Shown here in pieces: positions 1-64,000 of a stretch of 64,000 bases of DNA. The DNA is taken from contig JAJEKV010000010.1 in NCBI GenBank assembly GCA_021234155.1, forward strand, positions 8,688,815-8,752,814, read 5' to 3'. The notes beneath the pieces were generated by a model, which was not told the origin of the DNA, did not search any database, and saw only the letters and a list, made by a program, of their open reading frames with translations. Origin of the DNA: Isoetes taiwanensis (Eukaryota > Streptophyta > Lycopodiopsida > Isoetales > Isoetaceae). Positions within the stretch are counted from its first letter, which is position 1. The number at the start of each line of letters is the position of its first letter. The position numbers and the translations under genes were made by a program.

Positions 1-640
1 ATTGCAATTAAAGATGTAACCCTTTAACAGTGTACTCCATTGTCTTCCCTTACACAAAAGGAAATTTCACATTACATGGAATTAGTCACACATGCATATA
101 GCATGATATCACTAGATGGATAGAGATATATATACGCATAGCAGTATGGCTGTGAAATTGAGAATTCAAGATCACAAGAACTTTGCAATATTTCATGAAC
201 AATAGGAATAGCAATGACAATGGAAGACAATGTGCTAGAACGCAATAATTCTATTAAGTTTCTTCCCAAACTTAAATATATGAGTTCTCCATAATTCAAG
301 CCCAAAAGAATGAAGCAATTCATGCCATGATAGGCTCATCATTGAGATCACAAAATCGCCAAAAAAGTATGTATACTTTAAGCAACTAGGAATAGAAATA
401 TCACAAACACTTAATATTTCAACATCCCCACTTAAGTGCTTGCCTTTTTAGTCCAACCGTATCAAGAAACTTTTGGAACTTAGGGGAGGGTGCGCGTAAA
501 CCACCCACTTAAGCGAAAAAACAATATTATGATGGGTTTATGCTTTTTTAATCTCCTATTTTAAAATAATATTATGAGAAAGTTTAGCTTTCAATTGATA
601 CTAAGCACGAGTCATTTCGACAAATTGGAAGGTTGCTATA
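1..640. other. AT-rich DNA without a recognised gene
   Basis: Only short open frames occur on either strand, and none has a recognisable domain or splice-site pattern. The base composition is AT-rich, as in the other non-coding parts of the window. Confidence 0.5.
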
Positions 641-905
641 AAGATTTTAAGTTGTACGTTAATTTTGACATCAATAGACCCACAATTCAATGGACCACCA
701 AAAGCCCTTCAATGAACCACTAAATACTCACAATTGATCTTCATTGGATCACAAGTGCCCATCAATAGACCATGCATTTTGCTCAATTTTTAATAGTTCT
801 TAAGGTGGGCTATTAAAAAGCAAAGGTAGGCTATTAAAGGGCAAAAATGAGCTATCAAAAGGTAAAAAGTGGGCTATTAAGGGGCAAAAAGTGGACCATT
901 GAAGG
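640..905. repeat. Degenerate short tandem repeat (GGGCTATTAAA / CAATGGACCA type)
   Basis: From about 780 to 900 a unit of roughly 22-26 bases built on 'gggctattaaa...gcaaaa' recurs four to five times. Just upstream (650-770) a related unit built on 'caatggaccac' or 'caatagacca' recurs in looser form. No coding potential is seen. It looks like a decayed minisatellite. Confidence 0.55.
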
Positions 906-954
906 GAAGTGCGTGAAAGAAGGGCACCTTCCCTGAACTCCTCCCAAGTCTTTG

Positions 955-1335
955 GTCATTGCATTAGCTGCCATCTCAATTGTAGGATAATACATTAATT
1001 TCAAGGTTCATCCCAAAATATCCATGATATAATGATACTTAATATCGATGTGCTTCATCCTTTTCTGCTCTCTGCCGGATTATATGAAAGCTTCATTATT
1101 TCATGATTATCAACCATAAGTGCATACCGGTATGTTCATGAATGTGCAATTCCATTGACAATCTCTGCATTGCAGCCATATGCAATTGAGTAGAATTTTG
1201 CTTACGTGGTGACTATGCAAAAAACTTATACTTCAGATTACTCCAACTCACTACACCACATGCAAAGTGAACTGATATGAATGTACACGTTTCAGACTGA
1301 ATCTGCAAAATAATTATCAGACAATACAGGAATTA
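955..1335 (-). mobile_element. Ty1/copia pol relic (RNase H C terminus)
   Basis: On the minus strand, 1011-1058 translates to MKHIDIKYHYIMDILG. This is the conserved block at the end of copia RNase H, where KHIDIxYHxI is typical of the family. The piece just before it (SGREQKR) and the stretch up to about 1260 can also be read as RNase H with frameshifts and stops. Seen: the motif. Known: the motif is copia-specific in plants. Inferred: this is a truncated, dead copy; no LTR or integrase was found beside it. Confidence 0.6.
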
Positions 1336-1800
1336 ATCACAAATTCACCCCTTAAGGGCAAAGCTTACCACCCAACCGGGCTATCCTGGGCAAGAGAATC
1401 TCTAAGAAGGACTGAACTTTTGGAATTGAAGGAAGGAGGAATAACTCAAACCACTAGAAATCCATCTCTAACAAACTCACAAATACAAGGTAAGCTTTAA
1501 GCTTAAGAATTGGCAAGGTAGAAATCTGGGTAATCAAAAAAGTATTGAAGGATTCTCCAATCAATCAGTTACCAAACACAAAAGTTTAGGCTTAAGGATC
1601 CAGATGACAAGAGGTCGAAATGGCGGACTAGGAATTTGCTGGAGCTAGGCACAGAGATTCGGTGAAGCAATAAATCCGATGGCAGAATTGTGTATTTGTC
1701 CAGTGGTTGATCACTAATCTATCTGCCTCCGTTGTCGCTAAGCAAGTCGTTACCGCCTCATATGTTATTATATAGAAGAGGTGAAAATAGCTTTACCGCG
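1336..1800. other. Intergenic, no gene seen
   Basis: No recognisable coding region. A short phrase 'accacccaaccggg' near 1370 recurs near 41757 next to an LTR-like primer site, so this stretch may be more retroelement debris. Confidence 0.4.
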
Positions 1801-1805
1801 GCTAT

Positions 1806-2440
1806 GGTGATTCCGTCGTGGTGAATACTCTCCCGCGAAATCACAGATCCTTCAAGAACGGGATTTGTTCCCAGAGGCCCCGTTTTTCGTACCTGATAGC
1901 GTCAGATGTACCCTCTGATGGATCCCAACTGTCCATCTGCAGGGTCCATCATGACCGTCCATTTTATACCTCCCCCCGGAACCACAACTGCAGAATACCG
2001 TCAGATAGAATCACCGCCCCTTTATTCCACGCGGCGGAATCATACTGTCTTGATACTGCCAGATGGAATCACGCATTCTAGCATTCACCCCCATGGAATC
2101 ACCACTGGCAGATTCTACCAAACATAATATTGTCGACGATATCCCACTAGACGGAATCACCACGTGATGTATTCCGCGAGACGGAATCACCGCCTTGAAA
2201 TTTCGCGAGACGTAATCACTGCGTTGCATTTTTGCGCGGCGGAATCACCATATTGTAATTCTGCCAGACGAAATCACCGCTTTGTAATTCCGCCAGACAG
2301 AATCACCATGTTGCACTTCTGCATGGCAGAATCACCACAACGTAATTCCGCCAAACGGAATCACCCCTTATAATTCTGCCAGACGGAATCACCACAATGT
2401 GAATCCGCCAGATGGAATCACCGCTCCTGAAGGACTCATC
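1806..2440. repeat. Left array of palindromic GGAATCACC units
   Basis: More than a dozen units of about 30-33 bases carry 'ggaatcacc' preceded by an inverted partner, for example TTCCGCCAGACGGAA, so each unit can form a small hairpin. The best-preserved stretch is about 2140-2430. The opposite orientation, 'ggtgattcc', dominates at 5360-5640 on the far side of the Ulp1-like gene. Several apparent open frames here are artefacts of the repeat. The array could be a subterminal transposase-binding array of a DNA transposon or a local satellite. Confidence 0.75.
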
Positions 2441-2659
2441 GAGGTCGTCCTGGCCACACCGAGATGGAATATCCTCCGTGGATATTATCGTTACAGCTTT
2501 TCGAAGGAACTTTTGAATTGAATTCTGGACGACCGCCATTAATAGCCGTACACGGTACCCTGACAAAGAGTATGATTGCAGATTCATTGGTCTGTCACCG
2601 TCTTCCACATCAAGCGTTAACCACAGTGAACATTTCTGAAGGAATCACAACTGGTTAGC

Positions 2660-3429
2660 GCCAAAAACTTCCTTTCTCTCTGTTTCTAGAATTCTCTCTC
2701 ACAGTGTCATTTTAGCGCCTTCAATCCTCCTCCTGCGGTCTTGTCTTTTTTTTTCTGTCACAACCACAGTCCAGATTGAGCAGAGCCTTAGAACCTTGAG
2801 AACTTCCAGGCAGAATCTTCGGCAAACTCGGTGTTTGTCTTCCCTTCGAAGAATTCCTTGCAGAAAGAACAACTTGATTCAAAAGTGGACTCCCCTCGGG
2901 ACTCCTCTCCTAAATTTCCTGCAGGTTTTGGGGCAGTTGGAGGCGTAGATCCCATGCCGGATCTTTCAGTGGAGGCTAAGGTCCTTGGTCGGTCAATCAG
3001 TACCCATGAAGTCTGTTCCAGTTGCATGTGAAGCCGAAAAGGTTGTTTGCAAGAAGGCAGTAGATATCGTAGAGGCCGAAATAGATTTCAGCGAGGATGC
3101 CATGGAGAACCCTCCTTGGGAGAATGCTGGAAACATGGAGAAAATCCCAGATTGGAAGTTCGATGAGGGAGATGGCCGGTGGTATTGTCAATTCGGTGGA
3201 TGCAGTAGTAGATGGCCGGTGGTATTGTCAATTCGGTGGATGCAGTAGTAGCTACTCCAAGAAATGGGATCTGGAGATCCACAGACTTGCCAAGCATTGC
3301 ATGACCAATGATTACAAGTTGCCAGCAGTTGCAAGAGGTAGGAAACCAAATGTTCCAGAAAGAAAGAGGAGGAAGGGGAACTTTGAACTGGTGCAATTGG
3401 AGCGGAGCACGAATGAAGATTACCTGTGA
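2660..3429 (+). CDS. C2H2 zinc-finger exon(s), broken by a 40-bp duplication
   Basis: The clearest coding part is 3175-3429. It contains a C2H2 finger of the form C-x4-C-x12-H-x4-H (CQFGGC then H and H in HRLAKH), followed by a basic stretch (RKPNVPERKRRKG) that looks like a nuclear localisation signal. Upstream (2831-3170) lies a Ser/Pro/Glu-rich stretch in shifting frames, probably the N terminus. The 40-base segment at 3171-3210 is repeated exactly at 3211-3250, which duplicates the first half of the finger and shifts the frame. The frame ends at 3429, about 440 bases before the Ulp1-like exons. The finger may be the DNA-binding part of the same transposon-borne gene or a separate gene. 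The function is not known. Confidence 0.5.
3171..3250 (+). repeat. Exact 40-bp tandem duplication inside the zinc-finger exon
   Basis: Bases 3171-3210 (starting gatggccggt) are repeated without change at 3211-3250. Because 40 is not a multiple of three, the frame is altered. An exact copy indicates a very recent event or an assembly slip. Confidence 0.95.
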
Positions 3430-3869
3430 CAACACAATCTCAGGTGAATTTTGGTGAGGGTTAATCGAAGGGCCGAAGGTATGGCAGACGAGCGGATTGA
3501 GCACGTACTTCTTAATCTGACAATGAGAACTGTTTAGGTCAATCAACAGGTGGAGATAAGGCGGACAATAGAGGAAAGTTTAGAGGATCAGAAGAGCGCA
3601 GCAAAAGAAGATTGCCAGCAGGTTTGGTTTAACGGTTGAAGAGACGAGGGCCGAGATTTCTTTATCCAGAAAGTAAGCTCAGGTAGATCGCGACGATTTC
3701 AGCAAGGAAATGGCACAGGCAGAAGGAGATCTTGCATCCCCCCTCCCAGGAAACTGAGCAAACTCCCAGTTAGGAGCTCGCCGAAAACTCCAAGGAAGAA
3801 GAGGGGCAAAAAAACAGAGGACTACATAGCCCTAACTACATAGTATTTGAAACATTTAGCTACATTCAG

Positions 3870-5071
3870 GGTTTGCGTAATGTAATTCAATCGACAGTTC
3901 TCCCCAACTCCAGAGCTTCATCGGAAGAGGAGGGCACCTTAATTGAGATCCTTATAATGCATCGGCTGGAAGCTACCTTTTTTTATTCTGTGTTTTCTTA
4001 CCAATTAGGTCTTGTTTCCAAGAGCTGGACCTGTAACTTCACATTCAAGTATCCATTGACACTCTGTAGCACAGCAATTTGGGTGGGTAAGAAATCAGCA
4101 GCAGTAGAATTTCGCATCTATGGCAACTTTACCCAAGATTTTATGACGGTTCCTGGTCCCAGAGATGATGCGGATTGTAGAATCAACAAAGAGTGCATTG
4201 ATGCTTATCTCTTGTAAGTCACGGTTTTAACTTTTACCCAAGTTTTACAATGCTATCATTCGCTGACTACATTGCCATTTTATGGGACCGTAATACATGC
4301 TATTCCCCAGAACAAAAGATTCCAGCACGTTTTTGTGCATCCCACGGCCTTTGACCTATTCTTGCAAGACAGTTTGGAAGGTCAATTGGGTGCTTATGAT
4401 ATGTTTGCTAATTTAATCCCACCCAAACCCTTTATCAGGCAAAATTGGCGGATCCAAAATGTGGGCTTCTATTATTTCCCAGTAATGAGCAGGTAAACAA
4501 TATATTTCAAATACATTGATGGGCAATTGGACCCTAAAAACTAGTGTTGCAAGTCTTTGTTGGCAGCAATCACTGGAGCCTATTCATATTGGTCTCAAAC
4601 CAGGAGGCATGCCGGAGGCTCGAACCCCCTTGTCCAGTAATGTTATATTTGGATTCAATGTCGGGCATGCACTTTATACGTTGTTCTGCCACTTTGTAAG
4701 TTCAATTTTGCCCCATTCCAGTCGAATTTGGCTTTTTTTCTCATTCATTTGCCCACAGCTTTATGTTCCTCAAGATTGCACAATGTCTCTTGCATTCCTT
4801 TGAATGTCCTCCAGCAGGAAAACACCCAAGATTGTGGAACTTACACGATATGTTTCATCAAAATGTTCCTGCCAATAATTTGTATCCAATTTCGTCTAGA
4901 TTTATTCCAATTTCATGCTAATTCTCGCGGTTGCAGGTTGTTGATAGTTCTAAATGGTTTGGGCGGGCTGAAATCGACCAAACGAGATCCACATTTGCAA
5001 TGATGCTACAAAAATTCTATGACTATGTCCAACAAAGGAAAAGCACCTTCCACTCGCCCAAGGGAAATTGA
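3870..5071 (+). CDS. Ulp1/SENP-like C48 cysteine protease, spliced, about five exons
   Basis: The C48 catalytic residues can be read in order. The His is in NHWSLFIL (His codon 4571-4573), the Asp in YLDSM (4652-4654), and the Gln and Cys in QENTQDCGTY (Cys codon 4833-4835). The last exon ends at 5071 with DSSKWFGRAEIDQTR and a Lys-rich tail, which resembles the end of this family. Splice signals fit: GTAAGT near 4214, an acceptor at 4310, GTAAAC at 4492, GTAAGT near 4693 and an acceptor just before GAAAACACC at 4818. The join from the exon ending 4491 to the His exon is off by one base, so there may be a frameshift or an unseen splice site. Known members remove SUMO or similar modifiers, and plant transposons often carry such domains (KI-MULEs, some CACTA elements). 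The flanking arrays of opposite orientation suggest it is transposon-borne here. Confidence 0.65.
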
Positions 5072-5359
5072 TCCAAAACTGGTGGCCTTCTGACCCGTAT
5101 AAAGACCAATGGCCCTTGATTTATACTCTATGTTTGAATACATCCCAGCTTTGCTGGTTTTTATCTCAGGATTCCAGGTGCAACTGAATCTAAATTTATT
5201 TGAATTTGAATTTGAATGTGTTTGAGCGAGAAATGTCTTATGGTTAAGTTTTACGGGGTTTTAAAAGCAAAAGTGAATATTCGAATATGCCAGGGTAACC
5301 ACCTTTGGAAAATGAATATCAAATTATAATTTATGGACAGAAAAAAAAATGTATAGTCG

Positions 5360-5640
5360 AAAATGTCACCCGGTGATTCCTTCGTATGGTATTTGTCAAT
5401 GAGTTGCCCATCCCGTGGAATTTACTAGCTGGTGAATCAGTGCTGTGGAATATCTGACGACATAATTGCTAGCCGCGTGCATTAATTGCCTTCTGACGTC
5501 AAATTCCTGCTATTCTGATCGACGCACGCAATGGCAAATTGGAAGGATGCCACGTTGGCGTCTAGCCTGGTAGAGAATCTAGGCCCTTGGGGGGTGATTC
5601 CATCCCACTGAATTATCCGAGTCCATATTTGGACCAACCG
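5360..5640. repeat. Right array of GGTGATTCC motifs (inverted relative to 1806-2440)
   Basis: At least three units contain 'ggtgattcc' or 'ggtgaatca' with the partner 'gtggaat'. This is the reverse complement of the motif in the left array. The two arrays bracket the zinc-finger and Ulp1-like exons at a distance of about 3 kb. I do not see a clean terminal inverted repeat or target-site duplication. Confidence 0.55.
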
Positions 5641-6129
5641 TCTTCTTAGGTATTGATCATGGTTTCTTTTGCTTCTGGTGTTCTAAGGCGCTTTGATCCG
5701 GCTAGTTGGTGCTTGCTTCTTTCTCGTTGGCGTTACCTTACAGGCAGTCATCATCTGGTTTGGGACACTTTGTTTTCTATATATCGGTAAGAATCATCAT
5801 CGCCTGCTCTGTGTTTAAGGAAATGATGGAGGTCTTCATAACATTTGTTATGCGCCTTTCGGGGTATGGCAAAGCGCCCCCATGCTATATAGTCGGACGA
5901 CTTCCCGTGGTGGAGCACCGGCTTTGTTGAGACTCTCTCTGACTGGGGCTTGAGGCCTGCGGGGAACATCTTCGGGGTTCGTGCTGCGGTAGAGGTGCGC
6001 CACTTTTCGCGTTCAGATCGGGGAGAGGCGGTTGTGAATGCATCACACTACAAGAGAATGCACGCTAGGCGTCGGGTAAATCGCCGAAAGCCTTCCTAAA
6101 TCGGACAAGCGCCTGGTGACTGGTGGCGT

Positions 6130-6360
6130 TTATTTGACAATTAGTCTGACTAATATTATCTGACGATTTTCGTCAGGAGTTGCGTCAGGGAAATCGTCAG
6201 CCCAACGTCAGGACATATGTCAGAATATTCGTCAGAATATTAGTCAGAAAATGCGAGTCAGAGTAATCGTCAGAATATTGGTAAGATTATTAGTCAGCAC
6301 AATAGTCAGGACAATGGTCAGGCTTTTGGTCAAAGTAATAGTCAGGACAAATTAATCAGT
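6130..6360. repeat. 12-bp tandem array built on GTCAG
   Basis: The pentamer GTCAG recurs about every 12 bases, with consensus roughly NGTCAGNATATT, for some 15-20 units, and fades out by about 6500. At its left edge (6160-6176) lies a palindrome with 7-base arms, CTGACGATTTTCGTCAG. The array has no coding sense. It may be a protein-binding array or a young microsatellite. Confidence 0.8.
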
Positions 6361-6800
6361 TATCTAGGTAGGACATTGAATTGGGGCTAGTAGTCGATTA
6401 CAATAATCGACATTTGTCGAATACTACTCAAAGCGGTGTAGTCGAATATTGATCAGGCTCTTAGTCAACTTAGTAGTTAGCTTTGGTCACTCTATTATTC
6501 AGCGTAAATGTCATTATAGTAGTAAGGAAATAGTTAGCTCAATAGTCAAAGAGTATAGTAAACCGTGTCAATTCAATTGATGCCAATTTGACTTCAAATA
6601 GAACATATACATTAAATATAACTCTTCCCATTAGTTCAATTTTGCCAAATTCAGTAACAAAATAATAATTTGTCTTCACATCAAAAGCATACTTTCTATT
6701 AGTTCATAACTTGCAAAAACATTGAAATACAAAACTGTCACCAGCAGTAAGTTAGAAACATTTTAAAACAAGAGTGTCATTGTTTCAGATGCTAGTTTTA
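6360..6800. other. AT-rich spacer
   Basis: Decayed continuation of the GTCAG array (tagtca, tagtagtta) into AT-rich DNA. No gene is seen. Confidence 0.4.
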
Positions 6801-6804
6801 TACT

Positions 6805-6969
6805 TCAAATGCGCTTTTGGATTGACTTATACTGTGCAATGTTTTTAGCCACAGTATCATCAATAAAATCAGGGCTCAAGTTTCTGCCAGTGACTTTGTG
6901 GCTGCCCCTCTTACCTTTTTTCCTTGAAGTGGACGCATTATCACTTGCCTTTCTCTTCCTAGGTGCCAT
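6805..6969 (-). CDS. Small Lys/Arg-rich protein or first exon (54 codons)
   Basis: An ATG at 6967-6969 opens a frame starting MAPRKRKASDNASTSRKKG, with two basic clusters typical of a nuclear localisation signal. It ends in a charged tail (SPDFIDDTVAKNIAQYKS). A potential splice donor (AAG|GTAAGAGG) lies right after the second basic cluster, so this may be exon 1 of a larger gene. A TATA-like stretch is about 100 bases upstream on the minus strand (7065-7078). No family is recognised; transposon-borne proteins often start this way. Low certainty. Confidence 0.3.
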   Translation of the reverse strand: MAPRKRKASDNASTSRKKGKRGSHKVTGRNLSPDFIDDTVAKNIAQYKSIQKRI

Positions 6970-6999
6970 TTCCTTCTCTCCAACACAGCCCAAAAGAAG

Positions 7000-9170
7000 C
7001 CACCTAATCTTTCCACCATATCTGCCAATGTGGGCTAAACTTCATTTGTAAGTCCACCATGGCGTATATAAATAGCCAAACGAACCATATTTGAACATCC
7101 CTCTAGCAAATTCTTCACGCCATCATCAAATGAAGGTGTGGTTCTCATGTCACCGAATCACGGATAATCTTGAACGGGTGATATTTGATGCATAAATTAC
7201 AGCGGTTGTAAACATCTGCGGTTTTGAGCGAGACAAAAGTAGCCCCCAATGTGATACAAAACCATCGGGTGCTCTAAATTTTTCAATCGGAAGACTCTAA
7301 GCTTTTACAATGGTTGCCAAAGCACTTCAAGTCTGCATCTCCAATGATGTTTTACATACCTATATAGAAACATGAAATGAAAGCTTGATTATTGGCGAGG
7401 TATCTCATGCGTTGAAATAATCGCTATATGAAGCATATCATTAGACCACAGTAATTAGATGAAATCCGGTCTTCTTGAAGCAAATGTTGATTTTCGAGAT
7501 TCTACCACATAATATGAGAAATAAAGAGTACAGATGCGGATGATGCCCAAGGCGAAAAGCGATGAAAGCACAATACCACAAATTTCAAGGTACAAATTTT
7601 GGAAAGGCGATAATGTAGCACAAATCCGAAGGGAAGGTCGGAAGGGAATGGTGAAGCTTCTTGGAAGGCACTAAATAAATTGCTCTCTAACATTTGCTCT
7701 GTTATCGTAAAATAGGCTAAAATCCGACTTAAGGGTTTTACGCCATTTTATTGCTTTTGAGCTAGAAACCTATAGGCGTCCTTTCGTTGTGCTACCATTC
7801 TTTGCAGAGCTTTCAGCACTACGTAGTTCTGAGCTGTTACTTCTTAAAATTGCAATCATGGTACGAGGTCTCGACATAACACGGAATCTAAGAGCTCGAG
7901 GGTTCTTCGATATTTGTGCTTCCCGCATTTTTGATCTTTTCCTCTCCCATCGCGAAAAATCTTGCACAAGCGGGTAGAGAAATGCAGGATGCTTTCACGG
8001 CCGTTTTTTTCCTAGTTCTTCCATCTGCCATTTGCCTGACCCATTTTCATATCCATATCCATAGTTCTATCTGCTTCACTGCATCTGCAAGAGGGAGAAA
8101 CTTATTAAATCTTTCTTCATGAACAATGGAAGCAAAGGAGCAGATTCCAAGATGCAGCCAGAAGGGAGCAGTGGCAAAATCCAATCCGGCAGGAAATACA
8201 ATGTCATTATTTCTGATCTTGATTCCATTCCATACCCTAACAGCCGCCGTTCTTACCTTGGCTCCACCATACCCTAGCGCGGTTGCGCCAATAGTGAAGT
8301 GGAGAGGAAACAATAAACTAACAAAGTCGAGATGCTAGATCTTCAAACCCAATGTTAAATCTTATTCTTGAAGCCGAATGCTGAATCTTGAAGCATGTTC
8401 GAACCCTCCAGCATTTGTATTGCTTTCGATTCTTGCCTTCTTTCGTCTAACCCTAAAATAACCCTAAAACATGATGGCAGGATGCTTGCATGCAAAACTC
8501 TGAAAATGGCAACTGAAATAAAAAGAGGGCTTTTGTTGTGAGCCCTTGGATGTTGGACCATTGAAAAAAAAAGCTAAATAAACAACTAAAAAATGGTGCA
8601 CTCTAGATGTACGCATTAGTACATCTATTCGAATACGCCATGAAATCTTAGGAAAACCTTTGTGAAAAGTGTACAAAAACACAAAGCAAACCCCCTGTTA
8701 TTATGCTACATATTGATGATGATGCATCTTCTACAAGTATTTGGAATTCAATCTAGTTCAGAAAGCGAGCCTGTAGTTGCTGATGGCTCCTCATCTTATG
8801 TGTCTCATGATTGGGATGAAAGGAGGCAACAGGTTAGATCTAAGATAAAACATCACTTACATATGTGGCTTAGATCTCAGATATGGTGAAGGCATCTGTG
8901 GAATTGACAACCTGGGACATGGTGGGCAAGAAATCAGCATGAAAGCAAATAAGGCATAAGGTATAGCAAAGGATTCAGTTGGGCGCATGCTAAAGTGCAT
9001 GTGAAAGTGCGCAAATGATTGGATCAAGTTTGGATTCCATGATACCATTTGTAAAGAGGTTGCACAAGTTGTGAGGCAACAGCCAAACGTTCATCTTCTG
9101 GTGTAAAAACATTAAATTTGGTGGGCAAACAAAATGGATAACGGTGGACATGGACCAAGCTAAACCACAA
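7000..9170. other. No recognised gene
   Basis: Short open frames only. A possible exon at 8749-8830 (plus) ends in GACGSSSYV-like acidic/serine sequence followed by a GT, but it lacks partners. Nothing here is strong enough to call. Confidence 0.4.
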
Positions 9171-9176
9171 AGCAAA

Positions 9177-9300
9177 AGAATAGAATAGAATAGAATAGAA
9201 TAGTTTTTTTAACGTCCACGAAGACCAATAGGTCATGGGACCCATACAATGGGCTAGTACAATCATTACTACTAGGATCATTACTACAATCATTACTAGG
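9177..9300 (-). mobile_element. 5'-truncated LINE 3' end with (TAGAA)n tail
   Basis: A (tagaa)n run at 9177-9203 is followed by 'aacgtccacgaagaccaata' and 'gggaccc'. This is the same core that ends the full-length LINE at 12.2 kb, read from the minus strand. Only about 100 bases of the element remain. Confidence 0.85.
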
Positions 9301-10470
9301 TGGAGCTCAAAAGGACAGGACTAGAAGAAATGAAAGGATTGTAGAGTCACAGGAATGGTAAAGGAGATCAAAATAACAAACGGTGAAGAATACGGTAATC
9401 GGTAAGGGATATATGGTAGGATTTAATTCCCAATGGTAAATGGGAAATTGTTTTACACTTAATGTTGTAGCAAATAACATATGAGTGGGGTTTCCAAGGG
9501 GAAACTCAATACATAGGAACGAAATCAAGGTAACATTAACTAATAAGAAACAGTTTAACAAAAAAGAAATGTATAGGATCGAAAATATTAGGGTTACGAC
9601 TATGGTGCTGCTGGGTATCATTTACAGAACTACAGAATAGTGCATGCATGGATACCATAACTGGAGCAAAGGGTCTGGGATAAAATAGGAAATAGGTTCA
9701 TTACAAGCGTATTGGATCTGAGAAGGCGAACATGCTATAATCCAGATAATAAAGTGCTGAAATATGGTAGGCATAAAACAGGGTTATTTGAGGAAAACCT
9801 TGAATGGTCTGGAAGATAAAAGCGTGCTGCCAATTTACACTTAAAAATACTTAAAGTTAGGCTGTGAGGAAATTTAGAAAAAATTCTTATGTTGTAATTA
9901 AGCAAAATGAAACAGAATGAAAATAAAAATCAGGGTAGATCTAGCAAAATGGTTAGCATTGCTAACAAGGGTGGTTGGATATTAAATAACAGGGATTTAA
10001 CTAGGACTATAGGATCTGAAGATAATCAGAGAGAGTAAAGGAAAAGGGATAATGAAAATCTATGTTATGGGAACACACAAAATAGGACCAAATAGAAATA
10101 AAGGAGGGAATAAGTTAAGGAAACAAAGGATGTTACCAGGAACTGTAAGTGAGGTGAGAAGAAAAAAGGAACGGAACTCAAAAATCACAAATATGGACAA
10201 ATATTAAGTGCTTAATATCCAATACAAAGCAGCTCATTCGTTGGATTTCCGAGCTAAATGAATCTAAATTATAGGATGAACCCTTGCTTTTGTCATAGGC
10301 CCTATAAATATTTATTCTTTGTGGATCCGATGAAAATAGCGCTTAACAATTAAGCTGAAATTCTGTAATGCAGCAGCTCAATCGCATGTTCAACACTTTA
10401 CCTACCTCAAGACATATAATTTTATCCTTCTACAAAAAAAAGACATAATGCTCAAAAAATAAGATTAGTA
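9300..10470. other. AT-rich DNA without a recognised gene
   Basis: Purine-rich on the plus strand, with no conserved motif. The open frame seen on the minus strand at 9307-9621 is a low-complexity by-product. Confidence 0.4.
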
Positions 10471-10475
10471 CTTAC

Positions 10476-11027
10476 ATTTCCAGGAACTCTTCCTTGGGCA
10501 ATTAAAGTATCCTGATAGATCTTGTATGGCCCTTTCTCCACTATTTTACGAAAAGTTGTTGCCGAAGGATAACAACCCCAATCTCGATACTACAAGGTTC
10601 AAAAAAAAAATAAAACTAGTTAAAGTAACCTTCAAAAGATTATTTGTTTCAAAAGATTATTCTTACATAGTCAGCGTTGATGCCATCATATCCGCGTCGT
10701 CCCACTCTTGGTCTCTCCACTCTTGAATGAGACGCTTTTACTTGTTGGCCACTATTTTTACCATAGGTTTCTCGAAATCTATCCCAAACTTTGGGTTTAA
10801 CATGTGCAGGGGCAGTTGCAAACTTATTTCTTGCCAACCAATTCCTACACAATTGCAATAATGATTAAACAATTATGAAACAAGGTAGTAGCATTTACAC
10901 AAAAAAAAAAAAAAGAAAACTTACTTCCAGTGGTTAAATTTGCGCCCTGCTTTGTACAAAAGTCTATGACCCATCACACCTTTACCAAACTTGCTTTCCA
11001 TATGATGCAATAACATTCTCAGGGTCC
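10476..11027 (-). CDS. Three-exon minus-strand gene fragment of unknown family
   Basis: Three blocks join without breaking frame. Exon a is 11027-10925 (after an acceptor TTTTACAG), exon b is 10844-10666 and exon c is 10589-10476. Each is followed by a good donor (GTAAGT, GTAAGA, GTAAGT) and b and c are preceded by AG acceptors. The translation begins TLRMLLHHMESKFGKG, continues through NWLARNKFATAPAHVKPKVW and GRRGYDGINADY, and ends in QDTLIAQGRVPGN. The sequence is basic with no signal peptide. I do not recognise the family. Coherent splicing over three exons suggests a real gene or a recently lost one; both ends are missing. A transposon-encoded protein is possible. Confidence 0.5.
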
Positions 11028-11171
11028 CTGTAAAAGTTTCTAAAGGTTCGAGATTCCCTGGGCATGAGATGTTTGACGAGGATTGAGCAAAGAATTTATT
11101 TGCCTATGTTCATGGAATTGAAATGTTGAAGGAGTTTTCTATAGCGTGTCTGCAAAGATTTTACTGGTTTA

Positions 11172-11285
11172 AAGCAAGTGAAGGACGAGTTCGAGTTTGA
11201 GCCAGATGATGACGAGTTTGTGCTCCCCGTTGCCTATGCTCTTTCACTGAAACTTATAGCTCACTATATATTGTATGAAGCCTGA
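11172..11285 (+). CDS. Partial acidic open frame (38 codons)
   Basis: An open stretch reads KQVKDEFEFEPDDDEF, then VLPVAYALSLKLIAHYIL, and stops at 11285. The acidic block followed by a short hydrophobic helix recalls the N terminus of some plant PIF/Harbinger-type transposases. It is too short to assign, and it lies opposite in strand to the three-exon fragment next to it. Confidence 0.25.
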   Translation, partial: KQVKDEFEFEPDDDEFVLPVAYALSLKLIAHYILYEA

Positions 11286-11289
11286 GGTA

Positions 11290-12240
11290 AATAGGCAAGT
11301 AGGTAAATTTCTTTACTAGATCTTACTTACCTGTCTATTTTGAAGCATTAGAGAAATTATGGGGTCTTCAAAAGCCCCCCTAAGAAATTATAAATTGTTT
11401 TTATTGTATTTTTTGGTTACATATAATATGAGGCTATGGATCAATTTTTGGCATTAATAAGGCAAATCTATGATATATTTTCCAACCCCATGTCAAATTT
11501 CTTATTCCTTTTTATGCTTCCCTGCTGCCGTGGATGCCAAGTTCGTGTGGGTTAGCTGGAAAGATCTTTCCTTTTCGTGAACTGGAGCTCCATGGCCGTC
11601 TGCATTTGTTTACGATCCACTAACCCACTATAAACTAAAAATCGATGGCATACGAACTCAATAAAATCCGAGTGCTGCACCTCTTAGATCCAAAATCTGG
11701 TCGTGCATACCCACCTGATCCATCAGGGAACTCCTTCCTCCATCTGATCAGCTTTGATGTTTTCACATTTGAAATTCAAATTCAAATTCAAAATCAAATT
11801 CAAATTCAAATTCAAAAATTCAAACCTTGGGCCCTGATAAAAACCACGGGATCATGGCGAGGCGGGTTGTTCATAAAGCTGTTGCTTCCCTTTATTCGGA
11901 TCACAATTAACCTCCCATCAGTTGAGTATGCTCAAACCACAAACAAGCATAGGTTAATTACAGGGCATCTTGAAGATGAGAAGCATTGCGCAATTCTGGA
12001 GCAAAATGTGCAAATATTTGGGCAAGAGGAGAGATTTACACAAAGAATCCTATGACCAGACATCATCCAGATTTTAATTCGGTTGCCAGCTTAGTAAAGT
12101 TTGCTTATGAAGGTTGCTTATGAAGTTTGCTTATGCAAAACAGTGGCCAATTGTTGGCTGAAATTCACAGATTATTAATGTGCATGCATGCATGAGATGA
12201 AGAATTCTGTAATTTAGCAAGAACAGGCATGTCAATGGAA
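11290..12240. other. Non-coding, with a TTCAAA microsatellite
   Basis: Contains (TTCAAA)n with small variations at about 11771-11823 and a TGCATGCATGCATG run near 12180. No gene is recognised. Confidence 0.5.
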
Positions 12241-12419
12241 AGTGCATTGAAGGAAGGAAGAAAGGAAGGAAGGTACTTTTATCGTCCCACGAGGAGACCA
12301 ATCGGTCTATGGGACCCAATAAAAAACGCGACAAGCGGATTCTCGCCCGGATTAAAAACCCCCCGCCAGAAGGTTTTCGAGGAAAAACCGTGGCGACAAT
12401 CAACTCGCCGACAAAGCGT

Positions 12420-13346
12420 GCTAATCATATAAAAATGCGAGAAACATCCCAATATATACGGTCATGCACCACCCCGTAGTGCCTAGTCACGGACAGCAGA
12501 CGGGGGCAAATGTGACGCCGGGAGTCAGTACCTCTGGATGTATGACCCCGGGGCGCGTCCCGACGATGTGTTCATCGGCAAATGCAAGAACGCGTCCGGC
12601 CATTACTAAGGGGGGCGTATCCGCCCGGATCGACGGTTTCTTTCCGGGCAACTCTGGAAAGTGTGAGACTCATCCTCAATGGCACCCGTTTGTAAGAGCG
12701 GCGAGCGATCCCTGAGGCTCCCAATCCACCGCCCTGATCTCGATCACGAAGATGGGTGGGCACCTGTGCGAATGGAGGCAATGAGTCTGCTGCGCTTTTG
12801 GGGCGGTAGGGAACGCAGGTAGAGGCTGTGGGCCCGGAGGGCTCTTCTGGGGTTGATGTGCTCCTTGTAATGGGCCATTTGACCTGCTCTAGAACAGCGG
12901 GGGTCGAGCTTGCCAAGGAAACAAGCATCTAGGTACTCCGTAGTGTCATCCCGCGATCGACATTTGCTGTTATTTATCGGTGCTCCCCGCATCGTTCCAG
13001 CCCGAACCACCGATCTCTTACCCCTCCAACGGGCCCTAAGCTTCGCTGCGGACTCATGGCCACACGGTGTAAAGCCCCAGTCGGGGAGCCGAGCATCACC
13101 CATAGTAACCACTTTACCGAAAGCAGGCGATGTGTCTATCAAGGGTGCCCGTGAGCGGTAAGAATCCATTTCTGCGTGAGAATCGATAGGGGGTGAAGGT
13201 TTCACCCTGCGCGCGTGCCAAAATGCCTTACGCACTGCTCCAAAAGTCATTCGAATTAAGCCAAAGAGGCAGTAGGGCCCCAAACCGACCCGCATGGAAG
13301 GGACGATTTCGACCGGTGGGGAACAGATGTGGCCCGATGGCCCCAA
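12420..13346 (-). pseudogene. LINE C-terminal region and 3' untranslated region
   Basis: An open stretch of 200 codons (13346-12744) runs through HCGHESA-like and RSRDDTTEYLDACFLGKLD sequence, resembling the C-terminal Cys/His region of LINE ORF2. Below 12740 the sequence matches the interior of the truncated copies at 43.1 and 43.85 kb ('cctcaatggc' region), which ties all copies to one family. Confidence 0.5.
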
Positions 13347-13454
13347 TCATATAGCCCTGGGGTTTGTTGTTTTGCATGGCATAAAGCGCTCGGCTTCTTG
13401 TCACCAAGAAGCGGATAGACGCCCCAATGAGGCGAGGAGGGGAACTCCACCCCT

Positions 13455-14320
13455 AGGTACTTAGGGTGGGCGGGCGTCCACGTCGCCCCCGATATGTGGA
13501 GTGCGGGGAGGCATGGGGTGACGTGGAAGAGGATATGAGAACCACCTGGTCTTGGCGGATTGACGCCAAGATGTCAGAAAGCGACAAAATGTGTCTAGGG
13601 CATCCGGTGAGACCGCATAGCAGGGTGTGGGCGGTGCCAACATCGCCCGCATAGATGAGCTGGCGGATGACACGGTGCACCAAAAAGGCGTATGCCATCC
13701 CCCATGCTCGAAGCCGTGGCTCTAATCGATCAATGTAGAGGCCAAAAGTGTTGGCGAGAGGGGCAACCTGCCGGACCGATACTCTTGGTGAATGCTTGGC
13801 CCGTCGGCGCATCCTGCCAAAAACAACCGTCATACAACTGTATATGGCATTCTCGCGACAAAGCGCGGGAGCCCGATTGGCCTTGATCTAGCCTACGCCT
13901 TTTCCCGGGGACCGTATCAAAAGCCTTTGCGAAGTCCACAAGCGGCAATACAAGTCCGTCGATGATTCCCATCTTCAATCGCCCGGCGTAAAGATATGGT
14001 TAATCGTTGAGTGGCGGGTCGAAAAGCCCACTTTGTGTGAGGGCTCGCACATCTGGCCGCCTCTCCGCCCGGGGGCTTCAACTGCTGCTCGAGAATGCCG
14101 CCAACGGTTTGTAAATCTTGAATCGACCATGATCGTCCGTAATTGGTCGGCCCAAAGGTGGGTCGCCCATACTTTGTGAATGGGAACAACCCCACGCTTG
14201 TGGTCCATTGCCTGGGAAACCCTCCGCAATGCTGTTGAGCAATTAGTGAGGACCCGGCACCAAGCGTACGCCCCGCCCACTTGAGGTAACTTCGGCACGC
14301 ATACCATCGAGGTCACTGCC
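13455..14320 (-). pseudogene. LINE reverse transcriptase domain
   Basis: Motif A is seen as LVDFAKAFDTV near 13930. Before it comes an HKVGFSTRHSTINHIF block (about 14010), the usual pre-A motif. Motif B is SVRQ...LFGLYIDRLE near 13760, with the GCPLSPT core garbled by indels. Motif C is read as LIYAGDVG at 13642-13653, where YADD is expected, so one catalytic Asp position reads Gly. The parts lie in three frames. The copy is dead as sequenced. Confidence 0.8.
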
Positions 14321-15226
14321 TTCCCATTAGCTAGCCGTTGCGGGCCCTCCTCAACATCCCTCGTCCACGAGAACCAATGGGGGCCATCTGTGGGGGTATA
14401 TGCACGCGTCCACTGGCCGGGTCATAGAGCCGCCAATCTTTATTCCCACCGGGTGTGATGTGGAGGTCCCCAAGGGTCGGGCTGGCCTTGAAGCACTCTG
14501 GCATAAAAGGTTCGAGGATGAGTGTCAGCGGGCGAACATCTCCCCACGATGCTTGGCAAGGTCGTACCGCCTTTGTGTCCTTTCGCCCGGATGGGCGCTG
14601 ATGCGGTGGTGGCCCGCGTTTCTGCACGGATCCGTATAGCCGGGCTGCCGCTATTCTTCTGATCCGCATCAAACCATCGATTCTGTGAGGAATATTGCAC
14701 CCCATGGCGGCGACAGATACGCCTAAAGCATTCCGTCCATTTGCATCGTAATAGCGAAGTCAATTGCTACATCGCCTTTGCTCTAGTGTGAGGTCTGCAA
14801 TGCGGGAGAGCGTCCATGAGCATCTGGCGTGAGTCCTCGCCGCTCATAATCGAGTCTCAACCGAGGGACGGCGGGGGGCTGGCATAGTGGGGGATTCGCC
14901 AAACCAGCGTCCAAATAAAGTGGGGAGGTGATCTCGAAGCCTCCTCATCCCGGAAGCTATCTGTGCCCACCAGGAAGCCGGGATGAGATGCATATCTTGC
15001 GCAACTACAAGCACATAGTCCACCACACTAGACCCTCCCCACATTGTCACATCGCATGTGCACTTGGTGAATCGGGCCACCTTGTGAAAGGCCATTGCAA
15101 ATTATCAAGTCAAAATGCCACATAAGAGCAACCGTCGCCAAAGCGAAAGTGACCGAGTACGTCATCCGACCCGCGGCGTGGCGGGGGTAATCAAGGGGTA
15201 GGTGGGGACATCGTCGGCCCGAGGGG

Positions 15227-15760
15227 TCAAGTCGCATGGGCTGCTCTACTCCTGTCCGGGTGCATTGAAATCTCCAAGAAGGACGACCCTACCCAACTGG
15301 CCGATCGCTGTATGTCATCATATAGATCGACATATCGGGTCCATCCTATCCGCATGACGGTGCTCGCGATAGAAGGTGTCTTTGTCTGCGTGAGGGAAAT
15401 AACAGCGCGAGAAAAGAGGGTTGCCATCGGTATTATGCACACCAACCCGTGGTACCGGTTGTGTCCGGGTGTCTTCCTCGGGAGGGTAACCGAATGTGCC
15501 AAGGTTGTCCGGTAGTAGCAAGCCACCCCCCATGACCCCGCAGCTGTCTGTGTGTATTGAAGACCCAGAAATGTTGGTAACCCGGCAAATCGAGGTGCTT
15601 TCAGGCCCCGATGCTCCCCATGTCTCCATGAGGAAGATGAGATCCATACCGGGCCGCCACGGAAGTTCGACCGTCCCCTTTTGCCAAGGGAAGCCTCGAC
15701 AATTCCATGAGACCACCCCGAGGCACAATTCCTATTTGTCCGGCGGGGATGGTATCGCAC
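15227..15760 (-). pseudogene. LINE endonuclease domain (EEP/APE family)
   Basis: The frame 15728-15318 contains VSWNCRG near its start, the opening motif of LINE endonucleases, and LIFLMETW about 25 residues later, where the catalytic Glu lies. Later blocks (RCYFPHADKD) resemble the mid-domain. The frame changes at least twice. In life the domain would nick target DNA to prime reverse transcription. Confidence 0.7.
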
Positions 15761-16559
15761 CTGAAATGAGGGGAGGACGGAAGCGAGGTCGAGTGAGAAG
15801 TAGATGGAGCGGAGGCAAAGATGTGGTCGTGAGAGGGCGAGGCGAGGAGGGAGGAGTAGGAGCAGAGAAGGGGGGGCCGTGGGTAGTAGAAGCGTAGCGG
15901 GGCAGCGTCATTTGGGTTGGGGCTGGGGGGTCCCGCAGCAGTGAAGCATTTGTGTCGGAAAATGTGCATCCCCGCCGAACCAATCCTGCGGCACCCCGCT
16001 GGCGAATGCCTCGACCTCGACAAGGTCCACTCGCAGCGTGCCTCACATTTGCGGTGTGAGGTCCCGGTCCACGTCACCGGGGATGTCCCCTTCAACATCC
16101 GTACTGGCGAATATGGCATCACGCACTGCATCGAACCGCGGAATATGACAATGCGGTCAACGCCCGGTGGCGGAAACCCCATGCCGCTGCCGAGAAATGT
16201 GAATCGCCGGGAATGTCATCCGTCGGTGAATGTGTGTTAGGATGTGGTGGGCGACTCTCCCCTGCTCACCGGCATGCCTCGAACTACGTGATTGTGGCCT
16301 CGCTCTCACGAGTTCTGCTGAGGCCCGGGTCAAGGTGGGCGCAAGGGTAGGGTCCCTTTGGGGGGGTGGTGGTGGTGGCTGGGATGGCGGGAGGACCGGA
16401 GTGTGGCTGGGATGGCGTGGAGTGGGGCCGGAGAGCCGGGCAGCGAAGGCGGGGCGTACGCTGCGGTGAGGGCGGTGGGGGGATAGCCGAGCAGCGTTCG
16501 GCCCAATGAAGTCCGGGAGGACAGCTCTTGCGAGCCCGCTTTGCTGCTTGGCCATCTCA

Positions 16560-18915
16560 CACGACCGCTTCTGGAGAAAGAGAAGACAATCACAAAATTA
16601 AGAAATGACATATTACAGCTTGAAGGTAACAAAATGCTTGCTAATTGTGTGCTGAAATTGACACGATGAGAATCTAAGGCAGAGAATAATCGTACAAATG
16701 ACTTGAAGAGAAAACTTGTATGTGCTAAGAAGAGATTGGCCCAGATGAAGAGGACCTCTCTTGGATGACGAGAAAGGAAGAAAGAAAAAAAAATCAATTG
16801 AGAACTTGAATATGAGGAGTGGTGCTGCCAAGAGAAGAATTTATGCAATCAAGAATGTGTTAAACACAAAGAAGCCACACAATGACCAGCAGGTTGTCAG
16901 GAAAAATGTAGGACAGATTGTTAAAACAATTGCTAACAATGATGAGATAATTTCCTTGCTTAATGACCCTTCAAGCATTGGCCTTAGGAAAAGAGTGCTT
17001 GAACATATAATTGGCGAGATATACTCTTAACTTGATGCATCCAAAGTTCAAGAGGTTTGTGATACTGCTGGGATCAGTAGGCGGGCTACAAGTTGTTGTT
17101 CAAGCCATTTTATGATGCTTTGAAGTCATTGAGCACAAAGAAAATTGTCATCCCTAGATCCTACATCTTAGAGCTAATCAAAAGGAGAAAAAACATTTCA
17201 ATAAGTGAAATCTTAGGAAGATGCATTCTCTGGAATGTAGTTTTCCTGTTGCAGCTTCCGTTACAGTTGAGAATAGGGCGCCAAAAAAACTAGAAAAGAT
17301 CCCAAAAAAGGCTCAAAAAGTAATGAAAGACATATTCTTGGATTGCATGCCAAAAATAACATACGGTTTGAATTGGATAAGATTTTAAGTTTTATGGTTG
17401 TTTATTATAATATGCAGGAACCAGAGATGAATGGGCAGCTCAAAATTTGCTTGAAGCTGGATGAGATAGAATAGAATAGAATAGAATAGGTTTTTAGCGT
17501 CCACGGAGACCAATTGGCCTATGGGACCCAAACACAGAATAAAGTACGAGAGAGTATCCTTAACTCTGATGAACAGGACATTCACAAGTAATTATGATGA
17601 GAAAAGGAACAAGAAGAAGAAAATTAGGGATTCAGATTAGTTTTCTGTGCAATCAGAAGATCATACTTGGTGGTTGGGCATGTTCCAGGTTCAGAAAGAG
17701 AACTACAATGTTTTGAAATGGGTTTTTGATCAGACATACATCCCAAGGCTGCTAGATATGTGTGACAATGGCGAGAAATTAAGTGTTACAGGCCACGGTT
17801 CCTTTATTGTTAATTTCCATTTGGCATGTGACTTGAAGACAGAAAAGGCCATGTATAACATAAGTTCTTCAGGTGCCAAAACCACAAGGAATTGTATTCA
17901 TTGCTGCTACACATTCAAGGAGAAGAAGAAGAAACAAAGGGTCCAAGATCACACTTGAGTGTGATCAGAACATGCCTCCTGATCGTCACTTGAAAGATGA
18001 CACCTTTGATCCAGTACTCCCAATACCACTAAAAAGAGTGCACATTTGCACTCTTCATGCACTTGTCAGGATTATGGAAAAGATGACACATCACTCTGAG
18101 TGTTTTATATGGAACATCCGAGGGGAGAAGAAGAGGGAAGATGGCATTGAGCTGGTTGAAAAGGTATTGTACGAGGCAGGCTTGCATAGTGGATGTGTCA
18201 AACTAGAACAAGACCACAAGAAGTCGGGTAATGGAAAAGATGCCTCAATCTCAGCCAAGGTATCCATTGGTGGAGTTAGAGCTAAGCATTTCTTGAGCAG
18301 GTCTGAGAATGCTAAGGGCGGTGTTTATGAATTTGGGAGGAAATTTGTTGAGGCTGAAAGGGATAGGACAGATGGCATGAATGGCACTGTGAGAAAAGTG
18401 ACTGCATGGAATGCACTGTCAAATTTGAACAGCCTTTTTCAAAAGGCATATTTAACTGAGGTTGAAATAGCCAGGTTTAGAGTGGTGGTTAGGGAGTTTA
18501 CATATACATATATATTGGCGGGGGTGAGACACAGGCCACTCATTACATCCACATCATATATGCTCATAAGCCTTGGTTTGCTCAGAAGTATGTAAGCTTA
18601 TCAATTTGGAACATGCAAGGTATGGAGAAGTCCCACAAGCAGGCCAAGGTTGCAATTAACTGGAAGACTCAGCGTGGAAGGTCATATTCTTTGTCAAATC
18701 CACTCATACAGATGGCACAATGGTTCTACAAGAGAGTAATTTCTCGTCGTGAAGAGAATGTGGCGAGACGGGCTGCTCCACAATTGCATAAGGCATTGGC
18801 TGAGGCCTCAAATAAAAGAAAAGGAGAGGCTTGGAAAAGTCTGCTAGCAAGGGCTTGTCAGCATGGAGGCAGAAGAGGCAAAGAATTGGTAGTAGATATT
18901 GCTCTTGAAATTTGA
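16560..18915 (+). pseudogene. Decayed transposase-like gene with N-terminal coiled coil
   Basis: From 16574 a heptad-like Lys/Glu stretch (TITKLRNDILQLEGNK) with one stop suggests a coiled coil. It leads into a 17.0-kb segment (GQIVKTIANNDEIISLL). After a LINE insertion at 17467 the protein resumes. It contains a Cys/His cluster (NCIHCCYTF), then PDRHLKDDTFDPVLPIPL and HICTLHALVRIMEKM. After a frameshift near 18540 it reads HYIHIIYAHKPWFAQKY, QGMEKSHKQAK and RACQHGGRRGKEL, ending at 18915. At least three frameshifts are needed. The pattern HxxYxH...SIWNxQGxEKSH is one I associate with uncharacterised transposase-like plant and animal proteins, but I cannot name the superfamily. Inference: remnant of a DNA transposon. 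Confidence 0.55.
17467..17535 (-). mobile_element. Very short LINE 3' end inserted in the transposase-like gene
   Basis: A (tagaa)n tail at about 17467-17489 is followed by 'agcgtccacggagaccaat' and 'gggaccc'. It interrupts the coding blocks on either side. A weak GATGAG/GATGAA pair could be the target duplication. Confidence 0.85.
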
Positions 18916-19019
18916 TGAAAGACAACTTGTAGATCATGTGTTAAAAATCAACTTGTAGATCATGTGTATAGTTCAATTTCATTCAGCTGTCTTAGTACAG
19001 TTTGCAGCATACTTATTAC

Positions 19020-19187
19020 TGCCAAGGTTTTCCCCCAAAAACCCTTCAGGGCAAGGTTTTTTTAATTCTGATAGTAATACGCTTGCTGCTCTTTGCGGAT
19101 GTTAAAATATACTGCCTTCCTTCTTTATTTAGATCCCATAGGCCAATTAGTCTCCTTGGACGATAAAAGTATATTCTATTCTATTCT
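19020..19187 (+). mobile_element. LINE 3' end in plus orientation
   Basis: The core appears as 'ccataggccaattagtctcc' then 'ggacgataaaag', ending in (ttcta)n at 19165-19187. Just upstream, 'ggttttcccccaaaaaccc' matches the segment next to the core in the other copies. It is the only plus-strand copy of the seven. Confidence 0.85.
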
Positions 19188-19189
19188 TA

Positions 19190-20380
19190 TAATTTAATTC
19201 TATAACACTGCTCTAATTGGGTGTTGGTGTTATTTTACTGAACTTCAATTAAAAAACAAATTCTAATAAAAAGCCCAAAGTGCCCAACTAAACAAGCCCA
19301 TGAAAAAGTTTCCTCATGGTAAGTCTCTTTCTACGCTCTATTTCAGTCATGTTCTGATATGAAAAATGCCTTGATGGTATGTTATTTTTATAGGAATTGA
19401 TTTTTCTCCACTCTTTATGATATCTTTCCTAGATGATCCACATTGGGTGGATCTGCAAGGAATGCCTTCATGATGACAGTACCTATGCAACAATGAAGAA
19501 AAACCATTCAAGAAAATCTGTAACAAACAAATGAATAACCAATTTTTAATGTCATAATTCTTACCATACTATTGCTTTCCATCGTTAATTGCTATTGTGG
19601 ATTCTTGGGAGGGGTGTTTTGTGCCTCAGAATCATCAATCTTGTTTCTTTATGTCCAAATTCTAGAGCTTGGACCCCCTACCATGTTGCCCTTTTCCTTG
19701 CATTCTTCAACTTGACTTGCAGAGGTAGAAGCCAGTCTTAGTGTTGTTCGATGGCCAGTTAGTGGTAATATCCAGAAATCTATTATAACCCAAAACAAAG
19801 TTTAAACCAAAATGCACTTTGAAAAAAAATCTTTAAAAATTTCTTTAAAATTCGTCAAAAAATGTTCGAGTGACAAGTCTAACAATTTGAACATTTTAGG
19901 TACAAAATTTTAGCTTGTAATTGAACTTAGCTTATGGACAAAATTACCCTTTTTAGTCTTCTGGTTTGGTATGAAAAATAGTAAAAATCTGGAAAAAAAG
20001 AAAATAGAGACAAAAAGGTATTGTATTCAAAGTTTCCAAAATCACTATAAAATTATGAACAAAATTGTCAAAAATACAACACATTTTGACATTTCCTTAG
20101 CACTGACGTTTTTGATATGTATATATATACCTTATTGGACAAACTTACATTTTGCAGCTAAATTAGGATGCATCTCATCTTCTGACTCGTTGAGACCATG
20201 ATCATCAGAGTTATTCGTGTCCTCTGCCTCACTATCAAAACTGTATGTACTTGAACAATCTTTCTCTTCACCGTCTACTAATGAAACTTCATCATCATCT
20301 TTGGCAAGTCTTTAAGGTGTTTTACCCAACCCAAATGCCGACCTTAGTAATGTTTGAGTCACGACATACGACTTGATGGC
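19190..20380. other. AT-rich DNA without a recognised gene
   Basis: No domain or spliced frame could be supported. Runs of A and T are frequent. Confidence 0.4.
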
Positions 20381-20384
20381 AGCA

Positions 20385-20840
20385 ATTAGAATGAAGTATA
20401 TGCGTGCACCTTCACTCCATCAAGATCTATGGTGCCAATGTTTACTTTAGCCTTTGCTCTCTTTCCGTGAGCAGCTTTGCACCACTCCCGATTGTTCTCA
20501 TCCAGTGCACTCTTAGTTGTGTAGAAGATTCCATCCTCTCATTTTACATCCAATATTTTAGCTAATTAGTATAGTTTCCCAGTATCATCATCATCATCAA
20601 CCGGGAGAGCAACAAGCATTTCCTTTCTGAGTCTCAAAGACGGATCCAGAAACCCTGTTGGGTCGTGCATCTAGGACCCATGTAAATTGCTCTATCATCT
20701 TCATTCTGAGCTAGGCACCAATTGCACTTGTTCCGCTTAATTCTCAACTTGTACATACACATTTTGCCTAGTTGGCCAGTTGAAGATAATAGGTTTTCAA
20801 CCTTGTGCCATGGCATGTAACAGCTCATGTTGTTGAGCAA
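20385..20840 (-). pseudogene. Decayed minus-strand coding region, family unknown
   Basis: The frame 20840-20634 reads WHKVENLLSSTGQLGKMCMY and contains a Cys pair (NKCNWC). Almost continuous sequence follows (RLRKEMLVALPVDDDDDTGK, then EDGIFYTTKSALDENNREW and KVNIGTIDLDGVKVHAYTSF), interrupted by at least two stops. The Asp run and basic blocks suggest a nuclear protein, possibly transposon-encoded. No family is recognised. Confidence 0.35.
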
Positions 20841-20923
20841 AAACTGAGGCCACCATAAGCAGGTAGAAACAACTGGCTACTACCCATATAGAATAAATTG
20901 GTGTAGTTTGGCCTGGCTTTTTT

Positions 20924-20991
20924 GGGTTGCCCCTAGGGGGGCAAACCCTCGGTCATGTGGGTTTCTGGCATATTCTAAGTATATGCCAGAA
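20924..20991. repeat. Two adjacent hairpins
   Basis: The first (20924-20948) is GGGTTGC...GCAAACCC around CCCTAGGGGG. The second (20963-20991) has perfect 11-base arms, TTCTGGCATAT and ATATGCCAGAA, with a 7-base loop. A near copy of the first hairpin recurs at 24081-24105. Confidence 0.8.
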
Positions 20992-20999
20992 TATACCTA

Positions 21000-23900
21000 A
21001 GATATGCCCGCGGATCGCTAAAACCTTCGTTCCCTGTAGAATTGGCGGTCACTTCGTTTGTGGGTGTGGGACGTTTGAATCGGATAAGCTGGCTAAGACA
21101 AACAGAGCATAGGGCTATGGCACGGTCGCGATTTGTAATGCTTCCGAGCAAATATTCGAGCGCATGAATGGAAGGAGGGCTTGCAAGCAGGGCGCATGAA
21201 GCTATTTTTCTTGATCGTGCTTCTGTTCGTCTAGAAAACTTCAAAAATCTGTAAGTTACATTCAATATCCTTATGCTTTTGCAGATTTTTGAGTTTTAAA
21301 CACTTTTTCATATATGATATTGCATGAAGCTGCAAATGAAATTCGTGATGTGCAATATTTTCCTGAATACAAAATTTGTATATTCAACATTTTATGTTCT
21401 CTCCTTGTGTTTTTGGTAGGTATGAAGAAGATGACACAACAAACCACGGTGTTCATGTAGCAAATCCACCCCCAAAGAAAGGGGTGGCTTCACAGAGTAG
21501 AAGGTACGTTATGCAGAAATTTGGGTTTTTCTTCTTACACAAAATGCTTTTCGATTGCATTCACATATTTTTTCATTTGGTATTAAATCAGGTCTGCTCC
21601 AAGTTCTCCATCTAGCTCTTTTCTAAGTCATCTCCTTCAAGGTCGGAATCCCAATCGCTTTCGATCTAAACATCTTCAATGTGCGTGCCATCTGTTGTGT
21701 GATGCATCTTGGCCTGGAGCAGACAAGTGTCCCGGACTTAAAACTAGAGGCAAGGATAAAGAAAATAGCAAAAATCGGGGCAAATGGCCGGAGGCAAGGT
21801 AAAGGATGATAATTGGCACAAACCCGATGATGATAGGAGGAGACATCAACAATAATGGCGATAGGGAAGATAGTAGTCTTTGCTAGCACAAGTGGAGCCC
21901 CTCCCCTAGACCTTCAAAACCCGGTCTGCTACCCCAAGCCCCTCAGGTACCTAGCCCCGTAGCTCGGTCGGGGAGGAGCTCCAGTTGCATGGCAGATTGA
22001 GCTTATCCATGATCAGATTGAGCTTATCCATGATAGAAAGGAGCTCCAAAGAAGCGTAAGTTCTATGAAAAAGAGCTCCAAGAGGAGCATAAGTCCCATC
22101 AGCATTTGCTTGAGCAGAATGAGTGTCTTCAAGTAAGCATCTGATCGTCCTTTCTCAAATTTCAATTGGTTAGTTTGAAATTTCTTGCTCTTGTGTGAAT
22201 TATCATTTCCTTCAGTTAGAGTGTCTTTTGTAAGATGCCAAGATCTAAATGTTAGATATTTATAGCTCCAGTGCAGATCAGGGCAGTGGCATAACTTGCT
22301 ATACCATGCTTTTGTAGCTAATTTGCAATGTTTTCTCTGTTAGTGGTGAATGAAGATTTTATACTATGAGAAATGTGTTAATAGTTATAATACAGATTGT
22401 ATGAAATGCCAAGATTATATGCTTGTGATCTTACATTTAAAACCTTGTTTCATACATCAGCTGTAGTTATCCTGTTAATGCAGCCACTTTGGTATTGCTA
22501 TGATCTATACTCAAGTTTGAACATAGCCATCGATGATTGTTTACGGAATTACAAGTAAGCATGAGCGTTATGAAAAGCCAGCGTTGTATTGCAGTATAAG
22601 TGTAAATATTTTTTTGTTCTTTCCATTACATTCATTCCATTTCTAATTTATTGCAAGCACATGGGCGATCCGTGATTGGACATTGGTAATGTCGCACTTG
22701 CTCTTATTTGCATAAACATATGCCATAAGAACGGGACTAACACGTCTATTTCTCTTCGCAGAATTTAAATGCAGGGGTTGAGGCTGCATTTGATATTTAG
22801 CACAAATTTTAATTACAACAAGTAAACATATTAATGCATACAAATAGTAAGGGCTTCTATTCTGACATGAAGGATCTAGTTAATAATTATAGAATCTATT
22901 CTAGATTTAACATTTAAGTATTAGCGGGAAGGGGTGCATAATGTCTCGCTTTTACTGAGCGGTTTCAAATAATATGCCAATGTGCTTGGCTGTTATTTTT
23001 GCTGATTGAGTATCGATCTTCTTACCTCAAAGTTTAGATACATGGAACCTGTTTGAGCTGTACATGCCAAACCTTCATGAAGATCTTAGTTGATTCTTTC
23101 ATCGACCGCATTGCAAAATCTTCATTTCTTCTTAACTTGCTAGAGCTAGCCCGATTTCGCGAGAAGATGACCTAAACGTAATGAATCGAGGAATCTGTTG
23201 TGGAATTGACATATTTGGCATGTGGACCATCCGGCTTGCTTGAATCTATGTTTGAGCAAGCGATATAGACAAACACGGGTTCATGTAAGCATATTCAATG
23301 TCTGACAAATTACATATAAGCTACATTGTCTGCATTTTCTTTCATCTATTAGCTCCTCAAATCAATGTGTTTTCTAGAAGTTGTAATTCAAGATTTCAAT
23401 GTCTATATTCTTCATGTATGTCTCTAAATCATTTTTGTAAATGCCAAGTGTATTGAGAAACTAGATGGTGTGAATGGCGAAAAAAACTTGGCCGGTTTTC
23501 AAGAATGAATGATCTCCTCGCTTCCTAAACGCTCATTTGAAACAATATCAAAGTTATAGTATGATGTTCACGGTTTGAACAATATATAAATCATGTATCT
23601 AAATTTGCTATTGTAACAAAGCAATTAAAATGCTTATATTTGTATTCAGAACTTACACTAGTGCAAGGATGCATTCTATTTTGTTTAAGAATTCCTCTCT
23701 TAGGTCAATCCATGTAAACATACAAGCGTGCAATAGATACAAGCAAAAGTCGAGCAAAATTTGCAAGAGAATCTAAGCAAACTTTTACCAAATCTTGCAT
23801 CACAATTTTTAGATTGATTATGCCGTGAATTTGATGTTGTTCTTATTTTATGGCATATTAGTATAAACTTGCATTCTATATACGAGCCTTAAGTCAATCC

Positions 23901-24080
23901 ATGCAAAGCATGCAAGAGAAGCAAACTATACAAGAGAATCTAAGAACGCACTAAGCAAATCTTTGATCTTCTATCCATAATTTTTAGATTCACAACATGA
24001 CAAATTTAACATTATTTTTCTTTTATCTTGACCTAAACTTACATGCACTTATAGGAATTCTTTATAATTGAACGCGTTTT
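21000..24080. other. Long AT-rich stretch without a recognised gene
   Basis: Scattered short frames only. A fragment at 21420-21510 (YEEDDTTNHG) could be an old exon but has no partner. It is bounded on both sides by the same CCCTAGGG hairpin, so it could be the interior of an unrecognised element. Confidence 0.4.
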
Positions 24081-24105
24081 GGGTTGCCCCTAGGGAGGCA
24101 AACCC
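24081..24105. repeat. Second copy of the CCCTAGGG hairpin
   Basis: The sequence gggttgcccctagggaggca followed by aaccc matches 20924-20948 with one change, in the same orientation. Similar sequence also follows it (ctcg..tacatgggta). Confidence 0.8.
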
Positions 24106-24164
24106 TCGCTTACATGGGTATCTTTGGAATATACCTAGTTGTTCTTAATTTCTCCAGACTTGTT

Positions 24165-24605
24165 TGAATAAAATGATGTAGTGGAAAACCTTGTTCCAAA
24201 GATTATGGAAGGGAATTTTTGTGATGTTTTGACATCCGGGAGTAGGCTTCTAAGGCCCAAGCTTGTGACTAAACTACTTGGGTATATTTTTGATGCAAGA
24301 GTTGCATTAGGATTTTGCAAATGGGGAGAAACAAAGGGTTATACGATAATGTAGATGTATATAATCGTCTTCTTGTTATATTGATATCATGATCTTTGTA
24401 TGAGGATGTACATAATATTTACAGGAAAATGTTGGTGTCTGGTTGTTCTCCAAATTGCTATATTGTAGGAATTTTGGTGAGATGCCTTTGTAAAGAAGGT
24501 AAAGTGAATGAGGCGTATCACTTCCTCTGTAGTTGTTTACAACATTTTGATTGGTGGACTTTGTAAATCTGGGAGCGTTGAAGAAGTCAAAAAGCTGCTC
24601 TTAAA
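24165..24605 (+). pseudogene. PPR-repeat protein relic
   Basis: Two PPR-type repeats can be read: YRKMLVSGCSPNCYIVGILV with RCLCKEGKVNEAYHFL, and VYNILIGGLCKSGSVEEVKK. Upstream, LVPKIMEGNFCDVLTSGSRL and FCKWGETKGY resemble the region before the repeats in plant PPR proteins. PPR proteins bind organellar RNA. The frame changes and stops occur (after GYT at 24348), and the coding sequence runs straight into the 379-bp repeat at 24634. This is a truncated, dead copy, probably 3' replaced by the repeat. Confidence 0.75.
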
Positions 24606-24633
24606 ATGGCCGAGGCACGTGGTTGCTATTTTT

Positions 24634-25768
24634 AGGAGCTCGTGTTCCAGCGTTGAGTTCCAAATGAGTTTCGCAATACTTCTTCCATCGCCGAGCACCA
24701 AAGATTTCTTGGACCAATTTCCATAAAGTCATGGTATCAAGTATTCTATTGTCTAGAAGTAGCAATTTGAATTGATCGTCAAAACATGACTTTGAACTAT
24801 GATTTAAGCCATTTCACCCTCTGGCTATGGAGGGCAACCCTCTGTCTTGCGCAACACCTTGTTTCTCTTCCTTTTCCTTGTTTTCCCTACATTGCCCACT
24901 TTCCTTTTCATTTTTTCTTGTTTTTTTTTTAAATGTTTCCTTTTCTTCTTTCGCTTTTTTCCTTCTTTTCACACCCTTTTTCACCTTTCGTTCGTGATGA
25001 ACTTAACAGCTTCAGGAGCTCATGTTCCCAGCGTAGAGTTCCAAATGAGTTTCTGCAATACTTCTTCCATGCCGAGCACCAAAGATTTTTTCAGACCAAT
25101 TTCCATAAAGTCATGGTATCAAGTATTCTATTGTCTAGAAGTAGCAATTTGAATTGATCGTCAAAACATGACTTTGAACTATGATTTAAGCCATTTCACC
25201 CTCTGGCTATGGAGGGCAACCCTCTGTGCGCAGCACCTTGTTTCTCTTCCTTTTCCTTGTTTTCCCTACACATTGCCCACTTTCCTTTTCATTTTTTCTT
25301 GTTTTTTTTAAATGTTTCCTTTTCTTCTTTCGCTTTTTTCCTTCTTTTCACACCCTTTTTCACCTTTCGTTCGTGATGAACTTAACAGCTTCAGGAGCTC
25401 GTGTTCCCAGCGTAGAGTTCCAAATGAGTTTCTGCAATACTTCTTCCATGCCGAGCACCAAAGATTTCTTCAGACCAATTTCCATAAAGTCATGGTATCA
25501 AGTATTCTATTGTCTAGAAGTAGCAATTTGAATTGATCGTCAAAACATGACTTTGAACTATGATTTAAGCCATTTCACCCTCTGGCTATGGAGGGCAACC
25601 CTCTGTGCGCAGCACCTTGTTTCTCTTCCTTTTCCTTGTTTTCCCTACACATTGCCCACTTTCCTTTTCATTTTTTCTTGTTTTTTTTTTTAAATATTTC
25701 CTTTTCTTCTTTCGCTTTTTTCCTTCTTTTCACACCCTTTTTCACCTTTCTTTCGTGATGAACTTTTT
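24634..25768 (+). repeat. 379-bp tandem repeat, three units
   Basis: Units start at 24634, 25014 and 25393 (aggagctcgtg / aggagctcatg) at an even 379-380-base spacing. Each holds a T-rich stretch, the phrase 'gattgatcgtcaaaac' and a small palindrome GAGGGCAACCCTC. The third unit runs into the polypyrimidine tract near 25768. Open frames inside are repeat artefacts. Confidence 0.9.
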
Positions 25769-26715
25769 CCTTTTCCTTTCCCTCATTTCCCCACCTTTTC
25801 CTCTTTCTATTTTTGGCGTGCTCTTTTCCCTTTCCTTCCCCACTACCCCATTCATTTCCTCTTGACTTTCCCCTTTCCCATGCCCTTTTCAACACATTCT
25901 TCCTCTTTTCTTTTTTCCTGTACCCCTTTTCCTCATTTTCGCACCCTTTCCCCCTTCTTTTTTCCCTTTGCCTTTTCCCATTCTCTTTTTTTGCTTCCCT
26001 TTTCCCCTTTCATTACCCTTTCCATCCTCCCCTTTCCTCCTTCCCTTTTGCCGATTCCCTCTTCTTCACGACTTTTCTGCCTTCCCTTTTTCGTTTCCCA
26101 CTTCCCTTTTTCTCGTGCCCTTTTCCTAGATCCCCCATCTTTCCCTTTCGTTTTTCCTTTTCCTTTTTCCATGTAATTTTTTCCTTCCCTTTCCTCACCC
26201 TTCTCCCTCTTCTCCTTTTTTCCATGCCCTTTTTTCCTCTATTTTCTCATGTTTTTTTTCGCTTCCTTTTTCCCTTTCTTCACCCTTTCCATCTTCCCTG
26301 TGCCCTTTCCCCCTTCCCTTTTCCCCTATCCCTCTACTCCTTTTTCCCATGATCTTTTTCCCAGGTTCCCTTTCCCGTTTCCTTGTGCCCTTTTCTTTTT
26401 CCTTTTCCTTTTCCTTTTCCTTTTCCTTTTCCTTTTCCTTTTCCTTTTCCTTTTCCTTTTCCTTTTCCTTTTCCTTTTCCTTTTCCTTTTCCTTTTCCTT
26501 TTCCCATGCCCTTTTCGCTTCTCCTCTCCCCTCCCTTTTTCTAGTCACCTTTTTTCCCTTCGTTTTTCTAGTGGCGTGACGTTAAAACTACTATCTATCT
26601 ATCTCATTCCCTTTTACCCATGCCCTTTCTCCCTTTTCTTTTTGTTTTTCCTTTTCCTCTTGCCTTTCACATTCCCCTTTTCCTTTTTCCTTCTTTCTTT
26701 TTTCCCTTTCCCCTT
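25769..26715. repeat. Polypyrimidine tract with (CCTTTT)n microsatellite
   Basis: About 950 bases of almost pure C and T on the plus strand. Inside it (about 26394-26503) is a regular CCTTTT hexanucleotide run of roughly 18 units. Long Lys/Glu or Phe/Pro/Leu frames on either strand are by-products of the composition. Confidence 0.95.
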
Positions 26716-27200
26716 AAGAGATTAAAGCTTTGACCATTCACGGTGGTGGGAAGCTGTGTGATAAATCTCGACCTTTGGATGCACTCAAATGATCTCAACC
26801 ATTCAAATTAGGGGTTGATACAACACGCTAAAACATTATAATATACAACACGCTAAAACATTATAATATAAGATACTTTCAACTGAATTTCTTCTGCAAG
26901 CCACAGAAAATGTATCATAGAGTAGAAACAAACGCTAAAAAGCAACTTGTTTTGAGCTGAGGTTCTTTGTTATTACTTGTAACATAAGCATTTACGATTT
27001 CAATCTGTATAGCCAGAAAATGAGTCCCCGAGTTCTTTATGTATAGACAGAACAAATATAGCTAGAGAAGGCTTCCAAATGTTCAGGATTATGGTTTTGA
27101 ATTGATTGTTAAAAACTTTGAACTATGATTCAAGCCACTTCACCCTCCGGCCATGGAGGGCAACCCTCCGTGCGCAGCACCTTGTTTTTTTTTCTTTTTT
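26716..27200. repeat. Spacer with 25-bp duplication and an extra part-copy of the 379-bp unit
   Basis: 'acaacacgctaaaacattat' is present twice in tandem (about 26820-26870). At 27100-27185 the tail of the 379-bp unit reappears in diverged form, including GGAGGGCAACCCTCC and 'gcgcagcaccttg'. Confidence 0.7.
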
Positions 27201-30200
27201 TGAGGGTAAGTTATGTATATGTATATAGAAAGTTGAAAAGTTATGTACAACAGATACCCTTTAGAGGGTAAGTAGAACAGTAAGGTTGTTCTGGGGGGGT
27301 CAAAACACATGTACTATAGAGAGCATCTCCTTGTCTTCTCCACCTCTAGGGTACTATAAGGAAAAGCTCCTTTCTTCTCCCAGGAGCGAGTACTATAGAG
27401 AGAGGCAGCTCCATTCCAGTGTTAGATCCCCTTAGCAATTCTTAGTCCTGGATAGTTAAAGAATCTGAACCACTGCCCGTGGCCACTTCACCACCAGAAT
27501 TCTCATTATCCACCCAATGGCACTTAAAGAAGGAATAGAACCCCACCAGGGTCCCTAATCTATCAAGCCCCTTATTGTAACCAATGCATTCTTTTCCACC
27601 TTAGCAAGCCTACTAAAGCAGAATGCTAGCTTTCTGAAGCGGAGCGAAGGCACGATCCATCTTCTATTGAATGTTATGTTGAAAGGATTTTAAGTCCTTT
27701 GGACCCACACACCTAAATGACATGGTGCGGGCTCATTTCATTCATCACTCTTCAGGTAAACTTCCAAATACCAAATCTGGCACATGCACGCCATAACCGA
27801 GAGGAAAGTGGATAAGGAGTTGTAGGAGAAATGAGATGGTTTGATATTGACATTGATTTTATAAGTGATCAAAAAGGATTATAAGTCCTTTGTTAATCTG
27901 ATTACTCTAATTTGGAATAAGAAGATCTACAAGGAATTTAAGTCCTTTGCTAAGCCAGCTTTCTATAGTTCTCGAGCAATTTAGCCGACTACAGCACGAA
28001 TGATTTATGCTACGGATGTGAGAGCATCAAGTCCATCCCCCGCGGGCCCCCGAAGAGTGAGAGAAATGTTTCAAATTCTATTACAAAGTTTGAGAGCCTG
28101 GTTACTTTTTGTAAGACTCCCATAATTAACTTGTGAGACTCTCATGATTACCTTGTAAGACAATCATGATGGCCATCATATTCCTAGAGGAAATCACTAA
28201 CTTCATAATGTTACAATAACAGCTCACGCTTTTTCAATTATCCACTTTATGGTTACATCATGCGGGGCTCAGCCCCACATGTCCAATGGGACGTGCCCAA
28301 GCAGGAGCGCTCCGGAAGTCACCCCTTCATTTCCCTGGGAGCCATTCTCCTAACAGGATTGGGTTTTTAGGGTTCCGGTCCATGATGGTATCTCCATCGA
28401 TTTCAATGATGGACCTACGTATGAATGGACAAAGGGCGCTTTGGATTGGGAGCAAAGTGACATTGACCAATCTAACTCCTGTTGGACGTAGCCGCACTGT
28501 TATATGGGACAGCTACCATAGCATACGTAATGCAGGAAGGGGACCGAAAGGAACACTTCGGATCATCCTTATCACCTACTGACAAGCTTACTTGTAGGCC
28601 AAGTATCTATCCTTCTTGTAAAGCTTGATTCAAAGAACAATAATAACTAGAACTAGTGGATCATCCTAATTAAACAACTATATCTATAATCCCACTAGAT
28701 CAGAAGTCGATTGCTCAAATATTGTAAACGTTCCTTGACTTTATTTGGTGAATTGTATCATGTTTCTTTCTAGACACTTATGAATGATAAGTGTAACGGA
28801 TCTGGCCACTTGATGGGCCAATATACATGTTTATATATGTATGTAACATGCTTGGGATGCATGCATGCATGCATGCATGGAGAGCATAAAAGCAAGGGTT
28901 TTTCCTCTTTTAAAGAGGACTTTGTAAGATTTTAGGCAGAGGAGCAATGGGGAGGCAAGAGCTTCGGAAATTGCATTGACATCAAGGCAGCCGAGGAGGC
29001 TAAAGCTTGCAAAGCATTGCATCAATTTTTTTCTTACAGGTGGAGATTTTCCATTGATTAAATTTGAGGTACATAAGCTGCCATGATTAGATTTATGCAC
29101 GATTTGATAAGAAGGATTGGAATTGTTATGAGGGATGAGAATTTGACCCATGCACAGCCACGATGAGATTTGAGTAGGAAAAATTGAGTCTGAGAATTAG
29201 TTCCTCCAGCATAGGTTGGGCATGGTTAGGACATGCTGAAATCACTTTAAAGGGCCGATTTGCCTTGAAGAAACTTTTAGTCTGATGAATTAAGACCTTT
29301 TGGGAACAACCACGATGGTGCTGGGTTTGGACGTCTTCTATGCCCTTTTTTTTGTTTATATTTATTTTAGCCATTGCTTTGTTGTGTTTACATTATTGTT
29401 ATGTCAATTTGCTAATAATTAAATAAGACGGGCCATAACTCTAGCTCAAACAATAAATGCAGTAGCTAGCAAATTAGTTGCAGACGGTCTGGGTGGAATC
29501 ATTCAAAGTGGAGATACATGGCTTGAATAAGTAAATTCACTAAGGGATATTTATTGATGAAAGAATTATGATTGCAACTCCGAGGATGCGATAATACTTG
29601 TATCAATTAAAGTCATTAAAACATAAAACACAAATAACCATAGCTAGGTAATTTATTGTAAACATTGGGAATTGATGGAATGTGGGTCGGTTGTATGGAC
29701 AACCTCAGTAAGGGTATGGTTTAAGCACATGTATAGTAATATATTGTAATGAACAACACATGTTATGGTCCGTGTCATTGCACCATTGTTGTCTTTGTTT
29801 ATGTTCTTGTATCCTTTGGGATTGGGCTTTTAGGTTCGCAGGCATATGTTGCTCCAGCATGTTCATATCATATGTGCTCTACGTCATGTTCTTGAGCTTT
29901 GTGACACCGGGAATGGCTTCCTCACAGGCGTAGGTTCCTGGTGTAGATGCACATCAACTCTTGGAACCCATGGTAAGAGGTCCTCCCAGACATGGGCTGG
30001 GAAGGGTATGCGCATACGAGGTTCACCCCACTACTCCTGCTATAGGGCTTGGAATGTAAGCTGGCTGGGCATTATTCTGCTAACATGGCCTGCTTATAGG
30101 TTGGTTGAGGTTCTCCTTAGTAGTGCGTCTTGATGGTTTGATATTTTGGCTATGTTCTTTGCTCCTGATGCTCATGTGTTGTATTTCATTTGATCATGTT

Positions 30201-30800
30201 GTCATTGTCTCGCACTTTACTCGCATAGGATCTTCCGTCTATGCTTGTGCTTATTTATTGTTATCCAAGATTCTAGAGAATTTCCATGCATGCAGTAGCA
30301 GCCAAGGATCCCCATTTAGTCACGAGGATTAACCTAGTGAGTGCATATGCAGTGAAAGAGCAACACAGTGGCAGCAGTGCAGCTGAGGATTGTGGTTGAG
30401 TTCCACAGAGAAGTTTGTGAATTACTCAACTAGATATTGTGTATCTGATAGTGAATATATTTAAACATATTATTATTGACCTCTAATTGTTATGAGGGAG
30501 AAGATTCAAATTTTTACCATATTGTATTGCTTGTCATCGTGTCAATATTAGACATATAACAACTTAGATCTAGTCCTTCATAGGTTTTGACAACATCCCG
30601 ATTTGCCAGAAGGGTCAACTCGGCAGGCTCATCACAATAAGTTAGCCAACTGATCACCCATTGATGGAGAGAGATATTCCAAATCTTAGATTTGAATGCA
30701 AAGATTTTGGTTCGAGGACCACGCAATAGTCATTTAAATATTTTTTTTGGGTGATTAGCATAAACATATTATGGAATGGTTCAATTAATTATTGTCTTGT
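27200..30800. other. Non-coding, with dispersed small palindromes
   Basis: No recognised gene. Three copies of a palindrome of the type AAAGGATTATAAGTCCTTT lie at 27682-27700, 27873-27891 and 27931-27948. A (GCAT)n run lies at about 28857-28879. The open frame at 28286-28582 has no recognisable domain. Confidence 0.5.
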
Positions 30801-30803
30801 TTA

Positions 30804-30990
30804 AGAATAGAATAGAATAGAATATGATTTTATCGTCCACGGAGACCAACTGGCCTATGGGACCCAAGTACAAAGAGAGAGCAGCAGGCGTATTACTACC
30901 AGGATTAAAAAACCCCCGCCCCGAAGAGTTTTTGGGGGAAAAACCTTAGTAGCAATAAGGATGCTGACATACTGCACAGTTATATACATA
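30804..30990 (-). mobile_element. 5'-truncated LINE 3' end with (TAGAA)n tail
   Basis: The tail at 30804-30823 is followed by 'ttatcgtccacggagaccaa' and 'gggaccc', then by 'ggattaaaaaacccccgccc' and 'gggggaaaaacctta'. The inner part matches the copies at 12.3, 42.8 and 43.5 kb. It stops near 30990 without coding sequence. Confidence 0.85.
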
Positions 30991-31398
30991 ATCACAAGTA
31001 CAGCTGAGGTTAATGTCGGACAGGGGGGCATAACTGATAGTTTTGCACGTTTAAGCAAAAAAAAAAATAAAAATAAAAAATAAAATTGGCCATTCTTTTT
31101 TTTTTCTTCTTTTTCCTTTGTGTCTTGAAAAGGATTTTGAAAAAAAAAGGTCGTCCCTCTGAAGTCCAAGTAGTGAATGAAAAGGTTAGAACTTGTAACA
31201 AATGGTTTAACACATACACAAAAAAAAGGGTCAATTTTAGCTACTGTTTGAACACTGTACTCAATTCAATTACTAAAGCAATCCTCTGTGCAATAGCACC
31301 TTGTTTATTGATGAAATGGCTACAATTTAGATAATGTTTCTTTGCATAATAAAGAAAAAAATAAACATAAATATTGCCTTTACTTGGCATAAAATAGA

Positions 31399-31911
31399 CT
31401 AATATTTTGGCATAGGAGGAATCCATATGGTAGCTATCACTTCTGCAGTCAAACTCAGTTGTAAGAATGGCATGTACTCCCAGCTAGCATAGCCAGATGC
31501 AAATCTAAAAGAACCAGTGCCGCCTACAATAGCCAACTCACTCTTACTTCCAGTTCCTTTAAGATCCCTGCCCAATAAGAGGAATTGACCCTTGAGTCCA
31601 CCATGATCATATAAAATAGTTATGTAATAAGTCGAGCTTCCAGTGGCAATGTCAGTAAGGGCTACCCACCCTTGAGCCCTTCCAAGATATTGGGTGGTTT
31701 GATTATTGGCAACAGAGGTGATGACATCATCAAACACAAATATGGAGCCAAACTGTGGAATTATAACATTGTTGTTGGCTCCTGCAACAATCACATTTGT
31801 GGTGTTGGGTGCACCACCTTGGAAATAGAACTTGAGTGTGATGAACTTGGCATTACTACCCATTGCAAAGAGCAGCATTACCATGGCAAGAAGCTCGAAC
31901 TTGCACCCCAT
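31399..31911 (-). CDS. Dirigent protein (intact, single exon)
   Basis: 170 residues. I start at the ATG at 31911 (MGCKF); the longer frame upstream begins with TTG, and the second copy confirms this ATG. An N-terminal signal peptide ends near SNA|KF. The dirigent beta-barrel motifs follow: LKFYFQGG, then FGSIFVFDDVIT, YLGRAQGWVALTD, LLLGRDLKGTGSKSELAIVG, GGTGSFRFASGYA and a hydrophobic end strand. Known members act in the apoplast, steering coupling of monolignol-derived radicals into lignans or lignin-like polymers; the substrate of this one cannot be read from sequence. A TATA box sits 75 bases upstream. A broken copy with the same promoter lies head to head at 44.9 kb. Length is near the family norm; no frameshift is seen. 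Confidence 0.92.
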   Translation of the reverse strand: MGCKFELLAMVMLLFAMGSNAKFITLKFYFQGGAPNTTNVIVAGANNNVIIPQFGSIFVFDDVITSVANNQTTQYLGRAQGWVALTDIATGSSTYYITILYDHGGLKGQFLLLGRDLKGTGSKSELAIVGGTGSFRFASGYASWEYMPFLQLSLTAEVIATIWIPPMPKY

Positions 31912-31929
31912 GCTTCTAATGCACTCCAA

Positions 31930-32270
31930 TTCAATTTAATTCAATTTACTTCACTTCTTCTATAGGATGTCTAATATGCTTTTATAGTACACTAAGGTTA
32001 TAATATATTATGCATGCCACACTGGCAACACTTAGAGTCATTCCATGATGGCATATCGTGCCAAGTTGTTGCCATGTATCCCCCCCAATGCTTATACCAG
32101 TTGGTCAAAGTACAAGGTGCTTCTACTAAGTCAACGTCCTAGTAATGACATTTGGAAATTGTCTATAGTTATTACTAGCAATAGAGGCAACAAACCTTTC
32201 CACCTTTCTACCTATTATACCTTAGTAGAAATTGGATTAAAATATGCAATTATTGTTCATTAAGATATTT
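31930..32270 (-). promoter_or_regulatory. Upstream region shared (inverted) with the second dirigent copy
   Basis: Phrases such as 'gccaagttgttgccatgt', 'gcttatacca' and 'aagtacaaggtgcttctact' recur in reverse complement at 44570-44720, upstream of the copy at 44865. The duplication therefore included promoter sequence. Confidence 0.75.
31981..31986 (-). promoter_or_regulatory. TATA box of the intact dirigent gene
   Basis: On the minus strand the sequence is CTATAAAAGCAT. TATAAA starts 75 bases before the ATG. The same sequence occurs at the same distance in the second copy (44790). Confidence 0.75.
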
Positions 32271-32510
32271 AGGATTAAACTATGCAATTATCGTGTACTA
32301 AGTTAACATTGATTTAGGGACCATCCTACTTCTTACGTTATATTAAGTTTTCTAACATGTGGCCATTTATAAAATCTAATACAATCTATATGTCTATATC
32401 TGTACATCAATTGACTTAAAGCTATGGAAAGTGGGTAGAGATGTTATTTTTTCTGCCCATGATTCCCATCCGTTTCTTGTATTTTTTTTTTTATTTATTT
32501 TATTTTTTTT

Positions 32511-34625
32511 TTATATGACATGTTTTATAGATTGTTGTGAATTTTATTGGGCTATGGCATTATTACCATGGGTTCATGGTTTGGCACTTCGTATTGTTTG
32601 TCGACATATGAGTTAAACATTGCAATAATGCAATATTTGGAAAAAATACAAGTATTGGGATCGGATACAACAGATTTAGGGTTACTGTGATATCCAAATG
32701 GTGCAGCCGTGTGATGGGCGTCGTTGGAGGTGGTTGTACCTCAATCCGTCACATGCTTTAGCTGGAAATTTAGATGGCATTTCTTTATCTTGAAATTTAC
32801 AGGTACATGGTTTATGATTGCTTAAGGACACGGCTGAGCAGCACGAACCTTGCTAAGGACTAAGCCAAGGTTAAATAGATGTGATCAGATTCACAATGCA
32901 TGTGCTTGTGACGAAATTATGCTGCCTGGGGGTTATCCTGTCTTCTAGCATGGGTAGGAAGAAAGGGGATTTGAATATGGCAACCAGGAGGAAATTAGAT
33001 CCGAGACCACCGCCCCCAAAAGAAAGAAGATGTGGGAATTTCGTAGAGCTGCTAAATGTGCTCTACCAGTGATGATTAGTGATGAGCCTAAGGCTGATTT
33101 GGATAGTGCTGCTAAAGATAAGGATAGTGGCAGTTTAGCTGCAGGAAAGCTTGCACAAGATGAGAAGATTAGTGGAAATGATAGCAATAAAAGATGTGAG
33201 CCCATTCATGAAGTGGATCTTGCGCATTTGCTTTACAACACAAAGGGATTCCCTCCGAGCAAATATTCGGGTTATTTGGATTTCTTGTATGCTTTGGCTT
33301 ACTAAGTTGATTTACTTCTTGAGAAATTTTAGACAGTATTTAGAGTTATTGAATGCTTTTATGATGACAAGGGTTCCTAGATTTAAACAGGCATGTATGA
33401 GAACTAATACCTAAGGCTATGCTGGTCCTGCATGAATTTTCATTATTTGATTATGCAATCTTTAGTCTTTTGATGATTTAGTATTTTAGAAGTTACATCT
33501 GGCTACTATGCTAAACAAGTGAATATATTTCTATGGTATCTACTGTCTGTACTTTGTGTTATTATTGTTGTTTTGCTTATTGGACCAGACCTAGTGTGGT
33601 TATTTACACCTCCCTTAGGAGTGCAGTTCATGTTCATTTTTTGTTCTAGTTGATATAAGTTTACATTTCGGCTGCATTTTGGGATATGTATGGGTGCAAT
33701 ATTAGATCGGATGTTACCTCTGCCACAATAACTGACTATTTGGGATCTACCTGCTGGATTTGCTCTTGTGTTTAAACTGTACAAAATATTAGGATATGAT
33801 GTTATCTTACTAAGTTAAATACATGCATCAGTGGTAATACTTGTGGAATCTCTGAATCAGTTGATGTTTGTAGATCTCTAGTGGATGTATACTAACAATT
33901 GTGTGATCCTTAATATACTGACTGCACTTAAGTGGGAAATACTGGGTATTAATATCCTGCATAATAAAGTAGGTATAATTTGGTTGCTAAATGTTAAGGT
34001 CTGGTTGACTTAGAAATAGGAGTATGGAACCGATTTACTCCAGCTTAAAAACAGGGATATTAATGGTGCTGCCATTATTAGGTTGCTATGTTCTAACCTC
34101 TATTTTCCTATGCTATGGTACATCTTTTATAAACATGGTGAAGGGGATAACCCAAGAAACCTAATGCTTACCGGTCAGTGCTGTCATTATTACCCTTCTT
34201 AGGCTAATGTTTGGCTGGTTTACTGCAGGTAACAAGGTTTCTTGCTCCATGCTTTGATGTATCTATTTGTCTAAGCTGATGGTTCAAGCAATACGAGTTT
34301 TCAAGTAAGATTATTCCTATGCGATAACAGGAGTTATATCTGGAAATCATCGATATGTTATATGACTGTCCTACGATGTTCTTATATATGTTTATTTCTA
34401 AAAACAGTTTTCTACCGTCTACTCTTATGTAACTATATGAATCTTGAATATGATTTAATGGATGATTTTTCATAATAATGTGTATAAAGGTTAAAATTAT
34501 TTAATGTCCCTTTCTTGGCCTAGTAAAATGTTCATGTCATTTGTCTAGGACTGCTAAAGGCAGACTTAATATTTTCAAAGGGAAATTTTAAGTATGGAAT
34601 TCTGGTGTCAGATTTGGAGTTTTTT
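32511..34625 (+). repeat. Left 2.1-kb direct repeat (copy A)
   Basis: Starts at the junction after a poly-T run ('ttatatgacatgttttatag') and ends at 'gatttggagttttt'. It matches copy B with scattered substitutions and small indels, many of which fall at CTG or CAG triplets. Confidence 0.9.
32950..33271 (+). CDS. First exon of the retroelement protein, copy A
   Basis: An ATG at 32950 starts MGRKKGDLNMATRRKLD, a basic, nuclear-targeting-like N terminus. A Lys/Asp/Ser-rich stretch follows (ISDEPKADLDSAAKDKD). Relative to copy B this copy has small indels that break the frame (near 33000 and 33215-33270). It is the copy positioned upstream of the RT, so it should be the functional exon if the element were intact. 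The true start could also be further upstream, since the frame is open to about 32881. Confidence 0.45.
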
Positions 34626-34721
34626 ATGTTAAACTCAGTTTTCTAGTTATACTAGAAACCAAGATTAGGACTATTGCTACAGGAATAAAACATTGTCTAA
34701 TGCATTTGCTTATGACTCTAG

Positions 34722-36240
34722 GCTGATGTCAAAGTTGATGAAAATAACTATTGGATCAAAGAGCTCATTTTATTCAAGTATCATGAATGTGGGATTGATA
34801 GCCCAAATCTGGCTGTTCAGACCATTGTGGCGTGTATTAGGAACAAGGAAATCCATGAATACATTACATTCAAAGAGACCAACTTGGTGGACAAATCAAG
34901 ATCACCTATCACATTTCTTGGCTTCAACGGATAGTTTAAACTGCTCCACACTATAAAGAAGAATAATTTTGAGTTCAACAAATGTAAAGGAGCAATTTTG
35001 GAAGTCTACAATGATATGAACAATATTCTCTACCATAGAACTTGCCAAGAGGATGATATAGCCCGAAGCTTCATGATTGGCCTTGCTGCCCTAGAAGAAG
35101 GTAATGAAATCTATCCTTCCTTTGGTCCAACTAATGGTAATGCTGACACGCCATCCATTGAGGATGATATTTGTTTATTCTCTGATAAGGATCTGTTAGA
35201 TCCGGAATTTTTCAATGGCCAGGCAGCCAATCAAGACACATCCAACAATGAATTGCAGCATTCTGGTACTGAACATGAGGAGGTCCCTAATCTTACCTTG
35301 GGAAATTCTTCATGTTTTCCTATTATTCATGAACAATCTGTGGAAGGGCTTGCTGCTGCATATGATCATGCCATATGGAAGAGCCAAAATTTTGGCGCTC
35401 TAGCACCTATCAACGTGGAGACCTGGATTGCATTGGCTGGTATAAACAAGGAAGAGATTGCGATGGCTAAGAGTACAGCCACCAAACTTGAAAAGAGTTT
35501 TTCTTATATTAATCCAGATCTTAACTTTGATATGTCCTTCTTCGATGAAGTATGCATTAAAGATCCTGCTATTCAGGTGTGCCAAAAAGGCCATATGGCT
35601 TACCCTAATGAATCTTCCTCACTCACTGCCCCTATTTCAAATGCAAGTGCTTCAAGAATAAAAACTCTAACTGCCACTGTGGTATTATTTGGCTAGATCA
35701 GGGCATATGGTTTTTATTAAACCATTTGGATAATGTGTATGAAGATTCTACTCCAATTATGAAGATGGTGGCAATTTCAAAACTTTAAATAAGGTACTGA
35801 AGCCTGCTGTTATTGGTTACATTTCATATCTTGAAGTTCGTAAAGTCATGATAAATATGACTTTAAAGTATGCTGAAGATTCTAATGCCAATCTGAAGAA
35901 TATGTATGGTAATAGCAGGATGGCGGATATTATTGAGAAAACAATTAAACCTGTCTCTTTTTTACTGGAAAATGCTGAGCACAGTGGAAAAAACCATGGC
36001 TCCAAGAAACAGAATATGTTTAAAGCTAAATATAGTAAATCTGTACCCAAACTTACAGCTAGATTGGCTCCAAGGGTCACTGTTGACCCGGCTTTAACCA
36101 AAGGGCACAATATGCAAAGTGAAGAAGTACTTGCTGGCAGGCAATGCATGGGTACAATCCCTAAAGGTGGTAATAATATTATCACGCTTGATGAAAATAC
36201 TCCTGCAGACATTGAGTCTGTACCTGAATCCCAAGAATAA
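34722..36240 (+). CDS. N-terminal half of the retroelement protein (frameshifted)
   Basis: After an acceptor (gactctag) at 34721 the frame reads ADVKVDENNYWIKELILFKY in phase with the exon end SNIQ. It stays open to 35696 except for one TAG at 34932. Near 35630 the frame shifts; the alternative frame gives a Cys/His cluster (CKCFKNKNSNCHCG) and IIWLDQGIWFLLNHLD. A second frameshift near 35800 leads to 35848-36240 (MTLKYAEDSNANLKNMYGN ... VPESQE), which is Lys-rich. No GIY-YIG motif was found. The function is unknown; position suggests the N-terminal extension common to Penelope-like proteins. Confidence 0.45.
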
Positions 36241-36388
36241 TATACTACTTCGTAGTATAAGACATTTGTCATAAACAGCTTTTGCTGATCTTTGCAATAT
36301 TTAATGTTGCTTCTTAAATTGTTTACTTGGTTTAGTGTGTTAATTATTTCTGTTTAAATGGATGATACTAATTCATTGTATTATGTAG

Positions 36389-38240
36389 GTGCATAACAGA
36401 ATTATCACCAAAGATGCTAGTGGGAAAAGACATCTGATTAATAATGAAGATGCAAATGATAGAAAAATAGTGCATTTCACTTTTATTTCCAAAGCTTTGG
36501 ATAAGATTGATATCAGGAAAATATTCAGTCTGATATTGGAAAAGACTTTACAAGAAAAAGGCAAGGAACTGGTTAATAGCACCATTTTTGCATGGAGATA
36601 CGTTGAACAAATAAAAGAGAAAGTGTATAAACCTTTTTCTATTTTTGCTGAAGGAAAGGATGTTAAGTGCCCATGTTCAAATCCCAACCTGGCTAAATTC
36701 ATAGACCCTAGAATTGGGCATGTGAGAACCACAGACTTGGGAATTGTCCACTGCATTAAGTTGAGAAAGGCATTCGCCAAAGGTTTAAACCATATACCAG
36801 ATTGCAGCCTTAGCATACAGAGATTTAGAGAGGAATTTCTAAAGCTGTGCCAACAATTTTGGGAGGTCCACAAGTATGATACTATGGATCTCAATGATTT
36901 TGACACTAGAAACATTACTGAAATGCTATTACAGTATGCACACATGGAAATAATACAGGTGAAGGAATGTCTACCCAATAAGAGATTTTTATGGGATGAC
37001 CAGCAGGTTAAAAAGAATGTGGAATGGTTAACACAGAACCTTTTCATTTCAGGGTTGGACAAGGCCAATAATAACCCATGTTTCATATGCCAGAAACTTA
37101 TCCATGAGATGGCAAGAGCAAGGCTGGGTGGGCCTGATTTTCTGCCAACACAGTGCCCTCCTGATCAAATAATGGAGGAATGCAGACAATATATACAACA
37201 AGCCCTATGTTTGGAACAAGACTTGGTTGGTAAATTACTTTACCTTATGGCCAGTTATAAGGCTCATAAGGCTGAATATAGATGGCTAACAAATGCAAGT
37301 AATTCCATCTTTTCGGCTGTGGCTCAGTGGATTACTGCGATACTGAATAATATTATGCAGATTTGGCCTCAGTTATGCCTTAGACAAACTGCCCCATACA
37401 TGTTATTTAACAGAAATAAGATCAATGCCTCTTGGATGGTAAGTTCTGCTTATGAGGTAGTTCTCAATCTACCCTACAAAATCAGCAGTGTATTCTCAGC
37501 TGATATAACAAAGTGCTACGAGAATATACCAATTTTTGGTGATGATGGTATTATTGAAATCATGAATGATGTAATCGAATTAGCCTGGGAACACATGAGA
37601 AAGGATCAACAACTTGTGCACATGCTTATAAAAGAGAAAGCTGGTGGCTTTGAAATAAAATGGGAAAGACATGTAAAAAGAGATTTAAACAAAACATGCT
37701 GGACAATAGTGGAAAAAGATAAGTTTAAAGCTATCAATAGTTGGTTACTATCGCACTGTTTTTTACAATCAGGGAACGAAACATGGCAGCAGAGGAAAGG
37801 TATTCCTATGGGATTTTCGTGTAGTCCTGCTTGGTGTAATTTATACCTTGCGTAGCACGAACTAAGGTTTATGCTGAAACTTGCACACAAAGGCAGATTT
37901 AAAGACATTAGGAAATTTGAGTATGCTGCTAGATATATTGATGATCTTAGCATTCTAAATGCAGGTGACATTGATGAGTACTTTGATAATGAAGCAGATT
38001 GCACGATTTATAACATGCAACATCTTGGTATTAAAGATGAAACTGAATATGTGATAGATGGAAATGGTACAAATTCTTCCATATGTGTATGCACACTCGG
38101 ATTTTGAATGTGCTGCTAAAGATATATGTAACCTGATTAATACTTTTGCCAAGAATGGGTTTGGCAGGAAAGAGGTTTGCAAAACATTCCTGATTTATTT
38201 ACAGGATGAACAGTTTCCAGGTCTGCTAACTGTAGGGACA
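36389..38240 (+). CDS. Penelope-like reverse transcriptase (motifs A, B and C present)
   Basis: Preceded by an AG acceptor at 36388; the first codon is GTG, so this is an internal exon. The open frame runs 488 codons to a TAG at 37853-37855, then continues in the same frame to about 38105. RT motif A is FSADITKCYENIP (about residue 370), motif B is GIPMGFSCSPAWCNLYL (about 472-488) and motif C is ARYIDDLSIL (about 37930). A region near residue 105 (IGHVRTTDLGIV) matches a block I associate with Penelope-like proteins. Motif B with GxPMG and SP differs from LTR and L1 enzymes. After a frameshift near 38075 the end reads AKDICNLINTFAKNGFGRKE and stops near 38240. I see no endonuclease domain. 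Confidence 0.7.
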
Positions 38241-38316
38241 TGATACATGCCCTTAAAGGAATGATATAAGGGCAATAATTTTGTGCTGATATAAAATAAA
38301 AAAGCATTGTGAGGGT

Positions 38317-38341
38317 AGGGCCTTGGCTACAGCAAGGCCCT
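38317..38341. repeat. Perfect hairpin at the 3' end of the internal region
   Basis: Arms AGGGCCTTG and CAAGGCCCT with loop GCTACAG lie about 95 bases before repeat B. The position between the RT end and the repeat suggests a structural RNA signal or terminator. No hammerhead-ribozyme core (CTGATGA...GAAA) was found by eye in the element. Confidence 0.7.
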
Positions 38342-38435
38342 GCACTCCTTGCTGTATGCATTGCTGTTATCTATGTTCTATTTTGGCATAACTAGCAATT
38401 GCCCCCCGAGCAAAGGTCGGAGGTAGGTTTTTTTA

Positions 38436-40565
38436 TTATATGACATGTTTTATAGATTGTTGTGACTTTTATTGGGCTATGGCATTATTACCATGGGTTC
38501 ATGGTTTGGCACTTCGTATTGTTTGTCGACATATGAGTTAAACATTGCAATAATGCAATATTTGGAAAAAATACAAGTATTGGGATTGGATACAGCCGAT
38601 TTAGGGTTACTGTGATATCCAAATGGTGCCGTGTGATGGGCGTCGTTGGAGGTGGCTGTACCTCAATCCGTTACATGCTTTAGCTGGAAATTTAGATGGC
38701 ATTTCTTTATCTTGAAATTTACAACATGGTTTATGATTGCTTAAGGACATGGCTGAGCAGCACGAACCTTGCTAAGGACTAAGCCAATAGATGTGATCAG
38801 ATTCACAATGCATGTGCTTGTGACGAAATTATGCTGCCTGGGAGTTATCCTGTCTTCTAGCATGGGTAGGAAGAAAGGGGATTTGAATATGGCGACCAGG
38901 AGGAAATTAGATCTGGAGGCCAGTCTAGCCCCCAAAAAAAAGAAGATGTGGGAATTTCGTAGAGCTGCTAAATGTGCTCTACCAGTGATGATTAGTGATG
39001 AGCCTAAGGCTGATTTGGATAGTGCTGCTAAAGATAAGGATAGTGGCAGTTTAGCTGCAGGAAAGCTTGCACAAGATGAGAAGATTAGTGGAAATGATAG
39101 CAATAAGAGATGTGAGCCCATTCATGAAGCTGGATCTGCTGCATTTGCTTTACAACACAAAGGGATTCCCTCTGGAGCGTCAAATATTCAGGTTATTTGG
39201 ATTTCTTGTATGCTTTGGCTTACTAAGTTGATTTACTTCTTGAGAAATTTTAGACAATATTTAGAGTTATTGAATGCTTTTATGATGACAAGGGTTCCTA
39301 GATTTAAACAGGCCTGTATGAGAACTAATACCTAAGGCTATATGCCATAGCTGGTTCTGCATGAATTTTCATTATTTGATTATGCAGTCTTTAGTCTTTT
39401 GATGATTTAGTATTTTAGAAGTTACATCTGGCTACTATGCTAAACAAGTGAATATATTTCTATGGTATCTACTGTCTGTACTTTGTGTTATTATTGCTGT
39501 TTTGCTTATTGGACCAGACCTAGTGTGGTTATTTACACCTCCCTTAGGAGTGCAGATCATGTTCATTTTTTGTTCTAGTTGATATAAGTTTACATTTCGG
39601 TTGCATTTTGGGATATGTATGGGTGCAATATTAGATCGGATGTTACCTCTGCCACAATAACTGACTATTTGGGATCTACCTGCTGGATTTGCTCTTGTGT
39701 TTAAACTGTACAAAATATTAGAATATGATGTTATCTTACTAAGTTAAATACATGCATCAGTGATAGTACTTGTGGAATCTCTGAATCAATTGATGTTTGC
39801 AGATCTCTAGTGGATGTATACTAACAATTGTGTGATCCTTAATATACTGACTGCACTTAAGTGGGAAATACTGGGTATTAATATCCTGCATAATAAAGTA
39901 GGTATAATTTGGTTGCTAAATGTTAAGGTCTGGTTGACTTAGAAATAGGAGTATGGAACCGATTTACTCCAGCTTAAAAACAGGGATATTAATGGTGCTG
40001 CCATTATTAGGTTGCTATGTTCTAACCTCTATTTTGCTCTGACATGCTTTATGCTATGGTACATCTTTTATAAACATGGTGAAGGGGATAACCCAAGAAA
40101 CCTAATGCTTACCTGTCAGTGCTACCATTATTACCCTTCTTAGGCTAATTTTTGGCTGGTTTACTGCAGGTAACAAGGTTTCTTGCTCCATGCTTGATGT
40201 ATCTATTTGTCTAAGCTGATGGTTCAAGCAATACGAGTTTTCAAGTAAGATTATTCCTATGGGATAACAGGAGTTATATCTGGAAATCATCTATATGTTA
40301 TATGACTGTCATATGATGTTCTTATATATGTTTATTTCTGAAAACAGTTTTCTACCGTCTACTCTTATGTAACTATATGAATCTTGAATATGATTGAATG
40401 GATGATTTTTCATAATAATATGTATAAAGGTTAAAATTATTTAATGTCCTTTTCTTGGCCTAGTAAAATGTTCCTGTCATTTGTCTAGGACTGCTAAAGG
40501 CAGACTTAATATTTTCAAAGGGAAATATTAAGTATAGAAGTCTGGTGTCAGATTTGGGATTTTTT
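38436..40565 (+). repeat. Right 2.1-kb direct repeat (copy B)
   Basis: Colinear with copy A. It follows 'ggaggtaggtttttttatta' and ends in a T run at 40561-40571, beyond which a LINE fragment begins. Confidence 0.9.
38862..39191 (+). CDS. First exon of the retroelement protein, copy B (intact)
   Basis: From the ATG at 38862 to the CAG|GTTATT junction at 39191 there are exactly 110 codons. They begin MGRKKGDLNMATRRKLDLEA, include the Lys run APKKKKMWEF and end FALQHKGIPSGASNIQ. The open frame extends upstream (to 38769) and past the donor to 39333. This copy lacks the indels of copy A, so it records the undamaged exon. Confidence 0.5.
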
Positions 40566-40689
40566 TTTTTATTTGACGTCAAACTAGATTGAAAGTCCAC
40601 ATCAAAAGACAGATACAACGACACAGGCGGGTTTAAAATCTCAGAGGACAATCGTGATCCTGGGGGATAGTACATCCATGTTTTATCCC

Positions 40690-41165
40690 AAGATTGTTTT
40701 CAACATGGTCCTAGATACCCAATGAAAACGGTAAAGACAATTGCACAAGCATTTTCTTCATACAGAACTCAAACTGCATTCTAAGCTTTTTGGACACATT
40801 CAACTTGTCCAACCTTTTCCACAATTGGTCATGCAACACCTTATCAAATGCTTTTTTAAAGTCTACAAATGCCATGTAAACTGGTTTTTTAGCATCCTTA
40901 ATTGTGTCAAATATGGTTTTTAACACCAGTAAATGGTCTAAAGTAGCCCTTCCTACTTTAAAAGGCTTTGCACGCTTTTGATTGTGCTCCGCCCAATTTA
41001 CTTATCCCTTTCTTCTAAGATAGTGGTAAAAATCTTGGGAAATAGACTACTTACTATAACGGTTCAATAATTGTTTGCATCATGCCTTGCCTCCCCTTTA
41101 TATACGAGAACCACCTTGTTTCGGCACCAATCAAGTGGAAACCCTTGTCTCATAGCCGTTGTAAA
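40690..41165 (-). mobile_element. LINE reverse transcriptase fragment
   Basis: Motif A is read as MAFVDFKKAFDKVLHDQLW at about 40830-40885, within the frame 40926-40711. Upstream on the minus strand, VLVYKGEARHDANNY is the usual block before RT motif A, and a frameshifted GRATLDHLLVLKTIFDTI follows. Both ends are missing. The wording of the motifs differs from the L1 element at 46-48 kb. It lies directly beside retroelement copy B. Confidence 0.8.
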
Positions 41166-41169
41166 CTTT

Positions 41170-41625
41170 TTTTTTTTTTTTTCTTTTTTGAAGGTAAGAG
41201 TCTGTATTTTCTATTTGATGAAAAAATTTATATACAGTCATGCCCAAGACAGAAAAGCACTTCCCATGCTTAACTGCTCAGACTTTAATGACATTTACAA
41301 GAAGTAAATTCGATCCAGCTTCACTTGCAGCAGTAGTCGTCAAATCCTTCTTACTTGGACGCCACGCTCCAAGGATTCGCCAAGGATTCGCCAGTTCACT
41401 CATATACTTGACCCCCAACACACTTTTTGACGAAGTTCAACCACACTTTTTGACGAAGTTCAACCCAACTGTACTTGCAACACAAACTTGCAAGATTCTT
41501 AGTGTGTCGCAGCCTTAGAGTATAATACCATCACTAGTTCCATCTTCTTTGATTCAAATCAAAAGTAGGAATTCAAATCCCGGTGATGTTTCCATAGCCC
41601 ATAGATTCTCAGAAGAATCGTAACT
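41170..41625. other. Debris with small duplications
   Basis: A T run at 41168-41192, a doubled 'ccaaggattcg' near 41370 and a doubled 'acactttttgacgaagttca' near 41420-41460. No gene. Confidence 0.5.
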
Positions 41626-41628
41626 TCC

Positions 41629-41640
41629 GCTCTGATAACA
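41629..41640 (-). promoter_or_regulatory. LTR-retrotransposon primer-binding site (initiator Met tRNA type)
   Basis: On the minus strand the sequence is TGTTATCAGAGC, one mismatch from TGGTATCAGAGC, the site complementary to plant initiator Met tRNA. The upstream sequence would be the end of an LTR (higher coordinates, ending ...TGAATTGTATCA at about 41645). The element body to the left is absent. Confidence 0.55.
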
Positions 41641-41644
41641 CTTG

Positions 41645-42250
41645 ATACAATTCATTGTTTATGGGTAGCTAAACTACTGAACAACAGCATCTTATTTGAA
41701 GATCAAGATCCAAGAACATCATATATAACAGATAAATACATTGACGAGCACGTTTAACCACCCAACCGGGTCCACAGAGTTATGGCAGTGCAAATGGCAA
41801 CTGGCTTGGCAAACAATATCTGGCTACTCCGCGTAGACCATGAGCAAACAACATCTGGCTACTCCGCGTAGACCATTGGGCAAAGACAATATCTGGCTTA
41901 TTGGCCCTCCAGGCTAGTCTAGCTACTCCATGTAGCTACACATCATAAAAGCAATTGCATATCTGTGAAGTCGCTATGGCAGTAATTTGTGACCCCCTGT
42001 CACCTTTTCGGTTATTACTCCCCCATACGGATGAACTAGGATATGTGCCACCCAATTCGGAAACTAGACTCCGAGCCGGTTCCAACGAGGTAAAGGTCGC
42101 TGCAATCAAAACCTCTGTTGTTTTAGAGATATGTCCAACCGAAGTTTTGGTTCTATTTATAGATCTCTGCGACTTTAGCCTTTTTAGCATGCGGTTGCCT
42201 TTTTTCTCAAAATATCTCCTTGCCTTTAATTAGATTATATGAATTATCAT
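41645..42250 (-). mobile_element. Probable solo or truncated LTR
   Basis: Inferred from the primer site beside it. The sequence contains a 40-base tandem repeat at 41800-41935 ('atctggctactccgcgtaga'). The outer end near 42230-42250 is not defined. No homologous second LTR is in the window. Confidence 0.35.
41800..41935 (+). repeat. About 42-bp tandem repeat, three units
   Basis: 'caatatctggctactccgcg' followed by 'tagaccat' is repeated twice nearly intact, and a third, diverged unit follows. Confidence 0.8.
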
Positions 42251-42388
42251 ATGGATGTTCGAACCTCACTAGGATCTTGGCATCCTAGGACCTTTGGCCC
42301 CTGGTATCCTTGTAGGGGGTGGTGCTCCTTGAAGAGGGAGCGTCGTATGTCCTAAAGGGATCTTTGGCTTGTGCTTTCTGACGTAAAA

Positions 42389-42532
<144 letters not shown>

Positions 42533-42743
42533 GGCCTTTTTTGTGCAAAATAGTCAGCCCCTTTTGCTTGATCATTGATTCCCCTTGATATCTCTCCAAC
42601 CAATGGTTCTCGACCCCATCCTAGATATCACAACCTTGCTATAGTTCCACAACTTTGCCATAGTTCCACAACTTTGCCGTATTTTGCCATGCCCCCATAA
42701 CCCTAGCACCGTGGACCACTCCCCTGTGCTATGACTCCATATC

Positions 42744-43240
42744 AGGAATGGAATGGAATGGAATGGAATGGAATGGAATATAATGTACTTTTATCGTCCA
42801 TGAAGACCAATTGGCCTATGAGACCCAAACAAAGAGAGCAAAGAAGCGTGACATCGCCGGGATTAAAAATCCCTCATCAAGGGTTTTCGAGGGAAAAACC
42901 TTAGGAGTATAATTAGTTAATAGACTATACAATCATATAGGACAATTCAATACTGCACCAAAAGAGATAGCCGAGTCCGTGTATCTTTAACCTCCTGAAG
43001 GTATGATCCCAACAAGCCTACGTAGGTTGTGTTCAATAGCACACAACGACTGGTCAGGTATAACTAAGTGGACATATTGTGCCCGGATATGATCGAATGC
43101 TGGGCAGGTCTGAAGGGCATGGCATTCATCCTCAATGGCGCCCTATTGGCAACACTCACAGATCATGTCCTCACATGCCTCCCGAGTCCATCTGGCCTAT
43201 CTCAATGGGGGGGAGGGAAGGAAGGAGGGAGGGAGGGATT
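42744..43240 (-). mobile_element. 5'-truncated LINE 3' end, (GGAAT)n tail
   Basis: The tail at 42744-42779 consists of GGAAT units, followed by 'cttttatcgtccatgaagac' and 'gagaccc'. About 400 bases of 3' region follow, matching the copy at 43.4-43.9 kb and the inner region of the 12.2-16.6-kb element. Confidence 0.85.
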
Positions 43241-43413
43241 GCATGGCCAGAGGGTAGTTTGACCTAAGAAACCCTAATGTGGCAAGTAATCGAGAGAGAC
43301 CTTGGATTCAAATGCGCAGTGAAAGGGTAGTTTGATTGAAACTAAAGAAACCATAGAGATAGAGATGATGGACACAAATGAGCTGTTAGAGGGTAGTTTG
43401 ACTGAAGAAACCC

Positions 43414-43930
43414 TATAGAATAGAATAGAATAGAATAGAATAGAATAGAATAGAATAGAATAGAACAGAATAGAACACAATAGAACACAATAGAATAGAA
43501 TAGAATGTATTTTTATCGTCCACGGAGCCAATTGGCCTATGGGATCCAAACAAAGAGAGCAGCAAGCCGATTATTATCAGGATTAAAAAGCCCTTGCCCC
43601 GAAGATTTTTGAGGGAAAAACCTTAGCAGTAATAATTATGTTGGTAGACTACACAATCGTATAGGACAATTCAATACTGCACCAGAGGACACAACCGAGT
43701 CCGTGTATCTATAACCTCATGAAGGTATGATCCCAACAAGCCCACGGAGGCTGTGTTCAATAGCACATAGCGGTTGGTCAGGCGTAACTAACTAGACATA
43801 CTGTGCCCGGATATGATCGAATGCTGGGCAGGTTTGAAGGGCATGGCATTCGTCCACAATGGCGCCCTATTGGCAACACTAACGAATCATGTCCTCACGC
43901 GTCTCTCGAGTCCAACGGCCTGTCGCAATG
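43414..43930 (-). mobile_element. 5'-truncated LINE 3' end, long (TAGAA)n tail
   Basis: The tail (43414-43506) is the longest in the window, with some 'cagaa' and 'cacaa' units. The core 'ttatcgtccacggagccaat' and about 400 bases of 3' region follow. It lies in the same orientation as the copy just left of it. Confidence 0.88.
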
Positions 43931-44079
43931 CGGAGGTGATGTACACCTACGCGAATGGAAGCTATCAGTCTGTGCTTCTTCATGGGCAAATGGGTGCACA
44001 AGTAGTATAGTGGGCCTCGTGTGAGCCTGGGATTGACCTACTGCTGATAATGTGCCATCTTGACATGCGTCAGAGCATG

Positions 44080-44322
44080 ACAAGAAATCCTAGAGAGAGA
44101 ATATTCAAAACTTACAAATGCCAAAAGACCAAATATACAGACAAATATATGTACACCACCACAAAGTACAATAATATAACTATCGAACAAAACGTGCCAA
44201 AGACAAGAAATTTTAAAGAAAGAATGTCTAAAACTTACTTTCAAAATGCCAAATATCGATACAAAGGTATGTACACCACCTCATGGTATAACAATAGAAC
44301 TATCGAACAACACATGCCAAAG
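44080..44322 (+). repeat. Tandem duplication of about 120 bp
   Basis: Unit 1 (44080-44202) and unit 2 (44203-44322) both run from 'acaagaaat' to 'atgccaaag' or 'gtgccaaag', with roughly one change in five or six bases. Confidence 0.85.
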
Positions 44323-44789
44323 AAATATATTTTACTAATGTTTGGTCAATTGTTCATATATGAATAGATATGTGACTAGATTGTAAAATGGCCACATAAT
44401 GGAAAACTTAATGTACTTAAGACATAGATCTATAAACCACATATATTACAGTTAATTTGGTAGGCAACCAAATCATGTTGATGTGACACTGAACATATTT
44501 AATCCAAATGTCGAGAAAGCATTAACAACTAAAAACAAAAATGTAAATGTAGAAAGCTTTATTGCCTCTACTGCTATAGTGAGGACAATTGCAAAATTCC
44601 ATGATATGCCTACTAGGACATTGACTTAGTACAAGCACCTTGTACTTTGACTGGCAAGTATAAGCATTGGGAGCAATAAAAACAAGAAAACATGGCAACA
44701 ACTTAGCACGATACACGATCATGGGATGACTCTAGGTGCTGCGAGTAGGCATCATTTGTAACATGCATAATATATAATAAACATTGTAC

Positions 44790-44795
44790 TATAAA
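44790..44795 (+). promoter_or_regulatory. TATA box of the dirigent pseudogene
   Basis: CTATAAAAGCAT, exactly as in the intact gene, with TATAAA starting 75 bases before the ATG at 44865. Confidence 0.7.
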
Positions 44796-44864
44796 AGCAT
44801 ACTAGTTGATTTGCTCATCGCAGAGAAGAAGCAAAGCCAAGTAAGTTGAAGTGCATTTAGAAGA

Positions 44865-45377
44865 ATGGGGTGCAAATTCCAGTTCCTTGCCATTGTAATG
44901 CTACTATTTGCAATGGGTAGCAATGCCAAGTTCATCAAGCTCAAGTTCTATTTCCAAGGTGGTGCACCCAATACCACAAATGTGATTGTTGCAGGAGCCA
45001 ACAACAATGTTATAATTCCACAATTTGGCTCTGTATTTGTATTTGATGATGTCATCACCCCATTTTAACAATCAAACCACCCAACACCTTGGAAGGGCTC
45101 AAGGGTGGGTAACCCTCACCGATATCGCATAATCGGGCGGCTCTACTTATTATATAACTATTTTGTATGATCATGGTGGGTTGAAGGGCCAATTTTCATA
45201 TTAGGCGTGGATATTAAAGGAACTGGAAGTAAGAGTGAATTGGCTATTGTAGGAGGCAACGGTTCTTTTTAGGTTTGCATCCGGCTATGCTAATGGAAGT
45301 ACATGCCATTCTTACAACTTAGTTTGACTGCAGAAGTGATAGCTACCATATGGATTCCCCCTATGCCAAAATATTAG
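44865..45377 (+). pseudogene. Dirigent pseudogene (second copy)
   Basis: The first 65 codons match the intact gene closely (MGCKFQFLAIVMLLFAMGSN, then IIPQFGSVFVFDDVIT). The frame then breaks at 45066, in place of the SVANNQTTQYLG region. Later blocks (TYYITILYDHGGLKGQF, KGTGSKSELAIVGG, EVIATIWIPPMPKY) can be read in other frames. At least three frameshifts or stops are present. The overall length and the final residues are the same as in the intact copy, so decay happened by small lesions after duplication of the whole gene with its promoter. Confidence 0.9.
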
Positions 45378-45815
45378 TCTACTTTTGTGCCAAATAAGGG
45401 CAAAATTTGTGTATTTCTTGATTATGCAAATGATCATAATCTAAGTTGTAGCCCATTTATCAATAAAAAGGGAAATAATCAATTTCATTTCATATTATTT
45501 GCAATCCAATAATTTTTTAAGCTGCATAAACTTTTACACTGCTCCACTTGAGCTTTTTGAGATGGCACTCAAGAAACACAAGTGCATGCCAACACTCTTT
45601 AACTTGAAAGGCATTTATACTTTGATCAAGTAATGAAGCCAATACGAGGGAGATCATGCTCATGTTGCTCACACGACTACATGGTTGAATGCTACGCTTC
45701 TAAGCTTGGGCATTTGACACACCTTCCGTTCCTATAACCATTTACACCATCTTGAAGACCTTAAGGACCTTAAGATTGTAGTGGAGCTGGGCCTATAACC
45801 TGATAGCTCCCACTT
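45378..45815. other. Non-coding spacer
   Basis: Nothing recognised between the dirigent pseudogene and the LINE. Confidence 0.4.
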
Positions 45816-45819
45816 CTCC

Positions 45820-48125
45820 CAGAGATAGGGAACCCATTTGGTCTGAAATAAATAATTGGTTAGTTGCCTAGAACATTGACAACTGGATTATTACTGGAGA
45901 CTTCAATAATACTCCTTCTTGGGATCTGAAATTGGGAAGTAAAATAAATATGACTAGAATTGAAAAATCAGAAAATGGTCTGATCCACATCCTCTCTTCT
46001 ACTGGTACCTAAACTTGGTCCAATAAGCAAAAGGACAAAGCAAGAGTTTCTTGCACTCTTGATAGATTTTATGTATCCAATCCTTCTACAGCCTTCTAGG
46101 ATAACAGCTATGTCACTACTGATGAGGGAACCTCAATCTCTGATCATCAACCTCAGTTTCTACATACCTCTCATATTACCAAAATTCAAAGGGAGGGAAG
46201 CACTTCTTACAAATTTAATACTTGCCTTCTCGACAATGAGAAGTTCTGTTCACAATTTAGAGCCTTCTATGAGGATCTCTCTGGAAATATGAATGAGACT
46301 GTTGCTAATGACAGAAAATTGCATTCCATGAAGCATTTCTATGCCAAAATCAAGACAATAAAGGGCTAGATCAAAAATTGGTCTAAAACTATGCATGATC
46401 AATGCAGCAGAGAGAAAAATCAGCTCATGATGTATATGAAAGATATCAGATCTTTGCTTCAAGATGATCCTACAAATTCCAACCTTCAATTGGGTGAGAA
46501 GATTTTGGAGAGAAAAATAAAGAACATTGAAGAGATGGAGGCTAAGGGCTCTGCTATTAGATGTAAGATTAAATACACCAATGATATGGACTCTGGCAGC
46601 AAAAAGTTCTTTTTTAGAGTTGCTAAAAGCAGGGTGTTGAGGAATTCTATAACTGAAGTTCAAGATGATAATAGCAACAACTACTCCTCTCATTCTGAGA
46701 TTGCCAATATGGACCTCTTTCAATGCAGGTCTATCCCTTCCAACAACATTACAGAGGCAAATGACTTTATGAGTATAGTGAATAATATCTTACCTTCTGC
46801 CTCTGAAATTATGGAAGATTCTATTATTGCTCTTCCTTCACAAGAAGAGATCCTTGCTACTCTGACCTCTTTCAGTAAAGGAAAATCTCCTGGCCCTGAT
46901 GGTCTTCCAGCTGAATTCTATATAAAATTTTGGGACATTCTCAAAAATGATCTTATCTCTCTGGTTCATGCCTTTTGGAATAATGAACATCTTCATTCTT
47001 CTATCTCCAGTGGTTTTATCTCCTTGGTTCCCAAAATTGATCACCCTTCTAAATTCCAAGAATGAAGACCTATCTCTCTCACAAACACTACCTATAAGCT
47101 ATGTACCAAAATTATTGCCTTGAGAATTAATAGCTTTCTGCAAAGGAATATCAGTCAAAATCAGTCAGCCTTTCTTCCTAACAGATATATTCTTGATAAC
47201 TATATGGCAGCCATGGAAGGTTTGCACTGGAATAAGATCTCCAATCAAAATTGCATTCTGCTCAAGCTGGAGTTCAAACGTGCCTTTGACTCAGTCAGAT
47301 GGGATTTCCTGGATTTTGCTATGTCTAAACTTGGCTTTCCTCCTAAACTGATTAATCTTATCTTTGGTCTAAATTCTAGATCTAACTCGGCTGTTCTCAT
47401 AAATGGTGTTCCCTCTGGCTTTTTCTCTCTTTCTTGTGGTGTTAGACAAGGATGTCCTCTTGCCCCTTATCTCTTTCTTGTGGCAGCTGATTTACTTACT
47501 AAGGTCATTATTCATTATCAGAACGCTGCTCAAATCAAGGGGTTAAAACTCCCTAATACTGATGAGTATCTCACTATTCTTCAATATGCAGATGACATTT
47601 TTTCCTTTCTTGATGCTGATATGGTTAATATTGAATCTTTTCTCAAAATCATAAACCAGTTCTCAGCTGCCTCAGGCATCCATCTAAACATCAACAAAAG
47701 TTTGATCATTGGAGACATTCCTCATCAACAATTAGCTGGAATCAATGTTCTCCCCCCGGCCATGCTACTAAATTGCTGAGTATGCCCCTTTCTTTGAATC
47801 AGAGTATTAAAGGCCTTTGGGATCCTATTCTTTTGAGAATTAAGAAAAAGTTGAACAACTACAGGAATTATCTCACTCTTGCTGGTAGAAACATTATTGT
47901 TAATTCTGTCATTGCAAGCTCTCATGCTTACTTTTCCACGGCCTTAGTTGCTCCTAAAAGTGTTTATTTAGAGCTAGAGAAAACTATTAGAAATTTCATA
48001 TGGAAAGCAAGTCACATTGTCAATTGGAACTCCATCTGTAAACCTAAGAACTCAGTTGGTCTTGGTTATAAGAACCTTTTTCTTCAAGCTCAATCTCTTG
48101 CAGTCATCACTCTTAAAACATAAAC
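45820..48125 (+). mobile_element. 5'-truncated L1-type LINE (endonuclease end and RT)
   Basis: A single reading frame from about 45822 to 47779 holds the end of the endonuclease (NWIITGDFNN, LDRFYV, ISDHQP) and then a full RT domain. The RT blocks are KGKSPGPDGLPAEFY, then RPISLTNTTYKL, LLKLEFKRAFDSVRW (motif A), GVRQGCPLAPYLFLVAADLL (motif B) and LQYADDIFSFL (motif C, YADD intact). The frame has five stop codons (45869, 46010, 46097, 46367, 47063) but no frameshift for almost 2 kb; the frame shifts only near 47760. The piece 47773-48123 continues the C-terminal region (GRNIIVNSVIASSHAYF). No poly-A tail or target duplication is defined. Confidence 0.9.
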
Positions 48126-48129
48126 GGGC

Positions 48130-48980
48130 TGTGAGGTTAAGCTCATTTGTAAACCATATATACACCAAATTTTCCTCTATCATGTAGAACTTCAGTTGTT
48201 GTTAGATGATATTGCGCTTCTTATGGAGTTAAAGGTTGCTTTTATCTCATAGAAAAGTAAGACGGCACATGTGCAAAGCTTCTAGCTCATCATTTTCAAT
48301 TTCTTTTTGCTTATCTGCATAGCAACAACCCTGCCTAACTTTCATAGTCCAACTAGAGTTGTGTTGCCCGCGAGGAAGATAAAGATGGTGCAAGCCATCA
48401 ACCTACTATCACTTAAAACAAATCTATCTGTAGCACCTATTACATGCAGATGCTTAGAACTTCCCTTATCAATTAAATATCACTTTCAGTACTTTCCTGT
48501 TATAGACAAAAAGAGAGAAGCATTTCAAACCTGGTAGAAATCGCTCATGTAATGAATCCAGTTGTGTTTACTCCATGCTCCATTGCTCAGTGAAACAACC
48601 AACTAACAAACAACTCCGGAATCGGAATGCATACAAACAACTCCGGCTGTATAACTTGCCATAGCCTACACGAAAGGATCTGTATACAAATCACTGAATC
48701 TTTTTTAAAGCCACATGACGCCACTGCGGCCATCTCCAAACCCCATGCCGCCATACCTAAAAAGTAGAGCTTCCAATCTGTGGGGAAAACTTCGGCCCCT
48801 TTTTTTCTATTCATCCGTTCGATCAAAAAGTCGACGTGGCCATTAGATCTAGGGCCAAACAAATTGCAACCGTTGGATCTAGGGCTGGATTGAAAACGGA
48901 CACACATTAAAATATTATAATATAGGATATTATAAGCCATGGGAGATGAATGACTTACCGAATGGAGCTGCTTTCATAGT
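48130..48980. other. No recognised gene
   Basis: Near 48830-48930 the phrases 'atccaacggttgc' and 'aaaatattataatatagg' resemble those at 26.8 kb and may mark a small non-autonomous element. Confidence 0.35.
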
Positions 48981-48984
48981 CGTT

Positions 48985-49110
48985 GTACAATTATTGGTAT
49001 AATACTTCAGCATTATTGGTATTATACGTGAGCATTATTGGTATTATACGTCAGCATTATTGGTATTATACTTCAACATTATTGGTATTATACTTCAACA
49101 TTATTGGATT
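48985..49110 (+). repeat. 22-bp tandem repeat
   Basis: 'cattattggtattatacgt' plus three bases is repeated five to six times with few changes. Confidence 0.9.
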
Positions 49111-49149
49111 CGTAGCTATAAATTCTTTTACCTTGTTTTCACTTCTCAC

Positions 49150-49348
49150 TTTTCATCCTTGCTTCTTGCTCCTTCATCTTCCTTGTTCCTTGATCTTCTT
49201 GCTACTTGATCTTCCTTGTTCCTTGATCTTCTTGCTACTTGATCTTCCTTGTTCATTGCTTCTTGCTACTTGATCTTGATCCTTGTTCCTTGCTACTTCA
49301 TTCCCGTGCTCCTTGCTACTTGATCTTGTTCCTTGCTCTTGATCTTGC
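49150..49348 (+). repeat. Pyrimidine-rich tandem repeat (CTTGCTACTTGATCTTC)
   Basis: Units of about 33 bases built on 'ccttgttccttgatcttc' and 'ttgctacttgatctt' recur up to the left end of the chromovirus LTR. Confidence 0.8.
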
Positions 49349-50657
49349 TGTGACGTCCCCTACTGTGATCACGGTGCCCTCACCGATACAAACAGAGTTC
49401 ATCCCCCATACCAGCTCCATGCTAATACAGGCCCCTCACATGACACCGCAACCCATGTCGTAAGAGCACATACATCAATATCATATGACCATCACGTAAG
49501 GATGGCCCTCCACATATCTGCATAGACAAAGATCAAAGACATCACATAGGGAATCCTACCCAAGGCTCGGACTCAAAGGGATGATCGACGGCTTGGGTCT
49601 CCGTGAGTTCATTGCGCATGTAATTCATGGCAATGGATTTGGCGGCACATGAACATGGCTTAGGGTTGTCCACTCCATCCGCCCCCTCAAGGCATTACCT
49701 TTGCAGATAGGTTGAAGAACTTCGGGTTGGACCGTAGAGTTCACGGGATCATAGCCAAAGGGGCTATAGCCGGGTTACATCTCCCTGCACTGGATGAGGC
49801 AGGTAGGGAGGTTTCTCTCCCACCGATGATCAATGCCATAGCAGTGCACTAGAGGACACCAACCGTCCGCACTTGACTTTTAACCCACTTGAAGGGAACT
49901 ACCACCACGATCCAGGTCCTCACCCCCGTGCCAAAGACAACCACCGCACAATGTGACCTCGGCTGAAACCCCCGGTGGCACCGCCGCGCCAGCACGGCTT
50001 CTTATCCCCAACGGGTGTCGAACTCATACTCGTGGTGCACGCAGTCCCCCGAAAGTATTAAGCGCTTAGTCCAAAGCGTTGCTCTCAGGGTAGACTTTAC
50101 ATCCCGAGAGAGCAACCGCTATGGACACAGCCCACCCTTATCAACCGGTCTCGACCCCTAAGAACACAACACAAAGGGCTATTGCACGCAGTCGCAACTA
50201 CAAGTGTGCTAGAGAGGCTACTCTAGGAGCATCAACTACAAAGCTTTAGGTCTCTACCCCCTTCCCAATACAAGGAGTTCACAGAGATACATCATCCATG
50301 TATATCACGTTGTAAGAACTAAAGAACAAGATCTAATCTATATCATAGAGTTAGGTTCTTTAGTTAGAATCTGCTATCTAGAGTTCTAGAGGGCTGCTAT
50401 GGGCAACTTAATAGGCTAAACCCACCGATTCAATGACTAAAACAGGTTTAGACTATCTAATTGGCCAAATACCGATCCTTGAGAGACTCTCCCGACCGAC
50501 GAGCTCGACCATCCCGCTGGAAACGCCAATCTAGAGAAACTAAGGTTGCAATTCTCCCAACCGAAGTTCGATGCGTTTTTGGTCGTTGAGGCAGCCAAAA
50601 CAGAAGTTTCAAAACCCCTAAAATCTAAAAAATTAGGTTAGTTAGGGTTTCCAACCC

Positions 50658-50665
50658 CTATATAG
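50658..50665 (-). promoter_or_regulatory. LTR TATA box (3' LTR)
   Basis: CTATATAG, shared with the other LTR at 62254. It is downstream of the palindromic array in the direction of transcription, which fits a U3 promoter. Confidence 0.6.
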
Positions 50666-50739
50666 ACAAGGGGGTGGTTAGGGTTTCCAATTATCCCCTT
50701 TTGGCATGTGGGATAATTGGTAATGGGCCCACTTGCTTT

Positions 50740-50945
50740 TAAGGTGGCAAATGTGCCCACATGGGTGCACCCAAATGTGCCCACATGGAAATGTGTGCAC
50801 ATTAATGAATGTGTACATTGGAAAATGTGCACATTACTTGCACCTATGGGTATGGCCCACTTGGCATCAAGTGGCCACATGGAAATGTGTGCCCACATTA
50901 ATGTGTACATTGGAAAATGTGCACATTAATACTAATGCACATTCT
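50740..50945. repeat. Palindromic GTGCACAT array in the LTR U3
   Basis: 'aaatgtgcccacatgg', 'aaatgtgtgcacattaatg' and 'gaaaatgtgcacatta' alternate, forming two sub-blocks of about 100 bases. The same array is in the other LTR (62350-62560). Confidence 0.85.
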
Positions 50946-51074
50946 TAGCAAGTTGCCCCCTAGGGCTACCCACTTGGCTATACGTTGGCGTACACGTCAA
51001 TCGGGGTGGCGTGTACGCGTGACGTGGCAGTACAATATACGTCCTGGGAGCGTATACTGTGCTGGAACGTCACA

Positions 51075-51087
51075 TTCTCCCCACCTT
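51075..51087 (-). promoter_or_regulatory. Polypurine tract next to the 3' LTR
   Basis: On the minus strand AAGGTGGGGAGAA lies directly before TGTGACG, the LTR start. This is the usual primer for plus-strand DNA synthesis. Confidence 0.75.
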
Positions 51088-51099
51088 GAAATGATGCCG

Positions 51100-51935
51100 C
51101 CCGCAAGATCGCGGGTTCCCCCACCTTGGAATCTTCCTAACCTGCAATCAACCTGATGCATACGATATGCTCCTATAATACTTACACATTTATTACAATT
51201 ACCTCAAGGTAATATTTTTATGACATTATTACATCATTATATTATGAAATAACTTATCAATTCACGATATTACTAGACAATTTACTCCAAACTTCACTTA
51301 ACATTACGATTAAGTTTATCAAAATTTAAAATTAACGTTCGAGGCACTCTTTGATTCCTTGCAACACATTCCAACAAAATTTGTGTTGCAAGTCTTCGTG
51401 AGTTCGACCTCCTTGCCCTCCCGGAGCTTCACCGCCTCACAGGTCGACACTATGTTAGTACCATTTAATTATTAATTAAAATTTTTGGTTATATGGTGAC
51501 CACCCCACCTATCTACATGGATGCATGGCTAATCTCCTACAGAGGGAAGAGGGTGAATCTTCCATTATGGTCGCGGAGACAGCTTACATGCCTATATGCC
51601 GCCATGCCTACACCTCTAGTTGCCCCAACAGGAGGATATCCTTTCGTGGGGGCGCCAAGGATAGATTCCTCCCTATCAAAGCATATATGGGGCTAAAGGT
51701 GCTTTTCCTATGAATGCATTCCTCAATGACCTCCTTTCTTCGAGGTCGCCTACTCGCGGGAACGTAAGTAGACTTTCTAATCTACCTTCCACCGCCCCAA
51801 GCGGAAACGCGGTCATGCCTACATTGACATTACACCACGCCCTAGAGATCACCGTAGTGGTCCCATCATCGGTGACAACGATGCACCCATACTAAGTTTA
51901 GGTGGCATGCGAGATTAATCTTAACTATACAAGAA
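51100..51935. other. Chromovirus 3' untranslated region
   Basis: AT-rich first half, then mixed sequence. No conserved domain is recognised between the end of pol and the polypurine tract. Confidence 0.4.
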
Positions 51936-51945
51936 TTAACCTACA

Positions 51946-52190
51946 CAAATCGACATGCCCGAGCCGATTTCTTCGGAGATGACCTTGCCGCCCCATTGCT
52001 CCATAACCGGTGGTATCGCTTTACTAAATCTTCTTGGTACCCATGTCGCCTTTCCATCGTAAGTGTTTCCACTTGACCAACACCGGAGGAATTCTCGATC
52101 TCCTCGCTTTGAAAGCTTTATCAAGAATCATCTGAACTATTTCACCGTTTCCTCCTGGCTATTTTAACATGCTATGTGAATCCAAGACTT
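51946..52190 (-). pseudogene. Chromodomain-like C terminus of the polyprotein
   Basis: Blocks PVLVKW, ATWVP and EDLVKRYHRLWSNGAARSSP are read in two frames, ending at a stop near 51946. The pattern (LVKW...ATW...) is that of the chromodomain at the end of chromovirus integrases, which recognises histone marks in heterochromatin. The middle is garbled by indels. Confidence 0.55.
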
Positions 52191-52299
52191 CGTCTCGATT
52201 TGGGGCATGCCTTTCAAAGAAACTCCACGTGGAAGACCTTTATGAATCTTAGGGTGTGGCCGGCAAGTCTAGCTTGTAGGCTTGATTGCCTTAGTTTCT

Positions 52300-53165
52300 C
52301 GACTATTCCGAAGGTCCATTCACCTTGAGCAAGCTTGCAATTGCCGATCCCTGAAGCCACCGCTTCACCTTAATCTTGAGCCAAACATCATCTCCAACTT
52401 CAACCTCTTTATCGTTTCGATGTTTGTCTACGATGCTCTTTGATCTAATTCTTGTCGCTAGCAGAACCAATGAACTTCCTACAGGCCGCGATATCGGCAA
52501 CATCCGGCGCGAACTGCAATTTTGACACACGGAAGTTGTTGCACCGGAGTTAGCACCGAGAAATGTGAATTGATCATAAACGGCCATTATTTGATGATTC
52601 CCGCTGGTGCTATTGTATGCAAACTCCACCAAGTGAATAAATTTCTTCCTAATACATACCTTGCTTATCCGCATATAAGTTTCAGAGCATGTCCTCAAAA
52701 TCCGCTGGTCCGCCTCGCCCGCCATCCGGCCCGAGGATGATTATGCCGCCGCGACAGCTTCGTCCGATCGCCGCGAAAGAGGTCTTGCCAAAGGTACCAC
52801 AACTCTATCCTCGGGCTTCGGAGATGATCTCCTTGGCATGCCATGAAGCCCGCCAAGATTTTTTGGTGAAGAGCTTTGGTTTATCCACGGCTGCACCAGA
52901 GTTCCGCAAGGGCACAAAATGTGCCATCTTCGACAACTTGTCGACCACTACCATTAAGGCATCCTTGCTCACCGCCCTTGGGAGTCCCGTGATGAAATCC
53001 ATGCCGACATTCTCCCACTTAGCGCTGGCACCACGGTTTTAATGCCCCCGAATTCGCTGTTCGCCTTCGCCTGGCTGCATAGCCGACATTCCTTGATGTA
53101 GCGAGCTATTTGCTTCTTCATTCTGCCAATAGCCGCCAAGACTTTTGAAATATGTTTCATGAATC
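52300..53165 (-). pseudogene. Integrase domain
   Basis: In order of translation: the zinc-binding region (KQIARYIKECRLCSQAKA, near 53090), the catalytic core start (MDFITGLPRA and VVVDKLSKMAHFVPL, 53002-52900), LHGMP at about 52840, and the core end (HLVEFAYNSTSGNHQI and VGDDVWLKIKVKR at 52640-52370). All lie in the minus strand but in different frames. Confidence 0.85.
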
Positions 53166-53429
53166 CCGTGATGGCTAGCTTGATATTGTTGTAGCGCGGT
53201 CGCGGAGGATCAACTTCTTACACCTCGATGATTCTGCTACGCCATTAACTTGTTTGGTATAACAAAGGCTCTCTCCTTCTTATAATGCTTGAAGGCCTCC
53301 CATTTTATCTCTGCTCTAGCCTCTAGAAAGGCTTGCCTATACCTCCTTGAAATCCACGCCCCGCTGGCAAGGACTCTTCAATCCTCTTACCAAAGTTGCC
53401 GGAGAGCCGAAATTGCATTGCAATGCACT

Positions 53430-53840
53430 CTTAGTTAGTCGATGCCTTTGAAAGCGCATTCACACACATTGAGCTTCCCCGCTTGTAAACTATATGAAAG
53501 TCATATTCTCGAGGAACCTCCATCCATTCCACGCCTCGATATGTGGAGCAGGCGAACAAGATATTGAGGCCTGATGGTTCCAGATCCAACCGGAACTTCC
53601 TTCCCAAGAGATAGCTACCGCTCCATATTCTTAATGCCCCCGACAAACCGCTAGCAACTCCCCGATCGTGGCGGTAGCGCTGCCTCGCGCTGCCATCTTC
53701 CTCGAATCATACGCTACCACACGCTTCTTGCATAAGCACCGCGACTCATAGCTATCTTTGCCTCGCATCTCGTTACAAGCTTATCTTTCTCCGTCCCATA
53801 GGTTAAAATCAATGTTGTTAAAGCTTCCTTCAACACCAAA
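53430..53840 (-). pseudogene. RNase H domain
   Basis: The frame 53646-53431 contains GSYLLGRKFRLDLEPSG, then YRGVEWMEVPREYDFHIVYK and VNALSKAS. This is the usual Ty3 RNase H end (YLLGRKFxxxTDH, YDFxIxY, ADALSR) with small deviations. Confidence 0.8.
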
Positions 53841-54109
53841 CCCCCCTTTTGGGCTTTGTGCCAATGCTCTACCCAATCTTTCACCTTCGGGCCTTCGCCG
53901 TGCGTCTCAGAACGGGCTGCTATCTTGTGAAGCAGTTCTTCACTTAACTTCCTCAGTAACCGCTAGGGCCGGAAACTTCGACTTCATGGATTCTTCTACC
54001 GCCACCGAATGACGCCTCAATCTTGGCGGGTCTGCGAGATGCCTTCGCTGGAGATCACATGACCTTAGATACTCCACCTTTTCGCTGGCGGTGGCGGCAC
54101 TTCAACTTA

Positions 54110-54640
54110 CGCATAACCGGTGCCTCTTCAACTTTCTAGCACTCTTTCTCGCGTTGTACGTTTTCAAGGGATCTCGCTATACACCAAAATGTCGCCAAAG
54201 AAAACAACAATCCACAAAGGTGTCCGTGAACTCCTCGAAGATATCGCTCTGGCGAGCCTCATGAACGCTGCGGCATTTGATAGTTTCCAAAGGCATTACC
54301 GTGGAACTCATAATGCCTATACCGCTTCCAAGGTGGTCTTTATGGATATCTTCTTTCCTCGGACTGCGGATATCCTCGACCTTAAGTCGATTTTGAGAAG
54401 ATCTGCACCTTGAGCCGCATCCATCAAGTCGCCGATCTTTGGGAGCTGCATTTGTTCTTAATGGTGTGCTTATTCAACTGTCTATAGTCTATGCAATATT
54501 CTCAACGATCCATCCTTCTTCTTGACAAAAAGAATGGGCGCTCCAAACGGCGAGACACTAGGTCTAATGAAACCTAGGTCGAGCAGCTCCTGCAACTGCT
54601 TTCAGCCTGACAACTCCTGTGTTGTCATTCTATATGGAGC
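54110..54640 (-). pseudogene. Reverse transcriptase domain
   Basis: [20 protein letters not shown] is read at 54510-54570. Blocks resembling LQGADLLKIDLRSR and YGHYEF follow toward 54190. The catalytic YxDD-type block (expected near 54140-54160) cannot be read cleanly because of a frameshift. Confidence 0.8.
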
Positions 54641-54649
54641 CTTACTTGT

Positions 54650-57600
54650 TGGCTTTTAGTCTCTGGTTCGAGGCTATTCCTGCACTCACTCTCCCCTATA
54701 AGGAGGGAGCCGCTTTGATCTCATCCGAAAGAGATCATGGAACTCCGCGGATTAGCCGAGATACTTGCTTCGGCAACTTGCCGGTAGCCGCTTGTCTTCC
54801 TTTTGCTTCCTTCTGATTCCCGCCACTAATCTCAAGCTTGAAGATGTATGCCACTTTGCTTACTCTTGATGCACTTGAACAAAATTGCTTAGAAGACACA
54901 TGCACGATGATGGGAACAACTTCGCTACTCCTCGCTATTCAATGATCTTGCCGCTCGCTGGAAGGTCACTTTCGGCTTCCACAGCCGACAATGGCCCCCG
55001 CTGGCTCAAGGTACTCCATTCCTATGATCAAGTCATAGTTTCCAATGCCCATTACTTCGCCCTATCCGATATTAATCCTCGGGCAAGTCGATGTCGGTTA
55101 ATTCTCTTGCCCGCCCCGCCTTTACTGCACCACTTGCTAAAAACAACGGTCTTGGCTTTGACTTTAGCGCTTCAACTTCAACATCCGAATCCATTCTCAA
55201 CGGGGATGCAAAGCATGGCTACTTCCCCGAAGTCTATCAAGACTATGAATGACTTAGCTTTAGCCTTCCCCATCGCGGAAATTACCTTATACCGCTCTCG
55301 CTTTGCTCAGATTCATTGGCGCAAAGATATGACACTCACCTCTGGAATATACCGGCCTTTCGGGCCGCTTGCCGTCCGGGACAGTGGCTTCCTAATCTCC
55401 CAACTCCGCTTAGAGCCGCACTCATGACGTGAGGGGCAGTTTGTCAGCCCCATGGTCTCTACTGAAGCACCAAGCATACCGCTTTTCTATGTACCTCGCC
55501 TTCTTTTCCTGCATTGCTTTGCAAAAGCGATTGCACCGCTTTGAGTAGTTTCTACCTTCCCGCTTGTCCTTGAAGGACACTCCCCGCTTTTCTCCTCACG
55601 CTTCCCCGTTCCCAATTCATATTGTTCTTAGCCGGATCTCGACCGGGTCAGCCTCGCCATAGCTTCCTCAGTCGCCTTGCCTTCTCCCCGAAGTACCGCT
55701 TCGCTTTGTGCCCGCCTTATTCGAGGTCCCCGGACTCCCTTGTGCTTTTATAGCCCCTTGATTCCCCGCTCGATACTGTCCTAGGGTTTATTGCTCTCAC
55801 AAGCTTCATGGATCTCCCCATTCAAATTTCGATATAGCTTTCATCAAGATGCTTCTTTCTCCCAACTTCTAAGACATACGTACTCTTTAGCCTCATGAAT
55901 TTTCCTCAGATATTTTCTCTCTTGAACTGATTTGTTGCCTTCCTTGCTGCAACCTCGTAAAACCGCGCGTATCATGCCGATCTTATGTTCCTTGAACGTA
56001 ATGGCGCTTTGAAGGCTTTAGCAAACTTTCTCGGGAACTTGCTGCCATCCCTCGCTAAGCCGCGGTGCCTTTTTGCATACCCCCTTCCACCAACCGAAGC
56101 TGCTCCTTTCAAGTTGGTTGTTGTACTCTGCCCTTGTCCTATCCTTCATACCATAAGTATTTCCAGACTCGGCCATTTTCGGCCCAAACCATGCTTCGCC
56201 TAAGCCCGAATTGCTTCTCCCCTCGAGAACTGTTCTGCTTTCCTGCCTTCCCATACATTGCCCAAGGAATCTACCTTCTTCTGGTAGCTCTGGGCCCCGG
56301 TATCTCTTTGTCGCCCCTTCCGTGTTCTTCGCTTTCCTTCCGCTTGGTTCCTCGAAGCTCGCTTTTCCTCTTCTTCCTCGTAGCTTCCGAGTTCGAGTTC
56401 GAACTTGAGTCGGAAGATTCGCCGGATCAGATCTCCTTCTTCTTGCTCCTCTTTCCTCACCTTTCCTTTCCTCCGCCAGCTGATGCTTATGCGAACCGGC
56501 ATTGCCCACCGAATCCTACTCGCTGTACCTGACAAGTACGTTTTTATTCAAGCCCAGATCCGCCCTCATTCATATTCTCGCTCAATATGGGTTCCCTATC
56601 TTCAAATAGGTTCCTTGCCTGGTGGTCTGGCGGGTTTGTTTCTATAAGGTCTCAGCTTGTCGCTCCCTCAAGCAGCCCTCTAGCTGCATCCACAAGTGAT
56701 TAATGGCTATATGGTTAAGTTCCATTTGTTTTGCATTGTTTATGTTTGTTGGTATAATTGTGGGGCAACATACATCAATAAAACATTTAAAGTGCAAATG
56801 TAATTGTATTTATATGTCATATAATATTTTAGGTGGTACAAAAGTCTCCCGATCAAGAGTCTAACTAGTCTTGAAATCGCTTCTATGAAGACGATTGTCT
56901 TCAAGAAACTTAACTTGGGCCGCCCCTACCGAAAGTGACCCAAGTTCCCGATGATGCTTGCCGGCTTAGCCTCCCCCTCGGATGGTTTCACTGTGTCTCA
57001 CCCGCGTTGACGTAAGGGCCGCACACCGCTAACTTCCGACGCTTGGTGGGGATGGCGGTCGAAGAGGTCATGCCATTGCCCTTTGACTAAGACAAACATA
57101 GTCGGCGATTTGTCGCTATTCGAAAGCATGCCCGCCGGGTTCGAGTAATCGCTATAAACACTCCTTCTTCTCGGCCTGACTGAACTTAAGGGTGGATTTC
57201 CGCTATTCTCCCATCCATCAGCAAGCAGTAAGTAGTACCGGAAATGAATTGCCGTTGTAAACGGTTTCTCCGCTTTGTTTGGCCTCCACTGCACTTCCGA
57301 CCTCTACTTCGCTGAGCTCCCCAGAATCTTCAATTGTGCTGGCCGAAGCCTCCTGAGGTCGCATTCTTCTCCTTTGGCAAGGGTGATATTGGAGGACCTC
57401 GCATTAGGATACTGTGGTCTTCCTAATGATCCCCATCTCGCTCTTGGAGGGCGAGGAACTCTCCTCAAGGCAGCCCCGGGCCGGCCCATCAATTGCCTCG
57501 ATGCCGCTATAAGCCTCCTGGATGTCACAGGTCGCTCCCCTGTAGGTGTCGACTCCTCACTTCTTGAGCGGAAGTCTGGATGCTCCCCGGACGATGAAGT

Positions 57601-58110
57601 CGCCCGTGCCGGCCCCGCACCGGGTGGAGCAGCCTCGGCCCAACCCCAGCCCTCTCCCTACATCTGACTGGATGTCGAGGAGCAGATACTCCTCTCCCGT
57701 CGCATGATGATAGGGGCTAGGCTTCAGATGCCTAGCCCGGGCGGGAGCACTCGATGCCCTCGGGCTGCTCTGCTCGGTTGATCAGCCTTCCCTCGCTTCC
57801 TTGGCGCCAGCCCTCGTCCGAGTCGAGCTCCGCGTATCCTTCGTCGTCCGACTCCTTCTTCATCCTCTCTGTTTCTTTTGTTCTTGTTGATACTCGCGTG
57901 CGATTTGCCCTTCCCTTTCTGTTCTCAGCTATGGGTTCAATCGGAGGGGATAGAGGTTGCCCCCATCGGGTTCTCGGCGCGGTGGGATAAGAAGATGGCT
58001 AGGCGGCGGTGTAATGGCGAGTTTTTACTTGGTCCCGTTGGCTGTCAGGACCATGTAGTCGGGTAGCCTTTTGCGCCTTGTTGGTCATAATTTGGCGATG
58101 TTGTGACATC
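54650..58110 (-). pseudogene. Presumed protease and gag region
   Basis: By position this should encode protease and gag. Long frames on both strands exist because of the pyrimidine-rich, GC-rich composition. A basic Arg/Lys/Glu-rich region at 56509-56200 (minus) and a possible garbled zinc knuckle near 56500 fit the end of gag. I could not confirm a protease motif. Confidence 0.4.
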
Positions 58111-60860
58111 GCCCAAGGCTGCCTGAAGGACGGGCGGGGAACGAAGTATCCTATGCAAGGGGACTTGGACAAGGGAGGGTCCCACCCTAGCCTGGAAATT
58201 CCGCTAGCACCTGCCTATAAGGCCGGGTTGCGCCTCAACAAGAGCTTAGATGTCAATTTCTTTCACAAAGATTCCCGTAAGATGTCATTGACATCCTCGG
58301 CCTCAAGCAGCATAAGCACCGGCTACTGCATTCATCACCAAATCGCCAGTACTGATCTTAGCAAGGAAGGGAGTGTCAAACGATGCAAGAAGCGCCTCAG
58401 GAGCTGAAAGATCGCCTAAGCAGTGGGGAGCGGATTTGCAGAGCACCTATAAAATGGGGAACTTATTTATAGAAAGGGAACCCTAATTTTGGATGACCTA
58501 GATTTAATGGAGGATGAAGCACCCTGATCTATTAAGGGATGCAATTGCAAGTTTTGAAGACTATTTCTAGAGTTTGCTAATGCTAAGGAGAGCTACCGAA
58601 CCTATTGTGCAATTTGGAGATCATTTGGTGATGACATGGCACGGGTCTTCGATACACGCTGCCTGCTCCCATTTCTAAAATGTAGAAATCGGCCCTACGA
58701 CGCAGAGACATGGGTCCCAATTGGGCCAGATTACTCAATTTATAAGGATTCAAGGTCGTAGGGAATTTACCAATCTCATCGAAGAAGTGCATTGACCCTT
58801 TACTTGGCTCATTTTGGAGCTGTTTTTGGGCATTTTAGCATGGTTCACATCGCTATACCGATTTCTAAAATCGTGAAATCTGTCCCGGCGCTGACGTGAG
58901 ACATCGCCTCACTGGGCTCCAAACCCAATTTACTCAGTTCCAAGGCTAGGGGTCGTATATCTTGATCTATCTAAAACGGGTTTGGATTCTATTTACGCAA
59001 AAATTTTCTTTTTTATATTAACAAAATTTTACATAAATATTTACAAGGTTCAAGGGATGCTTCCCTTTGATGTGTTCAAGATACATGTCCTACTTCTCAT
59101 GAGGGTAACCCTCTCGCGTAATCGTAAGTGTGCCGCTGAATCTTCGCAACAGCCACCAAGTGGGTTTCATCTTGCAAACACACAAAGAATATCTCGCTCA
59201 TTACCGCCAAGATGTCCGTTTGTATTTCTGATGACTTTCACGGACTGATTGAACGGGCGCTTCGGTGGAATCAGAGCCCGTGAACTTTCTCTCGAAGTGG
59301 CGGATCTCCTCGAGTGCCCTGCCTTCCTCCCCCGCTTCTTCTGCTCCTCTTCTTCCGGTGCCTCGTGGCCTTGTTTGCGGAGGGGCTTTAGTGTCCGGCT
59401 TCGCTCTGCGTCTCACTGACGTTTCACCCTGCTCCTGGTATTAGGTGTTGTAGGCTCCCACTTCGCCATATATGAAATTCTCATTCTCTTTCTCATAGAC
59501 CTTTTTAAGGGTCTATCATCTCTTTATTGCGGGTTAGCCCTTTAATTCCGTCCTATCAAGCTGGCTGGCTACACCTCGCCTCGGCCTCTCGCTTCGGCTG
59601 CTCGCTGCGGTAATTTTCCTTTCTACAACCGGTTTCGCCTGCTCATGCAGATTTAGTGTTTTGGTCCACCGTTTGTGGGCGGTTCCCTCCCGACGTCTTT
59701 GATGACTGACCTTCGGTTTCTTCCCTAACCTTCACCAGTTTCCTTCGTTCGCTTTTGATGGCCTTTGGTCTCCCTTCTTTTCTTTGGTCACGGTGTTCCT
59801 GATCCTTTCTGATTCGCTTCTCCCGGCGCCTTGACTTCTTTCGCTGTGACTTCTGGATCGGAAAGCGGTCGCCTTTTCCTCCCGCGTTGTTGCTCCTCTC
59901 GGTTCTGCCATTCCGCGGGATCTCATCCCCGTTACTCTAATTTGCGGTGGTTCGCCTCGTTTCCTTCGCTTCCTCCAGGGTTAAGGCCTCTGTTGTTCCT
60001 CATTGCCGCTGCCATTTCCCTCGCTGCTTCACTTTATTGGTTCGCTTTGGCGACGCTCGCCGGATTGCCTCTTAAGATCTTCGGTCGCTTCTCTTGTCTG
60101 GATCTTTGACTTTGCGCTTGATTAAGATCCCGTCGACGCGGAGAAGGCGTTCCCGAAGAATCCTGCGAACAAGGCCGGAGCCGCTGGCGCTGGAGTGATC
60201 CGCTCCTACGAGGGGCTTCCTAGCAGTCTGCTTTGTGCGGGCCATCATTTTCGGTTCGTCGATTGGTTTTCATGCCAGAAGATCGCCCTTTGGACAATAC
60301 GAGCGAAGTTCAGGAAGAACGGGAAAATGGGAGGGGTCCAGTTCCCATTTATAGCCAATTTTAGGTCAACTTTAAACCACCTTTGGGCTGTCTAAGCATC
60401 TAAACACTTAAGGTTCACACGCTGTTTCCAGCCCTCGCATTCCTAGAATCTAGAAAACCCTCATTCCGGCGCCGACGGTGAGACACATGGTGGTGGGGCC
60501 CACTATTAAATTAACATGTAACATGCTAAATCTACTAATTTTAGCTTAAATTTAAAATTATCAAGATATTTTATCGCGATTTACAACTTTTTGTGCTGAA
60601 TGTTCATTATCGGCAAAATGTTCTATTTCTAAAATGTGGTGAAATCTGTCCTCAAGCGCGACGGTGAGACCACCCTACTTTTGATGTTGGCTTCATCAAT
60701 TTTTAGTCTTTTACGCTTTCTATTCCTTTTAACTCCAGCATTTCAGCTTAGCATAACTACAAAAATGAGAAAAAAAATTTTCTAATTTCGGTGGCTTGAG
60801 GATCCTATCGCTAGTGCTACTGGAACATGGCTGCTTTGCCTTTTGGTCTCCCGCTAAACA
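58110..60860 (-). other. Chromovirus leader region with dispersed repeats
   Basis: No recognised coding domain. Four degenerate copies of a motif of the type 'ctaaaat..gaaatctgtcc..gcgc.gacg.tgagac' lie near 58670, 58860, 60440 and 60630. Confidence 0.5.
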
Positions 60861-60862
60861 TA

Positions 60863-60874
60863 GCTCGGCTACCA
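60863..60874 (-). promoter_or_regulatory. Primer-binding site (initiator Met tRNA type)
   Basis: On the minus strand TGGTAGCCGAGC follows the 5' LTR after a few bases. It matches TGGTATCAGAGC at 10 of 12 positions; one mismatch falls at a CAG triplet. Confidence 0.7.
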
Positions 60875-60878
60875 ATCG

Positions 60879-62685
60879 CGTGACGCCCCTCTACTGTGAT
60901 AATGTGCCCCTCACCGTGATACAAACAGGAGTTCATCCCCCATACCAGCTCCATGCTAATGGCAAGGGTTCTCCACGCCGCGAACCGCGGACGTTCCGGG
61001 AAGAGTGGAAGGGTCATTGCACCTCGCCTCTGTGGCCTACCTAGCGCGAAGCTTAAAACATACATGTCAGTAGCACATACATCAACATCATATGACCATC
61101 ACTTAAGATGGCCCTCCCACATATCTCAACAGATAGACAGGGAAGATCACATTATCACATAGGGAATCCTACCCAAGCAGCTCTGGACTCAAAGGGATGA
61201 CTCCACTTGGGTTCCGTGAGTTCGCATGTAATCTGTGGTAAATGGATTTAGTCACAAGAACATGGCTTTAAGGTTGTCCACTCCATCTCGCTCTCCCGCA
61301 TTAATTCTTTTGCAGTAGATAGGTTGAAGAATCCTCGGGTTGGATCAGAGTCTCACGGATCATAGCCAAAGGCTGGCAGCCGTGCCACATCTCCCCGCAT
61401 CTCTACGAGGCGTGTAGGAGGTTTCTCTCCCCCACCGTGATGATCACGCCATAGCAAAGTGCATCTTCAGAGGGACACTAACTCCGCCCGTGACTCTCTA
61501 CTGAACCACTTGAAGGGAACTACCACCACCGCATCAAAGTTCTCGCACTGCGGCTGACAACCACCTATCACGATTCCTAATAAAACCCTCGTGGCACCGC
61601 ACGGCTTATCCCCTTAACGGGTGTCAACCGCTACCGTGGTGCACGCAGCCCCCGAAAGTATTGCTTTGTCCGCAGCGTTTCCGGGTAGACTTCTTACATC
61701 CCGAGAGCAACCGCTATGGACACAGCCACCCTTATCAACCAGTTCGACCCTAAGAACACAACACAGGCGGGCTATTGTACGCAGGCCGCAACTATAGTGT
61801 GCTGTGAGAGGCTACTCTAGGAGCATCAACTACAAAGCTTCTTTAGGTCTCTACCCCTTCCCAATACAAGGAGTTCACAGAGATACATCATCCATGTACA
61901 TCACTAAGAACTAAAGAACAAGATCTAATCAGACATAGAGTTAGGTTCTTTAGTTAGAATCGCTATCTAGAGTTCTGTAGGGTTGCTATGGGGCAACCTA
62001 ATAGGCTAAACCTACCGATTCAATGACTAAACAGTGGTTTAGACTATCTTAATTGGCCAAATACCCCATCCTTGAGAGACCTCCCGACCTCGAAAGCTCC
62101 CACCTCATCCCCACAAACGCCAATCTAGAGGAACTAAGGTTGCAATTCCCTCCCCAAATGAGTCTGATGCGTTTTTGGTCATTGAGGCAAACCAAAACAG
62201 AAGTTCTCAAGCCCTAAAATCTAAAAATTAAGCCAAGCTAGGGTTTCCAAACCCTATATAGACAAGGGGGGTGGCTAGGGTTTCCAATTATCCCCTTGGC
62301 ATGTGGGATAATCTGGTAATGGGCCCACCTGTTTTTGGCGGGGCTAGGTGGCCAAAATGTGCCCACATGGAAATGTGCACCCAAATGCTCTCACATGAAA
62401 TGTGTGCACATTAATGAATGTGTACATTGAAAAATGTGCACATTACTTGCATCATGGGTATGGCCCACTTGGCATCAAGTGGCCACATGGAAAATGTGTG
62501 CCCACATTAATGTGTGTACATTGGAAAATGTTACTAATACTAATGCACATTCTAGCAAGTTGCCCCCAGGGCTACCCAATTTGGCTATATCGCCATGCAC
62601 ACGCCAATCTGGTGAGCGCGGTACGCCGCGGATCGGCAAGACAACATACGCCCCGAGCCGCGATAATCGTGGCTGGAACGCCACA
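60879..62685 (-). repeat. 5' LTR (right copy)
   Basis: About 1807 bases, from (c)GTGACGCCCC to GGAACGCCACA. The TATA box is at 62254-62261 and the palindromic array at 62350-62560. It carries an insertion of about 70 bases near 60960-61050 relative to the left copy, plus many 1-4-base indels. Confidence 0.9.
62254..62261 (-). promoter_or_regulatory. LTR TATA box (5' LTR)
   Basis: CTATATAG in the same context as in the left LTR; transcription would run leftward from about 62230. Confidence 0.6.
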
Positions 62686-62689
62686 TCAT

Positions 62690-64000
62690 CCGCGTCGCCC
62701 TCTCATTCCTTCATTCCTCTCCCCATTCCCTTTCTTTTATTCTTTTTACCGCTTTTATGAATGTCTCTTAATTGCTTAGATCTCGATCGACGGAAAGAGG
62801 TTCGTTCTTTTCCTTTCCGGATTGTTCTCGACCGACGCCTATTTTTTGTTTATGAAAATGATTGCTCCTTGTTTAACTGGTTTCAATCTCGCGATACTAT
62901 CTATTTTTCATATATTTTGATTATTGTTTAATTGCCAATTCCCCTTATTTCGCTTCATCGGTTCCATATTCTCTTCCCTCACCGTCCACCGGCCCTCCAC
63001 CTCCTTTGTCTATCCCTCGCTTCGCGTCGTTTCGTCCCGCCCTGCGCTGATATCCCCCACTATGATCAGCCCCTTTATCCCTCGTGTTTCATGACAATTT
63101 CTCCCATGCTTAATAGTTCCGCTTTATCACATTTAGGTGGATAATATACTATTAGCATATAGATTTCCTCAGAATCAAGCAACATTAATATTTATAAGCA
63201 TGTATCTTTTATTAATGTCATTTTCCAAAATACATGCTTTTTGATCGCCAAGAGGTTCCTAGTAGCAGTTAGCCCTTATGCTTTCCTCTCCCTATTTTGT
63301 GTTCTTCCTCCAAAGACGTTTGAACACAACCGCTCATCCTCGGTAAATTTTGTGGGCCGGTGGTTCCCATCGCCTCTACTGCATATGATATCCCTTTCGG
63401 TCTCTTTGCTACGTAGCATGCTTCCATCATCCCAAAGATATCCCTGCAGCAATTCCAAGACTCATATCGTTATTTCTTTTCCTTCCTTTTCGTGACCCCC
63501 GGCCCCTCAGGATCCAAGCATGTGGTCCTTTCTGAATCGGGCTCTCTTTGTTTTGTTCTCGTCCCCTCGCCTCCCGTGGTCGATATGCCTTGGTTCCAGG
63601 GTCTCTTCCTCGGTCTCTTTTCCCCGCTTTCCCACCGGCTGTGGTTCAGGACCTGTTTCGTCTATTGACCCGCATGGTGTCGCTTTCCCCTTATCCGCCG
63701 GCCTTCTCCACCTTTCGCTCCCCGCTTCGCCGCTCCCATCCTCCCTGATCCCCGTGGGTCCATCCCATCTCTCTCGCTGTCGGTTCCCCGCGGTGTTCTC
63801 TTCGACCTCTTTGAGGTAGAGTTTCCCATTCCCACCGCTTGTACTCCCCACCGACCACCTTCCCCGACCTTCGCCAGCTCCCTCGTAACCCCTTCGCATT
63901 TACCGCATATTCTTGTACTTTGAGAGTCCATCTCAGTTTGAACCCTCCCCAGATGTATTATCTTTTTCTTAGCAATACGTAACTGAACGAAGTATACTAA
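62690..64000. other. Pyrimidine-rich flank without a recognised gene
   Basis: Composition resembles the gag and leader parts of the chromovirus (C/T-rich plus strand). Open frames on the minus strand at 63276-63458 and 63507-63899 are Arg/Gly/Glu-rich and may be gag debris of another element. Confidence 0.35.

Follow-up and report, generated by a model that had tools for sequence, protein, structure and literature searches.

A probable Penelope-like retroelement with pseudo-LTRs, tandem units and T-tract ends in Isoetes taiwanensis

Organisation of the copy in the window

The window, a stretch of 64,000 nucleotides from the Isoetes taiwanensis genome, contains two direct repeats with a reverse transcriptase (RT) between them (Table 1), which confirms the earlier observation made at this locus. 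Repeats A and B are identical at 2,070 of 2,117 aligned positions (97.8%), with 17 small gaps. A unit of the element is about 5.9 kb long and consists of a 5' region with exon 1, an ORF1 exon, a telomerase-like RT exon and a 3' hairpin; repeat A is the 5' part of such a unit and repeat B the start of a second one. Beyond the original prediction, the analysis brought to light ORF1, an arrangement in tandem arrays, T-tract ends and the fact that the window copy is dead.

Table 1. Positions in the window of the parts of the element and of its flanking tracts.
Feature	Position	Strand	Basis or remark
Left flanking T-tract ATTTTTTTTTTTATTT, candidate target tract or duplication	32481..32496	+	identical 16-mer at 40559-40574
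Repeat A (pseudo-LTR), 5' part of unit	32503..34635	+	97.8% identity to repeat B
Exon 1, copy A (MGRKKGDLNMATRRK...), frameshifted	32950..33270	+	translation; donor CGG/GT
U-tract (34620-34625), then conserved stem-loop (34640-34658)	34620..34658	+	8 bp stem
Exon 2 / ORF1, broken	34722..36240	+	TAG 34932-34934; frameshift near 35620-35740
Exon 3 / reverse transcriptase, broken	36389..38243	+	TAG 37853-37855; lacks 176-196 bases at 38050-38070 compared with copies L009 and L010
CxC motif (CPC), upstream of RT core	36668..36676	+	family row alignment
Motif A to motif B with long insertion, telomerase IFD position	37502..37813	+	A-to-B spacing
GC-rich hairpin-like 3' end of unit, directly before repeat B	38402..38427	+	17 copies aligned
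Repeat B (pseudo-LTR), second unit's start, cut off at U-tract	38428..40585	+	other copies have the same end point
Exon 1, copy B, open up to CAG/GT donor	38862..39191	+	donor common to other copies
Right flanking T-tract	40559..40574	+	identical 16-mer at 32481-32496

The RT motifs ADITKCYENIP and GIPMGFSCSPAWCNLYL, on which the original prediction was built, lie in a single open frame (36389-37855, 488 aa) that ends with a TAG, and the third motif, RYIDDL, is found directly past this TAG with the frame unchanged. Judged by its reading frames, the window element is a dead copy, since bases are missing from its RT exon and the thumb-like end of the RT stands in a different frame; its ORF1 is interrupted as well (Table 1). 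The absence of GIY-YIG, integrase and protease domains, also part of the original prediction, was borne out: no Pfam match was obtained for 32500-36400 or 37800-40580 in any of the three forward frames. Domains of LTR retrotransposons (integrase, protease, gag) were likewise found by Pfam neither in the forward frames of the window nor in open ORF1 proteins of other copies. These ORF1 proteins (n=10) had no convincing Pfam match (best E 0.079) and no GIY-YIG, and a search of 30000-44000 for a hammerhead ribozyme gave no Rfam match up to E 5.

On its left side the element is adjoined by a Dirigent-like protein frame (31399-31935, minus strand, Pfam E 5.6e-22), and directly to its right lies an RT fragment in reverse orientation (40711-41001, minus strand, RVT_1 E 6.3e-7). 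Further right is a broken LINE-type reverse transcriptase (46370-47779, plus strand, RVT_1 E 1.6e-29 in the second frame), labelled L1 by our own call. The window also holds a tandem array with a 379-bp unit (24634-25765, 3 copies, 96% matches) and a GC-rich stretch (12000-16000, 54-57% G+C, with neighbours at 37% and 45%); an rRNA origin of the latter was considered and dropped, no Rfam match being found.

Copies in the genome, their exons and their ends

The Isoetes taiwanensis assembly (1,658,258,908 bases, 1,110 contigs) was searched for further copies. From 4,125 first-look candidates, 88 RT matches were scored, the window included, with identities of 52-100%. Twenty stretches of 10 kb were fetched around good matches, and the sample is thus biased to intact copies. 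An RT frame of more than 650 aa was present in 15 of them, and a direct repeat of more than 1 kb surrounded the RT in 14, with repeats of 400-851 bp in three more (L012, L023, L024). Within the 10 kb stretch, no RT-flanking repeat was found in L009 and L021, and one of 171 bp in L016. The element family is numerous, and was probably active recently.

Units are often in tandem. In L010, L018 and L027 the repeat measures 3.1-3.6 kb and runs to the end of the stretch or nearly so, which is the pattern of a tandem array. Pairs of RTs spaced by approximately 6.1-6.4 kb are found on contigs C907, C1060 and C1051. Pseudo-LTRs together with tandem or partly tandem units, features of the order of Penelope-like elements (PLEs), are therefore both found, although the joins are irregular in L012, L024 and L028. 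The other copies in the genome make clear that the repeats are part of the element. A segmental duplication of unrelated origin at a host RT gene, which the window alone left conceivable, can be dismissed as next to impossible given that the same layout recurs at many places in the genome with differing flanks. The fetched copies are not confined to chromosome ends: all 20 stretches lie inside long contigs, with 339 kb or more between them and the nearest contig end, though a contig end need not be a telomere.

ORF1 was found upstream of the RT at 19 of 21 loci, the exceptions being L009, where 191 of 520 residues are covered, and L021, where there is none. It is open over 515-540 aa in 10 of the 20 fetched stretches (by our own filter), and 158 of 554 columns are identical among these 10 copies, which share a C-rich segment (CPYFxCxC...CxC); its dN/dS is 0.113 in the one usable pair out of 45. 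ORF1 has no Pfam or PDB relative and no catalytic motif was recognised in it; a protein search with the broken window sequence as query returned no relatives. At its C-terminus, a conserved tail resembling GGNxVISLxExTPxxIExVE was noticed in L020, L013, L022 and others, and from its sequence looks like a short interaction motif.

Exon 1 begins with M(G/A/T)RKKGDL and ends with a CAG/GT donor in phase 0 in 16 of the 20 stretches (it was not found in L009, L021, L024 and L025), with a dN/dS of 0.455 (31 usable pairs out of 120). The frames of exon 2 (10/10) and of exon 3 (13/15) open directly past a TAG; the two exceptions, L015 and L028, have RT frames that extend upstream by a few more codons. 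Because exon 3 frames open in this way, the RT start would seem to be supplied by an upstream exon, and splicing of exon 1 to exon 3 may be proposed. The introns originally predicted thus appear supported at the level of genomic sequence, by splice signals conserved in phase across copies.

The 16-base T-tract is found on both sides of the window copy, and nowhere else in the 64 kb window does its 14-base core recur. Outer ends were assigned manually with the help of repeat boundaries and alignments, leaving aside L024, which joins another copy's end; joins are irregular in L012 and L028, and L021 and L027 have no visible outer end. A T-run was present at all placed ends, 11-29 nt long on the left (11/11) and 10-26 nt on the right (14/14), against 5-11 T (20 loci) and 5-8 T (16 loci) at the corresponding inner places. 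Over the 20 oriented stretches, 33 T-runs of at least 10 nt were counted versus 2 A-runs, some of them away from ends. Copies at other loci, from which the original prediction had hoped to define both the ends and a target duplication, gave the first and not the second: where both ends were available (8 loci), the flanks shared nothing notable past the T-run (6 letters at most). The candidate 16-base target duplication of the window is weakened accordingly, other copies sharing T-runs but little beyond.

Past the T-run, the right flanks of four copies (L020, L022, L025 and L026) resemble one another by eye over their first 40 bases, perhaps reflecting a preferred kind of target. The idea that right flanks are poly-A tails of one repeat family was abandoned, as alignments link only L020, L022 and L026, at 61-71% identity.

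Repeat B has its right end at the U-tract, and in repeat A a stem-loop follows that U-tract. This stem-loop is paired in 104 of 104 cells in 13 sequences; one pair is doubly changed in 3 sequences, so that its covariation amounts to one pair and perhaps one event. The GC-rich element at the 3' end of the unit is less regular, with only 81.4% of cells paired and weak covariation among 17 copies.

Affinities of the reverse transcriptase

The RT of 488 aa matches 102 proteins at E ≤ 1e-3 (best 8e-70), which is beyond chance; this search admitted proteins of 268-854 aa, and longer endonuclease (EN)-bearing relatives would escape it. Compared by hhalign, the profile of the RT family matches that of canonical PLEs with an E value of 3.3e-14. 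With plain hmmsearch, the canonical PLE profile missed the RT of L020 at E 10, and the family profile found it at 1e-161. In a structure search with the predicted fold, the top 16 matches were telomerase in 16 cases, with TM-scores of only 0.27-0.46 across the 16 rows. Telomerase ranks first for the RT family and for a canonical PLE control alike, and since the control has the higher Z score to telomerase (19.2 versus 14.5), the RT family is not demonstrably closer to telomerase than PLEs are.

Two features of the family set it apart from canonical PLEs. A CxC motif followed by GLN or GMN is present in 69 of 72 family rows, and the corresponding pattern in 0 of 24 canonical PLE rows (one of these, P0103, appears rearranged). 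Motifs A and B are separated by 90-107 residues in the 68 family rows measured (of 72), compared with 59-62 residues in the 14 PLE rows measured (of 24), and the structure model places additional strands between them.

A broad RT tree of 51 rows, which covered groups other than LTR and DIRS sequences, was discarded as a means of placement: the host copies cluster with a host LINE among them, on a host-family tip, TERT falls among PLEs, and the LINE and TERT branches are so long (8.2 and 5.3 changes per site) that their positions are untrustworthy. The same tree joins moss-like proteins with Ceratodon (support 98). In view of these long branches, the RT was placed by comparing profiles and structures. 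Both comparisons support the Penelope-like RT of the original prediction, which had called for a tree, and suggest that the RT groups with PLEs and telomerase. No match was obtained between the RT family profile and a single host sequence, whether TERT or LINE, a result without weight since the PLE profile gave none with TERT either. Nothing meaningful was found in the PDB by sequence for the RT, PLE or ORF1 profiles, and viral contigs were rejected as relatives (49 pattern matches, 0 related). The dN/dS of the RT has a median of 0.087 (4 usable pairs out of 105).

Athena and Coprina are names of EN(-) PLEs. The Isoetes element is like EN(-) PLEs of Selaginella, conifers, rotifers and others in that no endonuclease domain was found and that its host is a plant, here a lycophyte; it differs in that the fetched copies lie at T-tracts inside long scaffolds, not at contig ends, and that its ORF1 has no known relative. 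With canonical EN+ PLEs it shares the RT architecture, the DK hairpin, the YKxHK segment and, as described in PMC11167929, pseudo-LTRs, tandem units and the internal initiation proposed below. Unlike them, it has no C-terminal GIY-YIG, no hammerhead ribozyme was found, the A-to-B spacing is about 100 (60 in PLEs) and the CxC motif is present. PMC12632851 presents PLEs as the closest known eukaryotic relatives of telomerase. The likeness to TERT extends, in the predicted fold, across an RNA-binding-like region, the RT and the thumb; unlike TERT, the Isoetes element is multicopy and has its own flanking repeats, and the host has a separate TERT gene. That gene was noticed at L031:920-3078, as two exons with an RNA-binding domain, a T motif and RT motifs.

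EN(-) PLEs are already listed in the lycophyte Selaginella and in conifers (PMC9033089), and telomere-associated PLEs are known in Selaginella (PMC12477314). For Isoetes, no text on such an element was found in a literature whose subscription papers are poorly covered, and the genome papers PMC8566536 and PMC10541799 contain no word starting with Penelope.

Proposed mechanism and alternatives

We know of no settled account of how endonuclease-less PLEs integrate. The numerous Isoetes family offers many open-frame copies, a recurrent T-tract setting on the chromosomes, a defined place at which reverse transcription probably starts and ORF1 as a new partner protein, so that priming and cutting become testable.

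The best explanation of the data, with a probability of about 0.78, is a Penelope-like retroelement that is dispersed in the host genome and often stands in tandem. We propose that it is copied by A-tract-primed internal reverse transcription, inferred from the T-runs at the ends, the repeat end at the U-tract, the stem-loop and the tandem units. A multi-unit transcript would be spliced from exon 1 to ORF1, or past ORF1 to the RT. An A/T homopolymer would be opened by the RT complex, and the 3' end of the A-strand could then pair with the U-tract inside the second unit, priming reverse transcription back to the T7ATT start at the 5' end of the first unit. The product would be one unit with the initial 2.1 kb of the following one, and would resemble an LTR element. 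A comparable case is the lizard PLE for which PMC11167929 describes an internal start of reverse transcription, nicking of AT-rich DNA and tandem units.

Which activity opens the target is the point on which the main alternatives differ. Chlamys and Naiad PLEs carry an N-terminal GIY-YIG, a CxC motif before the RT and an A-to-B insertion at the IFD position; they have pseudo-LTRs, tandems, simple-repeat targets, green-lineage hosts and no hammerhead ribozyme. These N-terminal EN+ PLEs were reportedly described by Craig et al. in 2021. All of these traits except the GIY-YIG, which is missing from the window and from open ORF1 copies, are matched by the Isoetes element; it differs further by its separate ORF1 of about 520 aa, its T-tract ends and its putative spliced layout. 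It could thus be a Chlamys-like PLE whose GIY-YIG acts in trans from another element, or was lost with the host providing nicks in T-tracts, a reading to which we give somewhat less than even odds. The genome does hold at least 121 GIY-YIG matches (PF01541; 150 of 263 candidates scored). However, a comparison of coordinates by eye puts none of these 121 places inside the window or any of the 20 stretches fetched, and the three best have no match to the RT, PLE or ORF1 profiles, both the RT and ORF1 profiles being matched by the control, L020. Host-made nicks alone, moreover, fail to explain the constant orientation to T-runs.

Alternatively, the ORF1 protein might itself be the nicking or targeting enzyme in place of GIY-YIG. 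As no GIY-YIG was found, a role in binding or cutting the target may be considered for it, and its identical columns, C-rich segment and dN/dS (0.11, single usable pair) speak for this reading. The missing Pfam or PDB relative and catalytic motif speak against an enzyme, and a role as an RNA-binding or particle protein is just as conceivable, which makes this possibility a doubtful one. Slightly less probable still is the complete scheme in which a new ORF1 replaces GIY-YIG and opens A/T homopolymers, the RT primes on the A-strand at the U-tract, and a shared exon is alternatively spliced. The element could also be an authentic LTR retrotransposon whose LTRs measure 2 kb and whose RT is aberrant, copied inside particles from a tRNA primer. 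This would account for the many copies with direct repeats of similar length around the coding part and for the constant outer end, and is nevertheless very improbable.

The three best GIY-YIG places of the genome (L032, L033 and L034) contain repeated GIY-YIG frames of 115-156 aa, preceded in L032 and L034 by a helicase-like AHKSQG frame, and possibly represent a Helitron-like family with its own nuclease.
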